Assembly (NCBI RefSeq): GCF_019175385.1
Contig: NC_083338.1
Location: 88,309,777-88,373,776 of the forward strand
Length of the DNA stretch: 64,000 nucleotides
From: Lycium barbarum
Lineage: Eukaryota > Streptophyta > Magnoliopsida > Solanales > Solanaceae
Reading direction: 5' to 3'
Shown here in pieces: positions 1 through 64,000 of the stretch. The notes below the pieces were generated by a model. That model saw only the letters and a list, made by a program, of their open reading frames with translations, was not told the DNA's origin and did no database searches. Every line of letters begins with the position of its first letter. The stretch's first letter is position 1. The position numbers were made by a program, and so were the translations under genes.

Positions 1-2755
1 TTACTTTCCCTTATGCAAATGATCCCTACGAAGTTGAAGAAAATAAATATTACTCGAAGGATCAGTTGAATTAGTCCTGCTTATAAGGAAGTGGGATAGC
101 TCCTTGCATAAGTACAAGTGATTTTAAGCAGCTAAATAAGATGATAGCTAAGGATGAGCAAGTATGATTAAGGGTTGACAGTTTGTTTTGCTAGCACAGA
201 ATGCTCCCTCAAAGATGGACATGAGCTCCAGTTATTCCCAGATAAAGGTCAAAGGAAAGGCGTCCCAAAGATAACTTTTAGGATCAGGTAAGTTACGTCG
301 AGTTTTGAGCAACGTCATTTGTACTGACTAAGGCCCCAGCAGTATTATGGGCTTGATGAGTAAGTGTGTTTAGATTCCTCCGAAACCTATTCGTAACAGT
401 GTTCCTAGACGATCTTGGGGTTATTTTTGCCCAAAGTCAGAGCATGTTGTTCGTTACGTGTAAGACCTATAATTCTTAGGATCAAGAATTGTCGGCTCAG
501 AAGCTTGTCCAAATCAAATTGTATAGTGATTCTAAGGTTAGAATTAAGGAGAGTTGAAGCTGTATAGAATTTCCCAAGGGCTAGAAAACTCATAAAAGTT
601 TGTGATTTCTTAGACTTAGCAAGTTATTATTGGAATTTTGTGAAGGATTTTTCCTACGTTTTGTGCCACTGATAAACTGGCCAAGGAAACAGCCAGACTC
701 TAGAGGACTGATAATTGTAAGCCTAAGTTTCCAGAAAATGAGTAACAAGTGAAGTTTCAGCATCAAGTGTAACATTCCTAAAGGCACCGGATAGCCCTAT
801 CACGCGTTATGATGATTCAAGCATTGAGTTAAGTTATGGATTGATACAACGTGGTGAGATTATAGCTCATGCCTCAGGATAGCTGTAAAGGTACAAGAAG
901 AATCATTCGACCCATGCTCTTAAGTTAGTTGTAGTTATGTGTACAGGAAAGGATATATTGGGATAGCGTCGATATTAATTATGTAAGTACTCTATGAGAT
1001 TTTAGCGCACCCTTAAGCAAAAATGGTTAAGTTACAACAAGGTCAACAAGTGGAATGATGGAAAGACTCCGATGATTATGAAAGTCAATGGAAGCAAAGA
1101 AAGTCGCTAATGTTCGAGCCACATATCTAGAGTAACTCAGTTTATGTTAAGATAAAGAGGAAATGTTGAGGACTTGTGAGTTCAGTAGTTCGTCAGTATT
1201 AGAATTGATTAGTAAACTTAGATTATGGCATCTATATAGGGCATAGCCTTATTAAGTCAAGGGAAAAAAAAAGAGTTCGTTGAATTTGATGTCAGCTCAT
1301 TATAGGATTACGCATCCTCAAGGGAGGAGCTATCTTTATACATCTTACGAACTGGAATTATACTGAAGCAGATTATCCAACGTGATCAGATTGACGACTG
1401 ATGAAAGGAAAAGCTTATTGCCTCGTTATGCTAGGCAGTTGAGAACAACGACATACATTAATACTACTAAGAAGGGAATGAGGAAGGACATACCAAACTT
1501 CATAGTGCAACGGAAGTTAGATATTAGAAGTTCAGTAAGTTATAGTAAGTCATTGACATTTCAATTCGGAGATGATAAACCACCAATATAGATGACCATG
1601 TTTACCGCGAAAGTTTACCTCAGTTATGGAAAATTACCAGTAGGCCTATGGAATTAGCCTATTCCCTGTTCATTAGGACTACTTGTACAGCACTGGACTA
1701 CGTAAATCCTATGTCAGGAAGGGATAGTATGATGTGTCCATTGCTTATGTCTATCATTCAGACCAGGGGAGCGCATATTATAGCTCACTCCAGAAGGATT
1801 TAAAGACTCTAGATAAGTCTTGCTTAAGCTGAGCACACCATGAGATACTTAAGGATACGCCACAAGTTTGCGTGACATATTTTAAAGGTAACCGAGACGA
1901 CCCCTAACGCTTATTGAGATCATTATTTCGGTATTCAGATGAATCCATACAAGGCTTGGACCAGATTTATTTATTTTAATAGCAAGCAGTAGAAGGATCT
2001 GGGATTCCCAGAACCGACAAGAGTTCCCTACCTATATCAGACTATGTACTCTGGGGAGTTCCATCTCAGAAGAACGCGATGAAATTCAGAAAGAAGAACA
2101 AGCTTAGACTTTGATATGTTGAGCCTTACAGATTATACGCAAGCCAAAGATTTAAAGCCCTAGAGTCAGTGCCGAAGATCTATATGTCAAACTAGAAATT
2201 CTTTCAAAATTATGCCAGTTAATGATAGTTAGATTACAGAGCAGCTATGTGCAGTTACTGCATGAGAAAACTCTAGCGCTATACTTGATAGCCAACTCCA
2301 AAGATTTAGATTAAGCACTAGAAAGTAAAGTTGAAGTCCTATAAAGAAGTCAAAGAGTAATGCATAAGGATGAAGATTCCAGAATATGGACTGGAACAGT
2401 TGGACTATGTAAGGTTATTGCAGAGAAAATTCCGTGTTATTCGTAGAGTCTGCGAATGGCCTACAGGCTACCGAGAGGCATGAAATACTCCAAGGGTTGT
2501 AAGGTCTCTAATGAATCGACGAGGGACATAGGTGAGTTATACGTCTTGTGTAAAGGTTAAAAGGTAAGATGAAGTGAACGATACATCTTGAAGGAATAGC
2601 TTATAAAAGAAGAAGAAGTTGAGTTATGACAAAGTGTTCTAATATGTAAGATATAAGAGAAAGAGGATAGCCGAAAGGAATTGAAGAAGGTGAGTTTGTT
2701 GAAAGTTCACATTAACATCCCCTATAAGGTTTCTGATAAGGACTTGAGTTAAGTC
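1..2755 (+). pseudogene. Decayed Ty3/gypsy pol (element Q): RT, RNase H, integrase
   Basis: No long open frame survives, but translated pieces occur in the correct pol order. A reverse transcriptase active-site relic reads VTVFLDDLGV at about 392-421. The RT/RNase H linker reads LDLASYYWNF near 610-645. RNase H (AHAS-QLK-then HPxHxL-like) lies near 864-945. An integrase block like 'SIISDRGTQFTAHF' is at about 1744-1795, and IQMNPYKAW at 1933-1959. The integrase C-terminal 'FGKKGKLSPRYIGPY' block is at about 2077-2130. A degraded 'AILDRQ' tail is near 2280. Many changes look like C-to-T and G-to-A, typical of methylated, silenced copies. The left end lies outside the window. It is non-functional and the oldest-looking Tekay/Del-type relic here. 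Confidence 0.8.
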
Positions 2756-2800
2756 AACATTCAAGGACGAATGTTCCTGGGGGGGGGGGGGGGGGGAGGA
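2756..2800 (+). other. Pre-PPT stem-loop and polypurine tract of Q
   Basis: An interrupted palindrome (aacattcaaggacgaatgtt, 2756-2775) is followed by an 18-base G run (2779-2796) and AGGA. The next LTR starts at 2801. This is the plus-strand priming site (PPT) of a Ty3 element. The same stem-loop precedes the PPT of every related element in the window. One stem base is mutated here (CAAGG instead of CGAGG). Confidence 0.8.
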
Positions 2801-3256
2801 TGTTACACCTCGAAAATATTTCCGCGTCATGTGCGTTGTGAGTAAACTAACGTAAGCTCGAAGAGGTCATGGAACCCTTATAAGGTTAATGAACACTCTT
2901 ACCAAGTGTTAAACAAGCGTATAAAGGTTCCGGGATCAAGCAAATCGAAGAAAATAAGTTTGTTGAAAATTTGGAAAAACGTTGACAGAATTTTGGGTCA
3001 AATTTGGAGGGGCATATCTCCTAGTATATTGGGTTTTTTAAGGTGTTTCAAAAGCCTAAGATGAAGTTCGTCGAGTCTAGTTTTCAACCCAACATATCGC
3101 TCATCGATACGACATCGAAGTATAGAATTATGGACATTACAAGTTAGGTTGACAGAGCTGAAACGCACTGCTACAGTACCCGGGTTGCTACAGTACCCGA
3201 CCCAACACACCTAAAATATCTCTCTAACCCATCATCTTTTCATTCACCACACTTCT
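2801..3256 (+). repeat. 3' LTR of Q, first 456 bp only
   Basis: The LTR begins TGTTACACCTCGAAAA directly after the PPT and is cut at 3256 where W's LTR begins. It belongs with solo LTR R at 60513, which starts with nearly the same bases. It contains a GC-rich direct repeat (gctacagtacccggg type) at about 3169-3200. The missing remainder should have lain beyond W but is not found, because W's 3' LTR is itself truncated. Confidence 0.8.
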
Positions 3257-4436
3257 TGTTATATCCCGCATTTTTGCACATGCGGATAATTCAAGATGAC
3301 TGCGGGAAGTTAAGAGCAAGGTTATAGCTTGATCTTGTTTAGCACACAAGTTGTTTATGAGAGTTATGGATGTGGAAATATTAAGAGTGGCTACGGGTAT
3401 AAAGGAAAATTCGCAAGGTGACTCATAGAAATATGGAGGAAGGCTAAGGGCAAATTGGGAATTTGGAAAATAAATTTTCATGAATTGCAAAAAATAAAAA
3501 GAAGAAAAAAAAAGGTTGGGCTTAAGTAAAAAGGCCAAGTGGTCGTCCACCTTAATGGGCCAAGGCCCATGTTGGAGTTTAATATATGTAAAGAAAGATG
3601 ACAATTCATCTTCAACAAAAAGAAAGTTCAAGAAACTTTGAGAGAAAAGAAAAGTGGCCTATTCGGCCAAGGAGAAAATTTTTGGAGCCTTCAACTTTGA
3701 TCCAAAAAATTTATTTCTTCTAGTATTCCTACTAAATCAAGGGTCCTCTTCAACGTGGCATAATTGTTAGAGCAAGAAGACTTCTCTTTGTTGCAAGTTT
3801 ATAATCATAGCCAAGTGAGAAGTTAAGGAGAAAAGGTAAGAATCAATCTTCTTTTATATGTTATGGATGGTTGTGTAGGTTGTAGTATGTAGAAATGGGT
3901 GAAATTCATGAAAATATGGATTATGTGTTGTGGCCGTGTGGTTGTGGTATGGTATGGAAAAGAATGAATCAATTTTTCTTAAGTATTTTGGTTGTTGTTA
4001 TAAGGGAATCCATGATGGAAATGAAAGTTTAATGATTCTAGTGAAGTTGTAAGTGTTGGAGAGTTGTTTTAGAAGCTAATGTGATTTTAATGTCACTTTT
4101 TGTATTTATGGAAGGTAATGTTGTTAATGTGTGAATTGTTAGTATAATTCATGAATTTGAAAGGAAGAAATGTGTTGTTGTTGTTCTTGTTGAATTTGAA
4201 AGGTTTCGGATGGTATGTTGGTTTAGACGTTTGCAATGTAAGGCGGATTGTTGAAGTGTTCTTGAATATTGTTTGAATGGTTTCGGATTAATACTTGAAT
4301 ATGTGAGCAATTACGAATTGAACGTAAATGAAAAGTCGTCAAAGTTTGTAGAAAGAAATTGTTGATGTTAGTATGTGTCTCGAATTGATTGTTGATATTG
4401 TTAGAATGATTGTTGATATTGTTGTTGATAATTTGG

Positions 4437-4534
4437 CCGAGTTAAATTCTCGGATTTGTTGTTGATGATATAGCCGAGTTGGATTCTCGGGGATGGTACT
4501 ATTTACAGGGGAAATGCTGCCGAAATTTCTGTAG
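4437..4534 (+). promoter_or_regulatory. Putative LTR core promoter / transcription start region of W
   Basis: Two small stem-loops with CCGAG and CTCGG arms (about 4437-4455 and 4473-4490) precede tatttacaggggaaatgctg (from about 4499) and ccgaaatttctgtag. The same order recurs at 11420-11520 in the other W LTR, at 46991-47050 and 53440-53504 in U, at 37087-37185 in V's 3' LTR and, inverted, at 13427-13520 in S. Shorter versions are in R, Z and X. The conservation is seen directly; the promoter role is inferred from position and the TATA-like bases before it. Confidence 0.45.
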
Positions 4535-5329
4535 ACAAAGTGTTAGTTAAGGGTGAGATTTTTGGATATCTATGGCTAATGTTTGGTATGTATGAATATT
4601 GTTGTAGATCTTGCGAAGCCAAAGACTTAAGTTCGGATTAGCGTAGAAAGAGGACAAGATATGTAAGGCTTACATTTTCTTTCTTTGGCATGATCTTTAT
4701 GAAACGAGCAAATGACGTATATATATGATCTCCAAGAAATTCCTATTCTTAGAGCCATTGGGATGGCTAATATCCTTGACTTCCATAAGCTGTTTCATAT
4801 GGCTTGATGCGTATCTATGATGTCCAAAGTTCTATTTGATATGTTTTCGAATGGCATTCGAAAGATAATTGATATGACTAAAGTTTGATTTTCAAATGCT
4901 AGCTCGTTCGAGTATTCCACTGAGTCTTTGATATATTTTGATACGTACATATGGTTCCAAAAGCTCTATCTGATCTGATCCATTACGATATTCGAAAGGT
5001 ACTTAACATGTGATGTTATATATGGATCGGGTCGTACGTTCCACGGAATTATATGGACATATTATGATATATGGATCGGGCCGTACGTTCCATGGCATTA
5101 TATTGATACATGGCTTTCATTTATGATTGTTGCTTTGATTTTCCAAAAATAGCTTCTGAAATGCTTGTAGAAGGCTCTGTACTTCAAACGCGCCTAACTT
5201 TCTTATACTAGGTCGGATTGACCTGAAACTTGTTTCTGAGCCTTCAGATGTCGATAAGTATACTTGTCTATTGAGTCTTGATTTACGTGCATATGGTTTC
5301 GCACTACTCTGTTCGTGCAAGCCTCGGTA

Positions 5330-5815
5330 TGTCGTTCACTGAGCCCGGGCCAGGATATGTTATCGTGCGTATTCCTCTGCATTGTTCACCGAGTCCCTCG
5401 TTAGAGGGCCGGGTATGGTATATGTATATGATGATATGATTATGGTACCGAGTCCCATAATGGGCCGGGTACGGTATATGTGCACATGATTTCATTTATC
5501 GAGTCCCTTAATGGGCCGGGTACGGTATGCTTCATTCACCAAGTCACTCACTAGAGGGCCGGGTACGGTATGTATATGTATATGTATATGTATATGCATG
5601 ATGACATGATGGCATACTGATATGACTTCACTTACCGAGTCCCTCACTAGAGGGCCGGGTACGGTATATATATGATATATGATGTTGACATGCATGACTC
5701 TATTCACCGAGTCCCTCACTAGAGGGCCGGGTATGGTATATGTATACATGTATTCATGATGACATAATGACATGGTTTCATTCACCGAGTCCCATAATGG
5801 GCCGGGTACGGTATG
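5330..5815 (+). repeat. Array of hairpin-forming repeats in W's 5' LTR
   Basis: About eight units of the form accgagtCCC...GGGccgggtacggt occur, spaced 40-95 bp apart by ATATG-rich DNA. The inner arms change together: CCCTC pairs with GAGGG in the units near 5395, 5640 and 5712, and CCCAT pairs with ATGGG near 5450 and 5790. The outer TACCG and CGGTA can also pair. The unit near 5331 and the one near 5540 are degenerate. An inverted version is in S at 12333-12735. Confidence 0.75.
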
Positions 5816-5942
5816 TGCTATGAAAATGTTTGATTCTGTTCCGTACTGCACAGGTACAGTGGTTTCTTTATTGTGATATTTGACTCCCGGAATCTCTATT
5901 TCAGTTATGATATTTCCAGTTGTATTCTATGCCTTACATACT

Positions 5943-5979
5943 CAGTACATATTCCGTACTGATCCCCTTTCTTCGGGGG
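5943..5979 (+). other. Back-to-back hairpins near the 3' part of W's LTR
   Basis: CAGTAC-N7-GTACTG is followed at once by CCCC-N7-GGGG. The same pair is kept in V (31859-31894 and its 3' LTR near 38410-38445) and, inverted, in S near 12170-12215. U keeps the second hairpin (48434-48450). This could be part of the R region or of 3' end formation. The role is inferred. Confidence 0.5.
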
Positions 5980-6528
5980 CTGCGTTTCATGCAAGCAGGT
6001 ACAGACGCGCACGTGAGTGGTCCGTCAGCTTAGGACATCCATTCTGCTGTGTTGAAGTGATCCCTCGTTCCGGAGCCCATACCTTTGGTACAGATCTTTC
6101 TGTTGTACATGTTTATGTATATATGACTATTTAGGGGTACGGCGGGGCCCTGTCCCGTCATATGGTTATGTTATGTTTGTTAGAGGCCTGTAGACATGTA
6201 TGTGGGTCATGGGTCGTTGTGGTTCAGATATGTCTGTGTGGCTTGCGTCTAAGCGGTTCCATTTGCTATGATAGCCTTAACGACTTGTACGTATGTATAC
6301 ATATATATATATGTTTTGGATGATATGTTCCACGACAGCCTTGGTGGCTTCTGTATGATATGTATGTTACAGGTGACCGCTTAAGACGATATCTGTTCTC
6401 AGTATCTATATAAATTGATATATGTTGGATATGGATAAGTTATGGATATGTCGATTTGGTAAGTAGGCGTGTATAGGTGTCCAGCTCGGGCACTAGTCAC
6501 GGCCCACGGGGTTGGGTCGTGACAAAAG

Positions 6529-6540
6529 TGGTATCAGAGC
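6529..6540 (+). promoter_or_regulatory. Primer binding site of W (initiator tRNA-Met)
   Basis: TGGTATCAGAGC lies four bases after the LTR end. It is complementary to the 3' end of plant initiator tRNA-Met and primes minus-strand DNA synthesis. The same site is found in V, U, X, Y and T. Confidence 0.9.
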
Positions 6541-6581
6541 GGTTTGTCCTCGGAATGTCTACAGGCCGTGTCTAGTAGAGT

Positions 6582-6621
6582 CTTGTTTATCGGTGTGTCG
6601 TGCACCACATCTATAAACAGG
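6582..6621 (+). ncRNA. Leader hairpin of W, putative RNA dimerisation/packaging signal
   Basis: A 9 bp stem (CTTGTTTAT 6582-6590 with ATAAACAGG 6613-6621, one T-G wobble) encloses a loop containing the palindrome GTGCAC (6600-6605). GGTG (6592-6595) can also pair with CACC (6603-6606). The same structure occupies the same place after the primer site in V, U and X, with compensatory changes. It is described here as a cis-acting RNA element; function is inferred from covariation and position. Confidence 0.65.
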
Positions 6622-6812
6622 AGGCTACAGGACATTTAGGATGTTACCCTTCCTTCTTATCTTAAATTGTGCGATAGAGCTGTAATATTAGGATGGTTCC
6701 CTTCCAATGAATTGCTGTGTCTACAGCGAGGCTCCAAAAAGAGCGATAGTGTCAGTATTTTGGGAAATTGTTTCTGATCCTCTTCCTGCAGGTGTTTGTA
6801 GGTTGACGAAAG

Positions 6813-7364
6813 ATGAAGAGGACAACTTCTGATAGTGGGGGTGCTAAGAAGGCCCCTAGGATATCGCCAGGACCGAGTAAGAGGAGCCTTAGCTATTTGA
6901 TGGAGACTGATCCTTCGGAGGACCCAGCAACAATTCCTCCAGAGTTTTTGACCCCCAGGAAAGAGGACACTGCGGAGGGCAGTTGCGATACAAATCCCTC
7001 GGAGGACCCGGCGATGATACCTCCAGAGCTTCTTACCCCTAGGGAGGAGGATAGTTATGATACAGATCTATCAGAGTATTCTTCTGGGACACCGGAGGAG
7101 GAGATTTCTGGGGCCATGCCAGCTGCTCCTGTGGTGGAGCACTATGTTAGACAGGCCTCCCCAGTGAGTGTTACGGACTACTCCAGTCCCTTGTCCTGGC
7201 CGTCAGTAAACCAGGAATTGCCTATTTATCTATACTCCTCCGATTCAGATGCGAGCAATGAGGGGAGTCAGACGAGCGGATGGCAGACAGACGATGATGG
7301 GGAGCACACTTCACAGGGCAGCTTCCCAGATCAGACCCGAGACCGATCGGCTACAGGTATATGA
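6813..7364 (+). CDS. Acidic proline-rich protein of unknown function (183 aa)
   Basis: I do not recognise this family. The start is ATG at 6813, about 275 bases after the primer site, where gag normally begins; U has the homologous ATG at 49215. Residues 1-31 are basic and Ser/Pro-rich (GGAKKAPRISPGPS). Residues 32-83 hold two copies of a 24-28 residue repeat with core PSEDPATIPPEFLTPR. A third partial copy follows. Residues near 110-145 are the best-conserved part (VVEHYVRQAS then SSPLSWPSVNQELP). The tail is Asp/Ser/Gly-rich. No zinc knuckle, protease motif, membrane segment or signal peptide is visible. Differences from the U homologue are mostly synonymous in the conserved part, so it was probably translated. 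It may be a remodelled Gag N-terminus or a new accessory protein. Confidence 0.65.
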   Translation: MKRTTSDSGGAKKAPRISPGPSKRSLSYLMETDPSEDPATIPPEFLTPRKEDTAEGSCDTNPSEDPAMIPPELLTPREEDSYDTDLSEYSSGTPEEEISGAMPAAPVVEHYVRQASPVSVTDYSSPLSWPSVNQELPIYLYSSDSDASNEGSQTSGWQTDDDGEHTSQGSFPDQTRDRSATGI

Positions 7365-7700
7365 GTTTTCTTGGAATTTTCTATGTATGCGTAACTTCTG
7401 TAGAGTATCATTTGATGACGGCAAATGGAAATCAAAAGGGCCGATGACCCAGTGGTTATAAGTAACGACGACTAAGATGTCTCTGCCACCAGTGGGAATC
7501 TAGGAACCCCGGATGAAAGGTAATCATATGTACAGATGGAAGTGAGTATTGAGGATTTAAAAGGGCAACACGGTAATTGTATGATCGGAAAAGTAAAGGA
7601 TCGTCTCTATATCGGGGTGGGACCCGCTACGAGAACCTTTTGGAAGTTGTTAGGACCCCGACTTGTCTTAGATTACGTGATAAAGGTCGTACGGGGAAGT
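7365..7700 (+). other. W internal region between the ORF and the 5S-derived segment
   Basis: No convincing gene is present. The stretch aligns with U at about 49740-50534 and in part with V at about 33000-33221. Shared patches include 'gggtgggacccgctacgag' and a tract ending in 'aaaggtcgt-cgggg'. The 84-codon frame at 7536-7790 runs through the 5S-like segment and is not kept in U or V, so I do not treat it as a gene. Confidence 0.5.
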
Positions 7701-7802
7701 GGATATAATTATACCAGCATTCAAGCATCGAAATGCATTAAAGCTCCGAGGTTAAGCTTGCTAGGGCCAGAGCAACTTTGGGATGGGTGACCCCTGGGAG
7801 GT
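7701..7802 (+). other. 5S rRNA-derived segment in W
   Basis: The first ~20 bases (ggatataattataccagca) match the start of plant 5S rRNA. After a diverged middle, GTTAAGC-TGCT (A box) and GGATGGGTGACC (C box) are clear, ending at the CTGGGAAGT position of 5S. It aligns with equivalent segments in V (33222-33324) and U (50535-50638). They share changes absent from 5S genes (GAGGTTAAG for GCAGTTAAG, and GAGCAA). The 3' end of 5S is missing, so it is not a functional 5S gene. Identity was judged against the plant 5S sequence from memory. Confidence 0.8.
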
Positions 7803-9834
7803 ATACTAAAAATCTCACAAATGTAGATATAAGAGACAAATGGGAATTTGGGGTAACCTAAAGGAAATTAGAGTATGTGGAGTGGTTAGAAACCTTAAAG
7901 AGGTCGCGTAGGCTAAGGCAGACCAGATATGTGGAGAGAAGAAAGCACAACACAGCTCTGGAATCAGAGTAAGTTCGAATAGCGTTTGGAAGTATTTTGT
8001 AAGCGAAATGGTAGTAAACATATATGTATGCATATGACATCTCATTTATGACTGTATCGATCGATAGGTGAATCCTAGCAACCAGTGTTGCGATGTATAG
8101 AAGACACTAACTGAGCGAAATTCAAGAGACAAAGCGAAGGGTATGGTATAGATGCTATGAAATAAACTGATATTGATTTCACTACAAGTAAGATTGGAAA
8201 ATTCTAACACCACGATATTTGGAAAAGGGAGAGAGCGAGTAAATAAAAGGTAAGGAGATCAAAATGTCAGAAAAAATAGAATGAAAGGTAAGGAACGGGC
8301 ATGAAGGAAAGGATAACTTGGCCGAATCTTCCATTGTGGAAGGATATAATTACTAAAGGATAATTACGTAGCTATATTGGTATAGTTGTTTTGAACATAG
8401 GGAAGCCTTTCTGGAGGGTGACTTAAGAATGGAACCGATTCGCACGAATAAAAGTAATATCTTATGAACTTCAGAGCCGATGCTACAAACAATAAGAGAA
8501 GAAAGCTACTCCCCAAGAAAGAGATTAAAGCTACTGATGGCTTAATTGAAGGAAAAAGAGAGTGGTTGGAAATGGATATGCACCAAAAGGTTAATGACAT
8601 TGTTAGACATAAAGGACAGAGGTATGTCAGGGGGTAAGTGTCAGAAATGGATGCCCTTATGAGTATTCCGATTAAATACGAAAACGTAGTTAACAAGGAG
8701 ATAGACAGGACAGACTCCGCGATGAAGGAACTTCAATTATAAGAAGATCGCGGAAATCGATAATTACTTAAAGGGCATAGGCGTATATAGACCCTCTTAA
8801 TAAAGGGGGGGGGGGGGAGAACATACTAGACCTAAAATGAACTATGACAATTCAAGCCCCAGAAAAGGATACTTATTAGCTCGGGGCCAGAGTTCGGGGT
8901 ATGTTGGCGTGTCGTAAAGGTTATGAAATGACGAAGTAATAAATCGACAACGAATGTGCTATGAGATAGGTATAGGGAGAAAATATGGAAGACACGTGGA
9001 GAGGATGCTTTATGCTGACACGAGCCACGATATTACTTGATCATGGTTTTAATTCCTCGTACTGAGCAGAACTTGCGTAGTACCTAGATATGTAAAGGTG
9101 TGTCCAAAAGGGTAATAAAGAGAGTAAGAAAGGTATACAAGCTAAATCCACAAGGTCAATGAAGAGGATAACAAGTCCAAGGGACGCCTCGGATGACAAC
9201 TGTTATAATGAAGTAACCACGGTTAGTAGTTAACAACTTCTCGAAGAAAGGAATCATGCTACTCATATGAATAAAAGGTAAAAGAGGCCACCGGGTATTA
9301 GAAGATAGTTCATGGACCATTAATCATACTGAACCTGAGGGTATACGCTATGGAATTGTGAGAATAATTAACATGAAGCCATGCCCAATTATGATGATAA
9401 GGAGTCCACACCGAAGAGCTAACCAGGAATAACGATTGATGGAACGACCATTAATCCAAGGAAGTTACAGACAGGTATACTGGCACTAAGGGATGTGAAG
9501 GGAAGGAGATAAGGAAAAAGTTGCGGCAAGAACCCAAAAATGTTGCGAGTTAAGAAATTAACTGAATTCGAATCATGAGTTGTAATGAGTATAGTTGGAC
9601 TGCGAAGGACTAGAAATGGCAAAGCAATATCATGTATATACATTTTGGATACTAATAAACTGGCCTTGGAAAGGAACATAACTATTATGCTCGTTAGCGA
9701 CGAAGTCATGATTGGATAAACACTTAGAATGTAAAATTAAGAGGGAAAGCTCAATTTGAGATATAGTAGGCTTTATCAAATTGTCTGTAAGATTGGTAAG
9801 TCACCCATGAATCAGAGATATCACCGAATTAGAA
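7803..9834 (+). other. W internal region without recognisable gene
   Basis: AG-rich DNA that aligns in pieces with V (33325-35500), for example around 'aatagcgtttggaagtattt' and 'cttatgaacttcagagccga'. A 13-base G run at 8805-8817, preceded by AATAAA, has a counterpart of 17 G in V at 34883. Open frames are short and not conserved. Confidence 0.5.
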
Positions 9835-10090
9835 GCGGTACATCCAGTCTTTCACGTGCCTATGCTTCGCAAATGTGTTGGTGACCCTTCCCAAGTGTTT
9901 ATATAAATGATATCTAAGTGACAGAGAAGCTACCACATAAGGAATAGTCTGTGTCCATAACGGGTGGTCAGGTGATAAAGTTATATGCCAAATACGTGGT
10001 TCCGATTAAAGTATTGCGGCCAAACAATAATAAAGAGGAGATGATCTGGGAAGCCGAAAGAAGAAATGAAGAGGAAGTATCCCTAATTGT
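9835..10090 (+). pseudogene. Relic of Ty3 integrase C-terminus in W
   Basis: Translation gives VHPVFHVPMLRKCVGDPSQV, the classic block near the end of Tekay/Del polyproteins (compare Y near 24110-24160). A degraded 'ILDRQVRRLR...VKVLWRN' region follows, then EAERRNEEE near 10050-10080. Stops interrupt it. This shows that W's ancestor encoded pol and lost nearly all of it. Confidence 0.7.
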
Positions 10091-10202
10091 TTTCTACGCC
10101 ACGGGCAATCTAAGCTTCTAAAACGGATATGTTAAATGATTGTATGTGACAATTATAGAGGAGACCTCCCCGAAGTATTATAATGCACCATGAGGCCAGT
10201 TC

Positions 10203-10238
10203 AACATTCGAGGACGAATGTTCTAAAGGGGGGGAGGA
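10203..10238 (+). other. Pre-PPT stem-loop and polypurine tract of W
   Basis: The perfect stem-loop aacattcgaggacgaatgtt (10203-10222) is followed by AAAGGGGGGGAGGA just before the 3' LTR at 10239. It is the plus-strand primer site, sharing its stem-loop with V and U and, with slight changes, with X and Y. Confidence 0.85.
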
Positions 10239-11780
10239 TGTTATATCCCGCATTTTTGCACATGCGGATAATTCAAGATGACTGTGGGAAGTTAAGAGCA
10301 AGGTTATAGCTTGATCTTGTTTAGCACACAAGTTGTTTATGAGAGTTATGGATGTGGAAATATTAAGAGTGGCTAGGGGTAAAAAGGAAAATTCGCAAGG
10401 TGACTCATAGAAATATGGAGGAAGGCTAAGGGCAAATTGGGAATTTGGAAAATAAATTTTCATGAATTGCAAAATATAAAAAGAAGAAAAAAAAAGAGGT
10501 TGGGCTTAAGTAAAAAGGCCAAGTGGCCGTCCACCTTAATGGGCCAAGGCCCATGTTGGAGTTTAATATATGTAAAGAAAGATGACAATTCATCTTCAAC
10601 AAAAAGAAAGTTCAAGAAACTTTGAGAGAAAAGAAAAGGGGCCTATTCGGCCAAGGAGAAAATTTTTGGAGCCTTCAACTTTGATCCAAAAAATTTATTT
10701 CTTCTAGTATTCCTACTAATTCAAGGGTCCTCTTCAACGTGGCATAATTGTTAGAGCAAGAAGACTTCTCTTTGTTGCAAGTTTATAATCATAGCCAAGT
10801 GAGAAGTTAAGGAGAAAAGGTAAGAATCAATCTTCTTTTATATGTTATGGATGGTTGTGTAGGTTGTAGTATGTAGAAATGGGTGAAATTCATGAAAATA
10901 TGGATTATGTGTTGTGGCCGTGTGGTTGTGGTATGGTATGGAAAAGAATGAATCAATTTTTCTTAAGTATTTTGGTTGTTGTTATAAGGGAATCCATGAT
11001 GGAAATGAAAGTTTAATGATTCTAGTGAAGTTGTAAGTGTTGGAGAGTTGTTTTAGAAGCTAATGTGATTTTAATGTCACTTTTTGTATTTATGGAAGGT
11101 AATGTTGTTAATGTGTGAATTGTTAGTATAATTCATGAATTTGAAAGGAAGAAATGTGTTGTTGTTGTTCTTGTTGAATTTGAAAGGTTTCGGATGGTAT
11201 GTTGGTTTGGCCGTTTGCAATGTAAGGCGGATTGTCGAAGTGTTCTTGAATATTGTTTGAATGGTTTCGGATTAATACTTGAATATGTGAGCAATTACGA
11301 ATTGAACGTAAATGGAAAGTCGTCAAAGTTTGTAGAAAGAAATTGTTGATGTTAGTATGTGTCTTGAATTGATTGTTGATATTGTTAGAATGATTGTTGA
11401 TATTGTTGTTGATTATTTGGCCGAGTTAAATTCTCGGATTTGTTGTTGATGATATAGCCGAGTTGGATTCTCGGGGATGGTAGTATTTACAGGGGAAATG
11501 CTGCCGAAATTTCTTTAGACAAAGTGTTAGTTAAGGGTGAGATTTTTGGATATCTATGGCTAATGTTTGGTATGTATGAATGTTGTTGTAGATCTTGCGA
11601 AGCCAAAGACTTAAGTTCGGATTAGCGTAGAAAGAGGACAAGATATGTAAGGCTTACATTTTCTTTCTTTGGCATGATCTTTATGAAACGAGCAAATGAC
11701 GTATATATATGATCTCCAAGAAATTCCTATTCTTAGAGCCATTGGGATGGCTAATATCCTTGACTTCCATAAGTTATTTC
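10239..11780 (+). repeat. 3' LTR of W, truncated (1542 of about 3270 bp)
   Basis: It follows the 5' LTR closely from TGTTATATCCCGC to '...gacttccataag' and then stops where S starts at 11781. The hairpin array and the LTR terminus are therefore missing from this copy. Confidence 0.9.
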
Positions 11781-14700
11781 TGTCACACCCTAACCTTACT
11801 AGGGTGTGATGGGCACCTGACCCCATATCCGGAGCCGAGCGAACCCACAGACTATTATTTCATACATAGTCTCATTGGACTCTGAAATCAAATAGTAGTG
11901 AAATGTATAGTAAGCTTTCAAAATCTGTAATCATATAGAGTTTAACACATAATACAGAATGACATATCGGCTGATGGAGCCGCTTACAAAACTGACATAC
12001 TATACCCACGACTCTGTCTGCAAAGTCTCTAACATCAATCCAGAAATCAGAACATACATATACTTTGACTCGGCAACACTCCAGAAGCAAATGGAGCTCG
12101 CCAATCCTGCTGAAACATCTCTTGACAAATCTTCTACTCATCTGTATGTACCTGCGTGGCATGAAATGCAGCCCCCGAAGAAAGGGGGTCAGTACGGAAA
12201 AGGTACTGAGCATGTAAGGCAAGAATCACAGTTAAAGAATCATAACCAATATATGGAGTACAGAAACATATACAGTGTCCAGAATACCAAAGTTCTTGCC
12301 TTTAGAACATAAATCGTGCATACCATAATCACATACCGTACCCGGCCCGTTATGGGACTCGGTGAATGAAATCATGCGTGCGAACATCAAATAGCATATA
12401 CATACCGTACCCGGCCCATTAAGGGACTCGGTGATAGAATCATGTCATCCTGCTTTCATATCATCATGCATGCATATACATATACATATACATACCGTAC
12501 CCGGCCCTCTAGTGAGGGACTCGGTGAATGGAGTCATACCGTACCCGGCCCATTAAGGGACTCGGTAAATGAAATCATGTGCACATATACCGTACCCGGC
12601 CCAACATGGGACTCGGTGCCATAATCATATCATCATATAGATATACCATACCCGGCCCTCTAACGAGGGACTCGGTGAACAATGCAGAAGAATACGCACG
12701 ATAACATATCCTGGCCCGGGACTCAGTGAATAGACATATTAAGACTTGCACGAAGAGAGTAGTGCGAAACCACATGCACATAAATCAAGACTCGATAGAT
12801 ACGTACACTTACCGACATCTGACGGCTCAGAAACAAGTTTCGGATCAATCCGAGTTAGTATGAGAAAGTTATGAACGTTTGAAGTACAGAAGCTTTTATG
12901 AACGTTTCAGAAGCCGTTTTTGGAGAATCGAAGCGACAATCACATCAAACCCCTTTCGGATATTGTATGGATCAAATCAAATCAAATATAGCTTTTAGAA
13001 TCATATGTACATATCCAAGTGTATCAAAGACTTAGCAGAATATTCAAACGTGCTATCATTTGGAAATCAAGACATAAGCCATATCACTTATCTTTCGAAT
13101 ACCCATTTCGGAAACATATCAAACAAACTTCGGACATTATGGATACACGTCAAATCATATGAAACAGCTTATGGAAATCAAAGACATTAGCCATCCTAGT
13201 GGCTCTAAGAATAGGAATTTATTTGCAATCATACATATACGTCATTTATTCGTTCCATCAAGATCATGCCAAAAGAAAGAAAGGTAAGCCTTACATACTT
13301 GTGACACGCCTTATTAGCTACGCGTATTCGTCCAAACTTGTTAGTCTACATACAAAAGAATTCACATAATCATTAGATTCATTGTTATTCACTTGCCTTA
13401 GTCTTTCAATTGAATTCACTTATATTCTACCGAAATTTCGGCAGCATTTCCCCTGTAAATACAACATCCCCGAGAATCTAACTCGGCCAATTTAGCAACG
13501 ACAAACCCGAGAATACAACTCGGCCAAATTATCAATAACAATACCAACAATCATATCTTCCAACTTCAACAATTAATTCAAAATACACTCCAACATTAGT
13601 AGCTCCTTTACATAATTCAATAACATTTCCTTTACATTTAATTCATACTTGTTCACATGTTCAAATACTAATCCGAAACCATTCAACAATATGCGAGAGC
13701 ACTTTAACAACCCGCACAACATTTCAAACGGCCCAACCAACACATACACTACCCGAATTCCTCCAAATTCAATTAGAACAATTACAACACATTTCCTTTC
13801 TTCCAAATTCATAGACTACATCAACAATCTATACTTTAGCAATATCATTCACTCTTATAATCATAAGGAACCATACTAATATCACATTAATTTCTTCCAT
13901 AATCCACAAACAATTACAACTTCATTTCAAGCCGTTAAATTCTCATTTCACATCATGGAATCCACAACTATAACAATCAATATACTAAGTAAAATTAATT
14001 CATCATTGCTACACAAATGACCACTCACACGGCCACCTCCCTACACACACATATTTCATGAATTTCATCCATTTTTACTTACCACAACATTCACAAATCA
14101 TCTCTAACACATAGGAAAAGAGATTAAATCTTACCTTCCTCCACTTGTCTTCTCACTTGACTAGGGTTTGCAAATCACCCAAATGGATGCTTGGCTTTCT
14201 CCAACAACAATTCCATGTTGTTAAGGACCTTCCAATTAGTAGAAAAGCTAAAAGAAAATAATTTTTCTTGGTTAAGCACCCTTTACTTGGTAGGGATTGA
14301 TTTTTGAAGAATTTTTATCAATTTTTCTCATGGACTTTCTCTATGGCCGAAATGGCCTTAAGCTTTTCTCTCTTCTTTCTCTTGTTCTTCTTTTCTTGAA
14401 ACCTCTAGAACTTATTGTGATAAGGATGACTTAGTCATACTTTTATTGACCAAATTTTATTTAATATTTGCTTGGGCCATAACCATGGCCGGTTGGGCCT
14501 CACAAATTTGGGCCTTATTATTTTTTTTGATTTTTTTGGGCCAACTCGGTTTGGTCCCGAGTTGGGCCTAGCCCACTGACCTTTCGACCTTAAAACATTC
14601 ATATCTCCTTGTACCTACGTCACCTGGGGACCCATGACCTATGGTTGGAAAGCTAATTCAATTATCTACAACTTATATTCCTTGGTACCTTTCCAAATTC

Positions 14701-14935
14701 CAAACTTATAATACCGTTTTTGCCCCTTGAAGTCAGATCACCCGAAAACGTTTTCTTAAAAATATTCGTTTGGAGGACTTCCACTTTGATTTGGCCCAAG
14801 GGTCCTTCTTGAGTCGTGTTTAACTTCTCATATGTGATTCATATGATTTTGTTTTTTGATGTCCCAAAAAAAAATCTTGATGTGTGGGTCCCACCTTAGC
14901 AAATAATCTGACGTTCAAAAATACGGGATATAACA
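11781..14935 (-). repeat. Lone LTR S (3155 bp), inverted
   Basis: In minus orientation it starts TGTTATATCCCG (at 14935) and ends GGTTAGGGTGTGACA (at 11781). The terminal ~70 bases match V's LTR closely, so it belongs to the V-related group. Features in minus sense are an AACTCGG palindrome at 14541-14565, CCGAG/CTCGG hairpins at about 13467-13525, the tgctgccgaaatttc motif near 13427-13462 and a hairpin-repeat array at 12333-12735. The 5 bp flanks are atttc (left) and caaat (right), so it is not a simple solo LTR. Confidence 0.85.
12333..12735 (-). repeat. Hairpin-repeat array in S
   Basis: Seven units read on the plus strand as taccgtacccggCCC...GGGactcggt. Central arms vary together: CCCTC with GAGGG (near 12505 and 12655), CCCA with TGGG (near 12600), and weaker versions near 12345, 12410 and 12550. 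It is the inverted counterpart of W 5330-5815. Confidence 0.75.
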
Positions 14936-15992
14936 CAAATCATGCTTTCACAATCTAAACGTACTTCAAAAGTAGACATACTTGAAAAGACGATTTTTGA
15001 AATATAGACATACCTCAAATTCCACCCAAACGTAATTCCCAAGGTTCTACAATCACACTACAATGGTTTTAGATGAGAAGGATTAGAGCTTTAATCTAAT
15101 TCTACCCATATAGCCCCTTTATAAAAAAAAAATCGGGTTTTCATGTCTAGAACGTGTTCTTTAACACTTCATGAATCAATCATGGATTCTAATCCAATAG
15201 GATAACCTACACTAGTCTAAACCCTTTCAATAACATCAGAAAATTCAAGGATCATACCTTATTGAAGGATTCTTAACGTCTCAATACGTCCCTTTCTCTT
15301 CTCATTCTTGGGTTTCAAGAATCTAAGGTTTTTGGAAGATGAACTAGTGTTAATTTGATGCTAGATTGGTGAAGTAATGATGGGAATTGATCAAGAACTT
15401 ACCTTATATGTTTTGGGGAACCCCTAGGTTGTTTCCTCTCAAAAGGTCGGCCAAAATGAAGTGGGAATGAATATAACGAAGTTAGGCTTTTATAAAATTA
15501 AAAAAAAATCGCTTCAGGCATAAAATGGTCCTGTGCGTCGCCCAGGGCGTTGCACACAGTGTATCAATTTCTACGGCGTCAAAATTTGAATTGCCTAAAA
15601 ATTTGGCCTGGGGCACCGCGCACGCCTAATTTTACACTACACAAATGAAGTTTAGTAAATTGGGCATAACTCCTAGCACAAAGCTTCGTTGGAGCTGGGA
15701 GACCTACCGTTGGAAAGTAATTTCAAAGATCTACAAGTTTTATTGAGGAAGTTTTCCCAAATGCTAAACCTATTTTCATGAAACTGGCATAGAAGTTAGA
15801 CTTACTAAAATTTAGACGAGTTTGAGAACTCTTATGAACTTCATTATTTGGGTTGACTTCAAAACGACTGCTTATCACCCAAATTCATCCCGAATGGATT
15901 AATATAGCTAAAATATCATGTTATTACTAGTTTTATAGTTTCACACCTAGTTTTATAGTTTCACACCTAGCCCGCATTTACGGGGTGTTTCA
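14936..15992 (-). repeat. Partial 3' LTR of T
   Basis: Matches T's other LTR from about 15029 to 15992 (compare 18420-19381), including 'gttttcatgtctagaacgtg'. A 20 bp unit ('ctagttttatagtttcacac') is duplicated at about 15929-15968. The terminus on the minus strand reads TGAAACACCCCG, a mutated TGTAACACCCCG. The 93 bases at 14936-15028 have no match in the other LTR. Confidence 0.75.
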
Positions 15993-16560
15993 TTATCACC
16001 TGTTATGATCATTCATCTCTGAATGAAAGTCATGGCCTCAGATTTTCACTAAACCTCAAGTCTTCAAAATTCTCGCTAGTGTTCCTTTGTATTGTAAGAT
16101 ATCTCAAGCAAAACTCATATAATACTATAACAATAACCATATGGCCCTCACCGAGACTCCCACAACTATTTCAGACTAGCCTAACATGGAATAAGGGATT
16201 TACACCTGTAGTCTACCTCGAGATTTAATGATATTACTCTTCCATTCATAAAGGGTTCATCTAGAAATACAAGCCTAACTATTTTTAATCGGCAGCCTAG
16301 AATTGCATAACACTCGGAAATCCAGTCTATCCTCATAATAATTTCAAAGTTCACCATTCCTATTTCCAACAATTCAGAGGTAGTCTCACGACCTTTAACT
16401 ATGGCTACACAATCTCTATAGATTCTAGAAGCAATTACGAGAATACTAGTAGGGGTATTCACAGAAAAGGGTTCTAAAAATTACTCGGGTTCTACATCAA
16501 AATCAAAGGCAAGGTACTTAATCACATAAAAAAGATTCGAACCTAGAACGATCAACGAAT
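15993..16560 (-). pseudogene. Protease relic of T
   Basis: The minus strand encodes the end of a Ty3 protease/linker (16181-16462): ASRIYRDC, then ELLEIGMVNFEIIMRIDWIS, which matches the family's 'LEMVDFDVIMGMDWL'. Just upstream, near 16510-16545, the active-site region reads VLGSNLFYV where DPGSTLSYV is expected, so the catalytic Asp is gone. RT, RNase H and integrase are deleted. A pre-PPT stem-loop remnant lies at 16008-16026. Confidence 0.7.
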
Positions 16561-16960
16561 ACGCATCAAGAGAACAAATACGGAGAATACTTACCTTGCA
16601 ACATCAACAATCAAACCATACAATCACCCCAACACCTACTATAAAAGTCCAAGTGACTCTGTACCATCCATTAAAGTGTTCATCACAACCAGCGCGCATT
16701 TCCTAGCACCATTGTTCACTAGGTTAGGAACTGCGGCACGAGTTAAAACCATCTCCACAAGGCACGAGTAACGAACGCATCAGAATGATCCAAAAGGAAG
16801 TTCAAGCTCTATAGCATAATCTAGAATAATGAATAATGAGAAACACCTATAAATGCCTTGGTAGTCTTTCGATCATGCAGGTGATCAGGCTGCACAAGGA
16901 AGACTCCACTAGACACCGCTCCACAGACACAGACAACTCATAGGACACATTTAAACCTAG

Positions 16961-16972
16961 GCTCTGATACCA
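16961..16972 (-). promoter_or_regulatory. Primer binding site of T
   Basis: GCTCTGATACCA on the plus strand is the reverse complement of TGGTATCAGAGC. It lies four bases from the LTR boundary at 16977. Confidence 0.85.
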
Positions 16973-16976
16973 AGCT

Positions 16977-19381
16977 TGTAATGCCCCAAAACCCACCCTA
17001 GGCGTAAGAGGCATCCGATGTTATGAATAATACCAGAAGCACTTTATAAAATCAATAAACGTCTAATCTCTTTCGAAAAATCTTTTAATAAATACGAAAA
17101 CTAGTCATTAATAAGTTGGATAAAAGAACGATCATACTTTGATATAATCCAGCGGATGTCAAATTAAAAACTTAGTAAATAAATGTGGAAAAATACCTAA
17201 TGAGTCACACAAGACTCCAACGCACTACCCACAATCTGACAACTGTCTATGTACCTTCCAAGATAATAAAGAGTGTCTAACAATATTGGGACGTAGCTCG
17301 AAACTAAAACACTAAAAGCAAAGATAGAATGGTGCCCTACGAACAATCATATAGGCTCACCGAATAGTCTCTAAAGAAGCAAGTTCTCTTAAGTCGTAGG
17401 CGTATCACGAACCTTCTCCTCAATGATACCTAACATACCATAAAAAACAGCAATGGTATGCATGAGTACTGGGTACTCAGTGAGTGTCTAAGAGGAAATA
17501 GTTAATAAAACCAAAGAAAGGTAGTAAAATCAATAAAATGATATCAAAAGAAACAGTTCGAACTCCAGAGAATAAGCAAGCCAGTAAACTAGGGAAATTC
17601 ACCAATAAGAGCCAACATACAGGAATATATCAAGTTCCACTTATGTTACCGTTCACATCATTCTGTGTTTTATTTACGAACTCAAGGTTTCCACAAGCCA
17701 TTCAGAGGAAACAAAGATACAAAACAAGCCAATCACAGGCAAATAAATCAGTCGATACTCCGGGATAGGAAACCACGGAGGCTGATAGTCTACTGGACTG
17801 GCACAATAATAGGTACTCTAGGCTAGGAAGCAACATAGGTCAATCATCCTCTGGACAGACACAACAATTGATACTCCGGGCCAGGAAGAAAAGGAGGTCA
17901 ATCATCCTTTGGATTGACACAGCAATAGATACTCTGAGCTAGGAAGCAACGGAGGTCAATCATCCTCCGGACTGACACAACAATACACGTATTGATATGT
18001 TAGGATCCATAACAGCTAATCATCCTCTGGACTATCATATCTTGCCCATACAGGCCCAATCACAAACAAAATACAAATCATGACATATTATCGAATCATC
18101 AATCATGGCTTAGAACCGGATCTCACTTCTCAAGTCTTCATCTCAAAATAGAGGCATTTTAAGTCATAACCGATTTAGAATCTTATTCAAATCTCTTATT
18201 CAATTTCAAGAAACCCATTCAACAAAAAAATAAGTTTAAGGTCTAACCTTTAGAAAAATAAGTTCAATCATCCAATAATGGGAAAATCAAGTATCACAAA
18301 GTAGTATAGTTCGTATAAGGTTCGACGCGGGCTTGACCCTACACAAGAATGACCTTGTCTAAAGAAATCATCTTTAATTCCAAAAGAACTTCCACCAAAC
18401 AAGAGTTATAACTTATACAAACATAATTCCCAAGGTTCTACAATCACACTACAATGGTTTTAGATGATAAAGATTAGATCTTTAATCTAATTCTTCCCAT
18501 ATAGCCCCTTTATAAAAAAAAATAGGGTTTTCATGTCTAGAACGTGTTCTTTAACACTTCATGAATCAATCATGGATTCTAATCTCATAGGGTAACCTAC
18601 ACTAGTCTAAACTCTTTCAATAACATTATAAAAGTCAAGTATAATACATTATTGAAGGAAGTTCAATGTCTCCAAACGTCCATTTCTTCTTCTCTTTCTT
18701 GGGTTTCAAGAATCTAGGGTTTTTTTAAGATGAACTAATGTTAATTTGATGCTAGATTGGTGAAGTAATGATGGGAATTGATCAAGAACTTGGCTTATAT
18801 GTTTTGGGGAAACACTAGGGTTTTTTTCTCTCAAAAGGTTAGCCAAAACGAAGTGGGAATGAATGAATATAACGAAGTTAGGCTTTTATAAAATTCGGAA
18901 AAAATCGCTTCAGGCATAAAATGGCCTGGTACGTCGTCCAAGGCGGTGCACACAATGTATCTATTTCGACGTCATCAAAATTTTTAATTTCCTAAAAATT
19001 TGGCCTAGGGCGCCGCCCAGGGCGCAGCGCACGCCTTATTTTACACTACACAAATGATGTTTAGTAAAATAGGCATAACGCCTAGCATAGAGCTCTGTTG
19101 GAGCTGGGGGATCTTCCGTTGGAAAGGTATTTAAAATATCTACAAGTTTCATTGAGTAAGTTTTCCCAAATTCTAAACCTATTTTAATGAAACTGGCTTA
19201 GTACTCAGACCTACTAAAATTTAGACGAGTTTGGGAACTCTTACGAACTTCACTATTTGGGTTGACTTCAAAACGACTGCTTATCACCCATATTCATCCC
19301 GAATGGATTAATATAGGTAAAATATCATCTTATTACTAGTTTTATACTTTCACGCCTTACCCGAATTTACGGGGTGTTACA
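16977..19381 (-). repeat. 5' LTR of T (2405 bp)
   Basis: On the minus strand it starts TGTAACACCCCGTAAATT (19381) and ends TGGGGCATTACA (16977). It holds a GC-rich patch at about 18925-19035 (ggcgccgcccagggcg) within otherwise AT-rich DNA, about 350-450 bp from its start. Repeats of 'gatactc-gg...gtcaatcatcct-tgga' at about 17750-18035 form a diverged tandem array of roughly 60-70 bp. Confidence 0.8.
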
Positions 19382-19615
19382 GCCCCAGTGTAAGAGTGTA
19401 CTTGTTGATTCTGGATTTTACTGTGTTGAAGGAATTTTTCGAGATCCTTCTCAAAAATTCTGCCCCAATGTAGAAGTTCTAATCAGTTCGTCCCTCTAAA
19501 CTGATATATTGAATCTCAAAAATTCTTCCCAGTTTCCATGTAGGGTTGTCTTTGTCTTTCTTTTGCCAAAACATCTCTGAGGTTTCTTAGGGTTTATTGG
19601 GAATTTTATTTTGAA

Positions 19616-19875
19616 CGATCAAGCTCGGGAGATCGCCTACGTATCCCTATTGGGAATCAAGTTATAACGTAGTTCGGGATAAATATATCGGGATTTATTG
19701 GTGAGACCGAACTTAAAAGAGCGCCTACGTATCCCAAATGGGAATAAGGTCATAACGTAGTTCGAAATTCATGATTTGGGATTTTTGCGTTAAAGTGACC
19801 GAGCTTGGAAAAGAGCCTACGTATCCCTTTATAAGTATAGGGAATCAGGTCCTCGCGTAGTTTGTACATAATTTG
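19616..19875 (-). repeat. Tandem repeats in O's 3' non-coding region
   Basis: Three diverged units of about 87-93 bp each contain 'cctacgtatccc' (19636, 19723, 19816) followed by 'gggaatcaggtcataacgtagttc' variants. Such repeats are typical of the 3' part of Tat/Ogre-like elements in Solanaceae, as I recall them. Confidence 0.75.
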
Positions 19876-19976
19876 GATTGGTTTTTTCATAGAAATGCAA
19901 AATTACAAGTAAAGGAAATGCGATAAAAAGCAACATAAACTATAGGTGTTATAAATCTCTGAAGTCGTCTTCTTCC

Positions 19977-20570
19977 TCAAAAGTAGTATCTCTTGATGGC
20001 ATCTGAATTTATTTGTTTCTGCCACTCTTGACCATCTATTTCAGTGAGGACAACTGGTCCTCCTGATAAGACCTTTCGCACCATATAAGGCCCTTTAGTT
20101 TGGTGCAAACTTTCCTTTGTATTCTTCTTGATTCTGATGCTAACATAGGGCTTCGGTTGTCTGATTTTTTGCTTAATCGGGGTGAATCCCTCTAAGATTG
20201 GCAATCTATGAGCGACAATGTCTGTACTCATGCCCGGCATATCAGGATATGACCAAGCAAAAACATCTTCATACTCTTTCAACAAACTCCGATACCTTTC
20301 TTTCTCAACCTCTATCAAATGCACACTTATCCTGGTCTCCCGAATCAATTCCTCATTCCCTAGATTAACTGCCTCTGTTTCCTCTAGATTTGGTGTCGGT
20401 CTATTTTCATATTCTTCTTTGACATCTATCAACCACTCTGGTTCAGTTATCTCTTCCTCTTGATCTTTGTTTTGTTCATCATCATTCTTACTTGTTTCAT
20501 AACATGTCATGACATTATTTGTGGCTTTTGTATTATTACTGTAAAACAAAGTAACATAATTTTCAATCAT
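19977..20570 (-). pseudogene. O: RT N-terminus fused to integrase C-terminus by a large deletion
   Basis: The 197-codon frame starts with the pre-RT region (acidic stretch EEEITEPEWLIDVKEEYENRP), then RT entry LLKEYEDVFAWSYPDMPG...HRLPI...KQKIRQPKP. From about residue 153 it jumps to the end of integrase: GPYMVRKVLSGG-VVLTEIDG, then INSDAIKRYYF. The RT palm with its DD motif, RNase H and the integrase core are absent, so roughly 3 kb was deleted in frame. The product cannot be active. It lies just before the 3' repeats, as expected for the pol end. Confidence 0.8.
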
Positions 20571-20591
20571 GTAAAAGCAATCTTAATTACC

Positions 20592-20647
<56 letters not shown>
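20592..20647. repeat. (AT)n microsatellite
   Basis: About 24 uninterrupted AT units in the O linker between the RT frame and the upstream protease linker. Confidence 0.95.
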
Positions 20648-20649
<2 letters not shown>

Positions 20650-20862
20650 AAAAGTAAAACAATCTTGTCTTATTGCAAATTTTGAGGCGTTTTTATTGAA
20701 ATTTTAAAAGAGTGATACAGACTTTGGTCTTGACTCGGAATGGAACATCGAGCCATTTTCATTATTAAACAACACGTAATAAGAAAGTGTAAAAGCGTGA
20801 AAAGGCAATAAGTCGGGCCTCAAAGCCGACTTTCGCCGTTTTTCTGAAAGTGAGCATTCTTT

Positions 20863-21174
20863 CTACCACAAGATGAACAATGGGGTAGAACTCCATCCAC
20901 TTGACATTTCTCCTAGCTCAGCATGATGAATCTCCAGTGCTTCAAAGCATTCTTCAATGGTGGCTGCGCATTCCTCTTCCCAAAACAACGTCCTTAAACC
21001 CTCTTCTGGATCTTCGCAGCCGTGACTCAATGAGCATGCTGTGAAGGACTGGTATAGACGAGGAAATGGATTTCTCATTTTAATAGGACCTCTTGGTCCA
21101 TGTTCTGCTTCTTCTTCTGCCTCACGCGGCTTGTATCCGACCACAAATCGATAGTTCCTATTTTCTATAGTCAC
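20863..21174 (-). pseudogene. O: protease-RT linker frame
   Basis: A 103-codon piece: VVGYKPREAEEEAEHGP near the start, then NPFPRLYQSFTACS and a Glu-rich tail (EEECAATIEECFEALEI). It resembles the spacer between protease and RT in Ogre/Tat polyproteins. It is bounded by stops, and the neighbouring frames at 20571-20862 are too damaged to read. Confidence 0.6.
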
Positions 21175-21629
21175 TGGTTTTTTAATTCCCTGTTAGTTCC
21201 TTCCCAAACCTTTCCCAGGCTCCAAAAAATTTCTTATCATAGTTGTGGCAACCATTTTGTAGATCGGTGGCATAGGCATATCCTCATCATTCCCCCTGCG
21301 ATCTAACATGGCTAATTCAACGGTGTGAAAACCAGTAGTGCTTGGCGATTTTTCTGTGATCGGTACTGAATTGTCCGCATAGTTATACTTCCTTTACCGT
21401 AAATCACGACTTCTTCATCATCCCAAATGAATTTGAAATATTGATGCAATGAAGACGCCACAACCCCAGCGGTGTGCAACTAAGGTCGTCCCAACAATAA
21501 ATTATAACTTGTTTTGATATCCATAATAATGAACTCTACGGGGCCCATTTGTATGTGCAAATCTATTTCTTAAATTGGATCACTAGTTGCGCTATCATAA
21601 GCTTTTACATTTGTTCGACTTTGGTGGAT
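21175..21629 (-). pseudogene. O: C-terminal half of protease
   Basis: The minus strand gives IHQSRTNVKAYDS, DLHIQMGPVEFIIMD and SYNLLLGRP, then after a stop HTAGVVASSLHQYFKFIWDDE. This is the second half of the retroviral-type aspartic protease and its flank. The N-terminal half with the active site is at 58500-58871. X inserted between the two at codons for I-H. Confidence 0.75.
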
Positions 21630-21635
21630 TGTCAC

Positions 21636-23625
21636 TGTCACGCCCCAAACCATGGCCTGGGCGCAACACGGCACTCGGGCCTTGCTTGCATGTGTCCGAG
21701 CGAACCTCATGGCTTCCTTGTCAACATGGCATCAAAAAAACATAATCTATATGATGCAATTTAAATGAATCATGGAAATGTAATTGCGGAATAAAGTCTT
21801 GAAGTAATCATAGCATGAAAAATCATGAAAAACGTAATAGTCTGCAATCATAAAAGCACAACTGACTCCGTGAACTAACATTTGTCTATGAAACCTCTAA
21901 AACATGTCTGAATACTAACTACCAGGACATAGCCCTGGACTACCATAAACTGAATACTAGTACAGACTCCATGTTGAACCCCGAGAGAAGTGGGGCTCAC
22001 CAATAAGCTGATATTTGAGGTGATCCTACTGCGCAGGTGTATGCTCCTAAAAAACGGTATCAACACCATGAAGTGCAGGCCCCCGGGCCAAAAGGGATGT
22101 TAGTATATGGTGAATAGCACTAGTATGTAAAACCTGTTAATGAAGAACATGGCACAATATAGGTATAGGACATGAACTAAAACTAAATATAACTTGAACA
22201 TGAGCATAAATCGTGAGTAAAGTCTGAAAATAGTAAATCAATGGAAATACATGTATATATAACTGCTTGTAACGTGGGGAATACTATAGTATAACCGACA
22301 ACATGATCTGGTACTTGCATCCTACCAGCAGAACACTCATACCTCGCCAGGGATATGAGATTTAATTAATAATAAGCATGTAAGGATCCAAACTGCATAA
22401 TAAAAGTGTTGCCTCCTTGCTGACAACCCTTATCCTACGGTGGCTACGTAATTTCAGGCTTTACTGAGGCTTCTCGGTTAACTAAGCAAATCCCAAAACA
22501 TGTGAATTATCAGGATAGCTTGTGAGATCATGGTTTCATGAGATACTTGTCATAGTCTTGCAAACATGTTCTTCATTCACGAATACATATAGTTATCTTG
22601 AAAACAAGCTTGTGTCTTTCTAATAAAACCATAAATTTTAGTAAAAACACATTGGGAATGCATGCGGATGAATTCATGATTCACGGATTAAGCTTGGGTT
22701 CCTAATAACCGTAATGAATGATTATGAATACAATAATGGATATAGATACACAATTCAAATCATAATTACATAACTATGGGCTACCAATATGTTGGATTTA
22801 ATGCCCTAGGATTTGAACTTCATAGAATATAAGAAAATAAAAATAAAAGAAACGAGGCATGGGGAAGAATGTAGAGATTCCCACATGTAGATAGAAGTTA
22901 TACATACCTTGGTAAAGTTCCAAACTTGAAACAATTCCCTAGGGTTTAGACCTTGATCCTTGAGTTAGGGTTTTTCTTGGAAACCGTAGATTAGGAACAA
23001 TGATTTCTTGCTTAGATTATTAGAGTATATGTTAGAATTGATTTGGAAGGGCTTGGATTAACTTACCTTGATGTTTTAGATTGTTTCTAGGGCTTGGTAT
23101 TGTGAATAACGAAATAAAGTGAGGCGGAAAATTATATGGACACTTATACGGTCCGTATAAAGTTATACGGTCCATATAATATGACCATATTTTATCATGG
23201 CACAAAACAGAATGTCGAGTTGAAATTTCATGAAATATCGATGAATTATACGGTCCGTATAAAATTATATGTACCGTATAACTTGTTCGTATAACATGAC
23301 CAGTGAGCGGACTGCTCTACAATCTTTCAGTAAAATGGCCATAACTTTTTGTACAGATGTCTCATTGACCTCCATAATATACCGTTGGAAGGTATTTCAA
23401 AGGGCTACAATGTTTATTAAGGAAGTTTTCCCAAATTCCTAATTAATGAAGGGGTTATGGTCACTTGCAAACATGTCCCATAGAGTGGCTTCCAACTTTG
23501 TTTAGCCCAAAGACCCTTCTTATGACTTGATTAGGTTTCAAGACACTTCCTATAACCCTCATATTGATTCCATTATATTATCAGCTTACGAGTCAAACCT
23601 TAGCACGAAGCTACGAGGTGTTACA
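21636..23625 (-). repeat. 3' LTR of Y (1990 bp)
   Basis: On the minus strand it starts TGTAACACCTCGTAGC (23625) and ends GGGGCGTGACA (21636). It has palindromes TTATACGGTCCGTATAA at 23144-23160 and 23246-23262, with imperfect copies at 23163 and 23265. A CCCC-N-GGGG hairpin lies near 21978-21993. Confidence 0.9.
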
Positions 23626-23661
23626 ATATCTCCCCCTTGGGATCATTCATCCTCGAATGAT
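23626..23661 (-). other. PPT and pre-PPT stem-loop of Y
   Basis: On the minus strand the stem-loop atcattcgaggatgaatgat (23642-23661) precedes CCAAGGGGGAGATAT, then the LTR. It is the Y version of the conserved pair in W, V and U. Both arms changed together (GACGAATG against GATGAATG with matching arm). Confidence 0.8.
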
Positions 23662-23978
23662 GGGTCATGGTTAAGAATATGGCTGGACATGGCTTGACTA
23701 CATGAACGTGAACGAAACATGACATGAAACATGGAGACTGAACTAACATAACATGGTTACATGGAAACATAAATACTGAGACATGGAACATGGGCAACGG
23801 ATACATGACATGAGCGTGAAACATGAGACATAACATGACATGGGCTATGGAAAGTTACCTTGAGAGTTCTTTGCTTGCTCTTCAAGCAAAAATAGGTACT
23901 TGGATTTCATATCCTCCTCGGCTTCCCATGTAGCTTCCTCACCTTTTGACTTCTCCATAACACTTTTACTGAGGCTAC

Positions 23979-25263
23979 TTACTTAGTTCTCAACTTGCGA
24001 ACTTGACGATCAAGAATGGCTATGGGGATCTCCTCATAGGTCAAACCATCCTTAAATATTATTGTATCAGTAGGAAAAACCAATGACGGGTCTCCTACAC
24101 ACTTCCTCAACAAGGATACATGAAACACGGGATGTATAACAGTCAAATCTTGTGGCAACTCAAGTTCATAAACTACTAGACCGACCTTCCGTAGAATTTT
24201 ATAAGGCCTAATATATCTGGGACTGAGCTTCCCTTTCTTGCCAAATCTCATAACACCCTTTATGGGTGAGACTTTAAGAAACACCCAATCATCAACTGAA
24301 ATTCTAAGTCCCTTCACCTCACATATGTGGAAGACTTTTGGCGACTCTGAGCCGTTTTCAAACGCTCCTTATTAACTTGACTTTCTCCATAGCCTGATAA
24401 ACCAAATCTGGTCCTAACAACTCTGTTTCCCGAACATCGAACTAACTTATTGGTGATCTACACCTTCGCCCGTACAAAGCTTCAAACGGTGTCATCCCAA
24501 TGCTTGCATGATAACTGTTATTATAAGAAAACTCAATGAGAGGTAAGCGATCATCCTAATTACCCTTGCAATCTAGGACACATGCTCTCAACATATCCTC
24601 AAGGGTCTGAATAGTGCGCTCTACCTGGCCATCCGTATGTGGATGAAAAGCTGTGCTGAGGTTCACCTTGGTACCCAATCCTTTCTGAAAGGATTTTCAG
24701 AAGTTCGTTGTGAACTGAGAACCACGATCTGAAATAACAGACACTAGGGTACCATGCAATCTGACAATTTCATTAACATATAACTTGACATAATCTTCTG
24801 CTGAATCTGTGGTCTTGACTGGAAAAAAGTGTGCCGATTTAGTGAGCCGGTCAATGATTACCCAAATAGATTCATGCCTCCTAGCTGAATTAGGTAGACC
24901 TGATACAAAGTCCATATTGATCATTTCCCATTTCCAGACAGGAATATCAATATTCTGAGCCAAGCCACCAGGTCTCTGGTGTTCGTCTTTCACTTGCTGA
25001 CAATTCGAACACTTAGCTACAAAATCTACCACATTCTTCTTCAAATCGTTCCACCAATAAATCTCCTTAAGATCATGATACATTTTAGTGGAACCTGGGT
25101 AAATGGAATACCTGGAGTTGTGAGCTTCTGACATGATTCGCTCTCTAAGCCCATCCACATCTGGAACGCATAATCTGCCTTGGTACCTCAAGATACCATC
25201 ATCTCCCCCATGTTCAAAAGTAGTCGTCTTATGCTTATGAATCCCCTCTTTTAGCTGCAACAA
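23979..25263 (-). pseudogene. Y integrase and polyprotein C-terminus
   Basis: The frame at 24697-25263 starts with the zinc-binding region (H...H with C-x2-C at KCSNCQQ). It then has the catalytic core, with Asp in INMDFVSGLP and in VISDRGSQFT. The third acidic residue lies in the frameshifted stretch 24318-24696. The frame 23979-24317 gives the C-terminal domain: VSPIKGVMRFGKKGKLSPRY, then VHPVFHVSLLRKCVGDPS and AILDRQVRKLR. No chromodomain is evident. At least two reading-frame breaks disable it. Confidence 0.85.
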
Positions 25264-25323
25264 GTAGGGATCATTAAACTGTTTCTCCTTGACTTCAACG
25301 ACTAAAGAGGAAAGAGCTCATTT

Positions 25324-25977
25324 CTAAACAACCACACCACTATCCTCGGAGTCCAAAAGTCGAACTCCAAGACTGGCTAAATGGTGGACTTCCTTGGTCA
25401 TAACTCTCTTATCTGCGTCAATGTGGGCTAAAATTTCCATGGAAGGCCGACTAAGAGCATCGGCTACAATATTCGCTTTCCCCAGATGATAGAGAATATC
25501 CACATCATAATCCTTAAGCAATTCGAGCCATCTCTTTTGCCTAAGATTCAGCTCCCTTTTCTTGCAGATATACTGCAGGCTCTTATGATCTGTGAAAATA
25601 TCAATATGCACTCCATACAAATAATGACGCCATATCTTAAGTGCAAAAACTACAGCTACCAACTCTAGGTCATGATTCGGATAATTCTTTTCGTGAACCT
25701 TGAGCTGACGAGATGCATAAGCTACAACCTTACCATGCTGCATTAAGACACATCTGAGACCAACTCCCGAAGCATCACAATAAACCATTAACCCTTCAGT
25801 TCCTTCTGGTAGCGTCAAAATTGGAGCAAAAGTCAATCTCATTTTCAATTCCTCGAAACTGTGCTCGCAGGCATCTGACCACTGAAATTTAACTTCCTTT
25901 TTCATCAACTTGGTCAATGGTGCTAAAATAGATGAAAACCCCTCTATGAAACGTCGGTAATAGCTTGCTAGATCCAA
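25324..25977 (-). pseudogene. Y RNase H domain (end of RT to tether)
   Basis: 217 codons open. It begins with the RT thumb (LASYYRRFIEGFSS), followed by RNase H with YCDASG, LELVAVVFALKIWRHYLYG, FTDHKSLQY and VADALSR, so the four acidic catalytic positions are recognisable. It ends in the spacer to integrase. The domain looks intact, but its upstream RT is not in frame. Confidence 0.85.
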
Positions 25978-26976
25978 GAAACTGCGAATATCTGAAACTG
26001 ATGGGAGTCTGGGCCAATTCTTAACGGCCTTATTATTCTGAGAGTCAACCTAAACACCCTCATCAGAAATCACATGACCTAAGAAGGCTACTAACTTGGG
26101 CCAGAACTCACACTTAGAGAATTTTGCTGTAACTTATGGTCCTTGAGAATCTGAAGAACTATACGAAGGTGTTTTGCGTGCTCGTCCTTACTATTGGAGT
26201 AAATGAGAATATCATCTATTTAAACAATGACAAAGAGGTCGAGATATGGCTTGAAGACTCCATTCATGAGGTCCATGAAAGCTGCTGGGGCATTGGTCAA
26301 ACCGAAGGACGTGACAAAAAATTCGAAATGACCATATCTGGTTCTAAAGGCTGTCTTAGGAATATCTTGTCCCGTAACCTTAAGCTGATGGTAACCTGAT
26401 CGGAGATCTATCTTGGAGTAACATTAGGCACCCTGAAGCTGATTAAATAAGTCATCTATTCGTGGACCGTGACTTTATTGAGCTGGCGATAGTCAATGCA
26501 CATACGCAAAGAACCATCTTTCTTGCGAACGAAAAGAACTGGGGCACCCCATGGAGAGACACTGGGTCGAATAAAACCCTTGTCTAGAAGATCTTTGACT
26601 TATGCCTTAAGCTCACATAATTCAGCTAGAGCCATTCTTTAAGGTAGAATAGATATAGGTTTAGCACCTAGGAGTAAATCAATTGCGAAATAAATTCCCC
26701 TATCAGGAGGAATTCTGGGAAGGTCCTTGGGAAAGACTTCTGGAAACTCATTAACAATAAATATTGACTGAAAAGTTGGGGTCAGGGAAGCTGAATCCCT
26801 AACCCGAACGAGTTGATAGATAGTACCCTTAGACACCATTTTTCTTGCCTTGAGGTAAGAGATAAACCAACCCTTAGGACTTACTGAATCACCCTTCCAC
26901 TCTAAGACCGACTCATTAGGAAACTTGAAATTTACAGCTTTGGTTCTACAATCAACTGACGCATAACATGAATATA
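25978..26976 (-). pseudogene. Y reverse transcriptase, broken
   Basis: The N-terminal part at 26639-26839 reads VFPKDLPRIPPDR, then AIDLLLGAKPIS. The palm is spread over several frames. At the active site (about 26210-26245) the reading is [16 protein letters not shown], a stop at the residue just before IDD. Other stops occur upstream. It cannot make a full RT. Confidence 0.85.
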
Positions 26977-26977
26977 A

Positions 26978-27550
26978 TCAGTCCATGCCCATGATTACAT
27001 CAAAATCTACCATTTCTAACTCACATAGGTCAGCTGGATCAACATGGTGATAGACTCTGATTGGACAACCCCTATAGACACGTTGGGCTATGACTAACTG
27101 ACCAACTAGAGTAGACACTTCAAAACGTTCTTTTAGCTTTTCGGGTTCAATACCTAATTTCTTAGCAACATAAGAGGTGACATCGTATAGGGTGGATCCA
27201 GGGTGCATGAGAGCATAAACAACAAAACTGAAAATGGTGAGTATATCTGTGACAACATCAGTATGAGCATCAATATCCTGACGCTCGGTCAAAGCATACA
27301 AACGATTTGGGCCACCGCTTGTGTTGCCGGATCCAGTTAGTGCACGTCTTTCCTGAGTCTGTTTATTATGAGGAACTGGCGAATTTACTGACTTATTTCG
27401 GTTACCTCCTGTGCCCTGTCTAACTGAAGGGAAATTGTGCTGAACATGGCCTGGCTGGCCACACCCATAGCAAACATTCGATCCAGAGCGACACTCCCCA
27501 GGGTGCCTCTTCCCACACTCAGCACAAATCGAGAAGCTACTCTGAGTCAC
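26978..27550 (-). pseudogene. Y nucleocapsid zinc knuckle and protease, catalytic residues lost
   Basis: 190 codons open. An N-terminal Cys-rich stretch leads to CYGCGQPGHVQHNFP, a CCHC knuckle whose last Cys is Phe. The protease follows; its active site reads ALMHPGST where DPGST is the family motif, so the catalytic Asp is His. The downstream IMGMD block is intact. The open frame is thus misleading: both activities are probably lost. Confidence 0.85.
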
Positions 27551-27586
27551 ACTGGCCTGAGACTGGGGGCCTGACGACCTGAATTT

Positions 27587-28619
27587 CTACTGACGGTTAT
27601 CTTTCCTAAACTTAGAAAAGGGAGCACTTGCTGTGGACGGAGCAAGTCCGACTGACCTGTTCTTAAAGAACATTCTATTTTCATTACCGCTGAAATGTCC
27701 GATAGACTTGACCCTCTTGTTGAACTCTTTGTCTTTCTCTTTCTGCAAGGCTTCCTCTTCCTTCAGCCTTGTCTCATTCCCTTGTACGAAAGCAACCATC
27801 TTAGAGATAGCCATCCCTCCATTCTGTGCGACAATATTGGCCCCATCATACAAATGGGAATCAAGACCCCCAACAAATCTCCTCACTCTTACCCTTATGT
27901 CTGGTACCATATTGGGAGCATGCTTAGCCAGATTGACAAATTCTAAATAGTAGTCCTGAATTGACATGCCATTCTACTTAAGCTTCAGGAATTGCTCAAC
28001 CTTAGCTTCCCTGACCTCTATTGGCATGAAGTGGTCTAGGAATGCACTTGCAAACTCATCCCATGTAGCATCAGGTGCATCCTCACCTCGATAAAATTCC
28101 AAAGATTCATACCAAGTGTTAGAAATGCCCTTTAGCTGATGAGCTCCAAAAGTAGCTGCTTCGATTTCTGTAACTGTCATAATCCTGAAGATTTTCTAAA
28201 TAGCATCAATGTAGTCCTGAGGGTCCTCATCTTTCTTTGTCCCTATGAAGACTGGGGGATTCATCCTGAGAAAGTCCTTAGTCTTAGAAGACTCTCCATT
28301 ATTTCCTGAACTTGACCCAGATTCCTAATGTTGGGCCTGAGCGGCTACCAGTTGTGTGGGCATGTTGATAGCATTCCTAACATCCCCATCCGAATCACTA
28401 GGAGGTGTAACTGTAGGTGCGGTTGAGGCTACTGTCTGAGTCAGAACGGTCTCTTTGTGAGTTGCTTCCGCAGTATCCCCTTGGCTGGTAGCTGTGACCT
28501 TTCTGGTGCATTTCCTTTTCGCAGGTATTTTCTGAAAATACGTACACGCACGAATTAGAAAGGTATCCTGAAAGTACTGCGCTAACTGCATGATCTAGAG
28601 TATGAAGGAAGTGAGACAA
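27587..28619 (-). pseudogene. Y gag
   Basis: Three frames cover gag. 28325-28591 is the Ser/Thr-rich N-terminus ending in INMPTQLVAAQAQ. 27974-28180 is the start of the retrotransposon gag domain (WYESLEFYRG, FLDHFMP, KVEQFLKLK). 27587-27967 is the rest (SIQDYYLEFVNLAKHAP, RRFVGGLD). Stops separate the pieces. Confidence 0.8.
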
Positions 28620-28653
28620 TCCTAAATGTCTTGGTGGTCAACTTTCATATATA

Positions 28654-28676
28654 TATATGGGGCCCTCACACATATA
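28654..28676 (-). ncRNA. Leader hairpin of Y with palindromic loop
   Basis: TATATG (28654-28659) and CATATA (28671-28676) form a 6 bp stem around GGGCCC (28660-28665), about 70 bases after the primer site. Position and palindromic loop resemble the hairpin in X, W, V and U, but the sequence is unrelated. Function is inferred and less certain than for the others. Confidence 0.4.
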
Positions 28677-28731
28677 AAATTTACCCCACATGACACGGTT
28701 TCATAGACTCCCTAAAGACACTTGAACCTAG

Positions 28732-28743
28732 GCTCTGATACCA
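28732..28743 (-). promoter_or_regulatory. Primer binding site of Y
   Basis: GCTCTGATACCA (plus strand), reverse complement of the initiator tRNA-Met site, five bases from the LTR boundary at 28749. Confidence 0.9.
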
Positions 28744-29502
28744 TGCTCTGTCACGCCCCAAATCATGTCCTGGGCGCAACACGACACTCGGGCCTTGCTT
28801 GCATGTGTCCGAGTGAACCTCATGGCTTGCTTGTCAACATGGGCATCAAAATAACATAATCTATATGATGCAATTTAAATGAATCATGGAAATGTAATTG
28901 CGAAATAAAGTCTTAAAGTAATCTCATAGCATGAAAAATCATGAAACACTTAATAATCTGCAATCATAAAAGCACAACTGACTCCGTGAACTAACATTTG
29001 TCTATGAAACCTCTAAAACATATCTGAATACTAACTACCAGGACATGTCCTTGGACTACCATAAACTGAATACTAGTGCATACTCAATGTTGAACCCCAA
29101 GAGAAGTGGGGCTCACCGATAAGCTGATAACTGAGGTGATCCTACTGCGTAGGCGTATGCTCCTGAAAATCGGTATCTGCACCATGAAGTGCAAGCCCCC
29201 CAGGAAAAAAGGGACGTTAGTACGTGGCGAATAGTACTAGTATGTAAAACCTGCTGAAATGAAGAACATGGCACAATATAGGTATAGGACATGAACTGAA
29301 ACTGAATATAACTTGAACATGAGCATAAAGCGTGAGTAAAGTCTGAAAACAGCAAATCAATGGAAATAATGTATATATAACTGCTTGTAACGTGGGGAAT
29401 GCTATAGTATAACCAACAACATGATCTGCTGCTTGCGTCCTACCAGCAGAACACTCACACCTTGCCAAGGATATGAGATTTAATTAATAATAAGCATGTA
29501 AG

Positions 29503-32318
29503 TGTTATAGCCCGTATTTTGTACGTTTGGATATTTCAAAGTCGTCGTGGAAAATTAAGGGCAAGACCATTTTAAAAAATTATTTTAATGTACAAGTTGT
29601 TATGAATATTAGTGATGACTATTATTAGTATGGAAATATTGAGAAAGGCTAAGGGCAAAAAGAGAAATTCGCAAAATGGCCCATGGTAATATTGTGGAAG
29701 ACTAGGGGCAAAACGAGAATTTCACAAGTATTCAAGAAAATTCTTGAATGGACCAAAGTTTATATAACAAGACAAATGGTCATATTTATTTATTTTAAGA
29801 AATTTCTAGAGAGAGGGCATGTGCCCCTCACATTCTTATGGGAACTATATATATATATATATGAATAAGTGGAAGAAAAATCTAGATAATTCATCTTTCC
29901 CCACAACTTAAGAGAAAAGAAAAGAAAGAAGGAGAAACGGGGGGTATTCGGCCAAGCCATGGCCGAACCTAGCCCATGGGAATTGGTCACAAGAAAATTA
30001 TTTTGTTCTAGCTTTTCCACCAATTGGAAGGTCCTCTACGACGTGGTATAGTTGTTGGAGCAAGCAAACCATTTCTTTGGTGTTGTCCTAGCACTAGCCG
30101 AAAGTTGAAGGGCCAAGTGGAAGAGGTAAGGTTCAATCTTCTTTTACATATGTTGTGGATGATTTATGCATGTTAGAGTGTGTGTAAATGAATGAAATTC
30201 ATGAAAGAATGATGTTGAAGTTGTGGCCGAATGTATATAGTGTTGGCCGTGGAAGTGTTGTGTTGTGTAGAAAGAATGGATTAATTTTACTTAGTATTTA
30301 AATTGTTGTTGTAATGTATAGGAATAGATGAAAAATTCATGAAAATATGTATGTTGTTGTTGTGGCCGAATAAGGGGTTGTTTTGGTAAGTTATCATGAA
30401 TGGATTCTATTTGACATTTTAGTAGTAGTCGATGCAGATTCTATGATGAAAATGATTGTTTGGTAATTCGAAAGAAAGTTGTCGACGTGTAGGTTGTTGA
30501 TCTAGTTCATGAATTTGAAAGTAAGGAATGTATTATTGATGTTTTTGTTTAATTAAGAATGGTTGCGGAGTGTGTTGTGATAATGGGTTGGAACCTAAAT
30601 GAAATGCCGTTCAATTATGTAAAACAAGCTATTAATGTTAGAATGCATTTTGAGTAAAGTGTTGAAGATTGGAGATATGATTGTTGGCATTGTTATTGAT
30701 ATTTTGGCCGAGTTCCATTCTCGGGTTTGGATTAGCGTAAGAAGCGAATAAGGTATGTAAAGCTCTACCTTTCTTTCTTTTGGCATGTCTTAATCATAAT
30801 AGGCTATGATACGAGTCTCAGGAAAAACTCTATTCCTAAAAATCCGAGCATGATTATGACCCTTATTCATTTCAATGGAATTGAATTATAGACTTTATGT
30901 TTTATTATGCTTTGACGGAAAAAATGGCTTAGACACTTTTACTCCTAAAAGAGTCATGCGTCGTAAAACATCCGTAACTTTCACAAACGGAACCGGATTG
31001 CCTTGAAACTTTCGTAGACGACTTCATAAGGCCTAATGTTCGTACTTTATGTACGCCACCTCGACTTAACCCGAGGTGGGCCCACAATTCCCGAAACCTT
31101 CTTGTATTGTTCTATTTGACCTATTTTCGTACAATAATTAAAAGAAACCTTTGGTTATTGTTCCGACTACTAAACGATAGTTGTTTTAACTATTCCATTG
31201 AATCCTATGATATATTTTGATATGAACAAACGATCTCAGAAGTTTTTCTTTGACATAATCCGTCGTAACATCCGAAAGGTACGTACTATGACTATCGTCT
31301 GATTTCTTTTCTAAATGACCTATCGTTCAGACTATTCTATCGAGTCTTTCTAAATATTTTACGATGCATATAGTTTCTCACTACTCTATTCGTGGATGCC
31401 TCAATGCTTCCTTCACTGAGCCCAGGCCAGGATATGTTATCAAGCGTAATCCACTGCATTGTTCGCCGTGCCTCGATGTGAGGGGGCAGGTATAGCATGT
31501 ACATGGGTCTGGAGTATGATGTGCCATGTACATATATTCTGCTATTTGATGATATGATATGATATGTGCACATTTTGATATTTGATGATATGATATGATA
31601 TGGCCATCTGATATGTTATGATATGTTACGGAGCTATTCCCTACTCTGGAGTATGATGTGTTGTGGCGCCAGTGATGGGGTGACGACCACGTTCTGTTCA
31701 CCGAGTCCCATAATGGGGTCGGATACAACATATGTTCTGACATGCATTACCTATGTTTTATGGGTAAGCATTTTTTATACTCCGGTTATTGCACTTATTT
31801 TCTGTACCCCCTGTTCAAATTATGATTCTGTTTACTGTATCTCATGATTTACATACTTAGTACATATTCCGTACTGACCCCCTTTCTTCGGGGGCTGCGT
31901 TTCATGCCGCGCAGGTACACCCAGATGATGTGAAGTTATTATAGAGGATGTTCCAGCAGAGTTGGCAAGCTCCATTTTCTCCTGGAGTGCTGCCGAGTCA
32001 GAGTTTGTATGTTATGCTTTTTTCTGGATTGATGTTAGAGACTTTGCAGACAGAGTCGTGGGTATTGGTTGTCAGTTCTGTAAGCGGCCCCATCAGCCAA
32101 TGAGTCATTCTGTATTATGTAATCAATTCTATATGCTTACAGATTCTATTTGATTTGAGAATAGTAGAAATGATATTTCTGAGAGTATTACTATGTATTC
32201 TATTCTGTTTGATTTAAAAGTCTGAAAAGAATATGTATGTGATAAGAGTCAGAGGGTTCGCTCGGCCCTAGATAAGGGTCGGGTGCCCATCACACCCTAA
32301 TAAGGTTAGGGTGTGACA
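29503..32318 (+). repeat. 5' LTR of V (2816 bp, 173 bp deletion)
   Basis: Starts TGTTATAGCCCG, ends TTAGGGTGTGACA. Compared with the 3' LTR it lacks the segment equal to 37110-37282; the breakpoint near 30725 has GTTTG on both sides in the intact copy. A palindrome TTCGGCC...GGCCGAA lies at 29947-29967 and the double hairpin at 31859-31894. Confidence 0.9.
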
Positions 32319-32321
32319 AAT

Positions 32322-32333
32322 TGGTATCAGAGC
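32322..32333 (+). promoter_or_regulatory. Primer binding site of V
   Basis: TGGTATCAGAGC three bases after the LTR end at 32318. Confidence 0.9.
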
Positions 32334-32377
32334 AGGTCTGTCCTAAAGGTTGTTTGCAAAGTCGTGTCCAGTAGAGT

Positions 32378-32416
32378 CCTGTTTATGGTGTGAAGCGCGC
32401 CACATTTATAAACAGG
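32378..32416 (+). ncRNA. Leader hairpin of V, palindrome GCGCGC
   Basis: A perfect 9 bp stem, CCTGTTTAT (32378-32386) with ATAAACAGG (32408-32416). The loop holds GCGCGC (32395-32400), replacing GTGCAC of W, U and X yet still self-complementary. GGTG and CGCC can still pair through one T-G wobble. Confidence 0.65.
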
Positions 32417-33221
32417 AGGCTACGGGGCATCTAGGGATTGTTGACCTTCTTACTGTCTTAGATCGTGCGATAGAGCTATGTCATAGGAAAATGAAATTCC
32501 TTATATGAGCTTTACATACGACGGGAGAAGGTAAGGGATGACATGGAAAGTCATAAAAGTAAGTCTTGATGTATTTGTTCTGTTATCTGAAATTGGAAGT
32601 TCTGGATGGCTGGAATGTGTTATATAGCTGTATGCTCTGTAAGGTATTGTTGATATTTGTTGCGTACAGATTCTGAATAGTAAGGATGGTAAAGGTGACT
32701 CGGTCAAAATTTTCAAAATGTGGTCATTCAACTAGGTATACCTAACAGGAAGAAGCATGGAAAGGAAACATCGTAAATAGACGATGAGTGGGATGTGACA
32801 TTTTAGAGAAGCTACAGATTTGGGCACGACGTGAAGAACGATTGTAAGAAAGATGATTAACAGTCCGAAGGGTTAAAAGGGATAACATTTGAGGTTAGTA
32901 AGAACAAGGTCTGCTGGGTGATTCAAAGAAAGTTAACAATCAGTTTTGCTGTAGATTATTATGTACGGATGGCGAGAGGAAATCTGGACATACGGATACC
33001 TGAGTACTTATAAGTAATGGCGATGAAGGCGTGTTCCCTACCATCGGGAATTTGGAAGTCCAGGACAGGAAGTAGTCATACACACAGGCGGAAGGTGAAC
33101 ATTAGGAATCAAAAAGGGCAAAACAGTAATTGTAAAAGAAAGGATGTGTTACGAGAGTGTCTCGGGATCTGTAAGACCTCGACTCGCCCTAAATCATGTA
33201 ATAATGGTCATGCGAGGAAGC
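32417..33221 (+). other. V leader and internal region without gene
   Basis: The first ~60 bases after the hairpin ('aggaggctac-gg-catctagg', 'agatcgtgcgatagagct') align with W, U and X. The place where W and U have their ORF has unrelated, non-coding DNA. Short frames (for example 33017-33244) are not conserved. Confidence 0.5.
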
Positions 33222-33324
33222 GGACGCAATTATATCAGCACTAAGGCACTGTATTCCATCAAAATTTCGAGGTTAAGCGTGCTAAGGTGAGAGCAATTTC
33301 AGGATGGGTGACCGCCTGGGAAGT
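33222..33324 (+). other. 5S rRNA-derived segment in V, best preserved
   Basis: Aligns without gaps to the first ~103 bases of plant 5S rRNA, at about four of five positions against the sequence as I remember it. Most differences are C-to-T or G-to-A. The start (ggacgcaattatatcagcac), A box (GTTAAGCGTGCT, 33272-33283), intermediate element (GAGA near 33289) and C box (GGATGGGTGACC, 33302-33313) are all visible. The final ~16 bases of 5S are absent and no T run follows, so it is not a 5S gene. Role may be TFIIIA or L5 binding, or none. Confidence 0.85.
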
Positions 33325-35802
33325 ATGCAAGAAATCCTAAAGATTTAGATATAAGAGGCAAATGAAAAGCTAGAATATCCTGAGTGAAATTAGAGTATAT
33401 GGAACGGTTAGAGACCCTAAAAGGCCACATAGCACGCGACAAGTTAGACTAGAGAGGAGACGGAAAGTACGTCACGGCTCTGGAACTTGGATAGGCTTGA
33501 ATAGCGTTTGGAAGTATTTTGTGGGCTAGTTGATAGTAATTATATATTTATGTATGAATGCGCATAATATCTCATATGTGATGATATCGATGGGCATGTG
33601 GTGTATGTCCTAGTATCCGGTGCTACGGCAAGGAATGCGTTGGTTGAGAAAGGTTATCGAAGTTTAAGTGACAGCAAAATAAATAGTATGAGTGTTACAA
33701 GGTAAGTTGATATCGCTTTCACTATAGGCTAGGACTAGAAAATTCTAATACAATAACACTTGGAAAAGGAAGAGAGTGAGTAAATGAAAGCCAAGGAGGT
33801 CAATTATCGAAAAGAAGTGAAAAGTAAGAAACATGATCAAGCGAAATCTCCAAAAGAAATGACGGGCAAGCACGGGACTATTTGGATAAAACTGCAGGCG
33901 TAGGTACGTGAAAAGGGCGAAGTGTGGTAACAACAGAGAAGTGTGTGAGGTTCAAAACCAATTTCAATAAGTGGGTCTGAAAGAACAGTGACCACGACAA
34001 GGAATGTGAATTAAGAAAAGGAATGATAAAGTTTTGCGATAATGTTAGGAGATTTAGACTCCCGAAAGGTATATAAGCAATAAATGTGCAGCTGCATTAA
34101 TATGATTGCCTCGGAAATGGAAGTGTTTTCCTGAAAGGGTAACTTAGAAACGAAACGGATTTAGAGTAAAAATTTCGCGAATTTTAGAGCCGATGCCACA
34201 AGTGGCAAAAGGAAGAAAAGTGTTCGAGGAGGAAGAAAACTAAGGAAAGTTAAGGATGAAAATAGAAAAGGTATACTAATGGGTTGATTGAAGGAAGAAT
34301 GGAATGTGTGAGAGCAAAATAATTAAAAACCTCTAGCCATAGAAGTAAGGGAGATGCCTTAACAAATTAGCAATAGAAACCCGATTACGCACCAAGGAAA
34401 GAATAAGGATAATGGGTCGACATCGTTGATGGGAAATTAGTGGTATGGAATGAGAATTCATGTGAGGTTTGAGTGATTCGGTCTTGAAGGAACTAGGATA
34501 AAATGTAAAGAATATGTATGGAAGACCGCTCGGTCATAGTGTCATAAGTATGGTTAAAGGCTCAATGAGCAAGGATAGAGAGAGTATAAATCGTAAGGAT
34601 TTTGGTGTTAAGAGAAAAAGTAGCAGGACGCTCAAGACAACATGGATGCACAACTGTGGCACTAATGCATAGTTAAGAAGACAAACAAGTATGTGAATTA
34701 AATGGGTGAAAGAGTATGGAAATATGGACCGAATGATGATATAGACAGAAAGTAAAAGAAAAATTTAGGGTAAGAAGTTCTGATCTGTTATGCACAGAAT
34801 CAGAAAGAAAGACGAGGAATGAGGTAATTATCGTGGATGAGGATACTCGGAGACTGTTGGTATATGAGGAACCCCTAATAAAGGGGGGGGGGGGGGGGGA
34901 GAGACCATATTATATTATACTTAGAACGAAATCACAACATCTTCAAGCGTTAAGAAAGGAAATCTATTAGCTCGAGGCCGGAGCTTAAATGTATCAGCAT
35001 ACCAAGAGAATACATGAAAGGAGTAGAAATGAATTGATAATGAGTGTGCCGAGAGGCCGACATAAAGGGAAAGAATGAAAGATACCTTAAGAAAATGCTT
35101 CTTGCCAACATGAATTATGACATGTTTATGTCATGATTTGAATCCCTCCTATCGGGAAAACTAGCGTCGTACCTAAGTACGCAGTAATATGTTTTAAAGA
35201 ATAGTAAAGAAAGAAAGAAAATGGCTACGAGCTAAGTTCATAAAGGACAACGGAGAAAATGATAAGATTCAAAGGATATTTCGGACAACAACGACTATTA
35301 TGACGAAAGTATCAACAATTGGTAATCCGGAAATTTTTGAAAGAAAGAAAGAACGCAGTGTCTATGACTGAAATGAAAGAGTTCATCGGATATAAGAAAA
35401 TAGCTCATGGACCATTAATTATACGGAACATGAAGATATACGCTATGAAATCATATGAACTATCGAGGCGAAGCAATGCGCGATCATATTTGTAGGCAAT
35501 CCACACCGGAGATCCAACAAGAAGTAATGAAGGATGGAATACGCGCCAATACAAAGAGATAAAAAACAAGTATACTTGTGTCGAGAAATGTGAGAGAAGG
35601 AAATAAAGAAAACGTTGTAGTAAGGACTCAAGATGTTACGAGCTAAGAAGTTAGGTGAATTCGGATCATAAGTCACCATAAGCTCGACTGGATTGTGAAG
35701 GATAATAATTGGCAAAGAAACGTTACGTACATATGTTTTGGGTAAATAATCGGAATGAAAGATTAAAAAGGGATAGGGACAAAGGCAAAAAGAAAAAGCC
35801 CT
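33325..35802 (+). other. V internal non-coding region
   Basis: AG-rich, aligning in patches with W 7803-10150. There is a 17-base G run at 34883-34899 after AATAAA (W: 8805). A 14-base C run sits at 35803-35816. No gene is supported; the antisense frame at 35443-35934 is chance. Confidence 0.5.
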
Positions 35803-35847
35803 CCCCCCCCCCCCCCGAAGTATTATGACACCCCATAAGGTCAGTTG

Positions 35848-35888
35848 AACATTCGAGGACGAATGTTCTAAAGGGGGGGGGGGGAGGA
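35848..35888 (+). other. Pre-PPT stem-loop and PPT of V
   Basis: aacattcgaggacgaatgtt (35848-35867), then AAA, 12 G (35873-35884) and AGGA before the LTR. A 14-base C run at 35803-35816 could pair with the G run and enclose the stem-loop. Confidence 0.85.
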
Positions 35889-38870
35889 TGTTATAGCCCG
35901 TATTTTGTACGTTTGGATATTTCAAAGTCGTCATGGAAAGTTAAGGGCAAGACCATTTTCAAAACTTATTTTAATGTACAAGTTGTTATGAATATTATTG
36001 ATGACTATTATTAGTATGGAAATATTGAGAAAGGCTAAGGGCAAAAAGAGAAATTCGCAAAATGGCTCATGGTAATATTGTGGAAGACTAGAGGCAAAAC
36101 GGGAATTTCACAAGCATTCAAGAAAATTCTTGAATGGACCAAAGTTTATATAACAAGACAAATGGTCATATTTATTTATTTTAAGAAATTTCTAGAGAGA
36201 GGGCATGTTCCCCTCACATGCTTATGGGAACTATATATATATGAATAAGTGGAAGAAAAATCTAGATAATTCATCTTTCCCCACAACTTAAGAGTAAAGA
36301 AAAGAAAGAAGGAGAAACGGGGGGTATTCGGCCAAGCCATGGCCGAACCTAGCCCATGGGAATTGGTCACAAGAAAATTATTTTGTTCTAGCTTTTCCAC
36401 CAATTGGAAGGTCCTCTACGACGTGGTATAGTTGTTGGAGCAAGCAAACCATTTCATTGGTGTTGTCCTAGCACTAGCCGAAAGTTGAAGGGCCAAGTGG
36501 AAGAAGTAAGGTTCAATCTTCTTTTACATATGTTGTGGTTGATTTATGCATGTTATAGTGTGTGGAAATGAATGAAATTCATGAAAGAATGATGTTGAAG
36601 TTGTGGCCGAATATATATAGTGTTGGTCGTGGAAGTGTTGTGTTGTGTAGAAAGAATGGATTAATTTTACTTAGTATTAAAATTGTTGTTGTAATGTATA
36701 GGAATAGATGAAAAATTCATGAAAATATGTATGTTGTTGTTGTGGCCGAATAAGGGGCTGTTTTGGTAAGTTATGATGAATGGACTTTATTTGACATTTT
36801 AGTAGTAGTCGATGCGGATTCTATGATGAAAATGATGGTTTGGTAATTTGAAAGAAAGTTGTCGACGTGTAGGTTGTTGATCTAGTTCATGAATTTGAAA
36901 GTAAGGAATGTATTATTGATGTTTTTGTTTAATTAAGAATGGTTGCGGAGTGTGTTGTGATAATGGGTTGGAACCTAAATGAAATGCCGTTGAATTATGT
37001 AAAACAAGTTATTAATGTTAGAATGCATTTTGAGTAAAGTGTTGAAGATTGGAGATATGATTGTTGGCATTGTTATTGATATTTTGGCCGAGTTCCATTC
37101 TCGGGTTTGTTGTTGATGATTTAGCCGAGTTAAACTCTCGGGGATGATGTATTTATAGGGGAGATGCTGCCCAAATTTCTGTAGAAAAGTGTTACTTTAA
37201 GATTTAACTCCTAAGGGCTTATGGTTAATGTTCAGTATTTGTGACCAATTGTAGATTTTGGGAAGTTTGGAACTTGAGTTTGGATTAGCGTAAGAAGCGA
37301 ATAAGGTATGTAAAGCTCTACTTTTCTTTCTTTTGGCATGTCTTAGTCATAATAGGCTATGATACGAGTCTCAGGAAAAACTCTATTCCTAAAAATCCGA
37401 GCATGATTATGACCCTTATTCATTTCAATGGAATTGAATTATGGACTTTATGTTTTAATATGCTTTGACGGAAAAAATGGCTTCGACACTTTTACTCCTA
37501 AAAGAGTCCTGCGTCGTAAAACATCTGTAACTTTCACAAATGGAACCGGATTGCCCTGAAACTTTCGTAGACGACTTCATAAGGCCTAATGTTCGTAATT
37601 TATGTACGCCACCTCGACTTGACCCGAGGTGGGCCCACAATTCCCGAAACCTTCTTGTATTATTCTATTTGACCTATTTCCGTACGATAATTAAAAGAAA
37701 CCTTTGGTTATTGTTTCGACTACTAAACGATAGTTGTTTTAACTATTCCATTGAATCCTATGATATATTTTGATATGTACAAACGATCTCAGATGTTTTT
37801 CTTTGACATAATCCGTCGTAACATCCGAAAGGTACGTACTATGACTATCGTCTGATTTCTTTTCTAAATGACCTATCGTTCGGACTATTCTATCGAGTCT
37901 TTCTAAATATTTTACGATGCATATAGTTTCTCACTACTCTACTCGTGGATGCCTCAATGCTTCCTTCACTGAGCCCGGGCCAGGATATGTTATCACGCGT
38001 AATCCACTGCATTGTTCGCCGTGCCTCGATGTGAGGGGGCAGGTATAGCATGTTCATGGGTCTGGAGTATGATGTGCCATGTACATATATTCTGATATTT
38101 GATGATATGATATGATATGTGCACATTCTGATATTTGATGATATGATATGATATGGCCATCTGATATGTTATGATATGTTACGGAGCTATTCCCTACTCT
38201 GGAGTATGATGTGTTGTGGCGCCAGTGATGGGGTGGCGACCACGTTCTGTTCACCGAGTCCCATAATGGGATCGGATACGGCATATGTTCTGACATGCAT
38301 TACCTATGTTTTATGAGTAAGCATTTTTTATACTCCGGTTATTGCACTTATTTTCTGTACCCCCTGTTCAAATTATGATTCTTTTTACTGTATCTCATGT
38401 TTTACATACTAAGTACATATTTCGTACTGACCCCCTTTCTTCGGGGGCTGCGTTTCATGCCGCGCAGGTACACCCAGATGATGTGAAGTTATTATAGAGG
38501 ATGTTCCAGCAGAGTTGGCAAGCTCCATTTGCTCCTGGAGTGCTGTCGAGTCAGAGTTTGTATGTTATGCTTTTTCTGGATTGATGTTAGAGACTTTGCA
38601 GACAGAGTCGTGGGTATTGGTTGTCAGTTCTGTAAGCGGCCCCATCAGCCGATGAGTCATTCTGTATTATGTAATCAATTCTATATGCTTACAGATTCTA
38701 TTTGATTTGAGAATAGTAGAAATGATATTTCTGAGAGTATTAATATGTATTCTATTCTGTTTGATTTAAAAGTCCGAAAAGAATATGTATGTGATAAGAG
38801 TCAGAGGGTTCGCTCGGTCCTAGATAAGGGTCGGGTGCCCATCACACCCTAATAAGGTTAGGGTGTGACA
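35889..38870 (+). repeat. 3' LTR of V (2982 bp)
   Basis: The complete version of V's LTR. It retains the CCGAG/CTCGG hairpins and the tttataggggagatgctgcc motif (about 37087-37185) missing in part from the 5' copy. It ends GGTTAGGGTGTGACA at 38870 before the target copy gtaag. Confidence 0.92.
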
Positions 38871-39072
38871 GTAAGGATCCAAACTGCATAATGAAGGTGT
38901 TGCCTCCTTGCTGACAACCGTTATCCTACGGTGGCTACATAGTTTCAGACTTTACTGAGCCTTCTCAGTTAACTAAGCAAATCCTAAAACATGTGAATTA
39001 TCATGATAGTTTGTGAGATCATGGTTTTGTGAGATACTTGTCATAGTCTTGCAAATAATTCTTCATTCATGA

Positions 39073-39073
<1 letters not shown>

Positions 39074-39160
<87 letters not shown>

Positions 39161-39169
39161 TAATAATAA
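39074..39169. repeat. (TAA)n microsatellite in Y's right LTR
   Basis: About 31 TAA units, one interrupted by G near the end. The matching place in Y's left LTR (about 22580) has no repeat, so the expansion arose after Y inserted. The antisense poly-Leu frame here is an artefact of the repeat. Confidence 0.95.
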
Positions 39170-40203
39170 ATACATATAGTTATCTTGAAAACATGCTTGT
39201 GTCTTGCTAATAAAACCATAAAGTTTAATAAAAACATAATGGGAATGCATGAGGATGAATTTATGATTCACGAATTAAGCTTGGGTTCCTAATAATCATA
39301 ATGGAATACTAGGAATACAATACTGGATATAGATACACAATTCATGATCATAATTACATAACTATGGGCTACCAATATGTTGGGTTTAATGCCCTAGGAT
39401 TTGAACTTCATAGAATATAAGAACATAAAAATAAAAGAAACGAGGCATGGGGAAGAATGTAGAGATTCCCACATATAGATAGAAGTTCTACATACCTTGG
39501 TAAAGTTCCAAACTTGAAACAATTCCCTAGGGTTTAGACCTTGAGCCTTGAGTTAGGGTTTTTCTTGGAAACCGTAGATTAGGAACAATTATTTCTTGCT
39601 TAGATTATTAGAGTATATGTTAGAATTGATTTGGAAGGGCTTGGATTAACTTACCTTGATGTTTTGGATTGTTGCTAGGGCTTAGAATTGTAAATAATGA
39701 AATAAAAGAACTGAAGGCTTGAATTTATACTAAAGTGAGGCGGAAAATTATATGGACACTTATACGGTCCGTATAATATGACCATATTTTATCATGGCAC
39801 AAAACAGAATGTCGAGTTGAAATTTCATGAAATATGGACGAATTATACGGTCCATATAAAATTATATGGACCGTATAACTCGTTCGTATAACATGACCAG
39901 TGAGCAGACTGCTCTGCAATCCTTCAGTAAAATGGTCATGACCTTTTGTACAGATGTCCCATTGACCTCCATAATATACCGTTAGAAAGGTATTACAAAG
40001 GGATACAACTTTCATCAATGAATTTTTTCCAAATTCCTAATTAATAAAGGGGTTATGGTCGCTGGAATTAAGACCTTCCATAAACTCACTTGCAAACATG
40101 CCCTATAGAGTGGCTTCCAACTTTGTTTTGCCCAAAAACGCTTCTTATGACTTGATTAGTTTTCAAGACACTTCCTATATCCCTCATATTGGTTCCATTA
40201 TAT

Positions 40204-41688
40204 GTATGTATACTGACCATCTCGTCTGAATTGGGCACGCACACCCAAAATATAAATACACAACTGAGCAAGCCGACGAGGCTGCCATGTATGTTGTACA
40301 ACAAAATGAGAGTTGAGAAGGCTACATAATATCCCCAACGACGTACAACAGTCAACAGACCTCTAGGAAACACGAGATGTAGAAAGGACAGGACATGCCC
40401 CTATCAGAAAGAGTAACAGAACACTCAGAAGTCAGGCAACAATATGACAAGCTCTACTTAGACAAATCTCTAGTCACAAGGTTCATTACGCTTTGACCAT
40501 ATATGGATTCATGCCAAGAAAAGAAGGAACAACCTTAACATACCTGAAGCTTACTTCCCGACATTCCAACCTACTTCCTGTCTCGCAATCTGTGCAAGAT
40601 CAGCCGTAGCCTCATAATCTACATATAAAATCATTCATACTATTGTTAGACTCATCATCATATGCTTGTCTTAATCCTTCAATTTAAATCCTTTTAGAAT
40701 CTGCCAAAATTCGGGTACCATCTCCCCAGTTTATATCCCTAACCCGAAATTGCAATACCTACAACCAACAACAACAACACTAACATTAACGACATCATCA
40801 TCAATACCAATATACTTCATAAAACATCCCACATGATGTTTATCCGATTTCTCAACCAACTAATCGATTATACTATGATTTAATAACTCTATCCTCGTAA
40901 GTAAACCTAAATCAATATCAATAAGGAGAGATTCATACCTTGTTCTTACTAGAACAATAAGATCTTCAATATTTACTTTGAATCCAAGCCAAAATCCACA
41001 GTAAAACGACACTATGATAATAACTACATGTTACCCGAGCCTCGATTTTATACTGTGCCACTTGAAACCACTCACAAACCCTCAATTTAATGATACATAT
41101 GTGTCCCGCTATGTTTCCTGAGCTCTGTAGAATATTTTGGGGAATAAATGAGGGTTTTGACCCTTATATAGGGTGTTTAAGTCCATTTCCACCGACTCAG
41201 AAATTGCCCTTCACGTTCGCGGCCTTGGGTCACGTTCCCGAAGGGTTATTCAGTCCTCCTCTTTGCGTTCGCGGCCCTTGGGTCGCGTTCGCAAAGGGTT
41301 AATCCCTGCTCTAGCGGCCTAACTTGTAACGTCCACAACTCTCTACTCCGATGTGATATCGACAAGCGGTTTGTTGAGTTGTAAACTAGACTTCATGAAC
41401 TTCAATTTAGGATTTTTCTTTACTTCAAAACTCCTCATATACTAAAAGATATTCTTTCTCCAAGTTGGACCAAAATTGTCCCCCATCCTTTCTCCAAAGT
41501 TCCAACAAACTTAATTTCCTCAATCTACTTGCCCTCCAATCCTTCCCTAGCATATTATATGAACTTAACCCCTCATAATCATAAGGTAGGCGCATATAAT
41601 GTCATATATCCTAGAAGGTACTCCGGTATCCATAATTACACAGCTAACACTTACCGAATCTCAACGTACAAAACTACGAGGTGTAACA
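40204..41688 (-). repeat. LTR Z, truncated (1485 bp)
   Basis: On the minus strand it starts TGTTACACCTCGTAG at 41688 and runs to 40204, where it meets Y's cut LTR. Its last ~150 bases are missing by comparison with the related X LTR ('cctgccacatatgttgtacaac' near 57270). It has a GC-rich palindromic patch (CTTTGCG...CGCAAAG, 41261-41297) and a version of the core motif at 40697-40737. It abuts X's LTR at a point inside it, so Z inserted into X's LTR. Confidence 0.75.
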
Positions 41689-42189
41689 AAATGTTGAGAG
41701 AAAATATCTTAGGGTTTTCTCTGATTTTGGGAATGAAAAATTAGGAAAAAAAATATGAGGGGTATATATATATATATATATATATATATAAGCGGAACAA
41801 AAAGTTCCAACAGTGCGGGTTGACGAGCGGGTCGACGGCCCATCAACATGTCACCGGTCAGTCGAAATGCATGGTCATTTTTCCACCTGAGAGGGGCTTT
41901 TGCAAGTTCACGGTGTGAAAGGATGGCTCGTTGACATGTCGACGGCCCGTCCTATTGCACCATCGATGCGAACTGGTTTCTACAGATTCCCTGAGTCTTT
42001 CCAACTCACGTCGATTCGATTCGTTTAACTTCTAATCCTATCGTATTGCAAGGAACATATACTTGTACTTCAGTATATGCTAGGTAAGACACTTAATATC
42101 TCAAAAACTAGGGTACGGATCTCTGTACTAAGGGTATATCCAGCTATGAAACCAAGGACTTTCTTACGAAGAAAAGGAGAGGCGTAACA
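41689..42189 (-). repeat. Left (3') LTR of X, fragment of 501 bp
   Basis: Matches 58010-58497 of the right LTR from 'aaatgttgagag' to TGTTACGCC (minus start at 42189). It includes an (AT)n run (41765-41791) and GACGG/CCGTC palindromes near 41820-41960. Confidence 0.85.
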
Positions 42190-42231
42190 TTCCCCCCCTC
42201 CTCCCCCTATAAACATTTGTCCTCGAATGTT
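42190..42231 (-). other. PPT and pre-PPT stem-loop of X
   Basis: On the minus strand aacattcgaggacaaatgtt (42212-42231) precedes ATAGGGGGAGGAGGGGGGGAA, then the LTR. One arm base differs from W, V and U. Confidence 0.8.
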
Positions 42232-42469
42232 CATACAAGTCATGGGTTATATAAATTTCGGCAGAGTCTCTCTTTTAAATATACCAATCCAACCTGCACA
42301 CAGAAACCCAATACAATGCCACCCAGGGCTACATGCTAAAACATACCATATTATGGTCTCACACGACTAAAATAAAATAGCCATAAGTATATCACATACC
42401 TGAAGTCTGAACCTCCTCAGAAGATGAGAATAGATGGGGATATCTGATCTTCATATCATTTTCTGCTTC

Positions 42470-43891
42470 TCATGTCGTTTCTTCCACATTATTATTCCTC
42501 CAAAGCACTTTAACAGAAGCCACATCCTTAGTTCGCAATCGACAAACCAATCTATCCAATATAGCCACTAGGATCTCCTCGTATGATAACTGCTCGGTCA
42601 CCTGGATATAATCTACCGATACAATTCGCGAGGGGATCTCCGGTACACTTACGGAGCATAGACACATGGAATACCGGATGTACCGACTTCAACTCAGAAG
42701 GTAGTTCTAACTCATATGCTACCTTACCCACTGTGCAAATAATTCTATAGAGGGCTCAGCTTACCCTTCTTGCCAAATCTCATCTTTTCCTTCATAGGCG
42801 AGATCTTTAGAAAAACCCAATCGCCTACCTCAAACTCTAACTTGCGTCGCCTGTTATTTGTATACGACTTCTGTCGTCTCTGTGCCGCCAAAAATATTTC
42901 TTGAATCACTTTCACCTTGTCAACTACTTGCTGAATTAAATCCGGGCCTACTAGCTCATTCTCTCCAACATCAAACGACCCTATAGGTTACCTACATCTT
43001 CGCCCATATAAAGCCCTATAAAGAGCCATCTGAATGCTAGAACGGTAACTGTTATTATATGCAAACTTAATAAGAGGTAAATGATCATCCCAGCTACCTC
43101 AGAAGTCAATCACACACGCTCTCATAATATCCTTAAGTGTCTGTATAGTACGCTCAGCTTATCTATCTGTTTGTGGATGGAATGTGGTACTAAGGCTCAC
43201 TTGAGTCCCCAATCCGTCCTCAAAAAATCTCCAGAAGTTTATTGTGAAATGCGCCCCTCTATCTGAAATAGTGGTTATAGGAACACTATGAAGTCGTACG
43301 ATCTCTCTAAGGTAGAGCTTTGCATAATACTTAGCTGAATAAGTAGTTCTGATAGGCAAAAAGTGGGCTGACTTTGTAAGCCTATCAACTATGACCTATA
43401 TTGAATCACACTTCCGTGGAGTACGGGGCAAACCTGTAGTTAAATCTATATTAATAACCTCCCATTTCCATGTCGGAATCTCCATAGCTTGCAAAAAAAC
43501 TCCAGGCTTCTGGTGCGCTATCTTAAGTTGCTGACAATTCAGACACTGAGCGATAAATTGTGCTATATCTCTTTCCATACCATCCCACCAATAAACTTCC
43601 TTGATATCATGGTACATCTTTATTGTGCCCCTGTGAATAGAATAGCGAGAATAGTAGGCTTCCCCCATACCTTGCCGATGAAGTCCTGCAACATTAGAAA
43701 CACACAATCTACCTCGATACCTGAGTACCGCTAGCCCCTGAAATCACGAAGGGTGTCTTTTCTTTCTGAGGAGTTGTATCTCGATAATGAACTAAAATAG
43801 GGTCTTCATACTGGCGTTCCTTTATCTTAGCTACCAAAGATGATATCGTTGTGTCCTGAACAGTAACTCCTATATCACCTGAGTCTAACAA
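42470..43891 (-). pseudogene. X integrase and polyprotein C-terminus
   Basis: Broken into frames. 43709-43891 is the spacer before integrase. 43396-43707 is the zinc region (MYHDIKEVYWWDG, QCLNCQQLK) and first core Asp (INIDLTTGLPRTP). 43159-43359 has the second Asp (TISDRGAHFTINFW) and STTFHPQTDR. 42668-43158 is interrupted by stops. 42470-42667 is the tail (AILDRLVCRLRTK, VKVLWRNNNVEE). It is non-functional. Confidence 0.8.
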
Positions 43892-43899
43892 CTGAACTC

Positions 43900-44473
43900 C
43901 AAGGCTGGATAGCTGACAAACATCACGAGCTAGCTCTCTCTTCTCTGGCTACAAATATGACAGGCTACCCATAGATTTATGATTGAGAGCATCGGCAACT
44001 ACATTGTCCTTTCCAGGATAGTACAGAATATCAACATCATAATCCCTTAGCAATTCTAACCATCGCCTCTGACGTAAGTTCAAGTCCTTCTACTTAAAGA
44101 TGTACTGGAGGCTCTTATGATCAGTATAAATATTAGCATGGATGCCATATAGATAATGCCTCTACATTTTCAAGGCATTGAACACTGTAGCTAACTCAAG
44201 ATTATGGGTTGGATAGTTCTTCTCATGCTTCTTCAACTGTCTAGAAGCATAAGCAACAACCTTATCGTGTTACATTAATACACAACCCAATCCAACACCT
44301 GAAGCATCATAATATATCACATAGCCATCTGTTCCCTCTGGAAGAGTCAAGACAGGTGCTGAGGTAAACTTGTCCTTCGATATCTGAAAACTCTACTCAT
44401 AAGCATCTGTCCACTGAAACTTAGCTGATTTCTGAGTCAGCTTGGTCAACGGGGCTGGAAGAGAAGAAAATCC
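43900..44473 (-). pseudogene. X RNase H region, interrupted
   Basis: The minus strand shows the RNase H order with stops: WTDAYE, DGYVIYYDASGVG-like, [20 protein letters not shown], the TDHKSLQYIF region (near 44110) and YYPGKDNVVADALNHKSMG (near 43970-44030). It matches the intact Y domain at 25324-25977. Confidence 0.7.
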
Positions 44474-45519
44474 CTATACGAACCTCATATAATATCCTGC
44501 CAGACCCAAGAAACTGCGTATCTCCATTGGTGTCGTGGGCCTTGGCCAATTTATCACATCCTCAATCTTTTGAGTATCCACTCTGATGCCCTCATCTAAA
44601 ATGATGTGACCAAGAAAAGTCACAGAGTTCAACCAGAACTCACACTTAGAAAACTTCGCATATAATTCTCTATCTCGAAGAACTCTGAGCACTGGACATA
44701 GATGATCTGCACGTTGAGCCTCTGACGTTGAATAAACCAAAATATCATCTATAAACACAGTAAAAAACAAATCTAGGAAAAGCCTGAATACACGATTCAT
44801 CAAGTCCATGAATACAGCTGGAGCATTAGTTAACTCGAATGACATAACACGAAGCTCATAGTGCCTATATCTAGTCCTGAATGCTGTCTTCGGAATGTCT
44901 TCCTCTTTCATGCTAACCTGATGATACCCCGATCTCAAGTCTATCTTCGAGAAAAATTTGGCGCCCTGTAACTGATCCAATAAGTCATCAATCCTCGGAA
45001 GTGGATACTTATTCTTTATAGTCACCTTATTCAATTGCCTATAATCAATACACATTCACAACGAGCTATCCTTCTTCCTTACAAATAATATCGGCGCTCC
45101 CCACGACGATGTACTAGGTCTAATAAAGCCCTTCTCGAGTAAATTTCGCAGTTACTCCTTCAATTCTTTCAACTCTACAGGCGCCATTATATAAGGGGAA
45201 TGGATATTGGCCGAGTACCTGGTAATAGATCGATAGTGAAATCAATCTCCCTCTCTGGCGGAATACCGTGAAGCTCCTCTAGAAATACCTCTAAGAACTC
45301 ATTGACTACAGGAACAGACTGAAGGGTCGGTGACTCTGCTTGCACATTCTGAACCCAAACCAGGTGATAAATATACCCTTTTCTGATCATCCTTCTTACC
45401 TTAAAATAGGAAATAAACTTACCCCTCGGTGAAGCAGCATTGCCCTTCCACTCTAGGACTGGCTCATCTGGAAACTGGAATGGAACTACCTTTGTTCTAT
45501 ATAATAGGAAACCAACCAA
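44474..45519 (-). pseudogene. X reverse transcriptase
   Basis: 44474-45055 is a 193-codon open palm and thumb. It has [33 protein letters not shown] and FIDDILVYS with both Asp, then [10 protein letters not shown] and [11 protein letters not shown]. Immediately before MCIDYRQ is a TGA where the family has Arg (CGA to TGA). 45187-45519 is the upstream part (EFLEVFLEELHGIPPERE). The catalytic core is preserved, but the full protein is not encoded in one frame. Confidence 0.85.
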
Positions 45520-45673
45520 TCCATCCCCATAATAACATCAAAATCAATCATGTCTAACTCAATCAAGTTTGCTATGGTATGGTGATTACAGACTATAACT
45601 GCACAACCTCAATATACTCACCCAGCTATGACTGGATCCCCAATTGGCGTAGACACCTTAAAAGGTTTAATCG
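45520..45673 (-). pseudogene. X protease, C-terminal half
   Basis: The minus strand continues KPFKVSTPIGDPVIAG, then after stops CNHHTIANLIELDMIDFDVIMGMDWL. It is separated by U from the N-terminal half at 55364-55480. With U and one aatcg copy removed, codons read ...FGIEHESI-KPFKVST. Confidence 0.85.
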
Positions 45674-48600
45674 TGTTACGTCCGACATTTTTGCTTATTT
45701 GAAAAATGCAAGATAAATTGGCTTGTAATGAATAAGGCCACATTTGGACCTTGCTTGATATGAATGGGTAGGTTATGAGTACGTTGGTGTGAAATTACGA
45801 AAGGAGGCCAAGGGCAAAAATCGGAATTTTAGAAACTTGTCCCATGAATTACAATAAATAGCCAAATTGGGCTCAACAAAGAAAAATAATAAAATGAGGC
45901 CCAAATGGGAAGGCCCAACCGGCCAAGCAAGGGTCCAAGCCCTTGGATTAATTAATTTCCATGTGGAATTATATAATCATATTTATCCTAAGAAGGTTCA
46001 AGAGAAACCAAGAACAAAACACAAGCAAAAAAGAGAGAGAGAGTTTCGGGTGGAAGAGGAAACAAAAGAAAAAGAAAAAAAAATTGGAGCCAAATCCTTG
46101 ATTCAAAAATCCAATTCTTGTGAAATTATTACCAAGTGCAAGACCTCTACAAGATGGTGTAAGTATTTTGGCAAGAAAGTGATTTTGTAGCAAGTGGAAA
46201 ACTTGAAGAAAAGGTGAGAAACAATTCATTTTCTTATGTTATTAAGTTTGGTTTATGTTGTAATATGTAGAATTGAGTAGAGTGTATGGAAATATGGAAG
46301 TTTGTAAAGTGGGTATGTTGTTTGAAAGTTGGTCGTGTGTATGCATGAATTGCATGTCCATAATGACTTGAATGTTTGTTGAAATCTAGTGTAGTTATGG
46401 TAGAAATTGTATTAGAAATTAAAGTGGAATGAATTAGTGAAAGTTGGAGAATATAGTATGTGGCCGTGTGGTGTGTGTGGATGATGGAGTGTGAATTTAA
46501 TCTTGTTAGTATGTTAAGTGTGTTATGGTGAAATGAATGGAAAGATAATAATCTTTATTGTCATGGAAAAATGGTTATTAAGTTGTTGTAGGAAAACATG
46601 CAACTTTGTTATGGTTTATGTAAAAATGGAAATGAAAGTATCAAGAGGCAAATTATGATTAATGTTGATGAATTTGGAAGATGGAAATGTAATATGAACT
46701 TGTAAGTTGAAGGTTAGGAGAATTGGATAAATTGTGGCTTTGATGGAAAGTTTGTATGTTTGTATATATTATGTATATCTTGTGAGAATGGTATGGTATG
46801 CCTCCGCATCGTGTTATAATGACCTTGATGGGTGATGAATATCAAAATAATAAGTTTGGTTTGGAAATGTAAGGTTGAAACGAAAGATGTTTCGTTATGC
46901 CGGAAAGATGGCTAGTGATGCCATATTGTGGGTTGTAATGCATGTTGTTGTTATTGATGTGGTTTCTGGGTTGTTGTGTTAATGAATTGAGCCGAGCTAA
47001 GTCTCGGGGTCGTCATATATACAGAGGAAATGCTGCCGAAATTTCGGTAGGCAAGTATGTGTTAAGTTGGACTATTGAAAAAGTTTGAAACTAACAATTG
47101 GTAAACTTGACCATTTCTAGATTTTGGACGAAATTGGAGTGGAAGCCAAGCGAGCGTAAGGCGCAATCGAGGTATGTAAAGCCTTCCCCTTTATTCTTAG
47201 GCATGTTCTGGATGTGATAGGCTCGACCGCGAGCCTTAAGTACGACTCCGTTCTTCGGAATTCGAGACGGAAAATCGCTCCAATTCCTTCAGTACAATTG
47301 AAACCATTTCCTTACAAATTGCCTTTAAAATGAACTTTTGTACGAAACTTCCCTAAACGGAGTCGGAATACTTCCAAATGATTATGGATGACCTCATAAG
47401 GTCTATTATCAGTAATTCACTTATGTCGCCTCGAGGTGGTCCGAGGCGGGCCCACAAGGCCCGATATCTTCTGCATAACCTTAATTACTCCGGTTTTGTC
47501 CGATTTTTTTCAGAAAACCTCTGGATTATTATTTTTATCATGATATGACTATTTTTATGCAAATCTTACAAAATGACCTCTGGACATCGAAGGATCTGAT
47601 TCTGATAATAATCTGTCGTGCCTTCCCAACTAGGATATAGGCGCGTATTATGCATACTATCTGGATACTCTGATTTGGCTCGCCGTTTGGCACCCTTCAG
47701 TCTGATTGAGTCTGTATGTATGTGGTTTCTCATTAATCTGTTCGTGGTTGTCTCAATGCATTCCTTCACTGCGTCCCGGGCCAGGTTCTGTTATCGTGCA
47801 CATTCCTCTGCATTGTTCACCGCATCCCTCGGCGTGCGGGCCGCAATCTGTTATATCTGTATGATTATGATATTATGATCTGTGTATGGGGATGGCGGCC
47901 AGGATGGCATATGATCTGATCTGATTCTGTCTGTCCACCGCGTCCCGTACAAAGAGGGTCGGGTTCTGTTACCGCGCCCCCAGACAGGGTCGGGATCTGT
48001 ATGTATGTATGCATGTGCCATCAGCATTTACATAAGCACATGCCCCGGTATGATTCTGTATGACTCTGTATGATTCTGTATGACTCTGTACTACTCTGCA
48101 TGCATAAATCTGTCTGGCATACTTCTGTCTGTCTGTCTGAATTACGACTATGTCTGTATGTCCGTATGGATTCTGATTCTGTACATCCGTATGGATTCTG
48201 ATTCTGTATGTCCGTATGGATTCTGATTCTGTCCGTCTGTCTGGACCATGATTCTGTCCGTCTGTCTGGACCATGAATTCTGTTTGTCTGTCTGGATTAT
48301 GACTCTGACCGGTACACTTTTGTCTGTCCGTTCGGCTTATGATTCTGCCTATTATATTTCTGTGTTGTTGGTCCAGATTATGATTATGTCTTTATGTTTC
48401 TGCTTTACATACTCGCTACATTTTTTGTACTGACCCCCGTTCTTCGGGGGCTGCGCTACATGCCCGCAGGTACAGACGCACCAGGTGATGCGCCGCCAGT
48501 GTAGGGTTCTGATTTTGCTGTTTTGAAGAGCTCCCTTGATCCGGAGCGTATACTTTTTGTATATATCTTCTGTCTTCTGTATACTCTGTATGTATGGAAA

Positions 48601-48928
48601 TTCTGGGTACGGCGGGGCCCTGTCCCGTCATATGATTCTGTATGTCTGTTAGAGGCCTGTAGATAGATATGTGGGTTACAGGTTTCATCCGTTTAGGTAA
48701 GTACGAACGATTTTGTGACTCCGTCTGTATGTTAGCCTCATCGGCTTGTCTGTAAATTTCTATATGTTCAGGTATGTATATGTTCGCGCGCGCCGCATCT
48801 GTATCGGCCTGATTCTGTACACATCTGTTTGGAAAAAAAAATCTGTATAGTACGAAATTCTGTTAAGTAGGTACGTATGGTTATCCAGTTAGGATACCAG
48901 TCGCGGCCCACGGGGTTGGGTCGTGACA
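45674..48928 (+). repeat. 5' LTR of U (3255 bp)
   Basis: Starts TGTTACGTCCGACATT, ends GGTTGGGTCGTGACA. It holds a GGCC-rich patch at 45903-45940, the hairpin and core motif at 46991-47050, degenerate hairpin units near 47815-47995, TCTGT-rich tandem repeats at 48045-48300 (about 22-25 bp units) and the CCCCC/GGGGG hairpin at 48434-48450. The 107-codon frame at 45867-46190 is not preserved in the other LTR. Confidence 0.92.
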
Positions 48929-48932
48929 GAAG

Positions 48933-48944
48933 TGGTATCAGAGC
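48933..48944 (+). promoter_or_regulatory. Primer binding site of U
   Basis: TGGTATCAGAGC, four bases after the LTR end at 48928. Confidence 0.9.
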
Positions 48945-48985
48945 GGTTAGTCCTCGGTATGTCTACAGGCCGTGTCTAGTAGAGT

Positions 48986-49025
48986 CTTGTTTATCGGTGT
49001 GTTGTGCACCACATCTATAAACAGG
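48986..49025 (+). ncRNA. Leader hairpin of U
   Basis: CTTGTTTAT (48986-48994) pairs with ATAAACAGG (49017-49025) with one T-G wobble. The loop palindrome GTGCAC is at 49004-49009. It is almost identical to W's hairpin. Confidence 0.65.
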
Positions 49026-49214
49026 AGGCTACAGGACATCTAGGATGTTACCCTTCTTTGGATTCTTAGATCGTGCGATAAAGCTGTACGATTAGGATTA
49101 TTCTCCCCTACGAACTGCTGTATCTACAGCGAGGCTCCAAAAGAGCAGAAGTGTCAGTATTTGGGGAAAATGTTTCTGACCCTCTTCCTGCAGGTGATTG
49201 TAGGTTGATAAAGA

Positions 49215-49733
49215 ATGAAGAGGAGTGCTTCTCATGATGGGGATGGGGGTGCTAAGAAGGCCCCTAGGATATCACCAGGACCAAGTAGGCAGATCCCCAG
49301 CTACTCGATTGAGACAGACCCTTCGGAGGATCCAGAGACAATTCCTCCAGAGTTTCTGATCCCCAGAGCAGAGGATCCCAGGGAAGATAGTTATGATACC
49401 GACCCCTCGGAGGAACCAGCGACGATACCTCCAGAGTTTCTTACCCCCAGGGAGGAGGATAGCCCCGATGCTGAGCCACAAGAGCATTCCTCTGGGACGC
49501 CGGAGGAGGAAGTTCCCGAGGACATGCCAGCAGCTCCTGTAGTGGAGCATTATGTTAGACAGGCTTCTCCGGAGAGTGTTACGCCCTACTCCAGTCCTTT
49601 GTCCTGGCCATCCGTGAACCAGGAATTGCCGGGCTACCTATACTCCTCCGATTCAGATGCAGGTAATAGCGGGGGCCAGGCGAGTGGGGGTCAGACGGAT
49701 GATGATGATGATGAGGGATTGATCCGAGATTGA
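49215..49733 (+). CDS. Acidic proline-rich protein of unknown function (172 aa), homologue of W ORF
   Basis: Unknown family. It starts ATGAAGAGG like W's ORF, 271 bases after the primer site. Layout is the same: basic N-terminus (GGAKKAPRISPGPS); two repeats, PSEDPETIPPEFLIPR and PSEEPATIPPEFLTPR; conserved centre VVEHYVRQAS with SSPLSWPSVNQELP; and a tail ending in a run of five Asp. Indels against W are multiples of three. In the 31-codon centre, ten codons differ silently and two change the residue, which suggests past selection on the protein. It occupies the gag position. No catalytic motif is visible. Confidence 0.7.
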   Translation: MKRSASHDGDGGAKKAPRISPGPSRQIPSYSIETDPSEDPETIPPEFLIPRAEDPREDSYDTDPSEEPATIPPEFLTPREEDSPDAEPQEHSSGTPEEEVPEDMPAAPVVEHYVRQASPESVTPYSSPLSWPSVNQELPGYLYSSDSDAGNSGGQASGGQTDDDDDEGLIRD

Positions 49734-50021
49734 TCAGTTATGAGTATATAAGTTTCCTAAAATTTTCGATGTGTGTATGATATCTGTAAAAGTGTTGTTC
49801 AATGACGACGACGGAAACTTAAAAAGGATTAGAGACCTAGTGATTAAAGGAAAGGGCGACTGAGATGTCCCCACCGTCAATGTAAATCTAGAAATCCCGG
49901 ATGAAAATGAACAGGAAAGTACCTCCGATGCCGTTTGAGTCGGGCATGTGAGGTAAGCCTCGACATCCGTATACTCCTATCTGTAATGGTTAGCCCCGTG
50001 TGGCTACGAGGAGACATGATA

Positions 50022-50099
<78 letters not shown>

Positions 50100-50534
50100 A
50101 TATGTGTTGGCCCTGTGAGGCATGATTGGTATTTCTGGTGTACAGGTTCCGGATAGTAAGAAATACAGAGGAACCTCTGCCCAAACTTTTCCAGGAATAT
50201 AGAGGTAAATATGTAAATTAAGTACTAAAAAGGTTCCGCGATGCTTGTCGGAATTTAGTTTCCTTCTGTTGGTGGTTGGAGAGCATCTTACGGTAATATT
50301 TTATCAGATTTCATCAACTATTTGGAGACGGAATTCGTGGGACGAAGACTTAAATCCGTGGGTTGTCTGTAATCGTAGGTATATGTGTATGAAAGTGAAT
50401 ATTGAAGATTCAGAAAAGCAACAGGGTAATTGTATGACTTAGCCCGGGGTGGGACCCGCTACGAGAATTTTCTGAAAATTTGCTAAGACCCCGATCTGCC
50501 CTAAAATTATGTGACAAAGGTCGTGCGGGGCAAT
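49734..50534 (+). other. U internal region between ORF and 5S segment
   Basis: No gene is supported. It includes an (AT)n tract and patches shared with W ('gggtgggacccgctacgaga'). Confidence 0.5.
50023..50102. repeat. (AT)n(GT)n microsatellite in U
   Basis: About 31 AT units followed by about 7 TG units. W has no repeat at the matching place. Confidence 0.95.
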
Positions 50535-50638
50535 CGACGAAATTATATTAGCCCTAACACGTCAAAATGCATGAAAGTTTCGAGGTTAAGCGTGCTAAGG
50601 CCAGGGCAATTCTGGGATGGGTGACCCCCCTGGGAAGT
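50535..50638 (+). other. 5S rRNA-derived segment in U
   Basis: The 5' half has diverged, but GGTTAAGCGTGCTAAGG and GGATGGGTGACC plus CTGGGAAGT are clear and in 5S spacing. The diagnostic GAGGTTAAG and AGGGCAA changes are shared with V and W. A T5 run at 50648-50652 follows about ten bases later, which could end Pol III transcription; W and V lack it. Confidence 0.75.
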
Positions 50639-51250
50639 AATGCAAAATTTTTCACAAGTGTAAGTATGATGGATATAAATGGAAATTTAGGGTAACCTAA
50701 GGGAAAAGAGAATGTGTGGAGTAACTAGTGCCCTTACAGGAGCCGCGCAGACCGATGCGGACTAAACGGGCGAAAATAAAAAGCGCAATACCGCTCGGAA
50801 ATTGAGCGAATTTGAATAACGGTCGGAGGTGTTCGCCAGTAAGATACTAGCAATGTATATGTATGTGTGTATGTATATGTGTATGATTTTCGTCTGGTAC
50901 CCATATGGGTCAAGAGCCGAGCCCCGGCGACAAAAATTGTGATTGACGAAAGGTTTTACTAAACCGAATAGATAAAACGAAGCGGGGGGTGAGGACGCGA
51001 ATGTTGTCAAGGAATAGAAAAACCCCTATTACATTATAACTCAGTCTGGTATGACGATGTCTGGAAAAGAAAATGAGTATGGACAGTAGGAAAGACGAAG
51101 GATAAGAAGTGTGAATAAGCGGAATCTTTGAAAGAGTTGATAAGCGACACGTGAGACGATCTGTATGACAACTTGGCGAACAAGTTTACAAATAAGGGAA
51201 ATTTTCATAAATCACTGGAGCCTTAATAGGAGTGATTTGATTTAAATCCA
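50639..51250 (+). other. U internal non-coding region
   Basis: Aligns in patches with W 7803-8850, including 'gtaacctaa' and 'aaaacccctattacattata', where W and V have their internal G run. No gene is seen. Confidence 0.4.
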
Positions 51251-51254
51251 GATT

Positions 51255-51800
51255 CTATCTGTTATACTTCTGCACTTCCGATTCTGATAAGGCTCTGCCT
51301 ATTATGCCTCTGTACTTCTGAACTCGATTATGTTTCCGTCTGATAAATCTCTGTATGTCCGATTCTGATCATGAATTTGTCTGATAAATCTTTGTACGTC
51401 TAACTCTGAATACGTTTCTGTCTGACATACCTCTATATGATTGACTCTGATTACGAATCTGTCTGACACACCTCTGTATGTCTGACTCTGGCTATGAATC
51501 CGTCTGATACGTCTCTGTACGTCTGATTTTGATCACGCGTCTGTCTGATACATCTTCGTATGTCTGACTCTGATACGAATCTGTCCGATACATTTCTATA
51601 TGTCCGATTTTGACTACGAATCCGTCTGATAGATCTCTGCACGTCTGACTCTGATCACGGATCTGTCCGATACACTCCCATACATCGTATTTTGACCACG
51701 AATCTGTCCGTCATAGCTCGGTATACCTGACTTTGATTACGAGTCGGTTTAATACGCTTCTATGCGTCTGATTCCAATTATGAATCCGTTTGGAATAAAG
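51255..51800 (+). repeat. Minisatellite in U, about 41-44 bp units
   Basis: About 12 diverged units of the type 'gtctgactctgattacgaat' plus 'ctgtctgatacatctctgtat'. Similar TCTGT-rich words occur in U's own LTR near 48045-48300, so the array may have spread from there. It is absent from W and V. The antisense frame 51451-51642 reflects the repeat. Confidence 0.85.
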
Positions 51801-52086
51801 TGCGTGGTATGAAGTGGGATTATGATAACGTGGCAAGGAACCGAGGGGAATAACAAGAAATGATATCGATTATGATGTCTGAAAAGCATTCATCTGTTTC
51901 GAGAATATAGCTTATGGTCCTGTGATTATGTGGGGTATGAGAAAATAAATTATGAGGGCATTTGAATCAGTGACGTGAAGAATTACCTCATCATGTTGGT
52001 GAAGGAGCAATGTCGGAAAGTCAACAAAGGACGATTATAAAAAAATAACTCTCCCGAAGTAGTATGACGCCCTATGAGGTCGATTT

Positions 52087-52122
52087 AACATTCGAGGACG
52101 AATGTTTTAAAGGAGGGGAGGA
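52087..52122 (+). other. Pre-PPT stem-loop and PPT of U
   Basis: aacattcgaggacgaatgtt (52087-52106) followed by TTAAAGGAGGGGAGGA and the LTR at 52123. Confidence 0.85.
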
Positions 52123-55100
52123 TGTTACGTCCGACATTTTTTCTTATTTGAAAAATGCAAGATAAATTGGCTTGTAATGAATAAGGCCACATTTGGACCT
52201 TGCTTGATATGAATGGGTAGGTTATGAGTACGTTGGTGTGAAATTACGAAATGAGGCCAAGGGCAAAAATCAGAATTTTGGAAACTTGTCCCATGAATTA
52301 CAATAAATAACCAAATTGGGCTCAACAAAGAAAAATAATAAAATGAGGCCCAAATGGGAAGGCCCAACCGGCCAAGCAAGGGTCCAAGCCCTTGGATTAA
52401 TTAATTTCCATGTGGAATTATATAATCATATTTATCCTAAGAAGGTTCAAGAGAAACCAAGAACAAAACACAAGCAAAAAAGAGAGAGAGAGTTTCGGGT
52501 GGAAGAGGAAAGAAAAGAAAAAGAAAGAAAAAATTTTTTGGAGCCAAATCCTTGATTCAAAAATCCAATTCTTGTGAAATTATTACCAAGTGCAAGACCT
52601 CTACAAGATGGTGTAAGTATTTTGGCAAGAAAGTGATTTTGTAGCAAGTGGAAAACTTGAAGAAAAGGTGAGAAACAATTCATTTTCTTATGTTATTAAG
52701 TTTGGTTTATGTTGTAATATGTAGAATTGAGTAGAGTGTATGGAAATATGGAAGTTTGTAAAGTGGGTATGTTGTTTGAAAGTTGGCCGTGTGTATGCAT
52801 GAATTGCATGTCCATAATGACTTGAATTTTTGTTGAAATCTAGTGTAGTTATAGTAGAAATTGTATTAGAAATGAAAGTGGAATGAATTAGTGAAAGTTG
52901 GAGAATATAGTATGTGGCTGTGTGGTGTGTGTGGATGATGGAGTGTGAATTTAATCTTGTTAGTATGTTAAGTGTGTTATGGTGAAATGAATGGAAAGAT
53001 AATAATCTTTATTGTCATGGAAAAATGGTTATTAAGTTGTTGTAGGAAAACATGCAACTTTGTTATGGTTTATGTAAAAATGGAAATGAAAGTATCAAGA
53101 GGCAAATTATGATTAATGTTATTGAATTTGGAAGATGGAAATGTAATATGAACTTGTAAGTTGAAGGTTAGGAGAATTGGATAAATTGTGGCTTTGATGG
53201 AAAGTTTGTATGTTTGTATATCTTATGTATATCTTGTGAGAATGGTATGGTATGCCTCCGCATCGTGTTATAATGACCTTGATGGGTGATGAATATCAAA
53301 ATAATAAGTTTTGTTTGGAAATGTAAGGTTGAAACGAAAGATGTTTCGTTATGCCGGAAAGATGGCTAGTGATGCCATATTGTGGGTTGTAATGCATGTT
53401 GTTGTTATTGATGTGGTTTCTGGGTTGTTGTGTTAATGAATTGAGTCGAGCTAAGTCTCGGGGTCGTCATATATACAGAGGAAATGCTGCCAAAATTTCA
53501 GTAGGCAAGTATGTGTTAAGTTGGACTATTGAAAAAGTTTGAAACTAACAATTGGTAAACTTGACCATTTCTAGATTTTGGACGAAATCGGAGTGGAAGC
53601 CAAGCGAGCGTAAGGCGCAATCGAGGTATGTAAAGCCTTCCCCTTTATTCTTAGGCATGTTCTGGATGTGATAGGCTCGGCCGCGAGCCTTAAGTACGAC
53701 TCCATTCCTCGGAATTCGAGACGGAAAACCGCTCCAATTCCTTCAGTACAATTGAAACCATTTCCTTACAAATTGCCTTTAAAGTGAACTTTTGTACGAA
53801 ACTTCCCTAAACGAAGTCGGAATACTTCCAAATGATTATGGATGACCTCATAAGGTCTATTATCAGTAATTCACTTATGTCGCCTCGAGTTGGTCCGAGG
53901 CGGGCCCACAAGGCCCGATATCTTCTGCATAACCTTAATTACTCCGGTTTTGTCCGATTTTTTTTCAGAAAACCTCTGGATTATTATTTTGATCATGATA
54001 TGACTATTTTTATGCAAATCTTACAAAATGACCTCTGGACATCGAAGGATCTGATTCTGATAATAATCTGTCGTGTCTTCCCAAGCAGGATATAGGCGCG
54101 TATTATGCATACTATCTGGATACTCTGATTTGGCTCGCCGTTTGGCACCCTTCAGTCTGATTGAGTCTGTATGTATGTGGTTTCTCATTAATCTATTCGT
54201 GGCTGTCTCAATGCATTCCTTCACTGCGTCCCGGGCCACGTTCTGTTATCGTGCACATTCCTCTGCATTGTTCACCGCGTCCCTCAGCGTGCGGGCCGGG
54301 ATCTGTTATATCTGTATGATTATGATATTATGATCTGTGTATGGGGATGGCGGCTAGGATGGCATATGATCTGATCTGATTCTGTCTGTCCACCGCGTCC
54401 CGTACAAAGAGGGCCGGGTTCTGTTACCGCGCCCCCAGACAGGGCCGGGATCTGTATGTATGTATGCATGTGCCATCAGCATTTACATAAGCACATGCCT
54501 CGGTATGATTCTGTATGACTCTGTACTACTCTGCATGCATAAATCTGTCTGCCATACTTCTGTCTGTCCGTCTGAATTACGACTATGTCTGTATGTCCGT
54601 ATGGATTCTGATTCTGTACGTCCGTATGGATTCTGATTCTGTATGTCCGTATGGATTCTGATTCTGTCCGTCTGTCTGGACCATGATTCTGTCCGTCTGT
54701 CTGGACCATGAATTATGTCTGTCTGTCTGGATTATGACTCTGACCGGTACACTTCCGTCTGTCCGTTCGGCTTATGATTCTGCCTATTATATTTCTGTGC
54801 TGTTGGTCCAGATTATGCTTATGTCTTTATGTTTCTGCTTTACATACTCGGTACATTTTTTGTACTGACCCCCGTTTTTCGGGGGCTGCGCTACATGCCC
54901 GCAGGTACAGACGCACCAGGTGATGCACCGCCAGTGTAGGGTTCTGATTTTGCTGTTTTGAAGAGCTCCCTTGATCCGGAGCGTATACTTTTTGTATATA
55001 TCTTCTGTCTTCTGTGTACTCTGTATGTATGGAAATTCTGGGTACAGCGGGGCCCTGTCCCGTCATATGATTCTGTATGTCTGTTAGAGGCCTGTAGATA

Positions 55101-55363
55101 GATATGTGGGTTACAGGTTTCATCCGTTTAGGTAAGTACGAACGATTTTGTGACTCCGTCTGTATGTTAGCCTCATCGGCTTGTCTGTAAATTTCTGTAT
55201 GTTCAGGTATGTATATGTTCGCGCGCGCCGCATATGTATCGGCCTGATTCTGTACACATCTGTTTGGAAAAAAAAATTTGTATGGTACGAAATTCTGTTA
55301 AGTAGGTACGTATGGGTATCCAGTTAGGATACCAGTCGCGGCCCACGGGGTTGGGTCGTGACA
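52123..55363 (+). repeat. 3' LTR of U (3241 bp)
   Basis: Near copy of 45674-48928; small indels account for the 14 bp difference, for example one fewer TCTGTATGA unit near 54515. The core motif at 53468-53504 has two changes (ccaaaatttcagtag). Confidence 0.92.
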
Positions 55364-55594
55364 AATCGACTCATGCTCTATCCCAAACTTTCCAACAATA
55401 AATGGAGTAGCATATGATAAGGTGGAACCTGGGTCAATCAGTGCATATAGATCGTAGGAGGAGACTGATAATATACCTATGACAACATTAGGAGACGACT
55501 CACGATCCTGTCTACCAGATAATACATAGATACGGTGCTGAGGTCCGCTCGAGCTATATGCTCCACTCCATCCTCTACCACGTCCTGCTGGTGT
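55364..55594 (-). pseudogene. X protease, N-terminal half
   Basis: The minus strand reads SYDLYALIDPGSTLSYATPF, then IVGKFGIEHESI, broken by U at 55364. The catalytic DPGST is intact, unlike Y (HPGST) and T (VLGS). Confidence 0.85.
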
Positions 55595-56847
55595 CTACAA
55601 ACCTTGCCCTGAAGGGCGTACATATGAAGAAGAACTAGCAAAGGACCTTGTGGGTTGAACTATACCTACATTCTCTCTCAACGGACACTGTCGCATCATA
55701 TGACCTAGCTGGCCAAAAGCATAACAAGCATCAGATCCTAATCGACACTGTCTCGCGTGTAACTTACCACACTGGGCACACTGCGGCAAAGGTGGCCTCA
55801 TCTGTCCTGACTCCGTTCTGTGTTGAGAAGCCAAAGCTCTAGAACTCTGACCCATTCCGGAATAAGAAGACCGATCAAACGTTTGGCCTGAAAACCGCGG
55901 AGGTGCACTCCCTGCTGAATAGAATGGATGCTGGAATGCTGCGGTCTCTGTCCCCCTCTGAACTCACCAGCAATATCTAAAGATCTAGCCCTCTTACTAT
56001 GGCACCGGTCACACTCATACTCTGTCCTCCGCTGACGCTTACGATCCTCCAGATTCTGTGCATATGCCTGTATATGGGAAATATCCATGCCTAGCTGTAA
56101 TGCAGCTGTCATATTCTCGTCAATCAGATACGGCCCTAGATCGACCATGAAATGGTAGACTTGATCCTCCATCTCAGCCACCATATCTGGGGCATATCTA
56201 GCCAAAGAATCAAAGTGTACACAATACTCCTGAACGCTCATACTGCCCTGCTGAATGTGTAAAAACCTATTTGCTCAGGCTCGCCGAACCTCTGACGGCA
56301 AATAATGGGGAATAAAAGCATCTGAAAACTCTCGCCAAACGGCTGGAGTGGAATCCTCTCCCCTAGATAGCTCCCACGCTTGATACCATTACACTGCAAC
56401 ATGACGGAGCCTATAAGAAGCCACATCCACCAACTCAACCTCATTAGCGTGCATGACCCTCAAAGTCCTCTACATACCCTCAATGAAATCCTGGGGGTCC
56501 ATATTCTTCCTCAACATGGAGAACTCTGGGGGATCTAGACCAAGAAAATTCTTAACCCTCACACTACGAACTCGGTCTGACTGATGAACACCAACTCCCT
56601 GACGCTAAGCCTGAGCGGCTACCAATCTAGTCAACAACTGTATAGCATCCCGCATATCCTGGTCCAGTGTATCTATTTGAGGGACTGGAGGCACTGAGGT
56701 AGGTGCTTGAGCTGAGTTATGCGAAGTCTGAGATGGGGTCTCACTCTGAGACTCGCCCCGAGCCATAGTAGTCCTCTGAGTACGGTTGGTAGCCTCACCA
56801 GTCGCTCTCTTGCATTTCTGGGCAGCTGTAGCTTTCTTGCGAGGCAT
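55595..56847 (-). pseudogene. X gag with zinc knuckle
   Basis: 56605-56847 is the N-terminus beginning MPRKKATAAQK and ending DAIQLLTRLVAAQA. The middle (56238-56604) has stops. 55798-56241 is the gag domain end (SVQEYCVHFDSLARYAPDMV) and basic linker. 55595-55855 contains the Cys-rich stretch and knuckle CYAFGQLGHMMRQCP, whose second Cys is Phe. The start is 'agcgATGCC' at 56847, 187 bases after the primer site. It is damaged and non-functional as a whole. Confidence 0.8.
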
Positions 56848-56951
56848 CGCTAAAATCAGAATAAATTATTAGAAGACGAACTCTTAACATATGGCTCTAT
56901 CATACGATCTAAGAGGCAAAGAATGACAACATCCTAAATGTCCTGCAGCCT

Positions 56952-56991
56952 CTTGTTTATAAGTGTGGTGCACAACACACCCATAAACAAG
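56952..56991 (-). ncRNA. Leader hairpin of X
   Basis: A perfect 9 bp stem, CTTGTTTAT (56952-56960) and ATAAACAAG (56983-56991), with GTGCAC (56968-56973) in the loop. Where V has C-G at the second pair, X has T-A. It is the autonomous-element version of the hairpin in W, V and U. Confidence 0.7.
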
Positions 56992-57033
56992 GCTCTACTA
57001 GACACGGTCTGTCAACAACCCTAAGATGGAACT

Positions 57034-57045
57034 GCTCTGATACCA
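57034..57045 (-). promoter_or_regulatory. Primer binding site of X
   Basis: GCTCTGATACCA on the plus strand, four bases from the LTR boundary at 57050. Confidence 0.9.
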
Positions 57046-57049
57046 CTTC

Positions 57050-58497
57050 TGTCACGACCTAAACCGATGAGTCGTGACGAGTGCCTGACCTCTATTGACC
57101 AAGCACCCCTATACTCGTACTTATAGTTCACTGATTGATAGGGTGGCCCATACCTAACTTATAAATAAAAAATACTAACTTGAAAGGACGACATCATGAA
57201 CTCTGTTTCAAGAACTCACAACCATCTGTGTGAATATATATATATGCTAAACATAACGGTGCAAGCCAGCTAGCCTGCCACATATGTTGTACAACAAAAG
57301 AATAAGAGCCGAAGAGCAAACCATCAAATATAAGTAATCTCAAGACCCACGAACAGAAGGAACAATCATAAAAAGGGTATAGGATCATCAAAGACTGAAG
57401 TACTCCTAGTGCTTCTAAGAGTTGAGTAATATGGAAGCTCATTTACTAGTTTGTTCGTTCATATCATAAGATCATGCCAAAATTAAAGAACGGATAGCCT
57501 TAATATACCTTGAAGCATATCTAAGCATCCAATGTCTACTTCTTGAACTCGTAAGTCTACAATAAAGATAACGTAGGCCAAAATTAGACCATTTACACCA
57601 CTTACTATCCAATTCCGGACAACATCTCCTCTGTAAACTTAACAATGCCTCAACTCCCAATTCAATCCAAACATCAACAACAACAATATCAATACTCACA
57701 TATCAAATAATCAAATCTATTGCAAATCCTCTCCTAAAATAGCCTTTAATCTCAAATTTACGCTTATTCAACATACAACTTTCATAACTATATTTCCTTT
57801 ACTTAAAGCCACTAAAATTCTTGGTAATCAATTCAATAATAAAGATAAGAATCATCTACATACCTCAAAGGAAGTGGAACTCCAAGAATCCAACTCCATC
57901 TCTAACTCCTAAGCTCAACAACTTCAAACAAACCCTATGAACAACTTTCCCTTCACAAGCTTGGGTTTACCGAGGCTCAAATCTTGCTAAAACTCCTCCA
58001 ATATGATGGAAAATGTTGAGAGGAAATATCTTAGGGTTTTCTCTAATTTTGGGAATGAAAAATGAGCAAATAAAACGTGAGGGGTATATATATATAAGTG
58101 GAAAAAACGTTCCAGCGGTACGAGTTGACGAGCGGGTCGACGGCCCGTCAACATGTCGACGGTCGTCGACAAGCATCGTCCTTTTTCCACCTTAGATTCA
58201 GGAGCTTTTGCAAGTTGAAGGTGTGAAAGGACGGCTCATTAAAATTTTGACGGCCCGTCCCTTTGCACCGTTGATGCGGGCTAGTTTTTGCAGATTCCCT
58301 GAGTCGCACAAACTCGCGTCGATTCAATTTGTTTAACTTCTAATCCTATCGTATTGCCAGGAACCTATACTTATACTTAAGTATACGCGAGGTAAGACAC
58401 TAAATATCTCAAAAACTCAGGTACGGATCTCCTTACTAGGGGTATATCCAACTATGAAACCAAGGACTTTCTTACGAGAAAAACAAGAGGTGCAACA
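57050..58497 (-). repeat. 5' (right) LTR of X (1448 bp)
   Basis: On the minus strand it starts TGTTGCACCTC (58497) and ends AGGTCGTGACA (57050). GACGG/CCGTC palindromes lie at 58126-58165 and 58249-58259. The core motif (ttacagaggagatgttgtcc) is at about 57616-57635. Confidence 0.88.
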
Positions 58498-58871
58498 TGA
58501 ATTTTGCCAACATCATATCCAAGCTGTTTCAAAGTCGTCACAGGGCATACATTCTACCTAGCCCCTCTATCAATCAACACTTGAGGGATAATCTTATCGC
58601 GGCATTTGACTGTTATGTGTAAGGGCTTGTTGTGGGTCTTACCCTCTCTTGGTAATTCGTCATCATAAAATGATAGCCTATGCGCTCGTAAAACATACCC
58701 TAAAATCTTAGCCAATGTTTCACTTGTAGTGCCGGCGGGTAATTGGACTTCATCTAAAGCTTTCATTAAGGCTAAGCGATGTTGAGACGAATTGAGTAAT
58801 AACAACATTACTGATATCCTGGCAGGAGTTTTATGCAAGTGCTCAACAATCGAATAATCCTTGACTGGCAT
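58498..58871 (-). pseudogene. O protease, N-terminal half
   Basis: The 105-codon frame 58554-58871 starts in the pre-protease region (YSIVEHLHKTPARISVMLLL, LAKILGYV, then SFYDDELPREGKTHNKPLHI). It ends at the active site DRGAR followed by a stop, where DxGA-LN is expected. Past the stop the reading is NVCPVTTLKQLGYDVGKI up to the X insertion. Confidence 0.75.
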
Positions 58872-58961
58872 TTTCCTCCAAAAGTTTTTAGCTTCACCTT
58901 CAGTGATTGGGTTTTTTGAGAATTTTCGCGACGTGGCGCTTCGAGTACGGGCTCTTCTGGA

Positions 58962-59016
58962 GCGTAAGACCTTCTAGACCTGGTCATATGCGTAAGACCT
59001 TCTAGACCTGGTCATA
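58962..59016. repeat. 28 bp tandem duplication in O
   Basis: The unit gcgtaagaccttctagacct plus 'ggtcatat' occurs twice in a row (58962 and 58990). 28 is not a multiple of three, so it shifts the gag-pol frame. Confidence 0.9.
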
Positions 59017-59315
59017 CACCGAACTACAACGGCTACCTCTTTTCCTTTTACCATCATTAGGTGTGATGATTTAATCACAAAAGGTGCATTCTTAACTAGC
59101 CCTGATGTTTTGAGTACGAACAGCTCGTTCTAAATTCGAGTGACTGTTGAGGAATATTTGAGCACGAAGGGCTCTTTCTTGGCTACAACAGAGGACTGGG
59201 ACATCTCAGATTTCCTTGTCATGGGGCCTAACACTTCTTTTCGCTCTTGTAAGGACAACGAGGCGGCGGTTCTTTCCAATCATTTAATATTTGGACAAAT
59301 GATCGCAGGGCTCTC

Positions 59316-60505
59316 TTACCATTCATCACCTCTTTCTATCATGTGAATTTGATTCCCTTCATGCTTCGGGAGAGGATTTGTGTCCATATTTGGAGGTGTT
59401 GGCTCCAGGATAAGCTCATGATTGTCAATCATGTCTTGTAGTTTGTGCCTTAAGTTTATACAATATTCGGTAGTATGGCCAACTTGGTTAGAATGATACG
59501 CGCAAGTGAAATATGGCCAGTACCATCGATCCTTAGGGTTAGCAGGTTTTGGTGGAACAACATTAATTCGACCGACATCTCTTAGTTTTGCAAACAAACT
59601 AGTCTTTGATTCTGGTAAAGTAGTGAATACTCTCGGAGGTTTCTTTTTGGGTGCCTCATAATTTGCTGGTGGAGGCTGGTTTTGGAAAGTCTGGTTTTGT
59701 GGAGCTTGGTTATTGGGTGCTGATATTTGATAATTTGGTCATGGAGCTTGGTTGCTAAGTTGTGCGTAGCACACAGACATCAGGCTATATTGGGGTGAAG
59801 TGGTTAGATAGCTGGTTGGTGGAGGCGATTGGTAGTTGTCTTGATTTTTGTGGGTTATCACTTTTCCTCGGCTCTTTGGGCTAGCAGCTATAGAAATATA
59901 AGCTACATCTTCCTTTTTCTTTTTGCCATTCGTGGCGCCAGACACACCTGCTCTATTTAGTACGCTAACAATCCTGCCGGCCTTGAGGCCATCTTCGATG
60001 TCTTCCCTGATGGTGACTAAATCTGCAAATGAGATTCCTTTCATAGTTATCATTTTGTCAAAACAATCAGCTTCTTGGTACCGTATAAATGCAGCTACTG
60101 GCTTAGCTTCGGTCATAGGTGGTAGCACATGTGCCGCCTAGTCTTTCCAATGACTGACATATTCTCTGTAGGTTTCTATCGATTTCTGATAGATTTTCTC
60201 CAATGAGAAGCAATCAGTAAAAAAATTTTCCACATTGAAACGAAATCTCTCCATGAATGAACTTGCCATCTCCTCCCATGTCTTCCATCGACTGATGTCT
60301 TGTGAGATGAACCACTCCATATCTATTCCTAACAGACTTCGACTGAATAATCTCACGAGCAAAGCTTCGTTTCAACCACTCCCGACCAACTAGTCGCAAC
60401 AAGCTCTCAATCGGGCCCTGGGATTTCCTGACCCATTAAAATGGTCAAATTTGGGAATTTTGAAACCTCTGGTAAACCAAAATCTGGATTTATGCACAAA
60501 TCAGA
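59316..60505 (-). pseudogene. O gag, C-terminal part with zinc knuckle
   Basis: Frames in order on the minus strand. 60214-60505 holds PPRYSDLCINPDFGLPE, FDHFNGSGNPR and the core of the gag domain. 60138-60362 reads WFISQDISRWKTWEEMASSF, RFRFNVENF and TYREYVSHWKD. 59739-60128 is the linker (KMITMKGISFADLVTIREDI). 59316-59597 has the knuckle CAYHSNQVGHTTEYC and LRHKLQDMID. This is the gag domain of Ogre/Tat-type elements. Stops lie between frames. Confidence 0.8.
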
Positions 60506-60512
60506 GTATCTC

Positions 60513-62969
60513 TGTTACACCTCGAAAATTTTGTCGTTGACGCACAGTGAATAGACTAACAGAGGGCACGAAGTATACGATGTTTCAATAAGGAAGAAAT
60601 ACCATTTGATGATCCTAATTGAGATTTCAAAGACATTCGAGGTAAGAGAAGAAAGTTGTCCAAGAAAGGCAAGGTATACATTGTGTATCAAAAGAAATTT
60701 ACGAGTTACAAGTTAATGGTGACTTAATGATGTCTTCGAGAAGAGTTATAACGTCCCTTAGGTTGTTATGAGGTGCTAAACAAGTGTTAAGAAGGTTCCA
60801 TGAGGATTGGAGATCAAGCGAACGATGAAAAATCATTTCAAGGAAATGAGGTTATACGACCGACTTATACGGTCCATATAACATTATACGGTCCATATAA
60901 GGGTCCGTATAACACCCAGCAGAAATGTTGTTTCTTTGATGGTGAAGTACGGTCACTTATACGGACCGTATAAGTGTCCGTGGAAGTCCCGACGAGCTTA
61001 ATTAAGTCCAAGTATAAAGTGATGTTCCCACTTCATTATTTTCATTTCCCATTCTTCTCCATCTCTCTCAAGGCTTCTAGAGTGTTCTACACATTTCATC
61101 AATGCTAAATCAAGACTAATCACATAACAAATTCATCAAACCAAGAGAACGAAGTGCAAGAAACTCATTAGGTTCATCTAAGGCAAGAAAATCCCATTGG
61201 AAGTGAACTAGGGTTTTGGCTCAAGTGAAGTATTTCCACTCAAGGCTCATTCCCACACTATCTAAGGTAAGTTTTATGATCATTCCATGTTGTTTAAGGT
61301 ATTGATAGGTTGAAAGACTTGCATTGTAGAAGGAGATAGAAAATAGGCCAGGAATATGAGAATAGTGACATCTTTGAGTGGTAGCTTAGATTGAATCATG
61401 ATTTTTGATATGTTGTGACTGTGAATATGTTATAAATGATATTAAGAACATGGGATAAACATTGTATGTGAGTAAATGTAGTAGTGTACTATGACCATGG
61501 TTATGGATGATGTGAAGTGAAATTGGAGAATATGGATAATGTAGGTGAATAAAGATTATTGCTTATGATGTTGTGAATGTTATTATAGACATTTGGGAGT
61601 TGATATATGATATGGAGAGAGTTGTATAAACAAAGGAAATGCTGCCCAAATTTTTCTAGCTTTAGTTGAGAACGTTCATGTGATCGATTAGCTAATGTTA
61701 ATATGAACTCTCTTGAAGGTAGAAACGTGAGCATTGAAGGAGAACGACCAAGCAATAGAATAGCTAAATGAAAAGGTATGTAAGGCTAGTCCGTTCCTTC
61801 TAAGGCATGACTCCATGGCATGAATCTTCCTATCTTCTATGACTTCTCTAAATATATGTATATAACGGAAATCATGAGTCTATGTTCATGAAGAGCCTTA
61901 TACGAGATGAAGTAGGATAATGACGATGATGAGCTTAAGTCTAAAGATTCTAAAGTTCATGATATGATGCTTCTATAAAGCTAACGATCCAATTATGATT
62001 TATCGATGTTGTCCTTTGTGCCACACTCACCTTATATGCTAATTCCTTCAAGGTGAGGCAGAATGCTTATGAATGCTCCATAACGGAATCGGGGGTTCAT
62101 GACCTTATGTCACCCGATAAAGTATAGTCATCTTTGAATCTCTATGCATGCCTTATGATGAGTACATGATGATTATATTACACCGCGCCTATATGGCCGG
62201 GCAGACACAGTTAAGGCGGGAAGCATATACACCATGTCTAGATGGCATGGGCAGACACTGCTAGTGGGCGGCATGAGATGGTTACTTCGAACGCGGGAGG
62301 CCTGGACGCAGGCTAATGATGATCACACCGTACCTATATGGTCGGGCAGCTTTTATATATATATATATATATATGCATACATGATATGATGATGATGCTT
62401 ATAAAGTAAGTCAGCATGCATTATTTCTATTAAGACTGACAGACGGTTACAAATTGTTCTTCATTTGATATTCCCCTATTTCATTGATGTATATTTATTG
62501 CTTATGCCTTACATACTCAGTACAATATTAATACTAACTTACTTTTCTTTGGACGCTGTGTTCATGCCCACAGGTAGGCAGGGAGGTGATCCACATTCAT
62601 AGGAGCTATCAGCAGACTTTGAGAGCACTCCATTGTTCCGGAGGTGCCATTGCTTATTATTTTGTGTATATACTTTTGGGCATGATGGGGTCCTGTCCCG
62701 TCCATATGTCTAGTACTCTAGTAGAGGCTCGTAGATACGTATGTGTGGGTAGTATAGTCTCACGATGTCCTTATGGTATGTGTATTATTTTGATAGCCGA
62801 AGGGCTTATGTATATAAAGGTAAATATGTTTCAACATGGAAATGATCTTCTTACGATTATGAGTATAAAAATAATGACTAAACGCAAGATGAGTACGATG
62901 AGTAATAGTATGAGTGGTGCTCGGTGGTTAGCTCCGGGTACCTGTCATGGCCCTAGTTGGGTCGTGACA
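60513..62969 (+). repeat. Solo LTR R in O's gag
   Basis: Starts TGTTACACCTCGAAAA, like Q's LTR, and ends TTGGGTCGTGACA. The target copy atctc lies at 60508-60512 and 62973-62977, with three extra bases (cgg) between the CA end and the second copy. O's gag reads PPRYSDLC across the joined site. A perfect palindrome with 11-base arms around ACGGACCGT lies at 60954-60976, ttatacggtcc copies at 60873-60900, the core motif at 61623-61659 and 'tatatgg-cgggcag' units at 62185-62350. Confidence 0.85.
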
Positions 62970-62977
62970 CGGATCTC

Positions 62978-63485
62978 GGCGGCAAGATAAACTATGCAGA
63001 AAGATAAACAACTCTTATCTAAATGCTTAAGTATCCACCATTGGACTAAGAGGTTGCAACCCTGGAAGTAGTAATAATGGTTGCGGCACTTTTCCAAAGC
63101 TAGGTATATATCTGAAGCATGATAGGGATGATGTCAAAATATTTGGTAAGCCCATTTGTTGTAACCCCTCAAGGATGTGGTTTTCATACCCCTGTTTGGA
63201 TGAATACCTCCCATACAGCTCCCTGAAGGCTATTGTGGGCTCCTGTTTGTTGACAGCAAAAATGTCTTTGATTTCTTTTGGGGGAGGTTTGTGAGGGATG
63301 AGGATATTTTGAGCTAACTTCTTTTTGGATCCGTTTGTGCTTCCCGCGCTTTTCAAGACATCTCTAATTTCTTCTAAGGTGGAAGTCATATCTATCTCTC
63401 CAAATTTGAACACTATTTTGTCATTATCCCAATAACCAGTAATAATCTCTAGCAAACCTGGATCTCCAGTCATACTCATCAACAA
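62978..63485 (-). pseudogene. O gag, N-terminal part
   Basis: The 152-codon frame 63027-63485 reads GDPGLLEIITGYWDNDKIVF, FKFGEIDMTSTLEEIRDVL and AFRELYGRYSS. This is the N-terminal domain found in gag of plant Tat/Ogre-type elements and related proteins (DUF7745-like, named from memory). It ends at a stop near 63025; the frame between it and R is broken. Confidence 0.75.
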
Positions 63486-64000
63486 AGGTAGACTATGTAA
63501 CCCTTTATCTTTTTCTTTTGATCATTAGTCAAACCTTCCCACCACATTACTAAACCCGGTGGCGGAGCCACAATCATATCAATCTTCAAATTTGGAGACA
63601 TCTGCAAAATAGAGTATCATTTTCTCCCAGCCCCCAGGAACAATAATTTATTTCACATAAGACACAATAATTCTTCCAAATAGCAAGTAATGGGATGCAT
63701 TTCCTTCGGGTTTTTATACCGTCTGAACATAGTAAGGTGTCTATCTTGTCCGATTCAGGTAGGTCTGAGATACCTAAACCTTTATATGGTCAGTATGCGC
63801 TATACCAGTAGGATTTGGCTTCTGAGATACCCAAACCTGTATATGGTCAGTATGCGCTATACGAGTAGGATTTGGCTTCGCTCTACACTAGTTGTTCTAG
63901 AGTGGTTTTTCAAGCAAATAACACAGGTTACCCGAGCGAACAAGCTGGGGGTGGGTTCTCTAAGGATGTGGATTGACCGCATGCCCACCGACCTTAGAGA
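63486..64000 (-). other. O upstream of the gag frame, with a 57 bp tandem duplication
   Basis: Probably the start of gag and leader of O; no clear frame. The unit at 63764-63820 is repeated with three or four changes at 63821-63877 (57 bp, 19 codons). No LTR or primer site is reached before the window ends. Confidence 0.5.

Follow-up and report, generated by a model that had tools for sequence, protein, structure and literature searches.

Why does part of a 5S rRNA gene lie in the middle of long-LTR retrotransposons, and does it do anything there? The question is raised by a window of 64,000 nucleotides of the Lycium barbarum genome (contig NC_083338.1, positions 88,309,777 to 88,373,776 of the forward strand), by which we mean the whole stretch of DNA analysed, where three elements, here called U, V and W, each carry a segment resembling 5S rRNA. 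They belong to a family of L. barbarum retrotransposons with a partial 5S rRNA gene mid-body. In all three the segment, hereafter the module, lies in the sense orientation of the element, at the positions that the original prediction had correctly assigned to it:

33222..33324, plus strand: 5S-derived module of V (5S bases 1-103), 38.9 bits against RF00001, 82/103 identical to genomic 5S
7701..7802, plus strand: 5S-derived module of W, 28.6 bits against RF00001 (below gathering), 76/103 identical to genomic 5S
50535..50638, plus strand: 5S-derived module of U, 21.6 bits against RF00001 (below gathering), 73/103 identical to genomic 5S

The covariance search proposed as a check gave a divided answer, as V exceeds the RF00001 gathering score of 38 bits whereas W and U fall under it, with E-values over the whole Rfam library of 0.092 and 6.5 respectively, and for U Rfam is consequently no proof by itself. 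The homology is established by local alignment to the 5S gene of this genome: V, W and U score 122, 95 and 83, while the top score reached by 50 shuffled 5S sequences over the full window and both strands is 37, a level that no local alignment to 5S exceeds in the rest of the window. The 5S origin claimed for the three segments is thereby confirmed. The aligned range covers 5S bases 1-103 in V and W and 8-103 in U, whose pairwise identity of 73/103 becomes 68/103 within the multiple alignment. The alignment of V is gapless, as had been reported, while W has one deletion, inside the C box, and U one insertion; changes relative to 5S that are common to all three are found at positions 7, 10, 34, 41, 50, 63, 73, 75 and 77. 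These modules are not functional 5S genes, which have a complete 119-nt fold including helix I, given that the similarity ends at base 103 and that the V module falls far below the 115.3 bits of a real 5S gene. Among the 47 best 5S matches of the genome is an array at C6:25569395-25587533, with a spacing of ~392 bp and a switch of orientation near 25.584 Mb, and at another locus (L001, on C11) 5S units lie 253 bp apart together with truncated units.

The architecture of the three elements is as follows:

29503..32318, plus strand: 5' LTR of V
32322..32333, plus strand: PBS of V, TGGTATCAGAGC
35889..38870, plus strand: 3' LTR of V, with TSD GTAAG at 29498-29502 and 38871-38875
45674..48928, plus strand: 5' LTR of U
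48933..48944, plus strand: PBS of U, TGGTATCAGAGC
52123..55363, plus strand: 3' LTR of U, with TSD AATCG at 45669-45673 and 55364-55368
3257..6524, plus strand: 5' LTR of W
6529..6540, plus strand: PBS of W, TGGTATCAGAGC
10239..11780, plus strand: 3' LTR of W, truncated at 11780
6807..7364, plus strand: 185-aa stop-to-stop ORF of W, upstream of the module, no Pfam match
49212..49733, plus strand: 173-aa ORF of U, related to the W ORF, no Pfam match

U and V possess the LTRs, exact 5-bp TSD, PBS and PPT of a Ty3/gypsy LTR retrotransposon, as does a related element from elsewhere in the genome, L073 (TSD AAATC), while the TSD of W is not visible because its 3' end is truncated. In U, V and W the PBS begins 3-4 nt past the 5' LTR and the PPT is G-rich; no upstream ORF of the 173-185-codon size is present in V. 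The elements are long (U 9.7 kb, V 9.4 kb, L073 8.4 kb), with LTRs of about 2.6-3.3 kb. U, V, W and L073 all have the module between PBS and PPT, outside the LTRs, and in two further loci (L040 and L041) it lies between PBS and 3' LTR, in agreement with the internal location first proposed for it. Spacing from PBS to 5S is 900 nt in V, 1172 in W and 1602 in U. Divergence within LTR pairs is low (K80 0.012-0.025, U being measured one base inside the LTR starts), which at an assumed rate of 1.3e-8 gives an age below 1 My. A perfect inverted repeat, AACATTCG-AGGA-CGAATGTT, stands immediately before the PPT in U (52087-52106), V and W. Outside the U and V elements the window also contains a related pair of stretches, 24220-27129 and 42752-45667, which are 65.7% alike and the first of which has minus-strand ORFs of 206 and 241 aa; a hammerhead-like Rfam match at 28118-28206 (25.7 bits, gathering 52) was rejected, as by eye it lacks the full core.

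The obvious comparison is with Cassandra, whose LTRs hold 5S sequence in their middle and whose published dataset spans 563-968 bp, according to the available part of that account (PMC10853983). Cassandra is described in the excerpt of a second source as having the PBS TGGTATCAGAGC and an A box RGTTAAGYRHGY and C box RRRATRGGTRACY that lie 15-25 nt apart (PMC7215508), and in that of a third as being transcribed by Pol III from the 5S of the 5' LTR to that of the 3' LTR, so that Pol III makes the replicating RNA, with Pol III processivity as the presumed limit on element length (PMC10886601). As far as these excerpts go, the elements studied here resemble Cassandra in being LTR elements with the iMet-type PBS, conserved A and C boxes and variable sequence between the boxes (PMC10853983; PMC7215508). 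However, Cassandra carries 5S in both LTRs of an element below 1 kb, whereas here a single internal copy is found in elements of about 8.4-9.7 kb, some with gag; neither the TRIM size (compare U, V and L073) nor the absence of coding sequence (gag is present in a further relative, L074) applies; and where the PBS of Cassandra follows the 5S by 5-200 nt, that of U, V, W and L073 precedes the module, at a distance of 900-1602 nt. Of the four features tested, three set the arrangement apart from Cassandra, and its separation from LTR-borne 5S, as originally proposed, therefore holds. Other mobile elements offer partial parallels in the portion of the literature available to us (PMC10886601): Ajax, a nemertean TRIM of the TRIMp3 class, likewise has only the promoter part of 5S and no functional rRNA, but bears it in the LTR of an animal element of 421-434 bp rather than internally in a plant element, and SINE3 elements, which are 5S-headed SINEs, share a 5S-derived Pol III promoter, but are non-LTR elements in which Pol III makes the replication template, unlike the module here. 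In Cassandra, Ajax and Helenus alike the small-RNA piece is in the LTR, and among the titles and abstract openings listed by searches of the open full-text literature none describes an internal-region 5S module in an LTR retrotransposon, although body texts and subscription journals may differ.

What the module has come to occupy is visible in relatives that retain gag. L073 is a full element consisting of 5' LTR, PBS, a 292-codon frame, the 5S-bearing block, an integrase SH3 remnant (SH3_Tf2-1, 6e-18), PPT and 3' LTR, in which the 292-codon frame corresponds to the later part of gag, a zinc knuckle (E 0.002) and the start of protease (E 0.007), both of the latter below Pfam cut-offs. In L074 a 438-codon gag frame (PF03732, 1e-15) precedes the block, and an exact-motif search found no PBS; gag frames that appear similar by eye are present in L048, L052 and L053. 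The block, of about 0.8-1.1 kb, is shared with the window:

7518..8288, plus strand: stretch of W, module included, that aligns at ~80% to the 5S block of gag-bearing L073 and L074

From the start of protease to the integrase remnant L073 spans ~1.1 kb, which is too short for RT, and the block consequently occupies the place of the rest of protease, RT, RNase H and most of integrase. L073 and L074, the two elements examined at length, thus combine a gypsy-type gag and an integrase remnant with an absence of RT that is judged from the L073 spacing, and no autonomous copy was found among the relatives examined. The best explanation is that the host elements are a non-autonomous plant Ty3/gypsy lineage that has lost most of pol; going by its 3' coding remnant, as no RT is present for placement, we take this lineage to be probably of the Tekay-type chromoviruses. 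Long LTRs and the lack of pol recall LARD and TR-GAG elements, non-autonomous LTR retrotransposons that have long LTRs and no pol, some of them retaining gag only; among the titles and abstract openings listed, none describes such an element with a 5S module.

We searched 1.67 Gb of the host genome (164 contigs) in two ways. A DNA search with V as query, in which 40 of 5476 candidate places were scored, yielded 30 loci (the V-type set) with at least 89.9% identity to the query over its length. A pattern for the junction (9 upstream bases, one of them free, followed by 5S 1-23, with at most 3 mismatches) was found at 34 places, against 0 for the reversed control; 20 of the 34 became loci, which with V, W and U make 23 rows, or 19 after removal of 4 near-duplicates. 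The 20 loci fall in several divergent groups, all with 5S bases 1-103 and alignable flanks, the exceptions being L046, which has lost its upstream flank, and L048, L052 and L053, whose far downstream end differs. Pairwise identity among the 19 distinct rows ranges from 0.58 to 0.96, and the best 5S match among the copies is L060 (92/103). In a tree of these rows the V-type copies are set off by one branch (100/100), while W and U group with the gag-bearing rows (100/98), U on a long branch. One capture followed by descent, as first suggested from changes shared by the three modules, would be the simplest account, and the identical 5S start junction and alignable flanks across the groups seen bear it out. 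In L046 (C7:80870518) the module lies only 243 nt past the PBS and the upstream frame encodes short peptide repeats. V-type modules at C11:67372765, 67378443 and 67384447, spaced ~5.7-6.0 kb apart and 96-97% alike over 800 nt, probably constitute an array of LTR-internal units in tandem, an arrangement also described for Cassandra.

If the modules descend from one capture, are all parts of them equally free to change? The limits of the boxes follow the motifs published for Cassandra, as given in the available part of the source (PMC7215508), and in V the relevant features are:

33271..33282, plus strand: A box of V (5S 50-61), fits the published Cassandra box motif
33301..33313, plus strand: C box of V (5S 80-92), fits the published Cassandra box motif
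33160..33522, plus strand: conserved block around the V module, from alignments, with its end close to a T4 run (this T4, at +296, is lineage-specific)

A first diversity profile was discarded as biased, its copies having been ranked on the same 241 nt, and the junction-pattern set was used instead; membership of this set depended on the junction and 5S 1-23 alone, which leaves 5S 25-103 and the downstream flank unaffected by the choice. Over the 19 copies, diversity is 0.240 across 5S 25-49, 0.026 in the A box, 0.252 across 62-79, 0.084 in the C box and 0.121 across 93-103 (a low value that the boxes do not explain), with 0.261 and 0.304 downstream and 0.279 upstream. The comparison of boxes with flanks over many copies that the original prediction had proposed thus finds the boxes less diverse (0.056 for both together, 0.268 elsewhere), and with CpG sites (CpG in any copy) removed the values are 0.044 and 0.243, a contrast reached in 0 of 10,000 permutations. 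As treating sites as exchangeable overstates certainty, the safer figure is the circular-shift count, in which 2 of 265 shifts are equally low, and the sampled copies represent few independent lineages. A blind 12-nt scan outside the selected stretch has its lowest window starting at 5S 49, followed by a non-overlapping one that starts at 82. The third lowest non-overlapping window (0.096) corresponds to V 33352-33363 (+131 to +142 from the 5S start), around ATAAGAGACAAATG.

The 30 V-type copies point in the same direction more weakly, with 0.036 in the boxes against 0.092 (4 of 240 shifts; permutation p 0.010), although the A box by itself falls short of significance here (p 0.11), and the intermediate element is not conserved (0.125). 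The boxes of 5S genes are also drawn more widely, with A at 50-64, IE at 67-72 and C at 80-97, and under these boundaries the V-type contrast is 0.054 against 0.093 (11 of 240 shifts; p 0.036), with none for the intermediate element alone. As for the earlier claim that A and C boxes are preserved, it stands for the copies taken together, which have low box diversity, but not for every single copy: judged by the published expression, 14 of the 23 diverse copies and 23 of the 30 V-type copies have an intact pair of motifs, V and U fit the pair while W fails in its A box, and one changed C box base is common to L044-L047. On these sequence comparisons, the boxes look as though they have been kept by selection on DNA sequence, with drift in the remainder of the block.

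The low box diversity might also be read without selection, if the 5S piece had hitchhiked in a captured block and had no role, its apparent conservation being due to chance, to few master copies or to shared ancestry. The youth of the LTR pairs (K80 0.012-0.025), the close kinship of the V-type copies and the damaged boxes of many copies would all suit such a passive relic; however, mean divergence of the 19 copies over the block is 26%, whereas the A box differs ~10x less than its neighbours, and the contrast is unchanged without CpG sites, and we regard this explanation as rather unlikely.

A second alternative concerns the source of the block, which could have been a Cassandra LTR or 5S SINE inserted in an ancestor and not a 5S gene directly, in which case its later role may likewise be that of a promoter or docking site. 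On either side the block has non-5S flanks, which differ from the genomic 5S spacer seen in L001, and, in the excerpts available, Cassandra has both a 5S in mid-LTR (PMC10853983) and the same PBS, TGGTATCAGAGC (PMC7215508). Nevertheless, exact C box and PBS patterns at 40-70 or 71-101 nt occur at 0 places in the host genome and no PBS is seen within the block, leaving such a source unlikely.

Constraint on the 5S segment could in principle act on RNA or on DNA: were an RNA fold the target, both strands of each helix should be kept, whereas free partner strands indicate constraint at the DNA level. Diversity in helix III is 0.362 on the 5' side against 0.129 (45-48) and 0.053 (51-52, within the A box) on the 3' side, and in helix V 0.318 on one strand against 0.101 on the other. 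V, W and U retain no more base pairs than random placement of the same changes would leave (fractions 0.257, 0.453 and 0.149), although the mean over 32 copies is 17.1 of 20 pairs against 16.1 for random placement, and shuffled versions of the block fold just as well (z = 0.17). By eye there seemed to be a conserved RNA hairpin ahead of the module, but folding gave it no support. Plant TFIIIA genes contain a 5S-like stretch outside a 5S gene, the P5SM exon, which is an RNA structure mimic; this exon sits in a host gene, whereas the constraint here is box-specific and on DNA, and the two are set apart on description. That the segment acts in genomic RNA as a 5S mimic to which L5 or TFIIIA protein binds, serving export, packaging or the control of translation, is very improbable, since the paired change C34-G41 to U-A in helix III of U, V and W and the slight excess of pairs kept over 32 copies are outweighed by unconstrained helix partners, the performance of pairs in V, W and U, the folding score and the absence of the 3' strand of helix I, and the binding of L5 that had been suggested is accordingly disfavoured.

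The pattern instead resembles an internal control region recognised at the DNA level, that is, a type 1 Pol III promoter and not an RNA mimic, and we lean, if only somewhat, towards a module that works as such a region within a block standing in place of the lost pol. The suggestion that it recruits TFIIIA or Pol III is favoured by the conservation pattern, low box diversity being the sole ground for a function that is still putative. TFIIIA would bind the C and A boxes of the module, TFIIIC and then TFIIIB would join it, and Pol III would begin transcription at the 5S start, making a short sense RNA. Such an RNA, starting mid-element, would be without the 5' LTR and PBS and could not serve as replication template, a role that must fall to the LTR-driven transcript, so any benefit to the element would be indirect: it may come via TFIIIC, as open or insulated chromatin, or from the short RNA, whether through an effect in cis or as a decoy.

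The fate of such a transcript is less favourable to the promoter reading. A T4 run at about +296 is found in V, in W and in 27 of the 30 V-type copies; however, it is missing from U, the gag-bearing loci, L050 and L057-L063, and a conserved Pol III terminator was consequently dropped as a feature of the family, no terminator common to all groups being found in the 20 loci aligned. Moreover, 11 of the 30 V-type copies and 7 of the 20 junction-pattern loci have T4 runs between their boxes, which would stop a transcript early and count against a productive one, and boxes intact in only some copies (14/23 and 23/30) argue against function in every copy.

More tentatively, these elements may be two-polymerase retrotransposons, in which a working type 1 promoter for Pol III, or else a docking site for TFIIIA/TFIIIC, is kept under selection in the space left by pol, and in which an output that is not a template, whether a short RNA or a chromatin state, helps the element to escape silencing. 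The 5S of a Cassandra LTR can start replicating RNA, yet here the boxes appear to have been kept although a start in mid-element cannot. Whether TFIIIA/TFIIIC docking alone benefits a retrotransposon is now a testable question, for which the modules would provide a dispersed set of natural 5S promoter variants with defined flanks.
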